This document shows positions 1-64,000 of a stretch of DNA of 64,000 bases, piece after piece; within the stretch, counting starts at the first letter, position 1, and each line of letters opens with the position of its first letter. The stretch is taken from assembly GCA_950106755.1 (NCBI GenBank), contig OX467091.1:5907538-5971537 (forward strand). Direction: 5' to 3'. The translations under genes were made by a program, and so were the position numbers. Origin of the DNA: Climacium dendroides (Eukaryota; Streptophyta; Bryopsida; Hypnales; Climaciaceae). Under the pieces are notes generated by a model. It searched no databases, was not told where the DNA came from, and was given only the letters and a program-made list of their open reading frames with translations.

Positions 1-3000
1 ATGGTTAGCTAAAACATTTTTACTTTGGAGATTAATATAATTTTATTTCATTTTTTAATTCATTAGCAATTTAGTCTTTTTTTACATCTTCTACCTCTAT
101 GTACTTAACCTTGTAAGACATTAAATGACTTCAAATAGAGTTGCATAATGGAAAAAATCATTTTTCACCCCATTGTTTTTTTTAGAGTTTCTTGAATGTA
201 TTTTCAGTGAATATTATTACATATTCCTTCATTGTGGTATGATTGACTTTTCTAAAGAAGAAGATGCTTAATCCATGGATTACCTCCATAATGTATTTTG
301 ACCAATCCAATTTAGGGGATTGAATTCAATTCCAGCCCAATATTTCAAATTGTTTCATATTTTTTGGAGCTTTGTGGAATGAGTTGCAAAATTTTGAAGT
401 TGAACTAGCATAGGGCTCTAACCTCTAAAGTCCCATTGTCCCCTCAAGAGACAAAATGGATCTTGGGCAGGCTCCTATGGTCTCAATATTTGTTTTGATT
501 TTTTGAAAATAGGAAAACACATTTGTTTTCCAAAAATATAATTTTTTTATATCAATCAGATCCTAGGAGCAAAAGTTATAGAACAAAAAGCCATTTTTTT
601 GGTTGGAGGGCAGAAAAAACCCTTTAAAAAACCTTGAAGTAAGAATTTAAAAAATTTGTTCTATATAGATTATATTTTTATGTACATGACAAGCTTTTAT
701 TCATTTCATTTGGATTTGTCATGAGAAAGTTATAAACAATCTTGCTTTTTGGGCAATTAGAGTATCTCATTGAAAAAATAACTTGTAGGATTCATTTTTG
801 ACCTCAATTTCCAAAAAAAGTCAAAAAAAAAGTTTCACAAGGTTAATATTGCTTGCAAGAACAATCTCACCATTGAAATTAGTGTTTTTCAATTCCATCT
901 TATAGCTATTAACAATTTAGATTTCCCTTCAATTTTAAACCTATTTCTACTTAACAAGTTTTTAATGAGTGAAAAATAATTGTGTTTATTTCAAATTAAT
1001 TTTTCTTTATCCTCAACTCAATTCTTTATCATTTAAAACTATACATTACAAATCAATAGAGTAAAAATTAATAAGTTACGAAGGTTTAAAGCCAAATAAT
1101 GTAGTTGAGCAAGGTGCAAAATAAATTGTTTGTTTCACTTTAAACACAAATTTCTTGCAATGTACTTTGTCAAAGTTTGTAAAAATTTTGCCACACATTC
1201 TTACACTAATCTAGTATAAAATTCTATAGTTAGATATGCAAGAAAAAAATTAAATTTTTTTTTGCTCATTGCTATAGAAATGGCAGTTTTGAGCAGTTTT
1301 GGATGGATAAGAGACCTTGGGACTTTAGGGGCTAAGAACATCTCCACCCACCTTGCATTTTGAATGACTTCTTTGTCAAGGATTGTAAACTTGCCCCACC
1401 CATCTTGCATTTGGGATGATTGGCTTGTCGAATTGGCTTGCAAACCTCAATGGGCTTGCAAATGCGGTCATTTTGCCAGCTGGGAACTTGGCCTGTTCAT
1501 GGCCAGGCTAAACAATAAAACAACAGATAAAGATCTCCATTGGTGCAGCTTTGCCCTTGATTTTCTTAAATACAACCTCCAAATTTGAGATCACTCTTTT
1601 ATGCATAAGTATCTCTGAAGACAAGGGATATTAAAGGGAGGGGGCCGGGTTGGGTACTTTCAACTTGCTTTAGAAACAAATGCAGCTTTTACCATTTTCG
1701 TTTGGCTTGTTACCAGGTTATGGGTGCGGGTGCCATTTCCACGTGGCTTGCAAAGTGGATGGGTTGTGACTTTGCAAACCAAATCACCCCCATTTTGCAA
1801 GATGGATGGTGATGCTCTAAAATGGCTCACCTCCTAAAATGTACATTTTCTGTACATTGCTGAAAGTTATGAAAAAGCAATTGTCTATACATTGTCTGTA
1901 CAGTGTCTGCAACATGTACAGACAATGTAGCCGGTCTGCAAATAATTCAGTCAGTTCATGCACCTTCTCGATTTCCGTTGACGCATATTGTTCGTGCCAA
2001 CTTGCTCATATAATAAAACATTTGGATGCCATGATGAGCACCATAGACACTGTAGTGTAATGAAATGAAGGTGGAAGCTTACTCTCCAGGGGTTCCGCAC
2101 TTGCCCACACGAACTAAAACACCAACAAGGAATGTTCTCCTCATTTTGCAGGAAAATTCATTATTTCTCCTTCCATAACCCACTCTTGGTGCTTGAAATC
2201 CACGTAATTGGTGGTACCAGAATTTTACGATCAATACCATATTTCATCCCTTTCTAGATGGGTGTTTGAATAAGAGAATCTCCTCAATGTTAGGGAATTT
2301 TGAAAACAAGTAGGCATTCCTCATCAGGCTTTGTCAACTTGTATATTTTCAAAATTCCCTCTGCCTTAGGGATTGCCCTCTATGGCAAACAACAACAACA
2401 AATTTGCAATGTATTGTAGGGTGGATTATTTTGAGTATCTGGAGTAAAAATCAAAATTACATGGGTATCTAGGCAAAAACAAGCGTTATGTTTCCTTCAT
2501 CCATCTTCGACTTTGTTCATCTACAAGAAATCTTTCATGTGAAATTTTGCTTGGATAATTGTGATTTGCAAGAAGCTCTATAATTTTTGTCTTTTAGCTA
2601 TCATTTGAAGCGGTTTGTTTTCATTGTCAAATATCTATATTTGGGTTTTCTTGTACCTATCCAAAGTACATAGGGATGCGCTTCCAAAGATAAAGATTTC
2701 AAGTTCTAATATTATATAAGTCAAAAGTTAGAAATAAATTTAGAGGTCTAATATACTTGTTGTAATATATAGGTTGAGGACATTTGCAATGCTCCTAGGT
2801 TTCAAGACAATAATGACATAATAAAGGATCAATTTCAAAAAATGCTCCTTCATGCGTTCAACATTGGTCTCTCTTTATCCCAGCCCGACAATATCCTTTC
2901 CAAACTTAACAATTGGGTGAAATGTGAAGGGTCCTTGGTTTGGCTCACAATACAAATTTTTTTTATTGTCATATCTTTTTTTGCATTGTTATATGTGCTA

Positions 3001-3165
3001 ATAACTCAACCTTTCCTTGTTTGCATAAAAAGTCTGTTTTCAAAATGTAGAATCTTTTTCATTCTTTCTTTTCAAAATGCTAAAAAGTTCATTTGACATG
3101 TGGATTGCCGGCTTTGCATTGGGTCAATTTCTCCAAAGAAAATTCTGGCTCTATGCGAGTTGAGC
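1..3165 (+). repeat. Truncated third copy (copy 0) of the ROCO upstream flank, distal part
   Basis: Non-coding. It aligns by eye with the distal upstream flanks of both ROCO genes: 1-612 with 9036-9646 and 36370-36985; 613-2165 with 36985-39105 only, because copy A lacks this part; 2165-3160 with about 9655-10665 and 39110-40125. Short open frames here are not conserved as proteins between the copies, so I call no gene. The flank is more diverged than A and B are from each other, which suggests an older duplication or one without a selected gene. Confidence 0.75.
1888..1929. other. Perfect 15-bp hairpin in copy 0
   Basis: The arms 1888-1902 and 1915-1929 are exact reverse complements (TACATTGTCTGTACA) with a 12-nt loop. 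Copy B has a related stretch of imperfect GTACATTAACA-type tandem repeats at about 38795-38875. The function is unknown. Confidence 0.6.
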
Positions 3166-3394
3166 CTCATGGAATATTCCACCATTTGCCATTACACAGA
3201 TTCTTTCCTGAGCATACATTGCAGATGGTCTGCATTAAGAGTACCCGCACAACAACACGTTGATGCAACATTGAGAACCAAATCAATGGAGGACATTCTT
3301 GATTATTAGAAGATAAATGTTGCTTCACTGTAAGGTAAACCAGCCCATTGTGGTCAGAATGAGGAGTTTGGCATCATCTTGTTGCTGAAATTTT

Positions 3395-3800
3395 TCAATT
3401 TTCTTCTTACATTAGTACAACTGTGAGAGATAGCAAGTGCAATTGAAATTAATTTTTTTTGACAAAGTATGAAGTTGCTATAAATTTCTGAAGGATTGAG
3501 CCCAAAGGAGTCTGTAGACTACCTTAAGACCACTAAAATCTGAATCTGTAATGCTCATCTCACTGCCTAATGCAGTCAAAATATTTTCTATTCAGAAGGC
3601 AAAAAAAGTCAATTTTTACAATGGACTTCACACTGAAAACTCAGAAGTTCCTAATGAGGTCAGTGTTCACTCCATTGCTATCATGTAAGACATGCATTGT
3701 TGCCCACATCCCAAAAAAAACCCCACAATGGGTCATTTCTTAGGTGACCACAATGGGTCATTTGACTGCGATGGGCTGTCTTACCTTATTCTGTGTGGAT
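3395..3800 (+). repeat. Dispersed repeat, first copy (pairs with 4035-4425)
   Basis: About 400 bp resembling 4035-4425 in the same orientation (roughly 70% by eye). The shared order includes GAGCAATTGAAATT-like text near the start, CCTAATGAGGTCA in the middle and a TTACCTTATT-containing end. It interrupts the copy-0 flank and is absent from the matching places in copies A and B. Probably a mobile or duplicated element of unknown class. Confidence 0.5.
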
Positions 3801-3837
3801 GTTATAATGATGATCCAACTCAAAACAAGCCGGTGTT

Positions 3838-4034
3838 AAATATTTCACCATTACCGAAGCCTGAAAGTTGTCAGCAAATTTTTGGATTTGTGTGGACTGT
3901 GGAGCCCAAAGACACTAAATGTGGTCAGTGTTTGTTCAGTGTCCCACCAGGCCACTTGTGGTTCATGTTTTATATTTTACCTCAGCAATGAAATCTTATT
4001 TCATTTGTATTACCTCTGCAATAAAATCCTATTT
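3838..4034 (+). repeat. Copy-0 flank segment between two dispersed repeats
   Basis: Matches 11243-11410 in copy A and about 40917-41090 in copy B, including the conserved stretch GTGTCCCACCAGGCCACTTG. This shows that copy 0 continues past the interrupting repeat. No coding potential is supported. Confidence 0.6.
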
Positions 4035-4425
4035 TCAAATTTTTTCCCACGTAAGGACAAGTGTGAAAAATAGTGAGAGCAATTGAAATTCTATTTTTCA
4101 GACAATGTATGAATTTGTTATGAATTTTTGAATTGATCTATCCTAAAGAGTCAGAGGGCTACCTCATAACCAACAAAAAAATAAATCTAATATGTTCATC
4201 TTAATCACCTAAAGCAGTCACAATAATTTCTAATGTGAAAGGCCCTGAAAAAGTCACATTCTACCATGATGTACACTCAAAAGTTGGGTGCTCCTAATGA
4301 GGTCACTAATCACTCCATAGGTGTCAGGTTAGGCATTAATTATGGCTTGAAAAACTGTCATGGAGTCATTAGGTGTCCGCTATGGGTCATCTAACCGCAA
4401 TGGGATGTTTTACCTTATTGTCCGT
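4035..4425 (+). repeat. Dispersed repeat, second copy (pairs with 3395-3800)
   Basis: Same-orientation relative of 3395-3800. It sits between copy-0 flank segments that are joined by different sequence in copies A and B. I cannot identify termini or target duplications. Confidence 0.5.
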
Positions 4426-4685
4426 TTATGGTATTTCTACCTTAACTGTGGAAATGACGTAAGATTGTTAGGAGTCACAAGACTGGTGGCAATGCAGGAG
4501 CATGGCATGCCAGCACCAAAGACACCAAGTGCAAAGATCATTTACACAATCGGTGTCTGACAGGTCCATTTTAATTTTTTTTTTGAAAGTTCCCACACAA
4601 ATGAAACAGAATTTCATGGCCATGGAATCTTATGACAACGAAGACGCCAGCTTTAGCTCTTGATCATTGCATTCTACATGAAATG
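4426..4685 (+). repeat. Proximal end of the truncated copy-0 flank
   Basis: Matches 12228-12480 and 41807-42080 (shared motif GGTATTTCTACCTTAACTGT and the run around GACGCCAGC). Homology stops near 4685. In copies A and B the matching sequence runs on into the leader and first exon of a ROCO gene, so copy 0 lost its gene at or before this point, or never had one. Confidence 0.65.
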
Positions 4686-5905
4686 TTTGTTTCATGTCAT
4701 TCTAATAAGTATTGCCAAGTTATAAGACTTTTTGATTTCAATCTTAATGTTACCCATTAAAAACATTCAATTAAAAAAACTAAATAATTTTAATAATTGG
4801 ATAGATTTATGTCTCTACGACTTTGAATCTTTCTGCTCCAATTAAAGAGGTGAAACTTATGAAGATTCTATTTTAAAGTAGTGATGGCAAAAATAATACT
4901 ACAAAGTATATTAAGTTTTTTTTAACTCAATTTTTATTTAAATCATATATGAACAAAATCACACTTAGAATGTGCATTATTTAGTAAAACATTCTCCCCA
5001 CTTGATTGGCATTATTTAATTTCTTGTTGAAGTTATTAACATCACAGGATTTTCTTTCCATGTATAATTTTTTTTTTAAATCCATTAAAGATCATTTTCA
5101 ATTTTTAATAATGAATAAATGAAATATGTTTTATACATATGTGAAATTGATTTTTCATTCATTCAAATATTTGTAGATTCTTGATTAGCTCTTTCACCCT
5201 TTGAAGACTACATTTTCAAATCATAAACATTGGATGAATGCAAAGATGTCCAAAAAACACATATAATCTTGTTTTTTTCATCCAAATTCTTGTTGTTTGT
5301 ACATTAGTTATCTATCATTTGTACACTACACAATTTTAAAACTTTTATTTTCAAATATTCTATAGATCAAAGGCTATGAGGGGGGTTTACTTCAAAAAAA
5401 CTTTTCTATTAGTTCAAAAGTGATCCTTCACAAAGAACAAGTTGGCAAAATTAGTAAAATAAAATCTTTAAAAATTGATATAATTAGAACTTATGAAAAA
5501 ATAATTCTAGCAAACCTAAAAATATTCAAATGGAAATCAAATATCAAAGGAGTTTTTAATTTTTGGTTTAATTTTTCAAAATTATTGCTTGGTATGATAG
5601 CAAATTTAACCTTTTGAATATGTTGTATAGATTATATTTTACATTTTTTTTAATATCATGATTAAGATATTCTTCTAAATTTTATTTTATAATACACCTA
5701 TATAATTTTGGAAAATTAATCTTCAACCTTCAAAGGCCAACTTTGGTTGCAACATGCATATTATATATATATATATATATATTTATTTATTTATTGCTAC
5801 AAACAGTGAATGCATTGACGTATATATTTACAATAATAGTTTGTCTTTGTGCCTTAAATGATATAAAATAAATTTAAAAGTCTAAAATGAATTTTGAAAA
5901 GTAAA
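4686..5905. other. AT-rich intergenic stretch, no gene seen
   Basis: No conserved frame, RNA gene or clear element. A (TA)n microsatellite runs through about 5762-5782 and is followed by a short (TTTA)n run to about 5795. The 65-codon open frame at 5420-5617 is AT-driven and unsupported. Confidence 0.5.
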
Positions 5906-5907
5906 TA

Positions 5908-6433
5908 CTCCCTATGTCCCAAAATGACCTTAATGTTGGCCTCAATTTATTGTCCCAAAATGATCTTCTTGTTGCACTTTGAGACGATGAAAATTGGTGA
6001 AATTTGGCTTATAATTGTAATTTGGGATTAGCAAAACAGCTCCAAGCAATAGTTTCCCCTCCATCCATGCAATCATTAATCAAAAGACAAATGAAATGAC
6101 TGAAGGGATCAATTTCAATGAGGCCATTTTGTGGCGTTTGGATGACTTTAGGATGAGCGAGAAAGAGATTGGATGCACTTTTTCATTCATTTTTTCATGT
6201 TAACCTTTTATGTTGAGTTACAAAGAGTGTCCAATTGAGTTTGTAGTCTTTTTAGTGTTTGTTTTCATGTAATTGAAAAGTTAATAAAAAAACGGATCAC
6301 CAAATACGATTGTTTTAGTATATTTCGGGAAGTTGTTGCTACTTGCTTTAAATTTGAAATTTCTCCACAAAAATGTTTTTTTTTGAGTTTGAGTCCAACT
6401 AACAAAATGAAGGTCATCTTGCTCTAGTTTATA
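5908..6433. mobile_element. Stowaway-like (Tc1/mariner type) MITE, degenerate
   Basis: The left end reads CTCCCTATGTCCCAAAATGA directly after a TA dinucleotide, close to the plant Stowaway terminus (CTCCCTCCGTCCC). Near 6410-6420 the complement of the subterminal AAATGACCTT motif recurs as AAGGTCATCTTG. The right terminus is badly eroded and the right TA is only approximate. No transposase is present. Confidence 0.4.
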
Positions 6434-6496
6434 CTCCAATTGGAATTTTGATTTTTTTTGTAATATTAAATATTTTATTACAATTTTGACTTTGGA

Positions 6497-7351
6497 CTAG
6501 CAGTTGGTGCTTGCTATGCTACGCATTTACCATTAGATTTTTTTATGTATTAGATAGAATGCAAAGCAAGGATTTCAATAAATCTTCAGATAAAAAATTA
6601 CTAAAATCTTCATATAAATTTTTTTATAAATAAACAGATACTGAAATATATAATAAATATTTAATTAATGATGAATGAAATACATGCAATGATGAATACA
6701 GTAAAAGATACACATACATTAAAATGCATTAGAAATTTAACCCAATTGTTACAAACAATGGCAACCTAAATAAAATAATTTAAAGGAAAAACTTGTAAAT
6801 CTCAAAAGCTTTGTAAACAATGTAATTGTTGTGAAATCCAAAATCAATTCAATCTAATAAATTTCTCAAATCATTTAATAGTAGCAATAGAAAATTGAAA
6901 TCAAAAGCTCAAAGCTCACAAAAGCACAAAATCATAGAAAGGTAAAAGAAGTATAAAGCCAAGAGAAGCAATGGAATTACTCCCTTTATAATATCACCAT
7001 ATTGATCCTCTTTAATATCACCTCAATTGCAATGACTATATTATTTCTATAATATCATCCTTTGTAAAAGTGATATTACAAACATGATTATGAATTACTA
7101 CTCTATTTCAGTAATATCACATTGTGTAAAAATATGATTTTCATGTATGCATGATTGAAAATATTTTTATAGAATAATTAAAATAATTATTTTAAAGACT
7201 TATCGAAATCATTATCATGCATTCTATTCAAATATATCAAATTTTTACTAATATGTGATACAATGAATGTGTAGCATAGCAAGCACAAGCCCCTAGTATT
7301 AATGGTAGCATTTTTGATATTACAGAGGGACTTATGATTTTAGTAGTATGA
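6497..7351 (-). mobile_element. Non-autonomous Helitron-like element 1
   Basis: Read on the minus strand, it starts with TCATACTACTAAAATCATAA (7351 downward) and ends with GCACCAACTGCTAG at 6497, followed by T. The host bases are therefore A before and T after, the A|T insertion rule of Helitrons, with a TC start and a CTAG (CTRR) end. The same termini occur in elements at 53887-54560 and 57431-58114. A 32-bp inverted copy of its 3' end lies about 70 bp inside its 5' end. No Rep/helicase gene is present and I do not see the classical 3' hairpin, so 'Helitron-like' is the safe name. Confidence 0.65.
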
Positions 7352-7963
7352 TTAAAATTCCAATTATCAATAGAAAGATTTTCTTCTCATATTCAAACTT
7401 AAAATAAATCTAAGGTCTCATGAATGTACACTAAAATTTGTACTATTGGTTCTAAAATGGTTCTAAAATTGCCATTTTTAGTGCATTTAGTGAAAGTTGG
7501 AAAAAATCCCTTTTTTCTCTACAAAAACAGATTGTTTCTCTATAAAATGATGAAATGTGTGGAGAAAATTTCAAACCATTTGTCTAAGTTATAGATTGTA
7601 TGTTATAAATGTTCAAAGTGAATGAAAAAAAATTTGTAGCTTCACCAATTGCTTATCCAAATACTTGCCTTACTATCAACACATTGCTTATGTTGCCCCT
7701 AAACTTTCAAGCCCTATAACTTTTGACTCAAACACTTGATTGAAAAAAATAAATTAGGAAGCTTATAAATATGTCCATTTATAATAAGAATTTCACTTTC
7801 ATTTGTTCAAGATTTATTTCATATAAAACTACTTGAGCTTTCAAAATCTCCATGGGAACTTCAAAATCTTCAAAGACATAACTTAATGAATTTCAATTTA
7901 TTTAGTTAATTTCTTTGCCACTTCTTCATGATGATACAACTCATTGCCAAGGCCTCTAAAGGG

Positions 7964-8180
7964 TTGGAGTGAACTAACCCCTCACTTACCCTGCCAAAGT
8001 CATTCCAAGGGTGCATGTAAAACAAAGACCCCCTATTTTGTGCTGGAATAATTTATCTTTTGCACCTCTCCTACCGAATTGAAAATTTGAATTGAAAATT
8101 TGCAAATTTTATCATGTGTGACAAATAAAAATTTCAGCGTTTTCCCTTGGAGACGAGTGAGGGGTCAGTTCATCCCAGCC
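7964..8180. mobile_element. Short TIR element (MITE family 'CCCCTCACT'), copy A
   Basis: The terminal inverted repeats read TGAACTAACCCCTCACT on the left and, as complement, TGAACTGACCCCTCACT on the right, about 217 bp apart. The interior carries AAAGACCCCCTATTTTGTGC and TTTCAGCGTTTTCCCTTGGA. Relatives lie at 35300-35517 (paralogous position), 29970-30200 and 42521-42745. Flanking direct repeats are decayed here but clear in the other copies (11-15 bp). Confidence 0.7.
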
Positions 8181-8219
8181 CTTTTAAACCAATTAAGCTA
8201 GTGAGAGCATACTAAGCTT

Positions 8220-8401
8220 AATGGTTGATCTTGTTGCTAAAGAAATTGACCGTATGATGCTCAGAGTTGCCCTTGAATGTTTCCCCTACTTTGATTTCTG
8301 ACTCTCAGCTCACTGTCTAGAGTTTGTGGCTTGGTTGCTTTGTACTTGGTTCTGGTTCTTTTTAATGCAATGGGGTCTCCCCATTTGTTAAAAAAAAAAA
8401 A
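8220..8401 (+). mobile_element. Poly(A)-tailed fragment, possible LINE 3' end
   Basis: The segment ends in AATGGGGTCTCCCCATTTGT followed by a run of about 11 A. That layout resembles the 3' end of a 5'-truncated plant non-LTR retrotransposon. It is shared with copy B (35560-35741), so it predates the block duplication. No reverse transcriptase is present, and the target duplication is not convincing. Confidence 0.35.
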
Positions 8402-11400
8402 TTGCCTTTGAAATTGAAATTGCTATGGAGCATCGTTCTTATTGTTTTTTTACAGTGATTTTTACATGGGTTGCTCAAGCTGCCTATTGAATGTTGGAAA
8501 TTGCATATCATGTAATAACTTTTTAAGCATGTAGTCAAAAGTTATGAAAATTGTTGCACTTTATAGTTACTCCTCGGGCACGTGTTTTGTGAAATTTTCA
8601 AAGAAAATAAATAAAAATTCCATTTGTAGTGAGCTACCCAAAATTGCTATGATGCTAAAAAATATTGTTTGGACCTTTAGGGGTTAATCCAAAAAAGTTC
8701 TTGAGGTCCATTTTTTTAAAATTTTATTTTGAGCAAATTTTAGTAGCTTCATAATTAGATTTTTAAAATTAATTTAATGTAGCCCCTACATGACTTGGTG
8801 TATATAGAAAGTTTGGTTTCATGAGATTTTGGTAGGTATTGCAAACATTTAATATTTTAAGTATATTTTTGTATTATCTAAGACTTCAAATAGTATTTGT
8901 TTTATTTATATAATATTCAAGTGTTTAGATATAAGTGAAGATGAAGGTAGTTCATTATTAAGAAAAAAAATACCATTTTAAAGTTAATTTTGAGCTCCAT
9001 TTTTTTCTACTTAGGAAAAAAAATTCACAAGGTTTATATGGCTTGCTAAAACATTTTCACTTTGGAGATTAATATAATTCAATTTCATTTTTAAGCCATT
9101 ACCAATTTAGTCTTTCTCTTACATCTTCTACTTCTATGTACTTAGCCTTGCAAGACATTAAATGACTTCAAGTAGAGTTGTACAATGGAAAAAAACATTC
9201 TTCACCCCATTGTTTTTTGGAAATTGCTTGAATGTATTTTCAGTGAATAATATTATATGTTCCTTCATTATAATATGATTGACTTTTCTAAATAAGAAGA
9301 TGCTTAATCCACGAATTACTACCATAATGTATTTTGACCAATCCAATTTTTTGGAATGAATTCAACTCCAACCCAATATTTTAAGTCGTTTCATAATTTT
9401 GGAGCTTTGTGGAATTAATTACAAAATTTTAAAGTTGAAATAGCATAAGGCTATAACCTCTAAAGTCCCATTGTCCCCTAAGGAGACAAAATGGATTTTG
9501 GCAAGCTCCTATGGTTTCAATATTTGTTGTGATTTTTAGAATCTTTTAGAGAAGATAGAATAACACATTTGCTTTCCAAAAAATAATTTTTATATCAATT
9601 GGATCTTCGGAGAAAAAGTTATGAAACGAAAAGTCCTTTTTTTGTTATGGTTTCTCCTACCATAATCCACTCTTGGTGCTTGAAATCCACACAGTTGGCG
9701 ATACCAGAATTTTCGATCATTGATCACATATTTCATCCATTTCTAGATGGGTGTTTGAATAAGAGAATCTTTTCAATGTTGGGAATTTTGAAAACAAGTA
9801 GGCATTCCTTATTAGGCTTCACCCACTTCATCAACTTTTTTTTTTCAAAATTCCCTCTGCCTTAGGGATAACCGTCTATGTTGACCAACAACACCAACAA
9901 CAAATTTGCAGTGCAGTATAGGGTGGATTATTTTGAGTACCTAGTAAGAGTAGAAATCAAAATTACACAGGTTTCTAGGCAAAACAAGGGGTTATGTTTC
10001 CTTCATCCATCTCCAAGTTTGTTCATCTACAAGAAATCTTTTGGGTAAAATTTTGCTTGGATAATTGTGATTTGCAAAGAGCTCTGTAATTTTTTTGTCT
10101 TTTAGCTATCATTTGAAGAGGTTTATTTTCATTGTCAAATATCTATATTTGAGTTTTCTTGTACCTATCCAAAATACTTAAGGATGTGCTTCCAAAGATT
10201 AAAAAGAATTCAAGTTCTACTTTTATACAAGTCAAAAGTTAGAAATAAATTTAAAGGACTAATATACTCATTGTAATATACACATTGAGAACATTTGCAA
10301 TGCTCCTAGGTTCCAAGATAGTAATGGCATAATAAAGGGTCAACTCCCAAAAAATTTCCTTGATGTATTCAACATTGGTCTTTCTTTATTCCCAAGCCTG
10401 TCATTATCCTTTCCAAACTTGATAATTGGTCAAAATGTGAAGGGCTATTGGCTTGACTCACAATACAAAAATTTATTATTGTCATACCTTTTTTTTGTAT
10501 TATAATGTGTACTAATAACTCAACCTTTCCTTGTTTGCATAAAAAATCTCTTTTCAAAATGTAGAATCTTTTTCATTCTTTCTATTCAAAATGCTAAAAA
10601 GTTCATTTGATGTGTGGATTGCCGGCTTTACATTGGGTCAATTTCTCCAAAGAAAAATCCGACACTATATGAGAATGTGTGGAAAAAATTTCAAATTTTT
10701 TGACTGCATAGATTAAAAGATATTTGTGTTTAAAGTAAAAAAACAAATTTTTTAGCACCTTGCGGGACTAGATTATTTGACTTTGAACTTTTTTTATTTG
10801 CACTACAGAGTTTTGAGCTTTAAATCCTAATTGTGGGAAATTGAGTTGAGAGTTTAGGGAAAAAATAATTTCAAAAAAAACTTAATTTTCATGCTTAAAA
10901 AAATTGTTAAGTAGAAGTAGGTATGAAAAAGAAGGAAAATCTAAATTATTAATATCTTTAAGATGAAATTAAAATTCACTAATCCCAATGATGAGATTGT
11001 TCTAGCAAGCCAAAAAAATCATGTGAACTTTTTTTTTCATAAATATTGATAAAATTGCATTTAGAAATGAATTCTATAAGTTGTTTTTTCAAAAAGATGC
11101 TCTAATTGCTCGAAAAACAAGATTGTCTATAACTTTCTCATAACAAGTCCAAATGGAATTAATCAAAGCTTCCCATGTAGAAAAAAATGACCAAAATCCA
11201 ATTTGGCCCCCAAAGGGACAATGGTCCTTTCAGGGGTTAAATATTTTATCATTTCCGAAGCTTGAGTGTAGTTGGATATTTGTGGATTTGTGAGGACTGT
11301 GGAGCCCAAAGACACTAAATGTGGTCGGTGTTTGTTCAGTGTCCCACCAGGCCACTTGTGGGTCATGTTTTATATTTTACCTCTGCAATGAAATCCTGTT

Positions 11401-11424
11401 TCATTTGTTTCAAAAGAAAATTTT

Positions 11425-11600
11425 AAAAAATGTGCCACACAAAGGGGGACTAGCAGAGTAAAAATGCAAAATCTTGCCACCCCTATTTTGTGGTGTAAGC
11501 CGCTGATCACAACTTGAGGCCTCTGATTGCAAATATGAAATCACAATTTACAAATTTTGTAAACCACTGGGGGGAAATGTCCCATTCATTTTGGTAGCAA
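11425..11600. mobile_element. Diverged relative of the CCCCTCACT MITE family
   Basis: Shares the internal landmarks of that family: CACCCCTATTTTGTG, then GAGGCCTCTGATTGCAAATA, then a G-rich right part. Clear terminal inverted repeats are missing. The same relic is in copy B at about 41115-41275. Confidence 0.35.
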
Positions 11601-11847
11601 ATTCTAAGTCATAATTAGGGTTTTCCATCTTGATTACGTCATATTTTGGATTTTTCATCCAAGTTTTTCTATTCATCCCAGGTTGTTTCATTCCGTTAAG
11701 TTGAAGCACTCATGAGCTACTCATTTGTTATTGTTCCAGTGCTCTTGAACCACTGATCTGTGGTGATTGCCCTCAAGGCACATGGTGGCGCTTCTTTATA
11801 TTGGAAAGAAATCTTTGAAGGAGGATTTTTCCCCTGTGGTTAACGTC

Positions 11848-11942
11848 GGGCAATGGCCCTTGTCATCGGGCATTATGAGAAAAAAGGGGCCTCCATGTCT
11901 ACCCCTTTTTTCCCATAATGCCCAACGACAAGGGCATTGCCC
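11848..11942. other. Long inverted repeat (foldback), copy A
   Basis: The arms 11848-11890 and 11901-11942 are complementary with a few mismatches and a loop of about 10 nt. The copy-B counterpart (41543-41655) has perfect 42-nt arms. It could be a foldback transposon end pair or a source of hairpin small RNA. Confidence 0.75.
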
Positions 11943-12836
11943 TATACTTCATGGGTGACTTTTTTTTTAAATTCCTACTTTTTCCCTTTGGGTGAGATTC
12001 TTGTGTGCTTCCACCTTGCTAATCTCATTTTGTGGGACGGATTTATCGTCCTGCTCTCGTTCACAACATGCGCCTTGCCTTGCAGGGACCGGGTTGGGTG
12101 CAGGCCTAAGATAGAAATATCATAAATGGTTAGTGGTTCTTCAATGGTTATGATGTACATGTATTTGTCATTTCAGGACATAAATGTAGCTCTAGAGTAC
12201 ATTGTAACCATTTTAGAATCACTAACCGTTTATGGTATTTCTACCTTAACTGTGGAAATGACATAAGATTGTTAGGAGTCACAAGATAGGTGACAGACAC
12301 CAAAGACCCCAAGTGCGAAGATCATTTACACAATCGGTCGCTTTTGCAGTCCTGCCAGTGCATCTGACAGGTCCTTTTTAATTTAAAAAAAAAAGTTCCC
12401 ACACAAATGAAACAGGATTTCATGGCCAACTGAAGGAAGGCAGACCGAGTATCTTTTGACAGCGAAGACGCCAGCCGCAGGGGGCCTGGCGGAGGTTGAC
12501 AGGGTCTTCACTTCACTACTGTAGGCTTCCCAGACCTCGTTCCTTGCATCGATTGCGCGTTCTGCCTCTCTGGGAGGGCAGGCATGGCCTCTTTAACTTA
12601 TTTATTTTACGCCAGTACGCTTTTAACTCACGTCTCTGCACTTGGTCCAGACTGAAAATCCGCCAGGGTAAATCCAGCCTGGTGGGCCTACTTCGTGGAT
12701 AGGGTTTAACGTCCCCCGTATCTTACTCCAGGGATTCTCCACTTGCGCATCACTGCACACGTACGAAACTACCATACTTAGATGACTGTTTGGAGTCTCC
12801 AAATCGCCTGCAGATTCGGTGCATTTGCAGCCCTTC

Positions 12837-12890
12837 CATTTCTCGTTGACGTACCCAGGCTGGCTTCTTCATCCAATAGTACATTTGGAT
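12837..12890 (+). promoter_or_regulatory. Recurrent upstream module (CAATArTACATTTGGAT), copy A
   Basis: A stretch of about 55-60 bp running from a TTGACG-type start to CAATAGTACATTTGGATG. It lies about 1.1 kb before the ROCO start codon. Related modules occur at 1970-2027, 38909-38968, 42379-42436 and 43090-43143. Repetition upstream of the genes suggests either a regulatory block or an old duplicated element. A regulatory role is inference. Confidence 0.35.
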
Positions 12891-12986
12891 GGGAAAGATT
12901 ACCACCACTGCATTATATATTGGCTGCCTCCTCTCATTGCTGCACTTGCTAATTTGCTTGGCGCGGAGTATGGCCGGCAGCATGTG

Positions 12987-13060
12987 AGCAGGGATCGCTT
13001 CTCACAGGGACCGCTTATTACAGAGATCGCTTTTTACAAGGATCGCTTACAGGATCCGCG
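12987..13060 (+). repeat. Tandem 16-bp repeats GGGATCGCTT-type, five units
   Basis: Units of 13-17 bp built on ACAGGGATCGCTT (variants GGACCGCTT, AGATCGCTT, AGGATCGCTT) follow one another in the GC-richer leader region. Copy B (43251-43293) has two fewer units. This is simple tandem copy-number variation between otherwise nearly identical leaders. Confidence 0.75.
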
Positions 13061-14009
13061 GTCAGTCGCCAAGAAAGCGGGAAGCAAGTGAGTCGCTTAC
13101 GCGTTCGTTCGCCCTGGCAGAGGGAGTTGTTTGTCACCCAGTTCAGCAATTCCATTCACTAGCTCGCATGTTCACTTGGGGGTTGTAATAGCAAGATGTA
13201 GGAGGGCTCTAACTATAGCTGATCGATGGTTTGCAAGAGAAACCCGTCTCGTCAGACTTTCACCACGATCTTACCGTGACCGTCATCCGGTGCTATACGG
13301 TGTGCAGCCGCGCAGTGGGAGCGGGTTCCAGAAGCCAAGATCGAGTCCCGTGAAAGTGAGCTTGATGAGTGTCCATTGACGTCTTGGAGAGCCAAGTAAT
13401 ACACAGACGACTCACTGCGCTGCCAGTTTCGGGTCGACATGCATGCTTGGCGGATCCGAGGGCTTTGCTTTGTGCTCGATCTGTTACAGTGAAGAGATTG
13501 AGTTGTGTCGGGAGATCTGAACTTCTCATACAATAATGGAGCTATCGTTTTCTGCGATTCTACAGCTTGACTAGTGGCCCGCATGGATGGTAGTCGATCT
13601 GGACATCTTTGCCAGCTGGAGGGTCCAGTTCACTTGCCTTGGATGAGTCTGCTCCGTCAGAATACAGACTAGTTACGATTTGCAACCCAGCCTTCTGCTT
13701 TAATTTGGCTGGATGAAGCACTGGATGACCTCCGCTCAGGAACAACTGAATGACTTGCTGCTAAGAATTCGGAGTGTCCTTCGGGTTGGAAGAATTGGAG
13801 GTTGGTGACTTCTTTGTGAGTTTTGAGCAGTACTGGCGTGAAGGATTTGCGATTTACTGCGCAGCAGGAAGAAGGCCTTGGAGGATTATGTTACTGGGGA
13901 CATTTCCAAACATTCACCTATAAGTCGCCAGCCTCGCTCCAGCTCTTGTGATCATCGCAACATCTCTTTGTTTGTGAGTTTTTTGCATCGGAGTCGAGTC
14001 GAGGTCAAG
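13061..14009 (+). promoter_or_regulatory. GC-richer leader / promoter-proximal region of ROCO copy A
   Basis: About 950 bp, nearly identical to 43294-44241 in copy B and clearly richer in G+C than the surrounding flank. It probably contains the transcription start and 5' UTR. The frame of exon 1 is open upstream to 13842 (TGA at 13839-13841) but holds no in-frame ATG before 14010. Small open frames on either strand here are not supported as genes. I could not assign a TATA box. Confidence 0.5.
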
Positions 14010-17000
14010 ATGAGAGAGGTGGTGGCTTTCCTGGTGTGTCTGTTTAGCTTCTGGACTTGGAAAGATTTCTTCCTCCGTTGGCTTGGGAGCCCTTCCTCCC
14101 ATCCGACCAGCGGAGAGACTGCGGAGCATTTGGCTTCCCAGGAAGGGCAACAAGAGTCGGAGTTGGCACGGTTTCTCTCTTCCTTACCCAGAGATGAACG
14201 CAGATGCAGTAGATTGGATTTTGGCCCAGGCCCGGAAATCACTATGCACGTTGGTCATCTCGAGCATGTCATTAGCACGGAAGCAAGCAGTTATCGTGAG
14301 TTCCTAGGAGCAGTTGCATCCTCCGAAATTGTATTTAGTGAAGAAGTGGTCATCAGTCCATGTTTGGGAGAATCTTGCAAGCACTTGGAAGCATTTGGTG
14401 ATGTACTCCGCCAGTCCGGCAACAGTTTCAGAGTTCTCAGGTTTATATGTTTTAATGACTCCTTAGTCCCAGTTGCCAGGTGTGCATCCAGTGTGGTTCT
14501 TGGAAATGATGGTATTAAAGAGCTTGAGCTTCACTTCTCCCCAGGGGAGGAGACGGGCAAGAAGGAGGCTTTGGAGTTTGTGTCCATTATTGTTGCGCCA
14601 CACATTCTTGGAATCCTCAAATCATTTGGAATGACTACAACAGTGTTACTCACAGAGAGAATGGAGAAGTTGTTGAAGTCCTTCCAAGGCCCTCCTAGTG
14701 TGCTTGAGGATTTGTATTTTTATGGTATAACATCAGATGTTCAACTTGAGCATTTAAGTGCCATGCTTGTGTCAAGCACATTCCTCAAAAGACTTCTCAT
14801 CTATAATGGTTTCAATAAGGAACCAAGGAAGGACCTCACGATAGGATACACCACCATAGCAACTGCATTGTGTTCCAACCAATCTCTTGAATCCCTAGGG
14901 TGTGAAATATTTAATAGCACAGAGTTGAAGGTGTTGTTGGATCCGCTCATGTTGAAGAACACCAATCTCCAATCCAACACTACCCTCACCAAGTTTGATT
15001 TATGGGGATCAATTGGAGGAAAAGAGGGGATTGAAACTTTGAATGACATGATTTGCACCAATACGACCTTGCATGAATTGGCTTTGAATGAAATAGCTGA
15101 ATTCTCCTCGCACGGTGAGGAAGCGATTGAGAATGTTTTGGCCGTCTTGGAAGCCCTCAAGTCCAACAAATCTTTGAAGATCATTGGTTTCATTGGGTGT
15201 AGAGCGGTTGGTGGTTACAAAGTGCTTGGAGCTATGATGGACTTGCTCTTGGAAAACTATTGCCTTGAAGACATTGAATTGGATGGCACAGATTTAGAGG
15301 AGACGGGGGATGCAGACTATGTGCGTTCGGCATTATCAAAGAGAAAGAAAGTGAGATTGTGGGGTATTGTACAAGGCATGACAAATGTAAATCCAACATC
15401 TGGACGAGTGTTTTTGTGTGGGAATCCATATGCCGGTAAGTTTTATAATCATATCATGTTTTTGCATACAAATATTTTGTTAATGATAATAATTAATCAC
15501 TTTTTAGAACAAAAATGGATACTAAAGTTATATAAAATATGTACAACAATTTCTTTGAAAGCATGTACATGCAATATTCAACTTTTATTTAGCCTTTAAA
15601 GTCTTGAAGAATGTTTAGAGAGCTTATCGACTTATGTAAAACAATTTGATTTCACATTTATAAGTATTCATTACGATTAATGGATAATTATAAATCTCCA
15701 ATGACCACTTCAAAAGTCTTTCAAATGATATAAATATGTAGTTATATAATGTTATTGATTTTTTGGAAGAGAATATTGTGCATATATTGACAAAAAATTA
15801 TCTATGCCATTTAATTTGAGATAATAGAATATGAAGAAATTCATATTCTATCATATCACTTTCTAAACAATGTATCTTGAGACTTCATCATAAGTACTAT
15901 TCATATTTTTAGCACTTCTATTTTTTAATGTATGTCTCATAATTTGTATAACATTTAGTAGTACAAAATAGGTATGGGCTTGATGTAACAAATATCATTA
16001 CAATCCCCATACAATTGTGTCTTTCCCCTATGTAATTATAGGAGAATTGGTAAAAACTTGGATATGTCATTTCCAAAAGAATTGAGATCTCACAAGAAGA
16101 GATGAGGATATGCATTATGAATGCAAATGACATAATGATACGATCACTAATAAGCAAAAAATCAAATTGATGTCAAAGCATTATATAATTTGATGGTTGA
16201 AAAATGAGATAATTGGTCTTTCTACCAATTGAATATTGATATTTGTCTAAAATATCATCTTATATTGATAACCACAAATGGTTGAACCAATCCATGGTAG
16301 TAAATTTTCATACTCTATATGTTCATGTTTGATTCATATAATTCCAATCAATATTCTAAAAGTTAAAGTTCTTTCTCACCTTCAAACAATCATGCAACAA
16401 CTTTACATTTATTATGCTTTAAAGTATATTGATGTGGTTGCATAGGAATTGTTTTATATTTGTTCAATTGTCAAAGATGACAACACTTAGGTAAAACATC
16501 AACATCAAATGTTATTTCAAAATCCAAATTTGAATGCTTCCATATGTGATTATTAGCTTATTGATATATTCAAAATGACAAGTGCTACTAAACTATATTT
16601 GAATATGTAAGATATGATAGTTTAATGACTCCGACTTGTATCACATCATGAATTGTATGTGATGAATGTGGGAGTTTGGAATGAAATTCTAAACTAAATA
16701 AACTTCAATTGCTTTTGTTCTAGGTAAAACAAGGTTGCGCATGTCTATGAAGCAATTGGAGGAATTTCAAGGAAAACATGAAGTTCAAAATCGTCCAAGG
16801 ATTCGAGACAAAATAAAGAACAAACTCAAAATGTCAAGTACTCCAAAAGTGTTGACAAAGAACATATTTCTCGACCGAACACACGGCATTGAGGTTGATA
16901 CTATTTTATGCAATGACATGAACATCACCATATGGGATATGGCTGGCCAAACGGACTATCATTCATTTCATGAGTTGGTGATGCCCAATCTATCCGCCGA

Positions 17001-19707
17001 TGGAAGTTGTTCATTGTTCTTGCTCATGTGCAATCCCATGGAGCAATGGGTTTCCTCAAAAAGAAGGAGCCCATCCAACATCCAACTTGAACTTGCATCT
17101 TGGTTGCGCTTCATTGCTTCCAATACAAGGCGATCACTTTCCTTTCGTCCACATGTGTCCATAGTGATGACACACTTTGATCAATGGATGGAGGATACTA
17201 CATTTGCAAGACGCATTGGTGATGTGGTTTTGGAGTTGAAATCTCAATTCAGTGAGGTCCTTGAGTTTGACAAAGATGACTTTGTATTCAAGGTGGATGG
17301 TCGAGATGTATCTCATGCTCGTGGTGTGTTTGATTTCATCCAAACCCACTTGAAGCAATTGTTGGAGAGATTGCCCAAAACCATAAGAGCATGTGATGAA
17401 GTGCAACGTTTGGTGGCATTATGGAATGCAGACAAATCCAAGCAACCGTTGTTGAAGTGGGAAGAATTTGCTGAAGGTATTTGCAAGGAAGTGGAGGAAT
17501 TGAATGATGTGGATGTTGAGCTTAGTAAACAACGGAAGGAGTTTGTAGCTATATCATTGAATGATGGAGGGCACATCATTTACAATGAACAAGGAGTGGT
17601 CATCACCAATCCCCATTGGTTTTGTCATGATATCATTGGAGAATTCCTACACCAATGTACAATCATAGATGCCGAATTGGAGATGGTTTCGGCCAATGGG
17701 ATCATATCCACGGAGCATATGAAGCGCTTGATATTGCAGCTTGTGGAAGGCCAAGGAGAGATGGAGAAACAATTTGATGACATCTTGGGCATGATGATCA
17801 AACTCCATATATGCTATCAACAAGATGTTGATTACATTATGATTCCATCCACTTTGAAAGACAAACATGAAAGTTTGAGTTGGTTAGCAAAAGATGAATC
17901 AATAGGCTTCACCTATGTTGGAAGAAGATTGGCTTGCAAAGATGGAATTAAGACGATGTTGACTCCTGGTTTCTTTGCACGGCTTCAGGTATTACTTTGG
18001 ATTTCATATTCTAGATTGAACGAAATCCATATGTTTTTTATGTTCACTTATTCAACTTCATCTTTCCTTGATAACAATAATTCATCTACCATCCACCTAG
18101 AGTTCCAATCGTATTGAAGTTTATGAAATAGAACAGTTATTGAGGAGAACAAATCTTTGTTTGATTTGGAGTGCTCATTTTCAATGACAACATGCTACAT
18201 TTTTTTCTCTAATATTTTGATTTGCAAGTCTATGAGATATGATTCCTTCTAGTTGAATAGGTGGAATATTACATTGACTTTACTCTTCATAAAAGGAAAC
18301 ACACTCACTTGTTGCAATGTTGTGTAGGTTTCTTTCTTCAAGAAGCTCCAAAACAAGAATGTTCAAGATACTTACGAGGTGTTTCGAGATGTTATCAAGT
18401 TCATCAGTGATGGCATTGAAGTCATTCTCCAATTCCATCATGGTGATGTGGACATCCTTTTACGATCCCATCAATGTCAAGACAAGATGTTGGAATTCCT
18501 TAAAAGCGGAATTGTGCAACACATCAAATATCTCCAAGAAGATCCCACATTGGGATGTCCTGGAGTGCATCTTGTTGAATACATCTTGCGCCCTACGTGT
18601 GTACAAAGGTTGGTTGATTCCAAAGACCGCAAAAATCAATGTGTTCAATTGAAAGACTTAGAAGTGGAGGTTATGAAAAATGGTGTGGAAGCAACACATA
18701 ATTGGAAGCCATGTGAAAGTTTGGGCACTAACTATGACAAGGTGAGCACTTTGTTGGGAAGCATGGCATGGAAAACCCTTTTAGAAAGGCGGTCACGTGA
18801 CCTTCAACACTATTACAAGACAATTCAATCTTTGGGAACTATGACCCAAGATGATCAATCCAACTACTCCAATCAAAAGAGAGCTTCACCATCCTCTTCC
18901 TTTTGGCAAACAACACGGAAATTGGTCTATGGGCCTATGGATGACAAATTAGACCACATCATAAGAGTCCAACATGAACATCATCAAGAGACAATGTCAA
19001 AATTGGACAATGTCGTACAACATTTGGAACATGGCATTCCGAAGATGCAAGGGGAACTATTGCACGAGGTGTGTTCCAAGATAGATGGTTTGATGGCCTT
19101 CTCAATGGAGATGCAACAATCCCAAATTCCAAAGTTGGCTTACCTTTGTGAATTTGGGAAAAGGAGGTTGTTGACAAGGTTGGTGCCCGATCTCAACAAA
19201 ATCCAACTCCACTTGATGTGTGAAAGTATACAAGGATTCCATTTGGTGGCAAACCAAGAAGGTTGTGTTGTGAATTTTGGAACGGAACATACACAAAGGT
19301 TTCTTGCCATGTTGGGTTGGGGTTTGAAGATAGCCACCATATTGACGAAGATTGGTGCACATGTTGCTTGTGGTATGGGTGAAATGGTCCTTGATTTTAG
19401 TGATGTGGGTGGCTTTGCAGCCTTGATTCTTGACACACCTGGTATACTAGAATATGAAATTCCCACACAAACTTTGGAATCACTTCCAACTAATTTGAGA
19501 AGTCACTCAAGGGAGTCAATTGGTGATACATCAATGGCGCAAAAGTGGTTGAAAGATTTTTTGGAGCCGAAATGTGAAAATAAGCGAGGGTTTTATGAGA
19601 AATTTGGATTGAAGAAGGTTAGATATAGAAGAGCGGGTGGATCTATAGCTTGGATTTGTGATGACTGCATTTCCAAGGATGGAAGTGAACTTGATGAATT
19701 GAAATGA
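14010..19707 (+). CDS. LRR-Roc-COR (ROCO) protein, TORNADO1-like, copy A; join(14010..15435,16724..17988,18328..19707)
   Basis: Three exons give 1356 residues, close to Arabidopsis TORNADO1 (about 1380). GT-AG introns are 15436-16723 and 17989-18327. The first in-frame ATG is 14010; the longer frame from 13878 begins with TTG. Residues 1-27 form a hydrophobic, Trp/Phe-rich stretch that could be a signal anchor. About 100-460 are ribonuclease-inhibitor-like LRRs. The Roc GTPase follows: P-loop GNPYAGKT (471-478), WDMAGQ (546-551), THFD (625-628). Next come COR (NPHWFCHDIIGEF, LTPGFF, LRPTCVQRL), a coiled-coil-like stretch, and a TORNADO1-type C-terminus (HLMCES, KFGLKKVRYR, IAWICDDC). Family knowledge: plant ROCO proteins lack the LRRK-type kinase; TORNADO1 acts in leaf and vein patterning. 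No kinase is seen here. The LRR differs sharply from copy B while the rest is conserved, so a recognition role is possible. An NLR receptor is excluded because NB-ARC motifs are absent. Confidence 0.9.
15436..16723 (+). other. Intron 1 of ROCO copy A (phase 1)
   Basis: Donor G|GTAAGT and acceptor TTGTTCTAG|GT. It splits the last glycine codon of the Walker A motif, between GNPYA-G and KT. 1288 bp, AT-rich, about 95% identical by eye to copy B intron 1. No embedded gene or element is seen. Confidence 0.9.
17989..18327 (+). other. Intron 2 of ROCO copy A (phase 0)
   Basis: Donor CAG|GTATTA and acceptor TTGTGTAG|GTTTC, 339 bp, the same length as in copy B. It lies in COR after GFFARLQ, and the downstream exon continues with VSFFKKLQ. 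An open frame runs 129 bp into it but does not match the TORNADO1 pattern there. Confidence 0.88.
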
Positions 19708-20399
19708 AGTGGTAGTAGTGATTGCAAATTTTAGATGAAGTATTAGAATGTGAGGGAGTTGATGATGTAGGCTTGTTGAAGGGAGTGTACCTAGTTTTTA
19801 TAGACAACAGACAACTTTGCCGTTTTGCATTCTGATTGTAGTATTTTTGATAACTATCTGATACATATTCTTTAGATGGTCAATTTTAGATTTTTTGGGG
19901 GAAAGTATTTGATTCTCTTGTTTGATAGGAAGGCAATTTAAATTTTAAAACATGGCATTGTGATGAAGATGTGGTTGATATACATTGAAACTAAAAGGTT
20001 GCAATTGAAAGTATGAAACACTACATCAAACTATGTAGTTCAGGTATCATTTATCAGAAATTAATACTCAAATGTATCTATGGTTTATCATAGCTATGTC
20101 AAATGTTTAATGCAATCTTAAACATGCAAATAGAAGTAGACAATCTAGCTTTATAGTATTGTACCACCATTCAATTTGTAAACATAATGTTGTCTATTTT
20201 GAAATTGAAAACAAGTTTACATGTTTACATGATATTAATGAAGAAACAATTGTTAGGATACTATAAGCTATGAAACTTTAGAGAAAAATTTAGAGTACAC
20301 TAAGTGCTTCAAAGACATACTTTCAGCATAATTGTGGTTGGTTTAACCTAGATTTAGCAATAAATTATAGAGTAAGTGGGTTTATTAGTGTGGATTTTT
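19708..20399 (+). other. 3' flank and probable 3' UTR of ROCO copy A
   Basis: Close to 49968-50650 for the first 250 bp after the stop, then more diverged, as expected for a 3' UTR passing into non-coding DNA. No clear poly(A) signal can be singled out. Confidence 0.5.
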
Positions 20400-23300
20400 C
20401 CTAGTAATAATGTTTCTTATCAGCTTTGAAAAGCTATATTGAAATGATGATTTTATTTTTTCCAAATAACTTTGGTCATGTTGAAGCACAACTATTACAC
20501 TCGTATAGATTGGTTTTTATCAAAATTTGAAAAAAAATTTAGACATTTTTTAAATTTACCTAAAATTTCTTGGTGAAGAATTGAAGAAGAATATTTAATA
20601 GAAGTACAAAATCTTGAAGATTTTTAAGAAATAAATCGAGGATTATTTCTGGACTTCATAAGTAAAAATATACATAGATTTCAAATTCATTTCATAGATT
20701 ATTTTTTATTGAAATATGAATCCAATATTTATACTTTTAATAATATACTCAAAAGATCTTCAAATGTTTGTGGAACATTTGAAATGTTTATATATTATTT
20801 TTTATGATTTGTATTAAAAGAAACTTGAGTGAACTTTGAAAAGTGTAGTGCTTAGGGGTCAAATTTCATGCCATTAAATTTTGAAACTCTTAAGTATTTT
20901 ACCATAAATTTCTGAAATGAATTCTCGTTCCTACCACCAAAGATTCTTCAAGATTTTGTACTTGTTTTGAATTTGTTTTTCAAGAATAAATTTCAATTAA
21001 ATATCAACATATTGTGATTTAATTTCAATAACATTTTATTCAATTGTGTTATTTGTACCTCAATATGTCCAAAATTTGTTGAATGAATTTAATTTTTTAA
21101 TGATTAATGAAATTTTTGTAAATATACAAGACATTTTGAAACCTACCATAACTTTCATGTAAAGTTATGAATACGTTATAATGAACACAACCACAAATAG
21201 TGCAAATAGTAGAAACAATTACAATTCAATGCATTGCTCAAATCGTCATTAAATAACAAAGCACTAAGCCACCAAAGGCTTAATGATGATTCAACTTCAC
21301 AACCCAAAAAAGAGCACAAAAAAAAGCTTCTTTTCTCTCCTTTGCATCACATTCTTATCATCACCAAATCCCTCTAGTTTTCTCTATCCAAACTAGGATC
21401 ATTTCCTCAAATCTTCTAATCTTACACCAGTGCTAAGTATGTAATTTTTTTTATCACTTTAGTTTTATATTTTGACTATATTTTAATTCCAAAATTAGAA
21501 TTCAATAGTATTAAAAAAGATGGGTCACTCCTTTATCACTTCAACTCTTTAAGAAGCACTTACTATCACTTTGGATAAAGACATGATTCAATCCCTTATA
21601 CATCATTCTCACCCTTTACCACATTTGAGTTGTGCATCCTTTATCCATCTAAAGATTTTTTGAATTTGTTCATCGTTTACTTATACACTAGCCACATCCA
21701 ATATGTAGTTAGTCCAATCATCCCTAGACCTTATACTCTTTTAATGAAAGAGTGCTTGAAGAGTCACTAGGTACAATATACATAGTGAAGTTGTTAATTC
21801 AAATTTCGAACAACACACATCCAAGCACACAAAAATGCATTTCTCCATCCATTGATTTTTTGAAAATTCTTGTATTAGTTCCTTAGCATTTCTATAACAT
21901 CAATTATGAAGACTTTGGTTTGCAACTATTCTACTTACATCACTTGGATTACTAAATAAAATACAAATCTTCAAAAGTCACTACAATGGAAATGTAACCT
22001 TTTGATTTTAAAGGAAAAAAGTTCTTGAAATTCCAAATATTGGATCTACAATTGAATTTAGAAGGAATTTCCAATTTTAGGCTTCTAATTTTATTTAAAA
22101 ATATTGGTTTGTAAACTAGATAATCTATCACTATAGACATGATCTATGGATTATATTTTACAACTATTGTTTCAAATTCATCATTAAATTATTATTCTAT
22201 GTTGCATTATATAATACATTTGGATTGCCCCTAGTTCTTAAATGATTAAAGTAACTTAAATCCACTATAAAGGAATGAACAAGTTATGCACTCTGCTTTC
22301 ACTTCCACGCATGCACATTCAATTGTAAATTCAACACAACTCCCTCTTTAGTGGTTTAGAGTCGTCAAATTTCTCCAATGGAAGAAGTTGACACATTACA
22401 AGAAGATTGCAAGGACTATGGTTTACATATGTCTTGTAAAATTACTCCCAAGCTTCTTTGATGCCCCAATTCATGCTCTCAAACTCACAAATTAATCAAT
22501 TTTGTTAAATTGGCATAATTCTTGTACCAAAACTTGTAACAGTTATAATCTAAAATCTAAGACAACTATAGATTTGTGTTTCAAAATGCACATACTGGAA
22601 GTGTCAATGCTGCCAAGTTCATGAAATTTAGTTTAACCCTTAAACATTGAGGTGAACATTTGACATTTGATGGATGCAAGAGAATTTTTTTGTGTAGGAT
22701 AGAAGTGCAACTATTCATCTTCAAAATTTTGTGTGAAAAGGGGAGATCTTCTAGAGTATTTTGACATCCAATGAATGAACCAATTCAAAATGATTTCAAA
22801 ATGTTAGAGCTTCCATGCAAAATGAAAACACAACAATATCACTCATAGACGAGCTCATGGATTGAAAGATTATAAATATTGTTTGACCATGAGGGTGGAG
22901 GTACAACTGTGGAAGTGATTTGACATCTTTCAACCCTCTTTTACGTTGTCAAGTATGAAATTGAGGTCACCAATAAAATACAAGGTGATATGCATAACTC
23001 CAATCAATTGACAACTTCTCAAAATCTACTCAACAACTCTTGTAAATGAATCCACTCTACAACTTTTTCTCTAAGACTTAGAGTATTTGACGCTCATTTC
23101 CAAGAACCCTCAACGCTACAAACCAAGATTTGCATTGGACAGCCTTGCACAAAATCTTGAATAGAAAAATCATGATCATTCATTTTCAAAATTGGATTTT
23201 TGGTGTTAAAACTAGACTTCATAAAGAACCTTTCAGATATATAAACTACTAAAAGTAGTGACTTGATAAGGTTTTCTTTGACTTCAAAGTTTTGTGAATA

Positions 23301-23604
23301 CCAAAATTTGGTACCAAAGGCATTTGAAGTCACTGCAAAATTGAAGCATACATTCAAGAGCTGCTCCGCATTGGAAGCCTGAGCCAAGCCATTGAAGTAG
23401 ATCTCAAGCTGAACTGGCCCCTTTGTTCACTCAGCCCCTAAAAGTCTTTATAGGGGTGCAAGTCCCAAAAAATCCCCCTATTCTATTTTTGGTTAATTTA
23501 CCTTTTCCACCCTTCATGGCTGATTTGGGGCCTTTGGTCACAAAGAATGTTAATATGTACTAGTAACTATAGCTGTCACAAGCTTTTATATTCTTTTCAA
23601 ATTG
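20400..23604 (+). repeat. 3' repeat unit D, copy A-1
   Basis: A unit of about 3.2 kb that recurs after ROCO B at 50651-53886 (closest match), again at 54561-58210, and as a truncated piece at 23605-24183. It ends with a relic of the CCCCTCACT MITE family (about 23405-23550). Apart from the minus-strand open frame at 23094-23387 I see no coding signal. Confidence 0.7.
23094..23387 (-). other. Conserved open frame in repeat D, identity unknown (copy A)
   Basis: The 97-codon frame is also open in the paralogous copy at 53414-53686. The proteins share about 85 positions with few changes (core AEQLLNVCFNFAVTSNA, GTKFWYSQNFEVKENLIKS). The frame has no ATG at its start and stays open upstream through QLEIYFNGLAQAS, so it looks like an exon or gene relic. 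In the best comparable part I count four silent and about five replacement changes, which is too few to prove constraint. A decayed third copy lies near 29250-29340. I do not recognise the family. Confidence 0.3.
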
Positions 23605-24183
23605 TCATACTAAAATGATAAATTAGAATTTTTTTCAAATAACATTGAACATGTTGAGGTACAAGTAACACACTTGTATCAATTGATTTTTCTAAACTTC
23701 GAAATAATTTTCAGACATTTATTCAATTTTAATTGGAATTCTTCAATGATGAATAACATTTAATAGAAGTACAAAATCTCCAAGACTCCGAACTAAGTAG
23801 CATGAGATTCTTTTCGGAATTCTACAGTACAAGTAGTCATCAATTTTGAAATGATTGAACTGAGTAATATTGATTGAAATTTGACCCCAAACATTTACAT
23901 TTTTCATTATATACTCAAAATATCTCCAATTATTTGTGGAACATTTGAAAAGTGTATATCTTATTTATCATGATTTGTATCAAATTTTAGAGTGAATCAT
24001 GAAAAGGAAAATATTTAGGATCAAATTTCAAGCCATTAAAATTTCAAATTTTTGAATATTTTGCCACAAAATTCTAAAATGATTCTTGTTCCTATTACAA
24101 AAGACTCTTCAAGATTTTGTACTTATCTTCAAAAACAATTCCGGAGTAAATTTCAAATAATCATTAACATTTCTCAATTGGGA
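23605..24183 (+). repeat. 3' repeat unit D, copy A-2 (truncated)
   Basis: Repeats the start of unit D (compare 20430-21010 and 54561-55145). It breaks off near 24183 and joins sequence that is otherwise found at 62093. It corresponds to the first part of the B-2 unit, so the two-unit arrangement existed before blocks A and B separated. Confidence 0.65.
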
Positions 24184-24410
24184 TTTGAGATATGATGCCA
24201 TTAGAGTTGTTTGAACAAAACCTATATACCATGCTACCACATAAAAGTAATTAGCATTGGTAGGTACCCTTCTAGCAAAGTGAAAAAATTAGAAGTTAAA
24301 TCTTTGGAATTTATGGCAATGAGTAACAAAAACTTTAGAAATCCAACCAACATTTGCTTCTTTTGAGACAATCCGGATTCTTCCTTCTAAAAGCATCGCC
24401 ACTAGTTCTT
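24184..24410 (+). repeat. Dispersed repeat shared with 62093-62310
   Basis: Shares GATGCCATTAGAGTTG-like, ATCTTTGGAATTTAT, AGTAACAAAAACTTT and ATTCTTCCTTCTAAA landmarks in order with 62093-62310. A short relative is near 28440-28490. Non-coding as far as I can see. Confidence 0.6.
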
Positions 24411-24575
24411 TCAAAATGTCTTGGCAATGGCACTTAATGCTCATCATGCTTGTATAGTGCCACATGGCTCCACAGTAGTACTATGTTATGTTCCAATTTT
24501 TTTTCTTTCCATCACTTCTACATTTGCTCGGCAATGGAGGGCCTTTGAAAATGGTAGTTTTACACTTCTGCTACA

Positions 24576-24680
24576 GCCATAGTGGATGTTGATGAGGATG
24601 TGATGATGAGTAAAAGGGGACGTCCAAAGAAGGGGAAGAATTTTTTTGAGGTTGTGGAGAAGCAATTATGTTTTTTTTAG
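24576..24680 (+). other. Possible exon relic with an AT-hook motif
   Basis: An open frame of 34 residues directly after an acceptor-like CTGCTACAG, containing an acidic run (DVDED) and KRGRPKKGK, which matches the AT-hook core RGRP. It ends at TAG 24678-24680. No neighbouring exon is identified, so this may be a broken transposase or chromatin-protein exon, or chance. Confidence 0.25.
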
Positions 24681-25761
24681 TGGGTGTGCTATTTCATTTA
24701 TTACATTGATTAAGTAGCTACATAGGAAAGGCAAATTTCGTTTCCATTTTTGAAAGATGAAATCATATGTCTAATACAAGTAAAAAAAATCCATATTTGG
24801 GCGGAAATTTTGTAATGACTATGAATTTTCAAAGAAAAATAATAGTAAAAAATAAATAAAGACACACATCTTGGTCTAGTGCATAACCTTCAAGTATGTA
24901 GGGATGCTTTGGAACCAATTGTTCACAATGCACACACCTCATACTCTTAGAGGGAGGAGAGAATCCTAAGAAAATATAAATGAAAATGAAAATGAAAACT
25001 TAAGTTACAAACCTTGTTTTTAATGTACTCAGCCAAGTGCACTCTTGACTAGATTTTTTACCCAAACACAAAGATCTTTACCCAAACACGAAGGCCGCTC
25101 CTCGGTGTCAAGCGCACAAAGTCGTCATGCTCACAAATCTTCAATTCATCACTGATAAAAAAAACAGAGCAAGTCGGGTACCCACACCAGGTGCAAACCT
25201 TTTTCACAAACCAAGTGCAACCTGTTGCTAGTTTGTTACTGCGTCCCTAATTGTGCCCTCTATTGCGAGAATCCATCACCCTGGAAGCTTGATTTCGCGA
25301 GTACTGTATTGTTGGAAAATTGGAGGCACGATGAGTCGTGAATTCCGTTTTTCCCAATTATTTATGGTTTTTGGGGTATGAATTGCGATGACGGAAGTTC
25401 AATTGTGTAAAGGTGGAAAGCAATGAAAGTCAGTCGGAGATTATCCGAATTTCAGTTGCGTCGGCGGGGTTCTGGGGCGGATAAATTCGGATGAGTCAGA
25501 CAAAGGCGGCGTCACTCGGAGACTAAGCGGCTGCGACTCTGGATTGGGTTTATCTTTGTTTCCACGGATTTGTCCTTTTAGTGAGTGCAAAAAATTAGTG
25601 TGGTCGGGTAACAGCGAACTTCCATGCAGTGTTGGAGTGGGAAATGACTTCCGAGTTTTACAAAGCCGGAATTCGGCTTCATTTGAGTTTCACAATGCTC
25701 CAATCTCTCGTGGATTGGCGTGAATTAAGAGTCTATTCGTCCAAGGTCCTACAACCACAGA
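24681..25761. other. Intergenic, with a GC-richer island at about 25050-25750
   Basis: The island is clearly richer in G+C than its surroundings and contains CpG-bearing words (GTCGGCGGGG, GGCGGCGTCACTCGG). This resembles the leaders of the ROCO genes in composition but not in sequence. No long frame is open. It might be a leader or promoter remnant or a non-coding transcript. Confidence 0.35.
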
Positions 25762-26105
25762 TGCTAGCATGTGAGCCTAAGATCTTAAGTCTAGGAGTCT
25801 AAATTTTTATATTATAAGTATTTATATTACAGTAGATACTTTCCATGGTTACAAGATATTATAGGTATCTATATTACAGGGACTTATGATATAAAGACCT
25901 TTAGTGGTTATAGGATATTACAGGTGTTTATATTATAGGTACTTTCCATGGTTATAGGATATTTATATCATAGGTACCTATGTTATTAGTACCTTCCATG
26001 GTTTTAGGATACTTATGTTATAGGCACCTTCAATAGTTGTAGAGTATCTACATACACCTAGGCTCAAGGCTCATAGGCTCGCATTTCTAAGCTCACTTGC
26101 TAGTA
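25762..26105. mobile_element. TIR element 'TGCTAGCATGTGAGC' with internal tandem repeats
   Basis: The left end is TGCTAGCATGTGAGCCTAAG; the complement of the right end is TACTAGCAAGTGAGCTTAG. The interior consists of imperfect units of about 45-55 bp around TACTTTCCATGGTTATAGGA and ATTATAGGTA. Family members are at 34203-34480 (with tandem units) and 33253-33344 (without). Confidence 0.65.
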
Positions 26106-27490
26106 TTGTTAGTCTTACAACATTTCTCAAGAAAAGTAATGAGTGATTCTAGAACACATTCCCTTAGTTTGTAGCGGGGAGACTTTGTACTACATTAGGA
26201 CTTATAAACAATAACTATTTTCGAATGAAGGATCTCTTTCAAAAAGACTGTAAATGAAATTGTTGATGTTAGGATTGATTAAAATGGGAGGAAATTTGTC
26301 AGAAAGATTTGGTCGTATTCAAGTTTTCTCTTGTAAGGTGCATATTTTATAGCAATATTGTTGATGTTATTTAAAGTATTTTTGACAGTTAATCTTGGAA
26401 GTTTGAATTTTTGTGTGGATGGATGGAATATGTATCATTCTTTTAGCACTAGCAATAATGACAATTAGTGATTGTGTTGTTCATCCTAGATTTGTTAGGT
26501 TTTACAATAGTGGCTAGTATTATTTTATTTTATTTTATAGTTTTAGTCAATAGAGAAGTAATCATTATAGTACATGAATTGAATACATTATTTGAATTTT
26601 ATAATATATGGAAAGAATAGATGGGGTAGGTGGAGGTGTACTTTGATTTTGTGTACTTAGTATACAAAAAATGTTTGGGCTAATAGCTTTGCTTCACATG
26701 CGTAGTATTGGGGATTCAAACATATGCACTTGGGATTTGAAATTGTTTGCTTTTGTATTTAACCATCTCTTGTACTAGCAAAATTGAGTGCAAAACCTCT
26801 TGAGTTTGTATGGATAAAATGAGTTTGTGAATTTCCTGTACGATCTTACGTCTTTAGATTTGTAGGGCTTTATTGTAGGTTTTTGTGCACAAAAATAGTT
26901 TGTGTAACCACATATCTATTTGGTTTACGTTACTAACATTATATAAAATAAAATAATATTGAATGGGTTGAAAAAAATGTTTACAAGCAAAGGCCATAGA
27001 TTGACTATGTCAAAATTTAAAGAGCTATGTAATTAAGATTGAAAATAACATTACTTCAACCCATTTTGAGATGTAAATAGAGTTCAATATACTCCTATTA
27101 TCCTAGAACTTTAAATTTGGGAGTCTTTTTGAATAATTGTACATTGTAGGATACCAATTCCAATCATCCACCATCGTTTGCATAAAGCATTTAATTTGCA
27201 CAAGTTTAATTCTATGTGACATATCTTTGCATCAAAATTTCCACTAGAAGATCTATTCCATTTTGCTACAAATATTTACTAATCTTAATAATAGTTTTAA
27301 GAATTTTCCTACCTCATAATTTATTTAAAATGCACATTTAAAATAAAATAAAATAAGACAATATGCATTTCAAAATACCTTAATAGATAATTTAAGATTT
27401 TGAAAGTTAAATGTAAATATGTGAAAAAATCCAGAAATAGTATGAATATAAAAATATAATTCTTTTGAAAGCAATTATCTATATTCTAAT
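26106..27490. other. AT-rich intergenic stretch, nothing recognised
   Basis: No conserved frame, repeat partner or RNA gene seen. Confidence 0.5.
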
Positions 27491-28061
27491 CTCGGGGGGG
27501 GGGGGGGCACTTAGAGTGTCTGTTAAAAATCACATGCGAATAAAACTTTGGACCTCCTATATAATTTTTGAATTTTAAATAAAATTAATTGAAAAACTAT
27601 GAATAGATTTTTGTACTTTGAAAGTTTATGTTTTGAATTATTGATATTTTTATTTGTTAATAATAATTAGTTACAAATTTCTGAAGTAAAAAGATACATT
27701 GTAGAACTGAAAAATAACTTTTACACCCCTATATTATATAAGAAAATATTGTCTAAAAAATGAACAAAAAAATTCCTAAAAATAACTCTTTATTGAAAGC
27801 TCATTTTGAGTTCAATATTGATGCAGTGGTCATCTAAATGTGTTCTCTAAAAATATTTGAGTTTAAAAAACATGCCATTTTAGTGCATTTTTAACCTCTT
27901 CTAGAAATCATTCCATATTTTATTTGAGTTTGAAATTTTGAGAGTAGAATCTTGTAGTCATTAGTAAACAATGCTCAAAATTTAAAGTTAAAATTATAGT
28001 TTATTAGAAAGCACTTGTTCGCATGTGGTTTGTTGTAGTAGAACTAAGTGCATCCCCCGAG
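27491..28061. mobile_element. 571-bp TIR element with near-8-bp target duplication
   Basis: The ends are inverted copies: CTCGGGGG...GCACTTAG...CACATGCGAA on the left and its complement on the right, over about 55 bp. Flanks ATTCTAAT (27483-27490) and ATTCAAAT (28062-28069) match at 7 of 8 positions, a length typical of hAT elements, although the terminus is not the usual CAGGG. The left arm contains a run of 14 G (27494-27507) where the right arm has 5 C. No transposase is present. Confidence 0.55.
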
Positions 28062-28384
28062 ATTCAAATTCAAAGTTTTTTGCAAGTATTACTTATGAAA
28101 TTTCTAAATTTAGTATGTTTGATGCACTAGACAAACACTCTTTTAGTGTAGATATCTTCTATGCGTTGATGTAGAGTTTTTTCATTGATTTTTCCAATGC
28201 TTTTTATGTACCTTTGATAAACCCAAGTTTTACAAAATTTGTTCCTAATCCATATTCAACATGCATTTAATGGTACCAATTTTTCAAAGTTCTTAATATA
28301 GTGCATAGTAGTGAATGGTGACAAATAAATTGTACACAATAGCATCCAAAGATCCATTTATATTTGGACTCATTGACCCTACAT

Positions 28385-29345
28385 TAGCTAGGGAAGGATG
28401 AAAAATCCAAAATTAACTCATGACAAAATTTAAATATTTTCTTACATTTATCTAGCAAGGTGAAAAATTTAGAAGTGAACCCACTATTTGCTACAAATGC
28501 TAAAAGCACCATGTTCATTATATCAAAACAATATTCACATTTTGGGACTAATTGCATAGTATTTTTTAGTCAAATTTCATGCAATTGGCCAAATTTTGCT
28601 TTGATAAACATGATTGTTGAAACCTCTATAATTTTTGTCTTTTAGCTTGCTTTTGAAGTGGTTTGTTTTCATTGTCTAATGTCTAAATTTGCAATTTGGG
28701 GGGGCACCAATTCAAAGTATATTTAAATATGCTTTCAATGATAAAAATTTCAAATTCTATTTATGAAACAATAAAAACTTATTTAGAAGTGTATTTGGAG
28801 AAGGGATAGCACACTACTGCTATAATTGAAGATGCCATTAGTGTGGTAGCTAAACCTTATGCAAATTTCTTTTGTAACCATTTTAGCTCATATAATTACT
28901 ATTGGAATTACAAGATCATGTCAATGTGGATCATGTCAATATCTTTGTTATGAGCAAAAATTTCATAGTTGAACTACTTAACCACATGAAGTAGATGGAG
29001 GATTAGCTTTTAACATTAGAAGGTTGCCGCGTACACTAAGTGTTCAATGAATGACAGAGAATCTTTCTATATAAAAAGTGGAAGTCTTTATTCTTGAAAT
29101 TTTGTATAAAAAGAGAAGATCTTGTACAATAGTTTGACCTCCATTGAATGCTCTTGAGATTTTTAAGCAAATGATTCACAAGGTACTATAAGGGATGATT
29201 TTTACAATGACCAGTCTGTCTTTCTAGCTTTAATAGCCCAAAGTCTTCTTCATGTCCATGGGTACTCTCAATAAGTCACTATAAAATTAAAGCACACAAG
29301 AGTTGTTCCACACAGCCTTAGCCAATACGGCCCACAAATGTCAAC
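28385..29345. repeat. Patchwork of decayed copies of the locus repeats
   Basis: 28440-28490 resembles 24270-24330. 28620-28790 resembles 2570-2740, 10085-10250 and 61390-61575 (shared TTTTGTCTTTTAGCT and TTTTCATTGTC). 29035-29345 resembles the end of unit D (22690-22760, then 23330-23400), including a broken version of its open frame. No intact gene. Confidence 0.5.
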
Positions 29346-29954
29346 AATTAAGGTAAACTAGCCCATCATTGTTTACTACCCAATTCCATTTCCTTAGTTT
29401 TGGCCCCCATTTTGTTCATTGCAACATTCAAATCCATTATTTCATTTTTTTTTGACAATTTTAGTACATTAATGTAAAAAGGAATAACATGTCAATTCTT
29501 CATTGTTGGGAACTCAAGTGCCAATAGATATATGTTAAGGTGGTAATGGATTGTTTAGGGGACATTTTTGAGCCCATTCTATAGTTTTGTAATTTCAAGG
29601 CAAACCATCTTCAAAAATTCATTGATATTACAATTTTAATCAGAAAATTATAATTCTGCTTGGATTTGATCTGTGAAACAAGCGCACACCTATGGAAAAA
29701 ATAAGTGCCCCTCTCAAAATTGGCCCCAAGATATTCAAATTCCTAGTAATAGGCTTGTCTACCTTAAAGTATGTTTGCACTCAGTGTTAGAGGTGGTGTT
29801 TGCAATGTGAATTTGGTCCGGAAGTAGGTCTAAATTTGTTCCTAAGACCATCAGTGACAACACTCTTTTAACACCAAGTACGAAAATACCTTTAGTGCCT
29901 CAACCAAGCCATTGAACCTCACTCAGAAGCCCATGGTGAACTCAAGCAGGGCAT
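29346..29954. other. AT-rich intergenic stretch, no gene seen
   Basis: No supported feature. The end (about 29900-29950) echoes the AACCAAGCCATTGAA-type text that precedes the MITE relics at 23400 and 53700. Confidence 0.4.
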
Positions 29955-29969
29955 CCCTTGATGACAGCC

Positions 29970-30200
29970 AGGGAGAACTACCCCCCTCGTTGCCTTGGCC
30001 AAAGTTAATTGTGAAAAAAAGCCCCCTATTTTTTTGCCATGATTTTTCATATTTCTACACCACTCCTAGCTAATTTGGGGCTGCTGATTGCAAATCTGAA
30101 TTCAAAATTTGCAAAAAAAATCATCTGATTGCAAATTAAAAATTCCACAGAGTTTTCCTCAAGGGTAAAACGGGGCAATGAGGGGTCAGTTCACCTTGGC
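29970..30200. mobile_element. CCCCTCACT-family MITE with 15-bp flanking direct repeats
   Basis: Terminal inverted repeats (GGGAGAACTACCCCCCTCG against complement AAGGTGAACTGACCCCTCA). It is flanked by CCCTTGATGACAGCC (29955-29969) and CCCTCGATGACGGCC (30201-30215), 13 of 15 matching. The flanking repeats point to a Mutator-like target duplication of about 9-11 bp within a longer similar context. Confidence 0.65.
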
Positions 30201-30215
30201 CCCTCGATGACGGCC

Positions 30216-31325
30216 TGAAAAGCGTTGGAATCACCGGAATGACGGGCAGGGTACAGTCCCCACAGTACATGGAACGGCACAGAATGTTGTACATGCAGGC
30301 CATATGTTGTGCAGCAGGGCTGGGCTTGGCTTGGGGCTTTGGATCACGCCATCATGACAAGCTACAGTTAATCGAACAGCCAACCAGGAAAGGGCTTGTT
30401 GCTACCATCGACAAAACTCGATGGGCTCCAGACCATGCCATGCAGGTGATAATTCCTGGAGAGCCCGGCCCAAGATTTATTATTGTACTACGTTAAGATC
30501 AGGTCTGACCCATTCAAGCAATTTTGAAGCTCGCTTTCTTTGCAGAATTGGCAAGGGTGGATCCGAAGGAGTCGGTTCTGAAGGGAATGTTCCCAATTAT
30601 GTATGGGAACCTATACTTAACACTAGGGAACGCACCCCCAGGGCGCAGGCCAGGGCTCGCCCTACACATTTTTCATGTGTAGCAGTCTGTGTCAACAGGT
30701 TTTGTGTCTTATTGTGTGTTATTGTGAGATAAGATCGTCATATTGAGAGATAAAATTTCATCCCCGTGGGTTAATGTTTGTTTAGATCAAACAATACTGT
30801 ATGTGGAGAAGAGACATGGACAGACGCATTCTGGTAACAAGCTCGAACTTCTAAACGTTCTCAAATTACAGAGAGGGCAAAGTTGGTGATGATCAATGTT
30901 CCTACCTTGATGATCAAAAGTGAACAACTGCTGTTACTCCAAGATGGGTTAGAGTTATGCATTTCATGAGTAAGAGATTTGAATTTGTGGGATTTGCTGA
31001 TTTTCTTCAATCGTCCTGGTGTGTTTTTTCCAATCTTGCAATGGTTGTATTGAATGTTCCATTGCTGGACCTTGACAATCAAAGGAGTTAACAAAAGCTG
31101 CACTATTTCACTTGAGCATCTCGTCAAGAAGATCTCTGTTCGTTGATTTCTTAATAAATTTTAGCATTGATCGAATGAAGTTCCATGCTCTGGTTCCTCT
31201 GTTGACGATCAAGCGTTCGAACCAATGCTTTCAATAACTCTTTGTGCAGGAGTTTCCAAAGACTGTTGCAAGAGCGTATGGCACCAATTCTGGTGTGTTC
31301 ACCCTGTAAACCTGGTCGCGGTCAG
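30216..31325 (+). other. GC-richer segment with possible exon relics, unidentified
   Basis: Open frame 30239-30496 (85 codons). Then an acceptor-like TTTCTTTGCAG at 30545 opens a frame to TAG 30680-30682 reading ELARVDPKESVLKGMFPIM and onward. Another acceptor-like CTTTGTGCAG at 31249 and donor CAG|GTAAG at 31325 bound a 76-nt stretch. The composition is more gene-like than the spacer. However, the reading phases do not join into one model and I recognise no family. This could be a decayed gene, an unspliced short gene or a non-coding RNA. Confidence 0.3.
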
Positions 31326-33252
31326 GTAAGACCTTTCCACTCCACTAATAGAATTGAAACCTACTCTAAAGTAGCAAATCAATGAAGTATCTTGACTTTC
31401 TGAACCTCTCCTATAAAAGACTCCAAGACAATTCCTAGCAAGTTCACTAAGTACTGGTGCAGAGAATTGGAAATGTACTAGAGAAAGGGTTGGCTATGGC
31501 CGATTCTACCTTACAAGTGGTCATGGGGCAAGCTTTTGGGACAAGTTTTATGACTACACACGATGCAGAATTGACCACGACCAACCCTTTCTCAAGCATT
31601 AAAATCAGGTGAAGGCACATTCATGGTAGTTGTGTTTTGGTCATATCCAAAGAATATACAGAGTATGTAGAATCAATCCTTGAAGTAAAATTGGCACTGC
31701 CAATTTAAAAGTTTCGTGAAAATGCCCAAATGTGCCTTATTTGATTTTTTTTGTTCTAAGAGCATTACCATTGTGGATCTAACTACTTTGCCATAGTGAA
31801 AGCTAGTAGATGGGTTCATGAAGGGCTTGTCTTTAGTTGGTCTTAGCCATCCTCCACCATCTCCTAGCTTGCAACTTCTTATAAAAATAAAATTCTAGAA
31901 ATTTGGTGTGTATTTCCTATATTTGAGGCCTAAGTTCTTCAATATCATTCTGTTGTGTTCATGCAATTGGGTGTGACAAGATCAACCACAAGAAACAAAC
32001 CAAAATCATGAGAGTCTAGATTATTTTTAATGGGCTTGGTTGTTTGATATGTGTGAAATATGGGAAGATAAGTGGAATTGGTTGTTCATTTGTCAAGTTC
32101 ATCTCCTTGGCCAAGCAAGGGTGGTGATGTTCTAACTTTGTTGAAGACAAAGACCTAAAATATTTCAAGATTTCAATGGAGAAATAGGCATGGCTAGAAG
32201 ATGGATTCACATTGTGATCCAAGACCCATGCCATTTTTTGTGGGGTGAGAAGTCTAGATGGAATCCTACACTATCAAAATAGATTATGTTTGGCAATTTA
32301 TAGGAGTTTTTTCTTAACTACCTTTTTGAAGTAGGCCTAATGGATTTCTAGGAGACCATGGTGGGCTAAAATCTCACAACTATAGATTTTGTCTATTTGA
32401 TTGATTTTGCAATTGAGAATGTCAGATCTAATAATTAATAGATATGGTCCAATCTATGGTCTCTCTTGGATTTACACCAAGACCGTGTTAAGTGTCAATT
32501 ATTATTTTCTTATATTAAGCAAACCCTTTCCATGGTCACATGTAACAAAGTAGAGGACCTTAGAGTACTTGTGGTCCCTCAATGTAGCTTTGGTATAAAC
32601 TAGCCCTAAGGTTACTTCTTGGAACATAACTTATTAAATTTGGTGCTCTATAAAGACCATATATTCTATTTATGCCTTCATTATGGTTCATTTTTCATCT
32701 TGTGCCAATTGTTTCTTGTCTAAATTATAAATAATAAAGTAAACCAATCCATCATAGACAAATTCAAAGATCCATCACAAATACATAGAAAATGATCCAT
32801 CCATTAGGAAAAATTGAACCCCAAAAGGGGCTACTCCGTAATGTAAACTAGGTGGAAGAGAGCCTTGTCAACTCACTAATTGAACTGGAAATTGATGGGT
32901 TCAAAAATTTGTCATGATTATTCAATCCATCTCCATGATCTCATAAAAATTCTTCATAATTATCCAATCCATCTATAAATGACACGCTTCCCTCAAATAT
33001 TTACATGCTAAGTGGCCACCACCAACCTTGGGTGTTCCTACAAGGTAATTGTATTGATGATGTGGCCTCCCTCATACTCACCTCAATTAGTACTAAAATT
33101 AGTAGAAAACTCAAAGCCTTTTAATGGATTCAATTTTCTGTAATGCTAATCTTGCATGGATCTTTGTTAGACTTTTTCCAAAAAATGAGATTTAGGTTAC
33201 ATTAACCACAAGTAATGTTTTGGATGACAATGAAGGAATGATTAATCAACTA
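31326..33252. other. AT-rich intergenic stretch, nothing recognised
   Basis: No conserved frame or repeat partner inside the window. The 72-codon frame at 32016-32234 (minus) has no support. Confidence 0.5.
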
Positions 33253-33344
33253 TGCTAGTGCATGAAGGTAGAGATGTGAGCCTAAGTTAAGGCTCATAGG
33301 TTAAGGCTTGTAAATTCTATGCTCACATACTAGCACTTTCCAAT
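33253..33344. mobile_element. Short TGCTAGCATGTGAGC-family element
   Basis: Left TGCTAGT...ATGTGAGCCTAAG (interrupted by about 14 bp) and right GCTCACATACTAGCA form the inverted ends. The interior is only a few tens of bp and lacks the tandem units of the other two members. Confidence 0.5.
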
Positions 33345-34202
33345 TATTAATGGCTACAATAGAAATTCCATCTTTTAAGTGTAAATTCATCAAAAGAAGT
33401 GAACTTTGTAAGCTTGAATATTGTGGCCATGTTAGAAAGTATTGTGACCACTCTAGGTGAATAAGATGAACATTATAAATACACTTTTTGCTAGTTTGGA
33501 GGTAGTTTAGAGACTCTTTTGGGTCAATTGGGTAGCACACTTCAAAAACTCATAATAAATTCATACTTTGTAAGAAATAAAAGTAAATTGTTTTTTCCAT
33601 TTCCCACGTTTATCTTCAAGTGGAAAATGTCCAAAATTTATGAAATTTTCCTACTTGACACTCTTTTTTGGCAAAATATATTTCAATTTATTTCTCTTGG
33701 ACTATCACTTTCCAATCAAATTCAAATGATAAATGGTCTATTATTGGACCTACAACCTCAAATAAAGTATAATAAACTTCAAATGGAAATGAAATAGATG
33801 TGAAAAAATAGTGCGTGGGCATTGTCCTTTTTTTGAAAGCACCTATAGCTAAGGTAGGAGACCCTATTTGTGCCACATTATGGTCACTATGTACAAAGAG
33901 AGTGCGTTTGAAAGTGGAAATGTACACTATTAAAATATTATGATAGAAATAGGGTCTCCTATCATGACCTCTAAAGTTCCTTGATTATTTTTCACAAAAG
34001 AATGTTCAAAATTGTCACTTTCTAGTACATATAGCATAATTGAAATATAAAATTACTTTTAAAATTTTCAATCCTACAAATTTATTTTAGACTATTAAAA
34101 GAACTTGTAGAAAAATTTCAATGCATTTGACTGCACAGATTGCAAGCTTATAATGTTTAAAGATAGAATAAAATAAATTTTTGGCCCTGTTTGAGAATAG
34201 GG
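33345..34202. other. AT-rich intergenic stretch, nothing recognised
   Basis: Overlapping short frames at 33519-33797 (plus) and 33688-33927 (minus) contradict each other and match nothing I know. Confidence 0.45.
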
Positions 34203-34480
34203 TTTTTAGCATATGAACTTAGGATCTTGAGCCCATGAGCCTAGAAACTTAAGCTTCTATATTATAGGTACCTATGTTACAGGCATTTTTCATGGTTATA
34301 GGATATTTATAGTATGGGGGCCTATAATATTAGTGTCTATATTATAAGCACCTTCTACGTTGATAGCATATTTATATTATGAGTACGTATGTTGTAGGCA
34401 CCTTCAACAGTTGTCGAGTATCTACTTATTCCTAGGCTTGAGGCTCACAAGCTTGCATTTTTAGGCTCACATGCTCTGAT
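34203..34480. mobile_element. TGCTAGCATGTGAGC-family element with internal tandem repeats
   Basis: The right end GGCTCACATGCTCTGATA is the complement of the family terminus; the left end TTTTAGCATATGAAC is eroded. The interior repeats units like TAGGTACCTATGTTACAGGC and ATGGTTATAGGATATTTATA, homologous to 25762-26105. Confidence 0.6.
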
Positions 34481-35299
34481 ATTGTATCCCACAGGGTCAT
34501 CAACTTTATAGAAAAGGAGGTATTATTCAACTTTGTGAACTTAGACCATTAGGCAAGTAGTCATATTAGTTGCATGCATGCCAATTTTCAAAAATGATTG
34601 AAGTGTTTAACATACCCCAAGCCATCTTGCATTAAAAAGTGTCCCAAAACAACTAGATGAATAAAATTTCAAATTTTTTTGGAGAATTAAAATTATAATT
34701 ATCAATAGAAAGTTTTTTTCTTCTCATATTCAAACTTAAAAAAAATCTAAGGTCTCATGAATGTACACTAAAATTTGTACTATTGGTTCTAAAATGGTTC
34801 TAAAATTGCCATTTTTAGTGCATTTAGTGAAAGTTGGAAAAAATACCTTTTTTCTCTACAAAAACACATTGTTTCTCTATACAATGATGAAATGTGTGGT
34901 GAAAATTTCAAACCATTTGTCTAAGTTATAGATTGTATGTTATAAATGTTCAAAGTGAATGAAAAAAATTTGTAGCTTCACCAATTGCTTATCCAAATAC
35001 TTGCCTTACTATCAACACATTGCTTATGTTGCCCCTAAACTTTCAAGCCCTATAACTTTTGACTCAAACACTTGATTGAAAAAAATAAATTAGGAAGCTT
35101 ATAAATATGTCCATTTATAATAAGAATTTCACTTTCACCTGTTCAAGATTTATTTCACATAAAACTACTTGAGCTTTCAAAATCTCCATGGGAACTTCAA
35201 AATCTTTAAAGATATAACTTAATGAATTTCAATTTATTTAGTTAATTTCTTTGCCACTTCTTCATGATGATACAACTCATTGCCAAGGCCTCTAAAGGG

Positions 35300-35517
35300 T
35301 TGGAGTGAACTAACCCCTCACTTACCCTGCCAAAGTCATTCCAAGGGTGCATGTAAAACAAAGACCCCCTATTTTGTGCTGGAATAATTTATCTTTTGCA
35401 CCTCTCCTACCTAATTTAAAATTTGAATTCAAAATTTGCAAATTTTATCATGTGTGACAAATAAAAAATTTCAGCGTTTTCCCTTGGAGATGAGTGAGGG
35501 GTCAGTTCATCCCAGCC
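35300..35517. mobile_element. CCCCTCACT-family MITE, copy B
   Basis: The paralogous counterpart of 7964-8180 at the same relative position, with the same terminal inverted repeats, so it was inserted before the block duplication. Confidence 0.7.
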
Positions 35518-35559
35518 CTTTTAAACCAATTAAGCTAGTGAGAGCATACTAAGCTTAAT

Positions 35560-35741
35560 GGTTGATCTTGTTGCTAAAGAAATTGACAGTATGACACTCA
35601 GAGTTGCCCTTGAATGTTTCCCCTACTTTGATTTCTGACTCTCAGCTCACTGTCTAGAGTTTGTGGCTTGGTTGCTTTGTACTTGGTTCTGGTTCTTTTT
35701 AATGCAATGGGGTCTCCCCATTTGTTAAAAAAAAAAATTGC
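35560..35741 (+). mobile_element. Poly(A)-tailed fragment, possible LINE 3' end, copy B
   Basis: Counterpart of 8220-8401 with the same GGGGTCTCCCC motif and A-run. The open frame at 35668-35862 runs through the tail and is not a gene. Confidence 0.35.
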
Positions 35742-37949
35742 CTTTGAAATTGAAATTGCTATGGAGCATCGTTCTTATTGTTTTTTTAAAGTGATTTTTA
35801 CATGGGCTGCCCAAGCTGCCTATCGAATGTTGGAAATTGCATATCATGTAATAACTTTTTAAGCATGTAGTCAAAAGTTATGAAAATTGTTGCACTTCAT
35901 AGTTACTCCTTGGGCACGTGTTTTGTGATAGTTTCAAAGAAAAGAAATAAAAATTCCATTTGTAGTGAGCTGCCCCAAATTGCTAGGATGCTAAAAAAAT
36001 AGTGTTTGGGCCTTTAGGGGTTAATTCAAAAAAGTTCTTGAGGCGCATTTAAAAAAAAAATTATATTGAGAAAAGTTTAGTAGCTTCATAATTAGATTTT
36101 TAAATTAATTTAATGTAGCCCCTACATGACTTGGTATATATAGAAAGTTTGGTTTCATGAGATTTTGGTAGGTATTGCAAACATTTAATATTTTAAGTAT
36201 ATTTTTGTATTATCTAAGACTTCAAAATAGTATTTGTTTAATTTGTATAATATTCAAGTGTTTAGATATAAGTGAAGATGAAGGTAGTTCATTATTAAGA
36301 AAAGAAACACCATTTTAAAGTTAATTTTGAGCTCCATTTTTTTCTACTTAGGAAAAAAAATTCACAAGGTATGGCTTGCTAAAACATTTTCACTTTGGAG
36401 ATTAATATAATTCAATTTCATTTTTAAGCCATCAGCAATTTAGTCTTTCTCTTACATCTTCTACTTCTATGTACTTATCCTTGTAAGACATTAAATGACT
36501 TCAAGTAGAGTTGTACAATGGGAAAAAACATTCTTCACCCCATTGTTTTTTGGGAATTGCTTGAATGTATTTTCAGTGAATAATATTATATATTCCTTCA
36601 TTGGAGTATGATTGACTTTTCTAAAGAAGAAGATGCTTAATCCACGAATTACTACCATAATGTATTTTGACCAATCCAATTTTTGGGATTGAATTCAACT
36701 CCAACACAATATTTTAAGTTGTTTCGTAATTTTGGAGCTTTGTGGAATTAATTACAAAATTTTGAAGTTGAAATAGCATAAGGCTATAACTTCTAAAGTC
36801 CCATTGTCCCCTAAGGAGACAAAATGGATTTTGGCAAGCTCCTATGGTCTCAATATTTGTTGTGATTTTTTGAATCTTTTAGAGAAGATAGAATAACACA
36901 TTTGCTTTCCAAAAAAATAATTTTTATATCAATTGGATCTTCGGAGAAAAAGTTATGGAACGAAAAGTCCTTTTCTTGTTCAAGGGGTAGAAAAAAAACT
37001 TACAAAAAACTAAAAGTAAAAAATTTGTATTGTATAGATTATATTTTTATGTACATAGTAAGCTTTGATTCATTCCATTTGGATTTGTTATAAGCAAGTT
37101 TTGGACAATTAGAGCATCTTCTTGAAAAATAGCTTGTAGGATTCATTTCTGACCTCAATTTTTTTTTTTAAAGTTTCACAAGGTTAAGGTTGCTTGCAAG
37201 AACAATCTCACCATGAAATTAGTGCTTTTCAATTCCATCTTATAGCTATTAACAATTTAGATTTTCCTTCAATTTTGAACCTACTTCTATTTAACAATTT
37301 TTTAATGAATGAAATTTAACTATAATTTTTTAAAATTATTTTTCCTTTTCTCTCAACTCAATTCTTTATCACATAAAATTATAAATTCAAAATCAGTATG
37401 GCAAAAATTATAAGTTATAAAGGTTTAAAGCCAAGTAATGTAGTTGAGCAAGGTGCAAAAAAAATTGTTTCCTTCACTTTAAACATAAATTTCTACCAAA
37501 CATTCTGACACTAATCTAGTACAAGATTCTATAGTTAAATATGCAAAAAAGAAAAAACTTTTAAAACTTTTTTACTCGTTGCTATAGAAATGGTAGTTTT
37601 GAGTGTTTTTGGATGGAAAAGAGGCCTTGGGACTTTAGGGGCTAAGAGCATCTCACCCACCTTGCATTTGGGATGACTTCTTTGTCAAGGCTTGCAAAAC
37701 TACCCCACCCATTCTACATTTGGGATGATTGGTTTGTTGGATTTGCCTACAAAACTCAATAGGCTTGCAAATGTGGTCATTTTGCTAGTGGGGAACTTGG
37801 CTTGCTCGTGACCAAACTAAACAATGAAACAAGAAAAAAGAAGATCTCCTTCAGTACAATGTTGCCTTTGATTTTCTTAAATGCTACCTCCAAATTCAAT
37901 ATTGCTCTCCTAGGTGCAAGAATCTCTGAAGACAAGGGATATTAACGCC

Positions 37950-38590
37950 TAAATGCCTAAGCCACCAAATTCTAGTGTCAACAATACTTTGAAGTTAAAT
38001 AATATCCCACTAACTTGCTGTTTTTAGTAGTTTTTATTTTTGACAAATTCTTTTTGAAGTCTAGTTTTAGCATCAAAAATCCAATTTTGAAAATGATTCA
38101 TTATGATTTTTCTATTCAAGATTTTGTGCAAGGGTGTCCATTGTAATCTTGACTTTCCATAGTATTGAGAGGTCTTGGAAATCAACCTCAAATACACTAG
38201 ATATTGGAGAAAAAATCACATTAGAAATTCATTTAAAAAAAATTGTAGAGTAGATTTCAAGAAGCCAGAAATTGATTGAGATTATGCATGTTAGGCCCTT
38301 CAACTTCATGTTTTTTTGGTTACCAATTTTTTAGATTTGACTTGCAAAAAGAGAGCTAAATTTTTTTATGGTTTTAACACCTCGATTTTTAAGCATTATA
38401 ATCTCTCACTCCATAAGTGATATTGTTACCTTTTTTTTCCTATGTGATCTTTAACATGTCTGGCTTGAATTTGATCGGTTACAATTGAGAAAAAATTGAT
38501 AGAACTTATAAAAATGTTGACATTTTGTTCAATTTAGAGCAAATTCCAAGAAGCTCAAAATAGGCCTTGGGCATTTGAAAGTGAAGATGG
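37950..38590. repeat. Insertion in copy B carrying an inverted fragment of repeat D
   Basis: Copy 0 lacks this stretch: its sequence jumps from GACAAGGGATATTAA to the GGGTTGG text that follows 38590 in B. Inside, 38068-38305 is the reverse complement of about 53280-53515 of the 3' unit D (landmarks TTTTTCTATTCAAGATTTTG and GTAGAGTAGATTT). 3' unit sequence has therefore been moved, inverted, into the 5' flank. Confidence 0.6.
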
Positions 38591-38908
38591 GTTGGCCGGG
38601 CCACTAGGCAGTCACTTTTAGCTTGCTTTACAAATAAATGCACCTTTTACCATTTTTGCTTGGCTTGTTTAAGGGGTTACAGGTAGGGTTGCCATTTCCA
38701 CCTGGCCTGCAAAGTAGATGGGTTGTGATTTTGGAAGCCAAATCACCTCCATTTTGCAAGATGGGTGGTGATGCTCTAAAATGATTCACGTCCTAAAATG
38801 TACATTGACTGTACATTGGTGAAGGTACATTAACATGTACAGATAAAATGTACATTAACACATACAGACAATGTAGCCGGTCTGGCAAATAATTGCATCC
38901 CTCCATAT

Positions 38909-38968
38909 GATTTCCGTTGACGCATATTGTTCGTGCCGACTTGCTCATACAATAATACATTTGGATGC
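38909..38968 (+). promoter_or_regulatory. Recurrent upstream module, copy B distal
   Basis: TTCCGTTGACGCATATTGTT through CAATAATACATTTGGATG, about 5.3 kb before the copy B start codon. It is nearly the same as 1970-2027 in copy 0; copy A lost it in its 2.1-kb deletion. Confidence 0.35.
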
Positions 38969-41542
38969 CACGATGAGCACCACAGACACTGTAGTGTAAT
39001 GAAATGAAGGTGCAAGCTTACTCTCCAGGGGTTCTGCACTTGCGCACACAAACAGAAACACCAACAAGGAATGCCCTCCTCATTTTTGCAGGAAAATTCA
39101 TTATTTCTCCTGCCATAACCCACTCTTGGCGCTTGAAATCCACATAGTTGGTGATACCAGAATTTTCGATCATTGATCACATCTTTCATCCATTTCTAGA
39201 TGGGTGTTTGAATAAGAGATTCTCCTCAATGTTGGGAATTTTGAAAACAAATAGGCATTCCTTATCAGGCTTTGCCCTCTTCATCAACTTTTTTTTTTTT
39301 TCAAAATTCCCTCTGCCTTAGGGATCGCCCTCTATGTTGACCAACAACAACAACAAATTTGTAGTGTACTGTAGGGTGGATTATTTTGAGTACCTAGTAA
39401 GAGTAGAAATCTAAATTACACAGGTTTCTAGGCAAAACCAGGGGTTATGTTTCCTTCATCCATCTTCGACTTTGTTCATCTACAAGAAATCTTTCGGGTA
39501 AAATTTTTCTTGGATAATTGTGATTTGCAAAGAGCTCTATAGTGGGTTTTTTTTGTCTTTTAGCTATCATTTGAAGAGGTTTATTTTCATTGTCAAATAT
39601 TTATATTTGAGTTTTCTTGTACCTATCCAAAATACTTAAGGATGTGCTTCTAAAGATTAAAAAAATTTAAAGTTCTACTTTTATACAAGTCAAAAGTTAG
39701 AAATAAATTTAAAGGTCTAATATACTCATTGTAATATACACATTGAGAGCATTTGCAATGCTCCTAGGTTCCAAGATAGTAATGGCATAATAAAGGGTCA
39801 ACTCCAAAAAAATTTCCTTGATGCATTCAACATTGGTCTCTCTTTATTCCCAAGCCTGTCATTATCCTTTCCAAACTTGATAATTGGTCAAAATGTGAAG
39901 GGCTATTGGCTTGACTCACAATACAAAAATTTATTATTGTTATACCTATTTTTGCATTATGATGTGTGCTAATAACTCAACCTTTCCTTGTTTGCATAAA
40001 AAATCTCTTTTCAAAATGTAGAATCTTTTTCATTCTTTCTATTCAAAATGCTAAAAAGTTCATTTGATGTGTGGATTGCCGGCTTTACATTGGGTCAATT
40101 TCTCCAAAGAAAAATCCGACACTATATGAGAATGTGTGGAAAAAATTTCAAATTTTTTGACTGCATAGATTAAAAGATATTTGTGTTTAAAGTAAAAAAA
40201 CAAAAATTTCAGCACCTTGTGGGACTAGATTATTTGACTTTGAACTTTTTTTTAACTTAAATTTTTTGCACTACAGAGTTTAATTTGAGCTTTAAATCCT
40301 AATTGTGGGAAATTGAGTTGAGAGTTTAGGGAAAAAATAATTTCAAAAAACACTTAATTTTCATGCTTTAAAAAATTGTTAAGTAGAAGTAGGTATGAGA
40401 AAGAAGGAAAATCTAAATTATTAATATCTTTAAGATGGAATTGAAATTCACTAATCCCAATGATGAGATTGTTCTAGCAAGCAAAAAAAATCATGTAAAT
40501 TTTTTTTCATAAATATTGGTAAAATTCCATTCAGAAATAAATTCTATAAGTTCTTTTTTCAGGAAGATGCTCTAACTACTCAACAAACAAGATTGTCCAT
40601 AACTTTCTCATAACAAGTCCAAATGGAATTAATCAAAGCTTCCCATGTAGAAAAAAATATAATCTATAAGAAGAAAAATTAGAAAGAAAATTAAATCTTT
40701 AAATCTTTTTTTTGCTGCCTCCTCTCCCTTGTTTTGAGCTTATTGGGCATAAATTTTGTTCCCGCGCATCAATTGAAAAAAAGAATTATATTCCCATGGA
40801 GCTCATCAGTTTTTCTATCTTCAAAAAAAGTTTCAAAAAATCATGAAAATATCTCAACCCATAAGTACCTGCCCAATATCCAATTTGCCCCCAAAGGGCC
40901 AATGGTTGTTGTAGGGGTTAAATATTTTATCATTTCCGAAGCTTGAGTGTAGGCAAATTTTTGGATTTGTGTGGACTGTGGACCAAGGACACTAAATGTG
41001 GTCGGTGTTTGTTCAGTGTCCCACCAGGCCACTTGTGGTTCATGTTTTATATTTTACCTCTGCAATGAAATCCTGTTTCATTTGGTTCAAAAGAAAATCT
41101 TTAAAAATGTGCCACACAACGGGGGACTAGCAGAGTAAAAATGCAAAATCTTGCCACCCCTATTTTGTGCTGTACGCACCTGATCACAACTTGAGGCCTC
41201 TGATAGCAAATATGAAATCACAATTTACAAATTTCATAAACCACTGGGGGAAATGTCCCGTTCATTTAGGGAGCAAATTCTAAGTCATAATTAGGGTTTT
41301 CCATCCCAATTACGTGGTTTTGCTCGCATAATCACATATTTTGGACTTTTCATCCAAATTTTTCTATTCATCCCAAGTTGTTTCATTCCATTAAGTTGAA
41401 GCACTCATGAGCTACTCATTTGTTGTTGTTCCAGTGTTATTGAACCACTGATCTGTGGTGATCGCCCTCAAGGCACGTGGTGGCACTTCTTTACATTGGA
41501 AAGAAACCTTTGAGGGAGGATTTTTCCCCTGTGGTTTACGCC

Positions 41543-41655
41543 GGGCAATGCCCTTGTCGTTGGGCATTATGGGAAAAAAGGGGCCTCCTCGTCGGGCTAT
41601 GCCCTCCTTGTTTGCCCCTTTTTTCCCATAATGCCCAACGACAAGGGCATTGCCC
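41543..41655. other. Perfect 42-bp inverted repeat (foldback), copy B
   Basis: Arms 41543-41584 and 41614-41655 are exact reverse complements around a 29-nt loop. The arms begin GGGCAATGCCC, itself palindromic, and contain a six-A run. The loop holds a smaller GGGCTATGCCC hairpin. Copy A (11848-11942) has the same structure with mismatches. It could be a young foldback element or a hairpin RNA source. Confidence 0.85.
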
Positions 41656-42378
41656 TGTACTTCATGTGAAAATTTTAAAAATTCCTACTTTTTCCCTTTG
41701 AGTGGGATTCCTGTGTGCTTTCAATGGTTATGATGTACATATACTTGTCATTTGAGGACATAAATGTAGCTCTAGAGTACATTGTAACCATTTTAGAACC
41801 ACTAACCGATTATGGTATTTCTACCTTAACTGTGGAAATGACATAAGATTGTTAGGAGTCACAAGAGTGGTGGCGATGCAGGAGAGTGCACCACCAAAGA
41901 CACCAAAGACCCCAAGTGCGAAGATCATTTACACAATCGGTCGCTTTTGCAGTCCTGCCAGTGCGTCTCACAGGTCCTTTTTAATTTAAAAAAAAAAGTT
42001 CCCACACAAATGAAACGGGATTTCATGTCCAACTGAAGGAAGGCAGACCGAGTATCTCGTGACAGCGAAGACGCCAGCCAGGCGGAGGTTGACAGGGTCT
42101 TCACTTCACTACTGTAGGCTTGCTCCGGAGCTCCAGACCTCATTCCCTTGCATCGATTGTGTGTTCTGGCTCTCTGGGAGGGCAGGCATGGCCTCTTGAA
42201 CTTATTTATTTGTCAGCAGTAAGCACACCCCTTACGTCTCTGCACTTGGTCCAGACTGAAAATCCGATGGTCTGCAAATTTTTAGTTTAATTCAACTTCA
42301 TTTTTTCGACACAAATGAGACGCACTCGGATTTGTCTGCAAGTTTCAGTTGCCACATCAGTTGGCGTCCCTCCACTCA

Positions 42379-42436
42379 ATTTCTGTTCACGCACGCTGTT
42401 CGAGCTGACTTGCTCGTGCAATAATACATTTGGATG
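42379..42436 (+). promoter_or_regulatory. Recurrent upstream module, copy B middle
   Basis: TTCTGTTCACGCACGCTGTT through CAATAATACATTTGGATG, about 1.85 kb before the start codon. It lies within the 660 bp that copy A lacks. Confidence 0.35.
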
Positions 42437-42520
42437 ACCACCACTGTACAGTACTGTAATGAAAAGAAGGTGGACACCAGGCAGGACACTAAACCCTGCT
42501 CACGAAGTGGCCCCAACAGG

Positions 42521-42745
42521 CGCAGGGAGAATTGGCCCCCTCATTGCCCCGGTCAACTTTGGTTTGACAAAAAAGCCCCCTATGTTGTGCCAATTTTTTT
42601 GGTAATTCTTGCATCTGCTGAGGGTAATTTTGGGCCTCTGATTTCAAATATAAATTCAGAATTAAAAAAAAAAATAAAGCCTTGCAAATAAAAAATTCCA
42701 GGGTTTGCCCTGGAGGGGCAATGAGGGGGTCAATTCACCCTGGCC
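42521..42745. mobile_element. CCCCTCACT-family MITE with perfect 11-bp target duplication
   Basis: Terminal inverted repeats plus identical flanks GCCCCAACAGG at 42510-42520 and 42746-42756. An 11-bp target duplication fits a Mutator-derived MITE. The interior matches the other members. The site is absent in copy A. Confidence 0.7.
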
Positions 42746-42756
42746 GCCCCAACAGG

Positions 42757-42935
42757 GTACTTTTGGGGTTCTCCGGGGATAAAAGTAAAAACATGCCCCC
42801 TATTCTGAGCCACGTTTGGGTATACTTCAAAACATCTGCTGGCTAATTTGGGGTCTCAGATTGCAAATATGAATTCAAAATTTGCAAAAGAAACATTCAT
42901 GTGAAAATATAAAATTCCTGCGTTTTGCGCCGGGG
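42757..42935. mobile_element. Partial CCCCTCACT-family MITE next to the intact one
   Basis: Contains the family landmarks CATGCCCCCTATTCTG, GGGGTCTCAGATTGCAAATA and TTCCTGCGTTTTGCGCC in order, directly after the 11-bp repeat. The right terminus merges into leader sequence shared with copy A (12665 onward). Confidence 0.5.
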
Positions 42936-43089
42936 TAAATCCAGCCTGCTGGGCCTGGATAGGGTTTAACGTCCTCTGTACTCCAGGGATTCTCCACTTG
43001 CGCATCACTGCACACGTACTAAACTACCATACTTAAATGAGTTTGGAGTCTCCAAATTGCCTGCAGATTCGGTGCATTTGCAGCCCTTC

Positions 43090-43143
43090 CATTTATCATT
43101 GACGCACCCAGGCTGGCTTCTTCATCCAATAGTACATTTGGAT
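43090..43143 (+). promoter_or_regulatory. Recurrent upstream module, copy B proximal
   Basis: Counterpart of 12837-12890, about 1.1 kb before the start codon, with core CAATAGTACATTTGGAT. Confidence 0.35.
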
Positions 43144-43250
43144 AGGAAAGATTACCACCACTGCATTATACATTGGCTGCCTCGTCTCGACATTGCGCAT
43201 TGCTGCACTTGCTAAGTTGACTCGGTGCGGAGTATGGCCGGCAGCAAGTG

Positions 43251-43293
43251 AGCAGGGATCGCTTTTTACAAGGATCGCTTACAGGGTCCGCGG
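43251..43293 (+). repeat. Tandem GGGATCGCTT-type repeats, three units
   Basis: Same array as 12987-13060 but two units (about 32 bp) shorter. Confidence 0.75.
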
Positions 43294-44241
43294 TCAGTCG
43301 CCAAGAAAGCGGGAAGCGAGTGAGTCGCTTTCGCGTTCGTTCGCCCTGGCAGAGGGAGTTGTTTGTCACCCAGTTCAGCAATTCCATTCACTAGCTCGCA
43401 GGTTCACTTGGGGGTTGTAATAGCAAGATGTACGAGGGCTCTAGCTATACCTGATCGATGGTTTGCAAGAGAAAGCCGGCTCGTCAGACTTTCACCACGA
43501 TCTTACCGTGACCGTCATCCGGTGCTACACGGTGTGCAGCCGCGCAGTGGGAGCGGGTTCCAGAAGCCAAGATCGAGTCCCGTGAAAGTGAGCTTGATGA
43601 GTGTCCATTGACGTCTTGGAGAGCCAAGTAATACACAGACGACTCACTGCGCTGCCAGTTTCGGGTCGACATGCATGCTTGGCGGATCCGAGGGCTTTGC
43701 CTTGTGCTCGATCTGTTACAGTGAAGGGATTGAGTTGTGTCCAGAGATCTGAACTTCTCATACAACGATGGAGCTATCGTTTTCTGCGATTCTACAGCTT
43801 GACTAGTGGCCCGCATGGATGGTAGTCGATCTGGACATCTTTGCCAGCTGGAGGGTCCAGTTCACTTGCCTTGGATGAGTCTGCTCCGTCAGAATACAGA
43901 CTAGTTACGATTTGCAACCCAGCCTTCTGCTTTAATTTGGCTGGATGAAGCACTGGATGACCTCCGCTCAGGAACAACTGAATGACTTGCTGCTACGAAT
44001 TCGGAGTGTCCTTCAGGTTGGAAGAATTGGAGGTTGGTGACTTCTTTGTGAGTTTCGAGCAGTACTGGCGTGAAGGATTTACGATATACTGCGCAGCAGG
44101 AAGAAGGCCTTGGAGGATTATGTTACTGGGGACATTTCCAAACATTCACCTATAATTTGCCAGCCTCGCTCCAGCTCTTGTGATCATCGCAACATCTCTT
44201 TGTTTGTGAGTTTTTTGCATCGGAGTCGAGTCGAGGTCAAG
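43294..44241 (+). promoter_or_regulatory. GC-richer leader / promoter-proximal region of ROCO copy B
   Basis: Almost identical to 13061-14009. The short frames at 43363-43611 and 43484-43816 have counterparts in copy A only because the DNA is conserved. They overlap on both strands, and nothing supports translation. Confidence 0.5.
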
Positions 44242-47200
44242 ATGAGAGAGGTGGTGGCTTTCCTGGTGTGTCTGTTTAGCTTCTGGACTTGGAAAGATTT
44301 CTTCCTCCGTTGGCTTGGGAGCCCTTCCTCCCATCCGACCAGCGGAGAGACTGCGGAGCATTTGGCTTCCCAGGAAGGGCAACAAGAGTCGGAGTTGGCA
44401 CGGTTTCTCTCTTCCTTACCCAGAGATGAACGCAGATGCAGTAGATTGGATTTTGGCAGGGCCTCGGAAATCACTATGGACGTTGGTCATCTCCAGCATG
44501 TCATTAGCACGGAAGCAAGCAGTTATCGTGAGTTCCTAGGAGCAGTTGCATCCTCCGTAATTGTATTTAGTGAAGAAGTGAGCATCATGCTATGGAGGGA
44601 AGAATCTTGCAAGCACGTGGAAGCATTTGGTGATGCACTCCGCCAGTCCGGCAACAGTTTCAGAGTTCTCAAGCTTGGATGTTATCGTGGCTCCTTAGTT
44701 CCATTTGCCAAGTGTGTATCGAGTGTGGTCCTTGGAAATGATGCTATTAAAGAGCTTCAGCTTTACGTCGTCCCAGGCGAGGAGATGGGCAAGAAGGAGG
44801 CTTTGGAGTTTGTGTCCATTATTGTTGCGCCACACATTCTTGGAATCCTCAAATCATTTGGAATGAGTGTAACAGAGTTACTCACAAAGGGAATGGATAA
44901 GTTGTTGAAGTCCTTCCAAGGCCCTCCTAGTGTGCTTGAATATTTAATTTTTGATGGTATAACATCAGATGTTCAACTTGAGCATTTAAGTGCCATGCTT
45001 GTCTCAAGTACATCCCTCAAAAGACTTCACGTCCGAAATGGTTACTTTCAATTCAGGAGGAAGGTCCTCACGAGAGGATACACCACCATAGCAACTGCAT
45101 TGTGTTCCAACCAATCTCTTGAATCCCTAGAGTGTGAAATATTTAATAGCATAGAGTTGAAGGTGTTGTTGGATCCGCTCATGTTGAAGAACAACAATCT
45201 CCAATCCAACACTACCCTCACCAAGCTCAGGTTACGGGGATCAATTGGAGGAAAAGAGGGGATCAAAATTTCGAGTGATATGATTTGTACCAATACGACC
45301 TTGCATGAATTGGCTTTCGTTAAAATAGTTGAATTCTGCTCTCGTGGTGAAGAAGGAATTGAAAATGTTTTGGCCGTCTTAGAAGCCCTCAAGTACAACA
45401 AATCTTTGAAGATCATTGATTTCTTTGGGTGTAGCGCAGTTGGTGGTTACAAAGTGCTTGGAGCTATAATGGACTTGCTCTTGGAGAACTATTGCCTTGA
45501 AGACATTAAATTGTATGGCACAGATTTAATGGAGACGGGGCATGTTGACTATGTGCGTTCGGCATTATCAAAGAGAAAGAAAGTGAGATTGTGGGGTATT
45601 GTACAAGGCATGGCAAATGTGAATCCAACATCTGGGCGAGTGTTTTTGTGTGGGAATCCATATGCTGGTAAGTTTTACAATCATATCATGTTTTTGCATA
45701 CAAATATTTTGTTAATGATATTCATTAATCACTTATTCAAACAAAAATGGAGACTATAGCTACATAAGATATGTACAAGAATTTCTTTATGAGCATGTAC
45801 ATGCAATATTCAACTTTTGTTTAGCCTTTAAAGTCTTGAAGAATGTTTGGAGATGTTATCAACTTATATAAAACAATTTGATTTCACATTTATAAGTATT
45901 CATTACGATTAATGGATAATTATGAATCTCCAATGATCGCTTCAAAAGTCTTTCAAATGATATAAATATGTAGTTATATAATGTTATTGAGGTTTCAGAA
46001 GAGAATATTGTGCATAAATTGACAAAGAATTATCTATACCATTTAATTTGAGATAATAGAATATGAAGAAATTCATATTCTATCATACCAATCCTGAAAC
46101 AATGTATCTTGAGACTTCATTATAAGTACTATTCATATTTTTTGCACTTCTATTTTTTAATGTATGTCTCATAATTTGTATAACATTTAGTAGTATAAAA
46201 TAGGTATGGGCTTGATGTAACAAATATCATTACAATCCCCATGCAATTGTGTCTTTCCTCTATGTAACTATAGGAGAATTGGTAAAAACTTGGATATGTC
46301 ATTTCCAAAAGAATTGAGATCTCACAAGAAGAGATGAGGATATGCATTATGAATGCAAATGACATAATGATACAATCACTAATAAAGAAAAATTCAAATC
46401 GATGTCAAAGCATTATATAATTTGATGGTTGAAAAATAATATAATTGGTCTTTCTACCAATTGAATATTGATATTTGTCTAAAATATCATCTTATATTGA
46501 TAACCACAAATGGTTGAGCCAATCCATGGTAGTAAATTTTCATACTCTATATGTTCATGTTTGATTCATATAATTCCAATCAATATTCTAGAAGTTAAAG
46601 TTCTTTCACACCCTCAAACAATCATGCAACAACTTTACATTTATTATGCTTTAAAGTATATTGATGTGGTTGCATAGGATTGAATGTATATGGAAAGCTT
46701 TTGAAGTGTTTTATATTTGTTCAGTTGTCAAAGATGACAACACTTAGGTAAAACATCAACATCAAATGTTATTTCAAAATCCAAATTTGAATGCTTCCAT
46801 ATATGATTATTAGCTTATTGATATATTCAAAATGACAAGTGCTACTAAACTATATTTGAATATGCTAGATATGATAGTTTAATGACTCCGACTTGTATCA
46901 CATCATAAATTGTATGTGATGAATGTGGGAGTTTGGAATGAAATTCTAAACTAAATAAACTTCAATTGCCTTTGTTCTAGGTAAAACAAGGTTGCGCATG
47001 TCTATGAAGCAATTGAAGGAATTTCAAGGAAAACATGAAGTTCAAAACCGTCCAAGGATTCGAGACAAAATAAAGAACAAACTCAAAATGTCAAGTACTC
47101 CAAAAGTGTCGACAAAGAACATATTTCTCGACCGAACACACGACATTGAGGTTGATACTATACTATGCAATGACATGAACATCACCATGTGGGATATGGC

Positions 47201-49967
47201 TGGCCAAATGGACTATCATTCTTTTCATGAGTTGGTGATGCCCAATCTATCCGCCGATGGAAGTTGTTCATTATTCTTGCTCATGTGCAATCCCATAGAG
47301 CAATGGATTTCCTCAAAAAGAAGGAGCCCATCCAACATCCAACTTGAACTTGCATCTTGGTTGCGCTTCATTGCTTCCAATACAAGGCGATCACTTTCCT
47401 TTCGTCCACATGTGTCCATAGTGATGACACACTTTGACCAATGGATGGAGGATACTACATTTGCAAGCCGCATTGGTGATGTAGTTTTGGAGTTGAAATC
47501 TCAATTCAGTGAGGTCCTTGAGTTTGACAAAGATGACTTTGTATTCAAGGTGGATGGTCGAGATGTATCTCATGCTCGTGGTGTGTTTGATTTCATCCAA
47601 ACCCACTTGAAGCAATTGTTGGAGAGATTGCCCAAAACCATAAGAGCATGTGATGAAGTGCAACGTTTGGTGGCATTATGGAATGCAGACAAATCCAAGC
47701 AACCGTTGTTGAAGTGGGAAGAATTTGCTGAAGGTATTTGCAAGGAAGTGGAGGAATTGAATGATGTGGATGTTGAGCTTAGTAAACGACGGAAGGAGTT
47801 TGTAGCTATATCATTGAATGATGGAGGGCACATCATTTACAATGAACAAGAGGGAGTGGTCATCACCAATCCCCATTGGTTTTGTCATGATATCATTGGA
47901 GAATTCCTACACCAATGTACAATCATGGATGCCGAATTGGAGATGGTTTCGGCCAATGGGATTATATCCACGGAGCATATGAAGCGCTTGATATTGCAGC
48001 TTGTGGAAGGCCATGGAGAGATGGAGAAACAATTTGATGACATCTTGGGCATGATGATCAAACTCCATATATGCTATCAACAAGATGTTGATTGCATTAT
48101 GATTCCATCCACTTTGAAAGACAAACATGAAAGTTTGAGTTGGTTAGTAAAAGATGAATCAATAGGCTTCACCTATGTTGGAAGAAGATTGGCTTGCAAA
48201 GATGGAATTAAGACGATGTTGACTCCTGGTTTCTTTGCACGGCTTCAGGTATTACTTTGGATTTCATATTTTAGGAAGCATGAAATCAATATGTTTTTCA
48301 TGTTGACTTATTCAACTTCATCTTTCCTTGATAACAATAATTCATCTACTATCCACCTAGAGTTCCAATCGTATTGAATTTTATGAAATAGAACAGTTAT
48401 TGATGTGAACAAATGTATGTTTGATTTGGAGTGCTCATTTTCAATGACAACATGTTACATTTTTTTTTCTAGTATTTTAATTTGTAAGTTTCTGAGATAT
48501 GATTCCTTCTAGTTGAATAGATGGAATATTACATTGAGTTTACTCCCCATAAAAGGAAACACACTCACTTGTTGCAATGTTGTGTAGGTTTCTTTCTTCA
48601 AGAAGCTCCAAAACAAGAATGCTCAAGATACTTACGAGGTGTTTCGAGATGTTATCAAGTTCATAAGTAATGGCATTGAAGTCATTCTCCAATTCCATCA
48701 TGGTGATGTGGACATCCTTTTACGATCCCATCAATGTCAAGACAAGATGTTGGAATTCCTTAAAAGCGGAATTGTGCAACACATCAAATATCTCCAAGAA
48801 GATCCCACATTGGGATGTCCTGGAGTGCATCTTGTTGAATACATCTTGCGCCCTACGTGTGTACAAAGGTTGGTTGATTCCAAAGACCACAAAAATCAAT
48901 GTGTTCAAGTGAAAGACTTAGAAGTGGAGGTTATGAAAAATGGTGTGGAAGCAACACATAATTGGAAGCCATGTGAAAGTTTGGGCACTGACTATGACAA
49001 GGTGAGCCCTTTGTTGGGAAGCATGGCATGGAAAACCCTTTTAGAAAGGCGGTCACGTGATCTACAAGACTATCACAAGACAATTCAATCTTTGGGAACT
49101 ATGACCCAAGATGATCAATCCAACTACTCCAATCAAAAGAGAGCTTCACCATCCTCTTCCTTTTGGCAAACAACACGGAAATTGGTCTATGGGCCTATGG
49201 ATGACAAATTAGACCACATCATAAGAGTCCAACATGAACATCATCAAGAGACAATGTCAAAATTGAACGATGTTATACAACATTTGGAACATGGCATTCC
49301 GAAGATGCAAGGGGAACTATTGCACGAGGTGTGTTCCAAGATAGATGGTTTGATGGCCTTCTCAATGGAGATGCAACAATCCCAAATTCCAAAGTTGGCT
49401 TACCTTTGTGAATTTGGGAAAAGGAGGTTGTTGACAAGGTTGGTGCCCGATCTTAACAAAATCCAACTCCACCTCATGTGTGAAAGTATACAAGGATTCC
49501 ATTTGGTGGCAAACCAAGAAGGTTGTGTTGTGAATTTTGGAACGGAACATACACAAAGGTTTCTTGCCATGTTGGATTGGGGTTTGAAGATAGCCACCAT
49601 ATTGATGAAGATTGGTGCACATGTTGCTAGTGGTATGGGTGAGATGGTCCCTGATTTTAGTGATGTGGGTGGCTATGCATCCTTGATTCTTGACACACCT
49701 GGTATACTAGAATATGAAATTCCCACACAAACTTTGGAATCACTTCCAGCTAATTTGAGAAGTCACTCAAGGGAGTCAATTGGTGATACATCAATGGCAC
49801 AAAAGTGGTTGAAAGATTTTTTGGAGCCCAAATGTGAAAATAAGCGAGGGTTTTATGAGAAATTTGGATTGAAGAAGGTTAGATATAGAAGAGCGGGTGG
49901 ATCTATAGCTTGGATTTGTGATGATTGCATTTCCAAGGATGGAAGTGAACTTGATGAATTGAAATGA
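44242..49967 (+). CDS. LRR-Roc-COR (ROCO) protein, TORNADO1-like, copy B; join(44242..45667,46981..48248,48588..49967)
   Basis: Three exons encode 1357 residues with the same architecture as copy A: hydrophobic N-terminus (MREVVAFLVCLFSFW), RI-like LRRs, Roc with GNPYAGKT, WDMAGQ and THFD, COR, and the TORNADO1-type C-terminus. Introns are 45668-46980 and 48249-48587. Exons 1 and 3 match copy A in length; exon 2 has one extra codon (NEQEGVV against NEQGVV). By hand count there are about 13 replacements in exon 2, about 18 in exon 3 and only two before residue 70 of the open frame, but about 75 across the LRR region. Those fall on LxLxx segments, such as RFICFND against KLGCYRG and RLLIYNGFNKE against RLHVRNGYFQF. 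All GTPase motifs are intact and no stop or frameshift is seen, so this should be a working gene. TORNADO1 orthology within this family is not established, only membership. Confidence 0.9.
45668..46980 (+). other. Intron 1 of ROCO copy B (phase 1)
   Basis: 1313 bp, with the same Walker-A-splitting position and GT-AG ends as copy A. The length difference comes mainly from about 32 bp near 46680. Confidence 0.9.
48249..48587 (+). other. Intron 2 of ROCO copy B (phase 0)
   Basis: 339 bp, same borders as copy A (CAG|GTATTA, TGTGTAG|GTTTC). Confidence 0.88.
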
Positions 49968-50650
49968 AGTGGTAGTAGTGATTGCAAATTTTAGATGAAG
50001 CATTAGACTGTGAGGGAGTTGATGATGTAGGCTTGTTGCAGTGAGTGTACCTAGTTTTTATAGACAACAGACAACTTTGCCGTTTTGCATTCTGATTGTA
50101 GTATTTTTGATAACTATCTGATACATATTCTTTAGATGGTCAATTTTAGATTTTTTGGGGGAAAGTATTTGATTCTCTTGTTTGATAGGAAGGCATTTTA
50201 AAGTTTAAACATTTTATTGTGATGGAGATGTAGTTGATATGCATTGAAACTAAAAGGTCATATATAGAACACATCATCAAATTAGCTATGTAGTTGATGT
50301 ATAGCTCTAATCACATGGAAATTTAATACTCAAACGGATCCATGGTTTATCATAGCTATGTCAAATGTTTAATGCGAGCTTAAATACACAAATAAAAGAA
50401 GATAGTCTACTTTTATAGAATTGTACTGCCGTTGAATTAGTAAGTATTCTGTTGAAATTGAAAATGAGTTTTCATGTTTACATGAGATTCATGAAGAAGC
50501 AATTGCTAGGATACTATAAGCTATGAAAGTTTAGAGAAAAATCTTTGATAAATTGAGTGCGTCAAAGACATGCTTTCATTACAATTGTGCTAAGTTTAAC
50601 TTAAATCTAGCAATAAACCATAGAGTAAGTGGTTTTATTAGTATGGATTT
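49968..50650 (+). other. 3' flank and probable 3' UTR of ROCO copy B
   Basis: Conserved with 19708-20399, best in the first 250 bp. No gene or element. Confidence 0.5.
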
Positions 50651-53600
50651 GTTCTAATAAGAGTGGCTTTCATAAGTTTTGATATGCTTATAAAACACTG
50701 TGTTGAAATAATGATTTTATTTTTTCCAAATATCTTTGGAAATGTTGAGGCTCAGCTAACTTACCTATATAGATTGATTTTATGAAAATCTGATTTAAAA
50801 TTTAGGCATTTTTAGAATTTATCTAAAATTTCTTAGTGAACATTTAATAGAAGTACAAAATCTTGAAGATTTTAAGTAAATAAATTGAGGATTATTTTTG
50901 GAACTCAATAGTAAGAATATTCATAAATTTCAAAATCATTTAGTGAAATATTTTTTTATTGAATTATGACCCCAATATTTATATTTTTAATAATATACTC
51001 AAAGATCTTCAAATGTTTGTAGAATACTTAAAAAGCATATACAATGTTTATATATTATTTTTCATGATTTTTTATAGAAAATTTTTGGAATGAATTATGA
51101 AAAGTTTAGTGTTTAGGGTCAAATATCAAGACATTCAATTTTGAAACACTTTAGTATTTTACCATAAAATTCTAGAATGAATTCTCGTTCCTATTGCCAA
51201 AGACTTTTCAAGATTTTGTACTTGTTTTCAATTTTTTTTTCAAGAATAAATTTCAATTAAATAATAACATGTTGCAATTGTGCTTCAATTTTTTTTAAAT
51301 CATTTTCTTCAATTTTGTTATTTGTACCTCAATATGTCCAAAATTTGTTGGATGAATTTAGTTTCTTACTAATTGTTGAAATTTTTGTAAATATACAAGA
51401 CATTTTAAGAGGGACCATAACTTTCATGTAAAATTATGAACATGGAGTAATGAACCCAACAACAACAAGTAGTGCAAATAGTAGAAGCAATTAGAATTCA
51501 ATGCACTACTTAAATAATTATTTAAATAACAAAGCACTAAGCCACCAAGGGCTTAATGATGACTCAACCTTGCACCCTTAGAAAAGAGCACAAAAAAAGC
51601 TTCTCCCCTCTCTCTTGCACTTCATTTTTATCATCACTAAAGCCCTCTAGATATCTCTTTGCAAACAAAAGTCATTTCCTCAAATTTTCTAATCTTACAC
51701 CCAAGCTAAGCTTGTAATTTTCATTTATCACTTTAGTTTTATATTTTTATTATATTTTTATTTTAGTATTAGAATTCAATAGTACTATTGAAGATGGGTC
51801 ACTCCTTTACCACTTCAATTCTATAGTATGAACTTACTATCACTTTAGGTAAAAAAATGACTCAATCCTTGAAACATCATTTTTGACCATTTGAGTTGTG
51901 TATCCTTTATCCATCTAAAAATTGATAACTTTGTTCATTGTGTATTTATACACAAGCCACATCTAATTTGTAGTTAGTCCAATCATCCCTAAACCTCATA
52001 TGCTTTCAATGAAAGAGTGCTTGAAGAGTCGCTAGGTATAATATACATGGTGAAGTTGTGAGTTTAAATTTTAATAAACAACACACATCCAAAACAGCAC
52101 GCAAAAATGCATTTCTCCATCTATTGATTCTTTTGAAGATTCTTGTGTTAGTTCTTTAACATTTGTATAATATTGATTATGAAGACTTTGGTTCACAACT
52201 ATTCTACTTACATCCATGCAAAAATGACTTGAATTACTAAGTAAAACACAAATCTTCAAAAATCGCTACAATTGAGACATAACCTTTTGAACTTAAAGGA
52301 AAAAAGTTCTTTTGGAAATCACAAATATTGAATCTACAATTGAATTTATAAGGAATTTTGAATTTTTGGTTTCCAATTTTATTGAAAAATATTGGTTTGT
52401 AAACTAGTTCATCTATCACTATAGATATAATCTATGGATCATATTTTACAACTATTGAATGAAATTCATCATTAAATTATTATTCTAAATTGCATTGTAT
52501 AATAAATCTTCACAATCTTAGAAAATCTAGACTGCCCCTCGTTCTTAAAAGATTACAATAACTTCAATCCATTGTCAAGGAATAAACAAGTTATGACCTT
52601 TGCTTTCGCTTCCACGCATGCACATTCAATTGTAAATTCGATATAGCTACCTCCTTAGTGGTTTAGAGTTGTCAAACCTCTCTAACTGAGGAAATTGATA
52701 CATCTCAAGAAACTCACAAGGACAATGGTTTACACATGTCTTGTAAAATTACTCACAAGTTTCTTTGATGCCCCAATTCACGCTCTCCAACTCACAAATT
52801 AGTCAATTCATTAAATTGGCACAATTTCAATGTCAAAAGTTGTAACACTTACGGTCTAAAATCCAAAACAAGCATGGATTCAAATTTCAAAACGCACATA
52901 TTGGAAGTGTTAATGTTACCAAGTTAACAAAATTTAGTGTAACCTGTAAACGTTGAAGCGAACATTTGGCATTTGATGGATGACAAAGAATCTTGTAGTG
53001 TAGGACAAAAGTGCAACTATTTATCTTTGGAATTTTGGCTGAAAAGGGGAGATCTTCTATAGTACTTTGACTTCCAATGAGTGAACCAATTTAGAATTAT
53101 CTCAAAATGTTAAAGCTTCCATGGGAAATGAAATACAGCAATATCACTCATGGATTGAAAGATTATATTGTTTGATCATGAAGGTGCCAATAGAATTGTG
53201 GAAGCAATTTGACATCTTTCAATCCTCTTTTACATTGTCAAATATGAAATTGAGGTCCCCAAAAAATACAAGTTTAAAGAGTATAACATGCATAACTCTA
53301 ATCAATTGACAACCTCTCAAAATCTACTCTACAACTTTTATAAATGAATCCACTCTACAACTTTGTCTCTAAAGTTTAGTGTATTTGATGCTCATTTCCA
53401 GGAACCCTCAACACTACAAAATCAAGATTTGCAATGGACACCCTTGTGCAAAATCTTGAATAGAAAAATCATGATCATTCATTTTCAAAATTGGATTCTT
53501 GGTGTTAAAACTAGACTTCATAAAGAACCTTTCAGATATATAAACTACTAAAAGTAGTGACTTGATAAGGTTTTCTTTGACTTCAAAGTTTTGTGAGTAC

Positions 53601-53886
53601 CAGAATTTGGTACCTGAGGCATTTGAAGTCACTGCAAAATTGAAGCACACATTCAAGAGCTGCTCTGCAATGGAAGCCTCAGCCAAGCCATTGAGGTAGG
53701 TCTCAAGTTGAGCAGCCCACGGTGAGTCTCATTCCCCGGGTGCAAGTCCCAAAAAATCCCCCTATTTGGTGCTTGGTTAATTTATCTTTTCCACCCCTCA
53801 TGGCTCATTTGGGGCCTTTGATTGCAAATAGTGTTAATATGTACTAGTAACAATGGCTCTCATAAGTTTTTATATATTTTTTGAAA
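50651..53886 (+). repeat. 3' repeat unit D, copy B-1
   Basis: Collinear with 20400-23604, ending in the MITE relic at about 53700-53850. Helitron-like element 2 is inserted exactly at its junction with the next unit. Confidence 0.7.
53414..53686 (-). other. Conserved open frame in repeat D, identity unknown (copy B)
   Basis: 90 codons, the counterpart of 23094-23387, with replacements such as N to I and F to S, and some silent changes (TAT/TAC, TTT/TTC, GTA/GTG). It has no ATG start and is open upstream through QLETYLNGLAEAS. Family not recognised; may be an old exon or element fragment. Confidence 0.3.
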
Positions 53887-54560
53887 TCATACTACTAAAA
53901 TCATAAGGCCTTTTGTAATATCACATTTTTACACTGTGTGATATTACAGAGGTTCAATACCTCTGTAATATCACATTTATACACAATGTGACATCATAGA
54001 GTTTCAACGGCCACTTCACCTTTGTAATATCACATAGTCTTTAAATGTGATATTACAAAGGTACAATGATATTATGGAGGTTTCCTATTTCTTGGCTTCA
54101 CGCTTCATTTTACTTCCACAATTTTATGATTTTTTAAGCTTTGAATGTTCTCAATTTTAATGTTCTTTTCTTATTACCAAATGATTTGAAACTTTGTTAG
54201 ATTGAAGCAATTTTGAATTCTACAACAAAGTATTTACAAAATCTTTGCAATTTGACAAATTTGAATTTCAATTCTTCAATTTTGGTGACCATTGTTTGTG
54301 AGTGAAGAAATTTATCATGTGGTGGTATCCTTGCAATGTTTTCATGTTTGCAAATTTTTTTTGGGTGAAAATTATGATATAAAGATTTTCTTTAATTACT
54401 ATCTATTGCACAATATATGTATTTCCAAAGAATATTGTATGAAGATGTCAATATTTTCATTTAAAAATTATACATACTTTATTAATTTACATTCTATCAC
54501 ATGAGAAATTGATGAAAGTAATATAGTTAATGCATAGCAAAGCAAGTGCCAACCGCTAGT
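53887..54560 (+). mobile_element. Non-autonomous Helitron-like element 2, with empty site in copy A
   Basis: Starts TCATACTACTAAAATCATAA after host A (53886) and ends CCAACCGCTAG before host T (54561). Copy A at about 23604 has the uninterrupted site (TTTTCAAAT followed by GTCATACTAAAATGAT), so 674 bp inserted between A and T without target duplication. Near its 5' end are stacked inverted TGTAATATCACA / TGTGATATTACA arms able to form hairpins. No protein is encoded; the 70-codon frame at 54292-54504 is incidental. Confidence 0.75.
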
Positions 54561-55542
54561 CGCCATACTAAAATGATAAATGAGATTTTTTTTATTCAAA
54601 TAACTTTGGACATGTTGAAGTACAAGTAACACACTTATATAAATTGATTTTTCTAAAATTTGAAATAATATTCAGACATTTAATACATTTAATTGAAATT
54701 TCTTGGTGAAGAATAACATTGAATAGAAGTACAAAATCTCCAAGACTTTAAACTAAGTAGCATGAAAATTCTTTTTGGGAATTCTGTAGTAAAAGTACTC
54801 ATTAGTTTTAAAATTATTGACTTCAATGATGTTGATTGAAATATGACCCCAAACATTTACATTTTTAATAATGTACTCAAAAAATCTCCAATTGTTTGTG
54901 GAATATTTAAAAAGTGTATATCTTATTTTTCATGATTTGTATCAAATTTTTGGAGTGAATTATGAAAAAGGAAAATATTTAGGGTCAAATTTCAAGCAAT
55001 AAAAAATTTAAAAGTCTCGAATATTTTACAACAAAATTCTAAAATGAATTCTCATTTCTATTACTAAAGACTCTTCAAGATTTTGTACTTGACTTCAAAA
55101 AAATTTCAAGAATAAATTTCAATGAATCATTAACACGTCTCAATTGTGGTTTAATTTTTTTTAAATCATTTTATAGAAGTGTAATACTTGTTTGTCTAAA
55201 ATTTATTGACTGAATCTATTTTCTCAATAATTAATGGAATTTTTGGTAAAGATATAAGACATTTTGAGAGCCATCATATCTTTCATGTAAAGTTATAAAT
55301 AAGTCACAAACATGGTGCAATGAACACAAGTAGTGCAAATAGTAGATGCAATGACAATTCAATGTATTATTTAAATAATTAATTAAATAACAAGGCACTA
55401 AGGCACCAAGGACTTAATGACTACTTAACCTTGCAACCATAGGACAGAGTACTAAAAAGCTTCTATCTTCTCCCTTGAGCCTTGTTATTATAGCCACCAA
55501 ATCCTTCTAGTTTTCTCTATCCAAACTTGAGTCATTTGAATA

Positions 55543-55688
55543 CAAGAGAAAGGAATGTTTTTAGTAAAGTCCTAATAGGAATGACCTTTTCAAGAGTTAT
55601 TTAGTAAAATTTTACTAAAAATCTCCTTTTAAGATCATTATGAATACAACTATACTAGAACTATAATTTAAACAACCCCTTTCTCTTG
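55543..55688. mobile_element. 146-bp MITE with CAAGAGAAAGG termini
   Basis: Inverted ends CAAGAGAAAGG and CCTTTCTCTTG, with an internal palindrome around TTTAGTAAAATTTTACTAAA. It is absent from the matching places in A-1 (about 21410) and B-1 (about 51685). The target duplication is unclear. Confidence 0.6.
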
Positions 55689-57430
55689 CAGTGTTTCTTC
55701 AAATCTTCTAATGTTGAACTGACACTAAGTTTGTAATCTTTTATCACTTTAGTTTAATATTTTGAATACATATTAATTCCAAAATTAGAATTCAATAATA
55801 CTAATAGAGGAATGAAAATGATATATAAGGAATTGAGTCATTAGAAAATGATGTATAAGGGATTGAGGTGTGCATCTTTTATATATCCATCTAGAGATTG
55901 ATAACTTTGTTCATCATCTGCTTATACACTAGCCACATCCAATTTGTAATTATTCCAATCATCCCTCTATTACTCTTTCCAAGAGTGCTTGAGGAGTTGA
56001 CGTACATCACACATGACAAAGTTACTAGCTTAGCCCCTTAAAAGACCAATTCTTTAAATTTAGAACGATGGATGAACATATACATCCAAGCACTCAAAAA
56101 TGTGCTTCTCCATCCATCAATTTTTTGAAGATTCTTGTGTTATAGTATTGATTATGAAGACTTGCCTTTCAACTCTTCTACCATTCAAATGATATTGGTA
56201 GGTTTGGCTTCAAAAGATATATCCTTTTCAATTGAAAGAAAAACACCTTTAAAAATGACTTAAATGAACAAGAAAAATCACAAATCTTCAATATTCACTA
56301 CAATTGAAACTTAACCTTTTGAAATTAAAGGAAAAAAATTCTTTTGCAAATTACAAATACTCAATCTACAAATGATTTTACTAGGAATTTTCAATTTTTG
56401 TCTTCCAATTTTATTGAAAAATAATGGTTTTTAATTAACTGATTTATCACTACGGATATGATCTATGGACCATATTTTACAACTATTGCTTGAAATTCAT
56501 CATTCATTTATTATTTGAAGTTGCATTATATAATACATCTTCACAATTTGGGAATTTTTCACTACCCTAGTCCACAAGGGTTAGAGTAACTTGAATCTAC
56601 AACTTGTGTAATGTTGAGTTTCCTTACAATCACGATATGTACAATAACTTGATAGTGCTTCTATTATGTGTGAAATGGTAATGATGTAGATTCTTATAAG
56701 AAACATACTTGAATCCATTGGGAAAGAATGAACGAGTTATGTATTTGATAATTGATTCTACATTTTCCAATCACAACCTTCAATCTTCATGATCCAAAGG
56801 TATTTGAAGTGAGTTGAAAAGAAAGAAGGTTATGTATAGTAGGAGTCCTCCACCCAAAGGCCTTCCATTGTACTAAGTACATACAACCAGCCCTACTTGA
56901 CATGGTAAAAGTGACATCAATTGGTTTTCTTATAGTACTTGGCAATTTGAAAGAAAATTTCTAGTGCCTGGCTTCAGAAGAAGTGCTAGTCTATAGAAAA
57001 GGTACTTTCCTCTCTAGAAGAAGTAGAATATTACAAAAGAAGGTGGCAGTCTAGTGCTTTACAAGTTACAACTTGTAATGGCAATGGTAATGTGTTGCCA
57101 ATGAGATGGGGTCATGTTAGCATTGTCAAAGTTAACAAACACTTATAAATTCTAATTGTGCTTTTTTGAGAATGGATGAACTCAAACTTCCTCTAGTGCA
57201 TTCAATTGTAAATTTGGTACAACTCCCTCTTCAATGATCCAGAGTCAACAAATCTTGACAATTGAGGAAATTGATGCATTTCAAGAAGATTGCAAGGACA
57301 ATAGTTTACACATGTCTCGCAAAATTACTCACAAGATTTTCCTCTGCTCCAATTCATGCTCTCAAACCTCACAAATTAGTGAATTAGTGATCTAGCACGA
57401 TTCCTATGCCAAAACTTGTGACACTTGCAA

Positions 57431-58114
57431 TTATACTACTAAAATCATAAGCCTCTCTGTAATATCACAAATGCTACCATTAAGACTAGCGGCTCGTGCT
57501 TACTATGCTACGCATTCATTGTATCACATATTAGTAAAATTTTGATATATTTGAATAGAATGCATGATAATGATTTCAATAAGTATTTTAAAGAGGATCC
57601 ATAGGATGATATTATAGAGGTAGCAAATCCATTGCTTCTCTTCGCTTTACACTTCTTTGCACTTCTATGATTTTGTACTTTTGTAAGCTTTGAGCTTTCA
57701 AGATTTCAATTACTACCAAATGATTTTGAGAAATTTATTCAATGTAAGCGATTTTGGATTCCACAACAATTAAGTTGTGCACAAAGTTTTTGAGATTTAT
57801 AAGTTTTTTGTTTTTTTTTTCAATTTTTCAATTTGGGTTTCCATTTTTTGTAACAATGGAGTCAAATTTTTAATGCATTCTAATGTATGTGTATCTTTTA
57901 TAGTATATACCATTGCATATGTTTCATTCATCATTCAATAAATTTCTATTCTACATTTCAATATATGCTTACTTATAAAAAAAATTATACAAAGATTTTA
58001 GTCATTTTTATTTGAAGATTTATTGAAATTTTTGTTTTGCATTCTATCTAATACATAAAAATTCTTATAAAATTCTAATGATGAATGCATAGCATAGCAA
58101 GCACCAACTGCTAG
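57431..58114 (+). mobile_element. Non-autonomous Helitron-like element 3
   Basis: Starts TTATACTACTAAAATCATAA (the expected TC has become TT) after host A and ends GCACCAACTGCTAG before host T. The flanks join to give the unit-D sequence seen at 22535 and 52845. It shares an inverted copy of its own 3' end near 57482 with element 1. Confidence 0.7.
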
Positions 58115-58210
58115 TGTAGTATCTAAAATTGTTACGAATTCAAAACACGCGTTACCAAAAGTGTCAATATTGCCAAGCAAGACCACCTCATTGGATTGAA
58201 AATTCAATGA

Positions 58211-61200
58211 CTAACATCTTTCATTTGTAAGTCATTTTAATATTTATACCTTATCATATTCAAATATAACACCTATAGAATATATGGACATTTGTAACTT
58301 CTCAAACATGTAGGAGGTGCAATCATGCTCTAAATTGGTAGTGTCTTGTATCATTGGATCCAATTCAACATGAAAACACATTTTTGTAACTATTGTATGC
58401 CCCATTCAAGCACCTTGTATATCAAATATATAAAATATCCATGTTGGTTCTATAGTACGCCATGAATCGATCACGCTTGGATCCCCATCACTGATACAAA
58501 GAATCTTCTCAAATCAATGTATAGGTCACTTTTTGAGATTGATCTTCTTCAATAAAAACCACGGTTCACAAATTGTTTTCTAAGAAGAAAACACCAATTG
58601 AAGAAAGATATATTCATTCAAGATCGTGGGAAGTAAATCATTTTCAGAAGACGAGGCATGAAATGATTGTACTGTTGGTGGCAATAGACAAGGAACCCAT
58701 GGAGAAGGATTAGTTGAACAGAAGTACACTTAGATCCGTATGTAGCAACATCCCTTCAATTTCTTAGTTATTGAGAATCGTAGATTAACAACAATAATCT
58801 TCTGAAACGTAGTGCTATGAATCCTATGTTATGACTACACCTTTGTTCAAAGAGGTCACAACATGCATAATACCAATGTCAAAGTTCATGAATGGTGGAG
58901 TGACACCCGCGGTCAATATGTATTCGAGTGATCCCACTAATGAAGAAATCTCATAATTTTGCCAATTCAATTTCTACATATTGCATGCCAAAGGGAAAGA
59001 AGAAATTCACGATGATACTCCCAAAGTTCCATTGTACAAGTACAAAAAGTCTTAGTGGCTCTTCAATTCACACCAACATCTTCCTTTTCAGGGTAGAAAA
59101 TAGTTGTAGACAACTCGAGTCCTACTCGGTAGCAATGAATTTCATACTCTAACAAATCCAATTGAGCTCATCCCATCATCAATCTAATGGGCTTGTGAGA
59201 GTTGTGTCCACAGCTATTCATGAAATAATTCCTTTCCATGAATAACATTCATTAAAAACTTTGGTTTGTAGAAAAAAAATCCTTCACTAGAAATGACCAA
59301 CAAAAGGCATATTGACCTTATGTACGATGCAAACTTGAGGAAAATAAATCGGGGAAACAGAGGAGACGTTGGAAGAGTTGAGGTTTCAAATTGTTAACTA
59401 CAAAATTATCCTCAAAATTCCTAACAAAAACAAAGTAGTTAACATTTGCATTTCTATTTTGCCAAAAGTAGAAAAATCCAAGGAAAAATCAATGACAGGA
59501 ACACAAGTGTTGTCACGAGCATCATACTTCCATGATAAGGCTTCAAGAATCTGACTTAAGCTCAACTTTAATAACGTAGTCAATCAGAAATGGCTGATGT
59601 GACAGTCTTCATTAGAGATTTAGCAGTTGGTTCAAAATTCTGCCTACTCAACATCTTCCAATATTCATTACATGTGCAGCCTTTGATGTTGCTATTTACA
59701 ATCTTGCCCCAAGATTCTTGCCAAGTGGTTCTCAATATCAGAGCCAATTGAGCTTAAGGTGTATACCCTTGATTTTAAACACCCACATCTTCAATGTACA
59801 AATCCAGGCTTCACAGTCCAACTTTGAAATCACCCCATCATCCAAATATCACAGGGCTTTACTACAACTAAGTTGTGGTGAAATGTCTGGTGCACTGTAG
59901 ATCGCAAAATTAGCAACCCTAAAACATTTATGCCACCAACACCCAATCCAAGGGAAACAAAAAGTAAAAAAATGAGATCATTCCAACTTTACAGCCACGT
60001 ACTTTGCAACAATGACTCTCCTCGATGTGCCATTCCTGACATAGATCATCAATGTCCAAACTAGAAACCCAGGAGCAATGACAAGGAATCACCAAGGTAT
60101 CCTCCTCTTTGGGTTGCAATTTTAAAACATTGGAAAACATTTGGTGAAAATTTCTATAAAATTTCTATTTAGAGTACAAAAAATAGAAAAAAAAAGAGAC
60201 TTGGTACTTGAAAAAGCCATTTCAAATTGGGAATGGAAGGAAATCAAAAAATATCTTGAATGTTGAATTCAACACTAGTTTTCAAAAGGATCTAATGGAA
60301 ATTCAATAGTTATTTAAAAAAGCCAATGGGAGTTGAAGAATTCCTCCATATTAACCCCAACCCTTTTAAAGGCTTCACTATTTTCTCCTTATCTTCCTTA
60401 GTGTAGACAATGGACACCTAAAATTGTCATTTTTTCTTGTGATCCTTTGTTATATTTTTATTTTATATAGTGTTCACTTCCTAGAAGGATTTTCTTCACC
60501 AATATGGAATCTCAAACTCAATAATGTTGTTGACCCACAAAATGAATATATGGTATTTAATTGCCCTCTATTCATAAATTTAGTTCATATTTTTAGGTCA
60601 TTTAGAAATTAGATATCAAAGCACTTAGAGTATAAGGCCTATTTTACAATTAAAGTTGGAAGGGAAGATTATCAAATTCTAAACTTTGTATTTCTATGCA
60701 AATTTTCAAATTATATAACATAGTGAATAGTTTGTGAAGAAATTTCAAATGGTCTAAAAAAATGTACAATTATTTTTTGAAAATAGTCATTATCATATTT
60801 TTGTAGCAAAAGGTAAAAAAAATACATAAATATAGCAACCAAAACAAAATTCTAAATCCTAAAAGCTCCAAACTATACTTTTCCAAAACCATTCCACAAT
60901 TTCCATTTTTAGTGCAAAGAGATATAATGAAATCAACTCAAGTTTAGCATATTATACCATAGAGAACATCCATAGAACATTAATTCTTCACAAAAGAACA
61001 TTAATTCCTTGGTCATGGAGGGCTGTGTTCTTTAAGGGTTAAAGAAGGTTTGGAATTTGGAAACATCTTGCAATTGCTAACCTTGTCTTTTTCATCCAAC
61101 ATGATTGGTGATGTTCCCCCCAAATACTTCTATTATACTAAATTTAGTCATTATATAAATGTGTTATATAGTTATAAAAATAATGCATGTGGTCATATAT

Positions 61201-61389
61201 AAAACAATGTTTATTACAATGGTTGACTATTTTGGAGTTCTTGGTGGAATTATAGAATTATTGTGATATCCGAAAGGGTAATGTATGAAGAAAATAATAC
61301 GTCCATACATTGATAATATCTCTCTCCACATAAGTAGTTCATATCCTTTAAGCATACAATTTGCAAAGAAACAAGTTTGTGCTTTAGTA
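58211..61389. other. Intergenic stretch, no gene called
   Basis: Mostly AT-rich. 58440-60140 is somewhat more balanced in composition and has several short frames, but none is linked by splice sites or recognisable. The frame at 59928-60140 (minus) is cysteine-rich in its middle part but matches nothing I know. Confidence 0.4.
59580..59753 (-). other. Coding-like fragment, unidentified
   Basis: A 57-codon open frame without ATG, of balanced composition (TTWQESWGKIVNSNIKG, then EYWKMLSRQNFEPTAKS). It reads more like a protein fragment than random AT-rich frames do. Perhaps a transposon or gene relic. Confidence 0.2.
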
Positions 61390-61575
61390 TGTATGATTTA
61401 CTAAAACCTCAACAAGTTTTGTCTTCAAGGTAGCTTTTGAAGTGGTTTATTTTCATTGTCAAATGTCTAAATTTGTGTATTCTTGTACTTAAGTTATTCA
61501 ATGTATTTTGACAATGTACTTCCAATGATAAAAATTTAAAGTTTTAATTATAAACCAGTAAAAATTTAGCAATTT
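61390..61575 (+). repeat. Dispersed repeat also at 2570, 10085, 28620 and 39550
   Basis: Shares TTTTGTCTTCAAGGTAGCTT-like, GGTTTATTTTCATTGTCAAA and CTTCCAATGATAAAAATT landmarks in the same order with those places. A family-wide element fragment outside the ROCO blocks. Confidence 0.55.
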
Positions 61576-62092
61576 ATTGATGAGTGCAATGAAGATGCTC
61601 TAAGAGAAACTACACCTAAATGCATCTAAATAAACAATTTAGCATTATTGCTATAATTAAACTATAATTTTTAGTTGAACCTTATTGAAAATCAATAGAA
61701 TATTTTAGATTTTTTCTTATGCATTTATTGGACACCAAATGAGTAAACTATGAATTTTCAAAGTATTAAAAATAGATGTTTCAAAAATCAACCCTAGATT
61801 TTTACAAATAGAGGGAGCATATTTTGATAAAGAATAAAAAGGAGTCAATTTTAGAAAGGGGTCACAATTAGAAACACTTACCTTGAATGAAGTGTAAAAA
61901 ATTCAAATTGAAGTGAGAGACAAATGTGAAGAAACAATGGCAATATGGATGGATGTATTTTCTTGAGGTGTCTACATGTAAGGAGCTTTTTGTGTTGCTA
62001 ATGGATACTATGTACTAAGATACTCCATTTCTAAATCTAATATATTTCATACGCTATCATATTTTGAATTTGAATTTGGGGTAACCTTGATT
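61576..62092. other. AT-rich intergenic stretch, nothing recognised
   Basis: No supported feature. Confidence 0.4.
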
Positions 62093-62310
62093 TTGTTTGA
62101 GATAAAGTGCCATTAGAGTTGCTTAAGGTACGACATGCTAATTAACTATGCTACGACATGAAATTAACTAGTATTTGTAAGCACCCTTCTACCAAAGTGA
62201 AAATTGAAAGATAAATCTTTGGAATTTATACCAACGAGTAACAAAAACTTTGGAAGTCAAACCAACATTTGCCCCTTGTGAGACACTCAGGATTCTTCCT
62301 TCTAAAGCTC
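62093..62310 (+). repeat. Dispersed repeat shared with 24184-24410
   Basis: Same order of landmarks as in 24184-24410. The homology ends in both copies shortly after ATTCTTCCTTCTAAA. Confidence 0.6.
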
Positions 62311-62825
62311 CCAACACGCAACGCGCAGGGCTCCTTTACATTCAAGTTTCTCTTCCTAGTACACAAAGCGCAAATTTATGAACATGTTACAAAGTTTTGC
62401 AGAGTCGGTGCAAAACATCTAGTATCATATCCAGCTGCTAGATTCAACGCTCTTCCGAATTGAGGATTCAGAGGCCTCCAAACCATCTGATTTTCCTCTC
62501 AAAACTAATAATTTTCCAGTCCTAGAAATATTGCTACAAAATTAGGTGAAGATAACAATCAATGACCTCAGACGATGGTACAGTGCCGTCGAATGTGGAA
62601 TCAAGTTCAACCACATTCACGTGCATTCTAAGGTATGGCTACCAATGCTATCATTGCGGACGAAAAAACCTGCTCGACACTGGTTGATCTATTCGATTGA
62701 ACAAAGTCAGCATCTTTGTGGCTCCTTGGGAACAAGTTGTTGAAACTCAGCGTTCACCATGGTCGACAGAATTTGCAGCTGCAACTCTAGCAGAGTAAGA
62801 ACTTGAGAGAAGCCCCCAACCCTAC
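62311..62825. other. Spacer 3' of the CPBP gene, no gene seen
   Basis: Slightly richer in G+C than the spacer further left. Short frames at 62269-62463 and 62546-62743 are unsupported. Confidence 0.4.
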
Positions 62826-63046
62826 GCAAGTCTCTCTCTGGACTTATCTTCGTCAGCTTGTTTGCAGTCACCAAACTCCACATGTGCAAGTCCCTCTATG
62901 CAAGTCTCTCTCTAGACTTCTCTTTGTTTCCCGAAAGAAAAAACCCAAGAAAGTCTCTCTAGACTTATCCTGGTCCGCTTATTTGAAGTCCCCAACCCAC
63001 ACATGTGCAAGTCTCTCTCTATGCAAGTCTCTCTCTACACTAATCT
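62826..63046. repeat. CT-rich tandem repeat of about 122 bp, two units
   Basis: Units starting near 62826 and 62948 share GCAAGTCTCTCTCT, GACTTATC, CCACATGTGCAAGTC and TATGCAAGTCTCTCTCT in order. On the coding strand of the neighbouring gene this is a GAGA-rich tract just after its stop codon, perhaps within the 3' UTR. Confidence 0.65.
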
Positions 63047-63057
63047 TCCGTTTCCTG

Positions 63058-63855
63058 TCACCAATACTGTCGCTGATTAGTGGCCAACACCCAACACCCC
63101 ACCGTGAGATTGGATATCGAATGCGTAATCAACCCATCCAGAAACAATCCTCGCTTTCCAATCATCCACTGAAACAGCATCCCACTGATAAAATAGCTCT
63201 GCCACTCCTTGCCATTATAAATCCCCTTCACACCATTCGACGCCACCCACGCCACCCAGTCCCACTCCCAGAACGGCACATCCACAAAGCTCTCATACTC
63301 GCCCTTGCGCACCATCAGAATATACCGAAACATCCAGCTATGGTAGAAAAGCTCCTCCTCCACTGGCACCGCCAGCGACGCCCCCACGAGACGCAGCATG
63401 TCCCACGTATCCCCCATCAACCCCGACTCAAAATCATGGCCGGGGCGCCACAGCGTGCGCATAGCTTCATCCTGATTCTCATTCAAGTACACGGTGATGA
63501 GTCCACTGAGGGCACCCACGATGAAGCACTCCAGGGTGACCGAGTTCACGGTGTAGGGCTCGTGAAGTTCAGGGATGAAGCGGTGGAAGAGGAGGATGTA
63601 GAGCGAGGTGGCGATGTAACGCAGGAGCTTGATCTTGTACCGCGCCTTCCGCATGATGGGCGACTGCATGAGGTCGAAGGTGAGAAGCTCGTGGGGGGGA
63701 TGCGGTGCTGGGGCGTCAGGGTCGCTGGGCTTGCGGACGCGCTTGCGCTCTGCGTCGCGGGCTGCCCAGAGAGAGCGGTAGTGGACCACATTGGCGCAGG
63801 TGATGGTGAGGATCCAGGGCATGAAGCGGAGAAGCTCGTCCACGCCTATGCCCAT
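63058..63855 (-). CDS. CPBP-family (CAAX protease-like) integral membrane protein
   Basis: 265 residues, no intron. ATG at 63855, with an in-frame TGA four codons upstream, supports this start. Hydrophobic segments lie near 9-27, 79-92, 108-124, 155-165 and 220-258, with a charged loop at 30-75. Motif 1 is VEEELFYHSWMFRYIL (165-180), motif 3 LITHSISNL (242-250), and the end is TNQRQYW. This resembles the CPBP intramembrane protease subfamily found in bacteria beside exosortase/PEP-CTERM systems, where EEFFWRG, a central His and HAxTN are typical. Here the motif-1 Arg position is His and the central motif (SNGVKGIYNGKEW) lacks the usual His, so activity may be altered or lost. Base composition is far richer in G+C than the window. 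The opposite-strand 368-codon frame is its shadow. Substrate unknown; family call fairly sure, function not. Confidence 0.75.
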   Translation of the reverse strand: MGIGVDELLRFMPWILTITCANVVHYRSLWAARDAERKRVRKPSDPDAPAPHPPHELLTFDLMQSPIMRKARYKIKLLRYIATSLYILLFHRFIPELHEPYTVNSVTLECFIVGALSGLITVYLNENQDEAMRTLWRPGHDFESGLMGDTWDMLRLVGASLAVPVEEELFYHSWMFRYILMVRKGEYESFVDVPFWEWDWVAWVASNGVKGIYNGKEWQSYFISGMLFQWMIGKRGLFLDGLITHSISNLTVGCWVLATNQRQYW

Positions 63856-64000
63856 GCTTGGAAATCACCACACTGGAACCTCTTGATTATGAGAGCTTCC
63901 CTGAAATGACATTCCCGATTCTCGAATGCCTTGCACACTTGCCAAACTATCATCGATCGGCTGTAGCACGATTCTCAAACGACGTCATAGTGAAAGAGTA

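Follow-up and report, generated by a model that had tools for sequence, protein, structure and literature searches.

An expanded LRR-Roc-COR gene family in the moss Climacium dendroides with a predicted, positively selected concave LRR face: a likely recognition-receptor repertoire

Recognition receptors of plants are usually taken to be NLRs, receptor kinases or receptor-like proteins, and for plant NLRs and LRR receptor kinases diversifying selection at the faces of the LxLxx strands goes along with clustered birth and death of genes. In these receptors the switch is an NB-ARC domain or a kinase, whereas the moss family described here carries a Roc-COR module. The nearest described parallel lies outside the plants: the LRR-ROCO candidate immune receptors of the brown algae Ectocarpus and Saccharina resemble the moss genes in LRR-Roc-COR order, in forming an expanded family and in the selected concave face, which is a predicted one in our case (PMC11378527). 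In the brown-algal genes, every LRR is encoded by a separate 72-bp exon subject to shuffling and alternative splicing, and four concave sites are described as positively selected; in the moss, a land plant distant from brown algae, all 11 repeats reside in one exon (14010-15435), and diversity comes from gene duplication and changes of codons. The same source lists one or two ROCO genes in plants, ten in Chara and nineteen in Gonium (PMC11378527). For Arabidopsis TORNADO1 (TRN1) and the angiosperm ROCO proteins, a second source likewise describes a ribonuclease-inhibitor-type LRR followed by Roc-COR, with one or two genes per plant and a developmental role, in contrast to the large cluster and the hypervariable face of the moss (PMC4104024); the angiosperm protein compared in this study is P0006. 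Compared with the brown algae, the gene architecture, the mode of diversification and the lineage differ, while domain order and selected face are the same. Among the matches listed in our literature searches, no paper on ROCO diversification or a ROCO repertoire in mosses or other bryophytes was found.

The window, i.e. the whole 64-kb stretch of DNA analysed (5907538-5971537 of contig C40 in a 412.6-Mb assembly), contains two intact tandem LRR-Roc-COR (ROCO) genes, A and B, both on the forward strand. They lie some 30 kb from each other within a segmental duplication, of which copy 1 (7351-23621, forward strand) matches 34686-53906 with rearrangements. Gene A (14010-19707) encodes 1356 amino acids and gene B (44242-49967) 1357, each in an intact frame and in three exons. 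Exon 1 (14010-15435 in A, 44242-45667 in B) holds a conserved hydrophobic N-terminal stretch, the whole LRR and, in A, the first half of the P-loop, which is interrupted by the phase-1 intron 1 so that the donor completes GNPYAGKT together with exon 2. Exon 2 (16724-17988 in A, 46981-48248 in B) encodes Roc and the first part of COR (COR-A), and exon 3 (18328-19707 in A, ending with the stop at 19707; 48588-49967 in B) the remainder, which from the alignment with relatives is likely the rest of COR and a C-terminal region. Besides A and B, no further ROCO match was found in the 64-kb window. Its first 4622 positions are an older third copy of parts of the 36.4-42 kb segment and of 7.3-12.3 kb, in pieces that are 77-90% alike, and an open reading frame on the minus strand (63061-63864) matches Rce1-like CAAX proteases (PF02517, E 1.4e-7).

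The Roc motifs GxxxxGK[TS], DxxGQ and THxD are present in gene A as GNPYAGKT (residues 471-478), WDMAGQ (546) and THFD (625), and likewise in B. Together with a COR directly after Roc, these motifs place A and B, at the level of sequence, in the ROCO class, and GTP binding and hydrolysis are predicted from them. The Pfam matches of A to Roc (E 6e-4) and to COR-A (E 3e-4, residues 713-852) stay under the curated cut-offs, while the relative P0001 exceeds the Roc cut-off and the relative P0005 has a COR-B match at its residues 889-1021. A genome search with the COR-A profile gave six places, none over the cut-off, so Pfam undercounts this family. The family profile matches the structure chains 3dpu, 3dpt and 6hlu (Roco), and for a model of exon 2 (pLDDT 67) the top two structural matches are the C. 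tepidum Roco 6hlu and LRRK1. NB-ARC is absent among the Pfam matches of A at E <= 0.1. The hydrophobic N-terminus is common to 22 aligned intact copies of the genome and to P0001-P0003, P0005 and P0007, and is not found in P0008-P0015.

An earlier note on this DNA had described an exon 1 that is almost unchanged between A and B up to about residue 70 and then differs at about 75 of the next 400 residues, with only 3-4% divergence in exons 2 and 3 and about 5% in intron 1. These figures were reproduced: residues 1-70 are identical (0/70 differences), of the 405 codons for residues 71-475, 77 have replacement and 20 silent changes, the protein part encoded by exons 2-3 differs by about 3.5%, and intron 1 by 61 of 1288 aligned bases (4.7%), but unevenly, with 8.1% in its first 470 bp (15436-15905) and 2.8% from there to 16723. 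The hand count for 14401-14569 (16 replacement against 4 silent codons) proved exact. Along the protein, the difference amounts to 20.0% in residues 71-450, compared to 3.5% in Roc, 3.2% in COR, 4.8% in the linker and 3.4% in the C-terminus; for exons 2-3, dN is 0.015 and dS 0.035. At the DNA level, divergence between A and B jumps from 0 to about 10% near 14220, in B likewise past codon 70 of exon 1, holds across the LRR and drops in the first 470 bp of intron 1, after which it is mostly 2-3% up to about 19900. Intron 2 is an exception (17989-18327 vs 48249-48587), as it differs by 7.7% between A and B while the adjoining exons differ by about 2%; towards a third close copy, gene C (C40:5881103), the intron differs by 5.0-6.8%.

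The replacements are concentrated on what is predicted to be the concave side of the LRR. An AlphaFold2 model of exon 1 of gene A (alignment of eight sequences, mean pLDDT 77) is a regular beta-alpha solenoid, and the LRRs of NLRP3, NOD2 and ribonuclease inhibitor are among the best structural matches listed; the LRR type is shared with the moss family, and no further kinship is claimed. The clustering of A-B differences on the strands, as proposed in the earlier note, holds in this model: 29 of 80 DSSP strand residues differ, compared to 19 of 169 helix residues and 28 of 131 others. In such repeats, the Phi+1 and Phi+3 positions face the concave side. Using a Phi1-x-Phi2-x register that was assigned by eye on the 11 repeats with the A-B differences in view, 18 of these 22 positions differ vs 53 of 328 others (Fisher p = 2e-10), and a second register assigned by script gives 16/22 vs 55/328 (p = 5e-8). 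Phi+1 and Phi+3 differ in nine of the 11 repeats each; the other offsets from Phi-12 to Phi+2 do so in 0-3 and those from Phi+4 onward in 1-6 repeats. A wider, five-position face mask performs weaker than the two-position mask (odds ratio 3.3 vs 23), and 10 of 349 shifts of the sliding five-position mask reach the observed value. Instead of being scattered over the fold, the variable sites are thus mainly strand positions that are predicted, from repeat register and model, to be concave, together with the next loop.

The two genes belong to a larger family. On contig C40, a genome search with exon 1 detected 25 near-complete LRR exons, which form groups at 3.55-4.13, 4.96, 5.57-5.95 and 9.62-9.84 Mb; it also gave one stop-bearing match on C41, fragments, and weaker matches on further contigs, and the exon 2 search gave places matching these loci. 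The family is expanded, with about two dozen members on C40, and mostly clustered. Broken copies occur alongside three near-identical pairs, so the family is gaining and losing genes. The group at 3.55-4.13 Mb is a minus-strand array in which the near-identical recent duplicates L025/L027, L015/L023 and L012/L017 lie beside diverged copies. For sequence comparison, 24 of the 29 loci L009-L037 were extracted, omitting L029, L034, L035, L036 and L037 (partial start, stops, split or fragment). Without L018 and L026, which contain a stop, 22 intact copies were left, and without the near-identical L017, L023 and L027 there were 19 for the codon models. A search of 17 gene stretches for exon 2 located it in 16 of them, with a stop in L032, and the comparison of LRR and exon 2 is based on 12 genes. 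Across the 22 intact copies, mean entropy at the face is 2.31 bits, compared to 0.46 for core positions and 0.91 for all others (face vs rest p = 7e-10).

A dN/dS above 1 at the variable face, which the pattern between A and B had suggested, was obtained with NG86 counts, partition models and site models alike. By NG86, dN between A and B is 0.77 at the 22 face codons vs an LRR-wide dS of 0.11, while the whole LRR has dN 0.113 and dS 0.111; when the face is widened to 55 codons, its omega is 2.4 (bootstrap 1.3-4.4), compared to 0.79 (0.51-1.35) for the remainder. For the 19 LRR exons (348 codons) we applied our own codon models (GY-type, F3x4), in which a nucleotide tree supplied the fixed relative branch lengths; the figures are therefore approximate. 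The partition model yielded an omega of 3.19 for the face, 0.63 for the rest and 0.36 for the core, and fixing face omega at 1 costs 2dlnL = 151. A structure-blind M1a/M2a-like test on the same exons gave 2dlnL = 275.7 and 30 selected sites. Of these, 13 fall on the Phi+1 and Phi+3 positions and none in the core; counted from the first hydrophobic residue of the strand, 27 have offsets of -1 to +6. When three copies with a stop in exon 2 or 3 were left out (16 sequences), 2dlnL was 223.3, and the groups taken alone also gave a signal (60.1 for 3.5-4.1 Mb, n=7; 40.7 for 9.6-9.8 Mb, n=5; 47.8 for A/B/C, n=3). In the 12 genes with both parts, the same test reached 189.7 for the LRR vs 0.87, a null result, for exon 2. 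The first 70 codons had 2dlnL 54.1 with three sites (67, 68 and 70), all within the first predicted strand. Recombination among paralogues can inflate such site tests. Tree-free counts gave a face omega of 1.4-6.7 in 15 of 18 pairs listed, which are not independent of each other, and 0.33-1.25 outside the face; the other three pairs arose by recent duplication, are near-identical and show 0, 0 and 1 changes at the face. Positive selection is confined mainly to the strand positions around Phi-x-Phi-x and the next loop, and purifying selection acts on the core and on exon 2.

A comparable pattern is found in a second moss. The nearest database proteins, P0001-P0003 of Ceratodon purpureus, are 48-50% identical over 99% and group with A and B in the tree at a support of 100. 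In this subfamily, Ceratodon has three 90%-clusters that were found, plus more distant ones; the proteins are annotated as hypothetical in databases, and no description of them was found among the literature matches listed. The angiosperm protein P0006 (Rhynchospora), the outgroup of the tree, pairs with P0004 at 72 and is 25% identical to P0001 over 78%; by pattern search, it has no GxxxxGK[TS] P-loop, unlike the moss proteins. Variable sites among P0001-P0003 coincide with those between A and B (of 377 sites, 65 and 67 are variable and 31 are common to both sets, p = 4e-10), i.e. the same positions vary in both mosses. Among Ceratodon protein pairs with less than 35% Roc-COR difference, all 32 listed were tested, eight of them in a first round, and in 32/32 the differences are enriched at the same 22 sites of the face (odds ratios of 4.4-31.7, with p < 0.05/32 in every case). 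The ratio of LRR to Roc-COR divergence is 0.65-1.32 in 28 of these 32 pairs and 1.6-7.3 in the other four; face enrichment is therefore general, but an LRR excess over the GTPase half is not. Such an LRR-wide excess is limited to close pairs; in older ones, the background may have caught up. For example, P0009 (M758_1G291000) and P0014 (KC19_1G298900), from two Ceratodon assemblies, differ by 15% in the LRR and by 2% in Roc and COR.

The comparison with gene C allows insights into the exchange between copies. Upstream of the variable segment, the three genes are near-identical (12700-14219, forward strand), with 1.7-3.0% difference in 12700-14009 and none over the 210 coding bases of codons 1-70 (14010-14219), silent sites included; exons 2-3 differ by 1.7-4.2% at the DNA level. 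In the hypervariable segment (residues 71-447; 14220-15350 in A), the distances are 10.5% for A-B, 9.1% for A-C and 10.8% for B-C, with 44, 63 and 47 changes unique to A, B and C. The 3' flank is a mosaic: A and B are alike in 19410-19900, where C differs by about 10-15%, while in 20010-21400 A and C differ by 3-7% and A and B by 14-20%, which shows that exchange among copies occurs. This raises the question whether conversion or unequal exchange alone made the LRR patch, one copy having taken a diverged tract from a third paralogue with the replacements as passengers, a source that the earlier note had considered as a contributor. Such an import would fit the mosaic flank and the raised silent and intronic divergence between A and B over 14220-15905 (8.9% vs 2.9% in its neighbours). 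The earlier remark that silent change is raised in the LRR stands for A-B (0.115 vs 0.032-0.037 in exons 2-3) and also for B-C (0.131 vs 0.074-0.080), but fails for A-C (0.073 vs 0.071-0.073). The LRR between A and C thus looks ordinary and it is the GTPase half of A and B that looks unusually young. Moreover, A, B and C are roughly equidistant in the LRR, a GENECONV-like run test on them was null, each of the three stays at least 13% away from all 19 other intact copies in windows of up to 60 codons, and import alone cannot lift face dN to 0.77 at an LRR dS of 0.11. For the sampled copies, the third paralogue as source is largely refuted, and we regard conversion as the sole cause as very improbable, although import from a lost or unsampled copy may have occurred. 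Conversion may touch the LRRs at times, as one of ten pairs in the 9.6-9.8 Mb cluster (L016/L021) has a significant shared run. The simplest reading of these distances seems to be that the 5' region and the GTPase half of A and B were homogenised while the LRR kept its age, that of B being perhaps slightly older. A gradient as left by somatic hypermutation, starting at about codon 71 and fading in intron 1, was also considered and set aside, because silent divergence between A and C is equally high in exons 2-3.

It could also be argued that the LRR is a scaffold under weak constraint and evolves by drift, given the whole-LRR omega near 1 between A and B and the broken copies. However, drift yields an omega of at most 1 and not 3-4, the core has an omega of 0.36, the predicted helices vary least, and the same positions vary independently in Ceratodon. 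Relaxed constraint over the whole LRR is ruled out by the partition and site models, and as an explanation of the variation we give drift a slightly smaller chance still than conversion alone. More weight, though well short of a favoured position, is due to a developmental family in the manner of TORNADO1, the copies of which would have been subfunctionalised to different endogenous partners and would not form an open-ended repertoire. The plant ROCO protein that has been studied in detail is indeed developmental (PMC4104024), but a large family with tandem birth and death, broken copies, and LRR selection in three separate subsets resembles an arms race rather than a settled choice of partner. 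A role in self/non-self, mating or gamete recognition in place of immunity shares the receptor function with our preferred explanation and would have diversity kept by an advantage of rare types. It is unlikely on balance, but still the most probable of these alternatives: the strong LRR divergence of likely counterparts in the two Ceratodon assemblies is equally compatible with balancing selection and with an arms race, and a reproductive link was not found in our data.

We therefore return to the reading that this is an expanded, mostly clustered moss LRR-Roc-COR family in which the predicted concave face is positively selected and which probably serves as a repertoire of recognition receptors; on the basis of codon statistics and the structural model, we hold this with reasonable confidence. 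With a predicted face that outpaces silent sites and a conserved GTPase part, the copies probably form a sensor repertoire for varied partners, e.g. microbes, and the family may combine ligand recognition with signalling through Roc-COR. Microbial molecules are the most likely ligands, with self/non-self or mating recognition as the main alternative. In such a system, the ligand held in the LRR horseshoe would differ between copies or change over time, and its binding would shift Roc-COR to another GTPase or dimer state and so trigger a common response via the conserved half. New copies would arise by tandem duplication, exchange between them would homogenise the 5' region, the N-terminus and the GTPase half, and selection would hold the LRR halves apart. 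Whether the family forms a moss immune (or allorecognition) repertoire built on a Roc-COR switch and not on NB-ARC or a kinase, with an LRR half diversified by selection, a signalling half kept uniform by exchange, and an origin separate from the exon-shuffled brown-algal version, is a wider proposal for which we see the chances as evenly balanced.

If it is true, a moss array of about two dozen genes, most strongly selected on the face predicted to bind, would add another type of switch to plant recognition, in parallel to the brown algae. In addition, the copies would provide a natural set of LRR variants for LRRK-type GTPases, which may help to understand how ligand binding controls Roc-COR.
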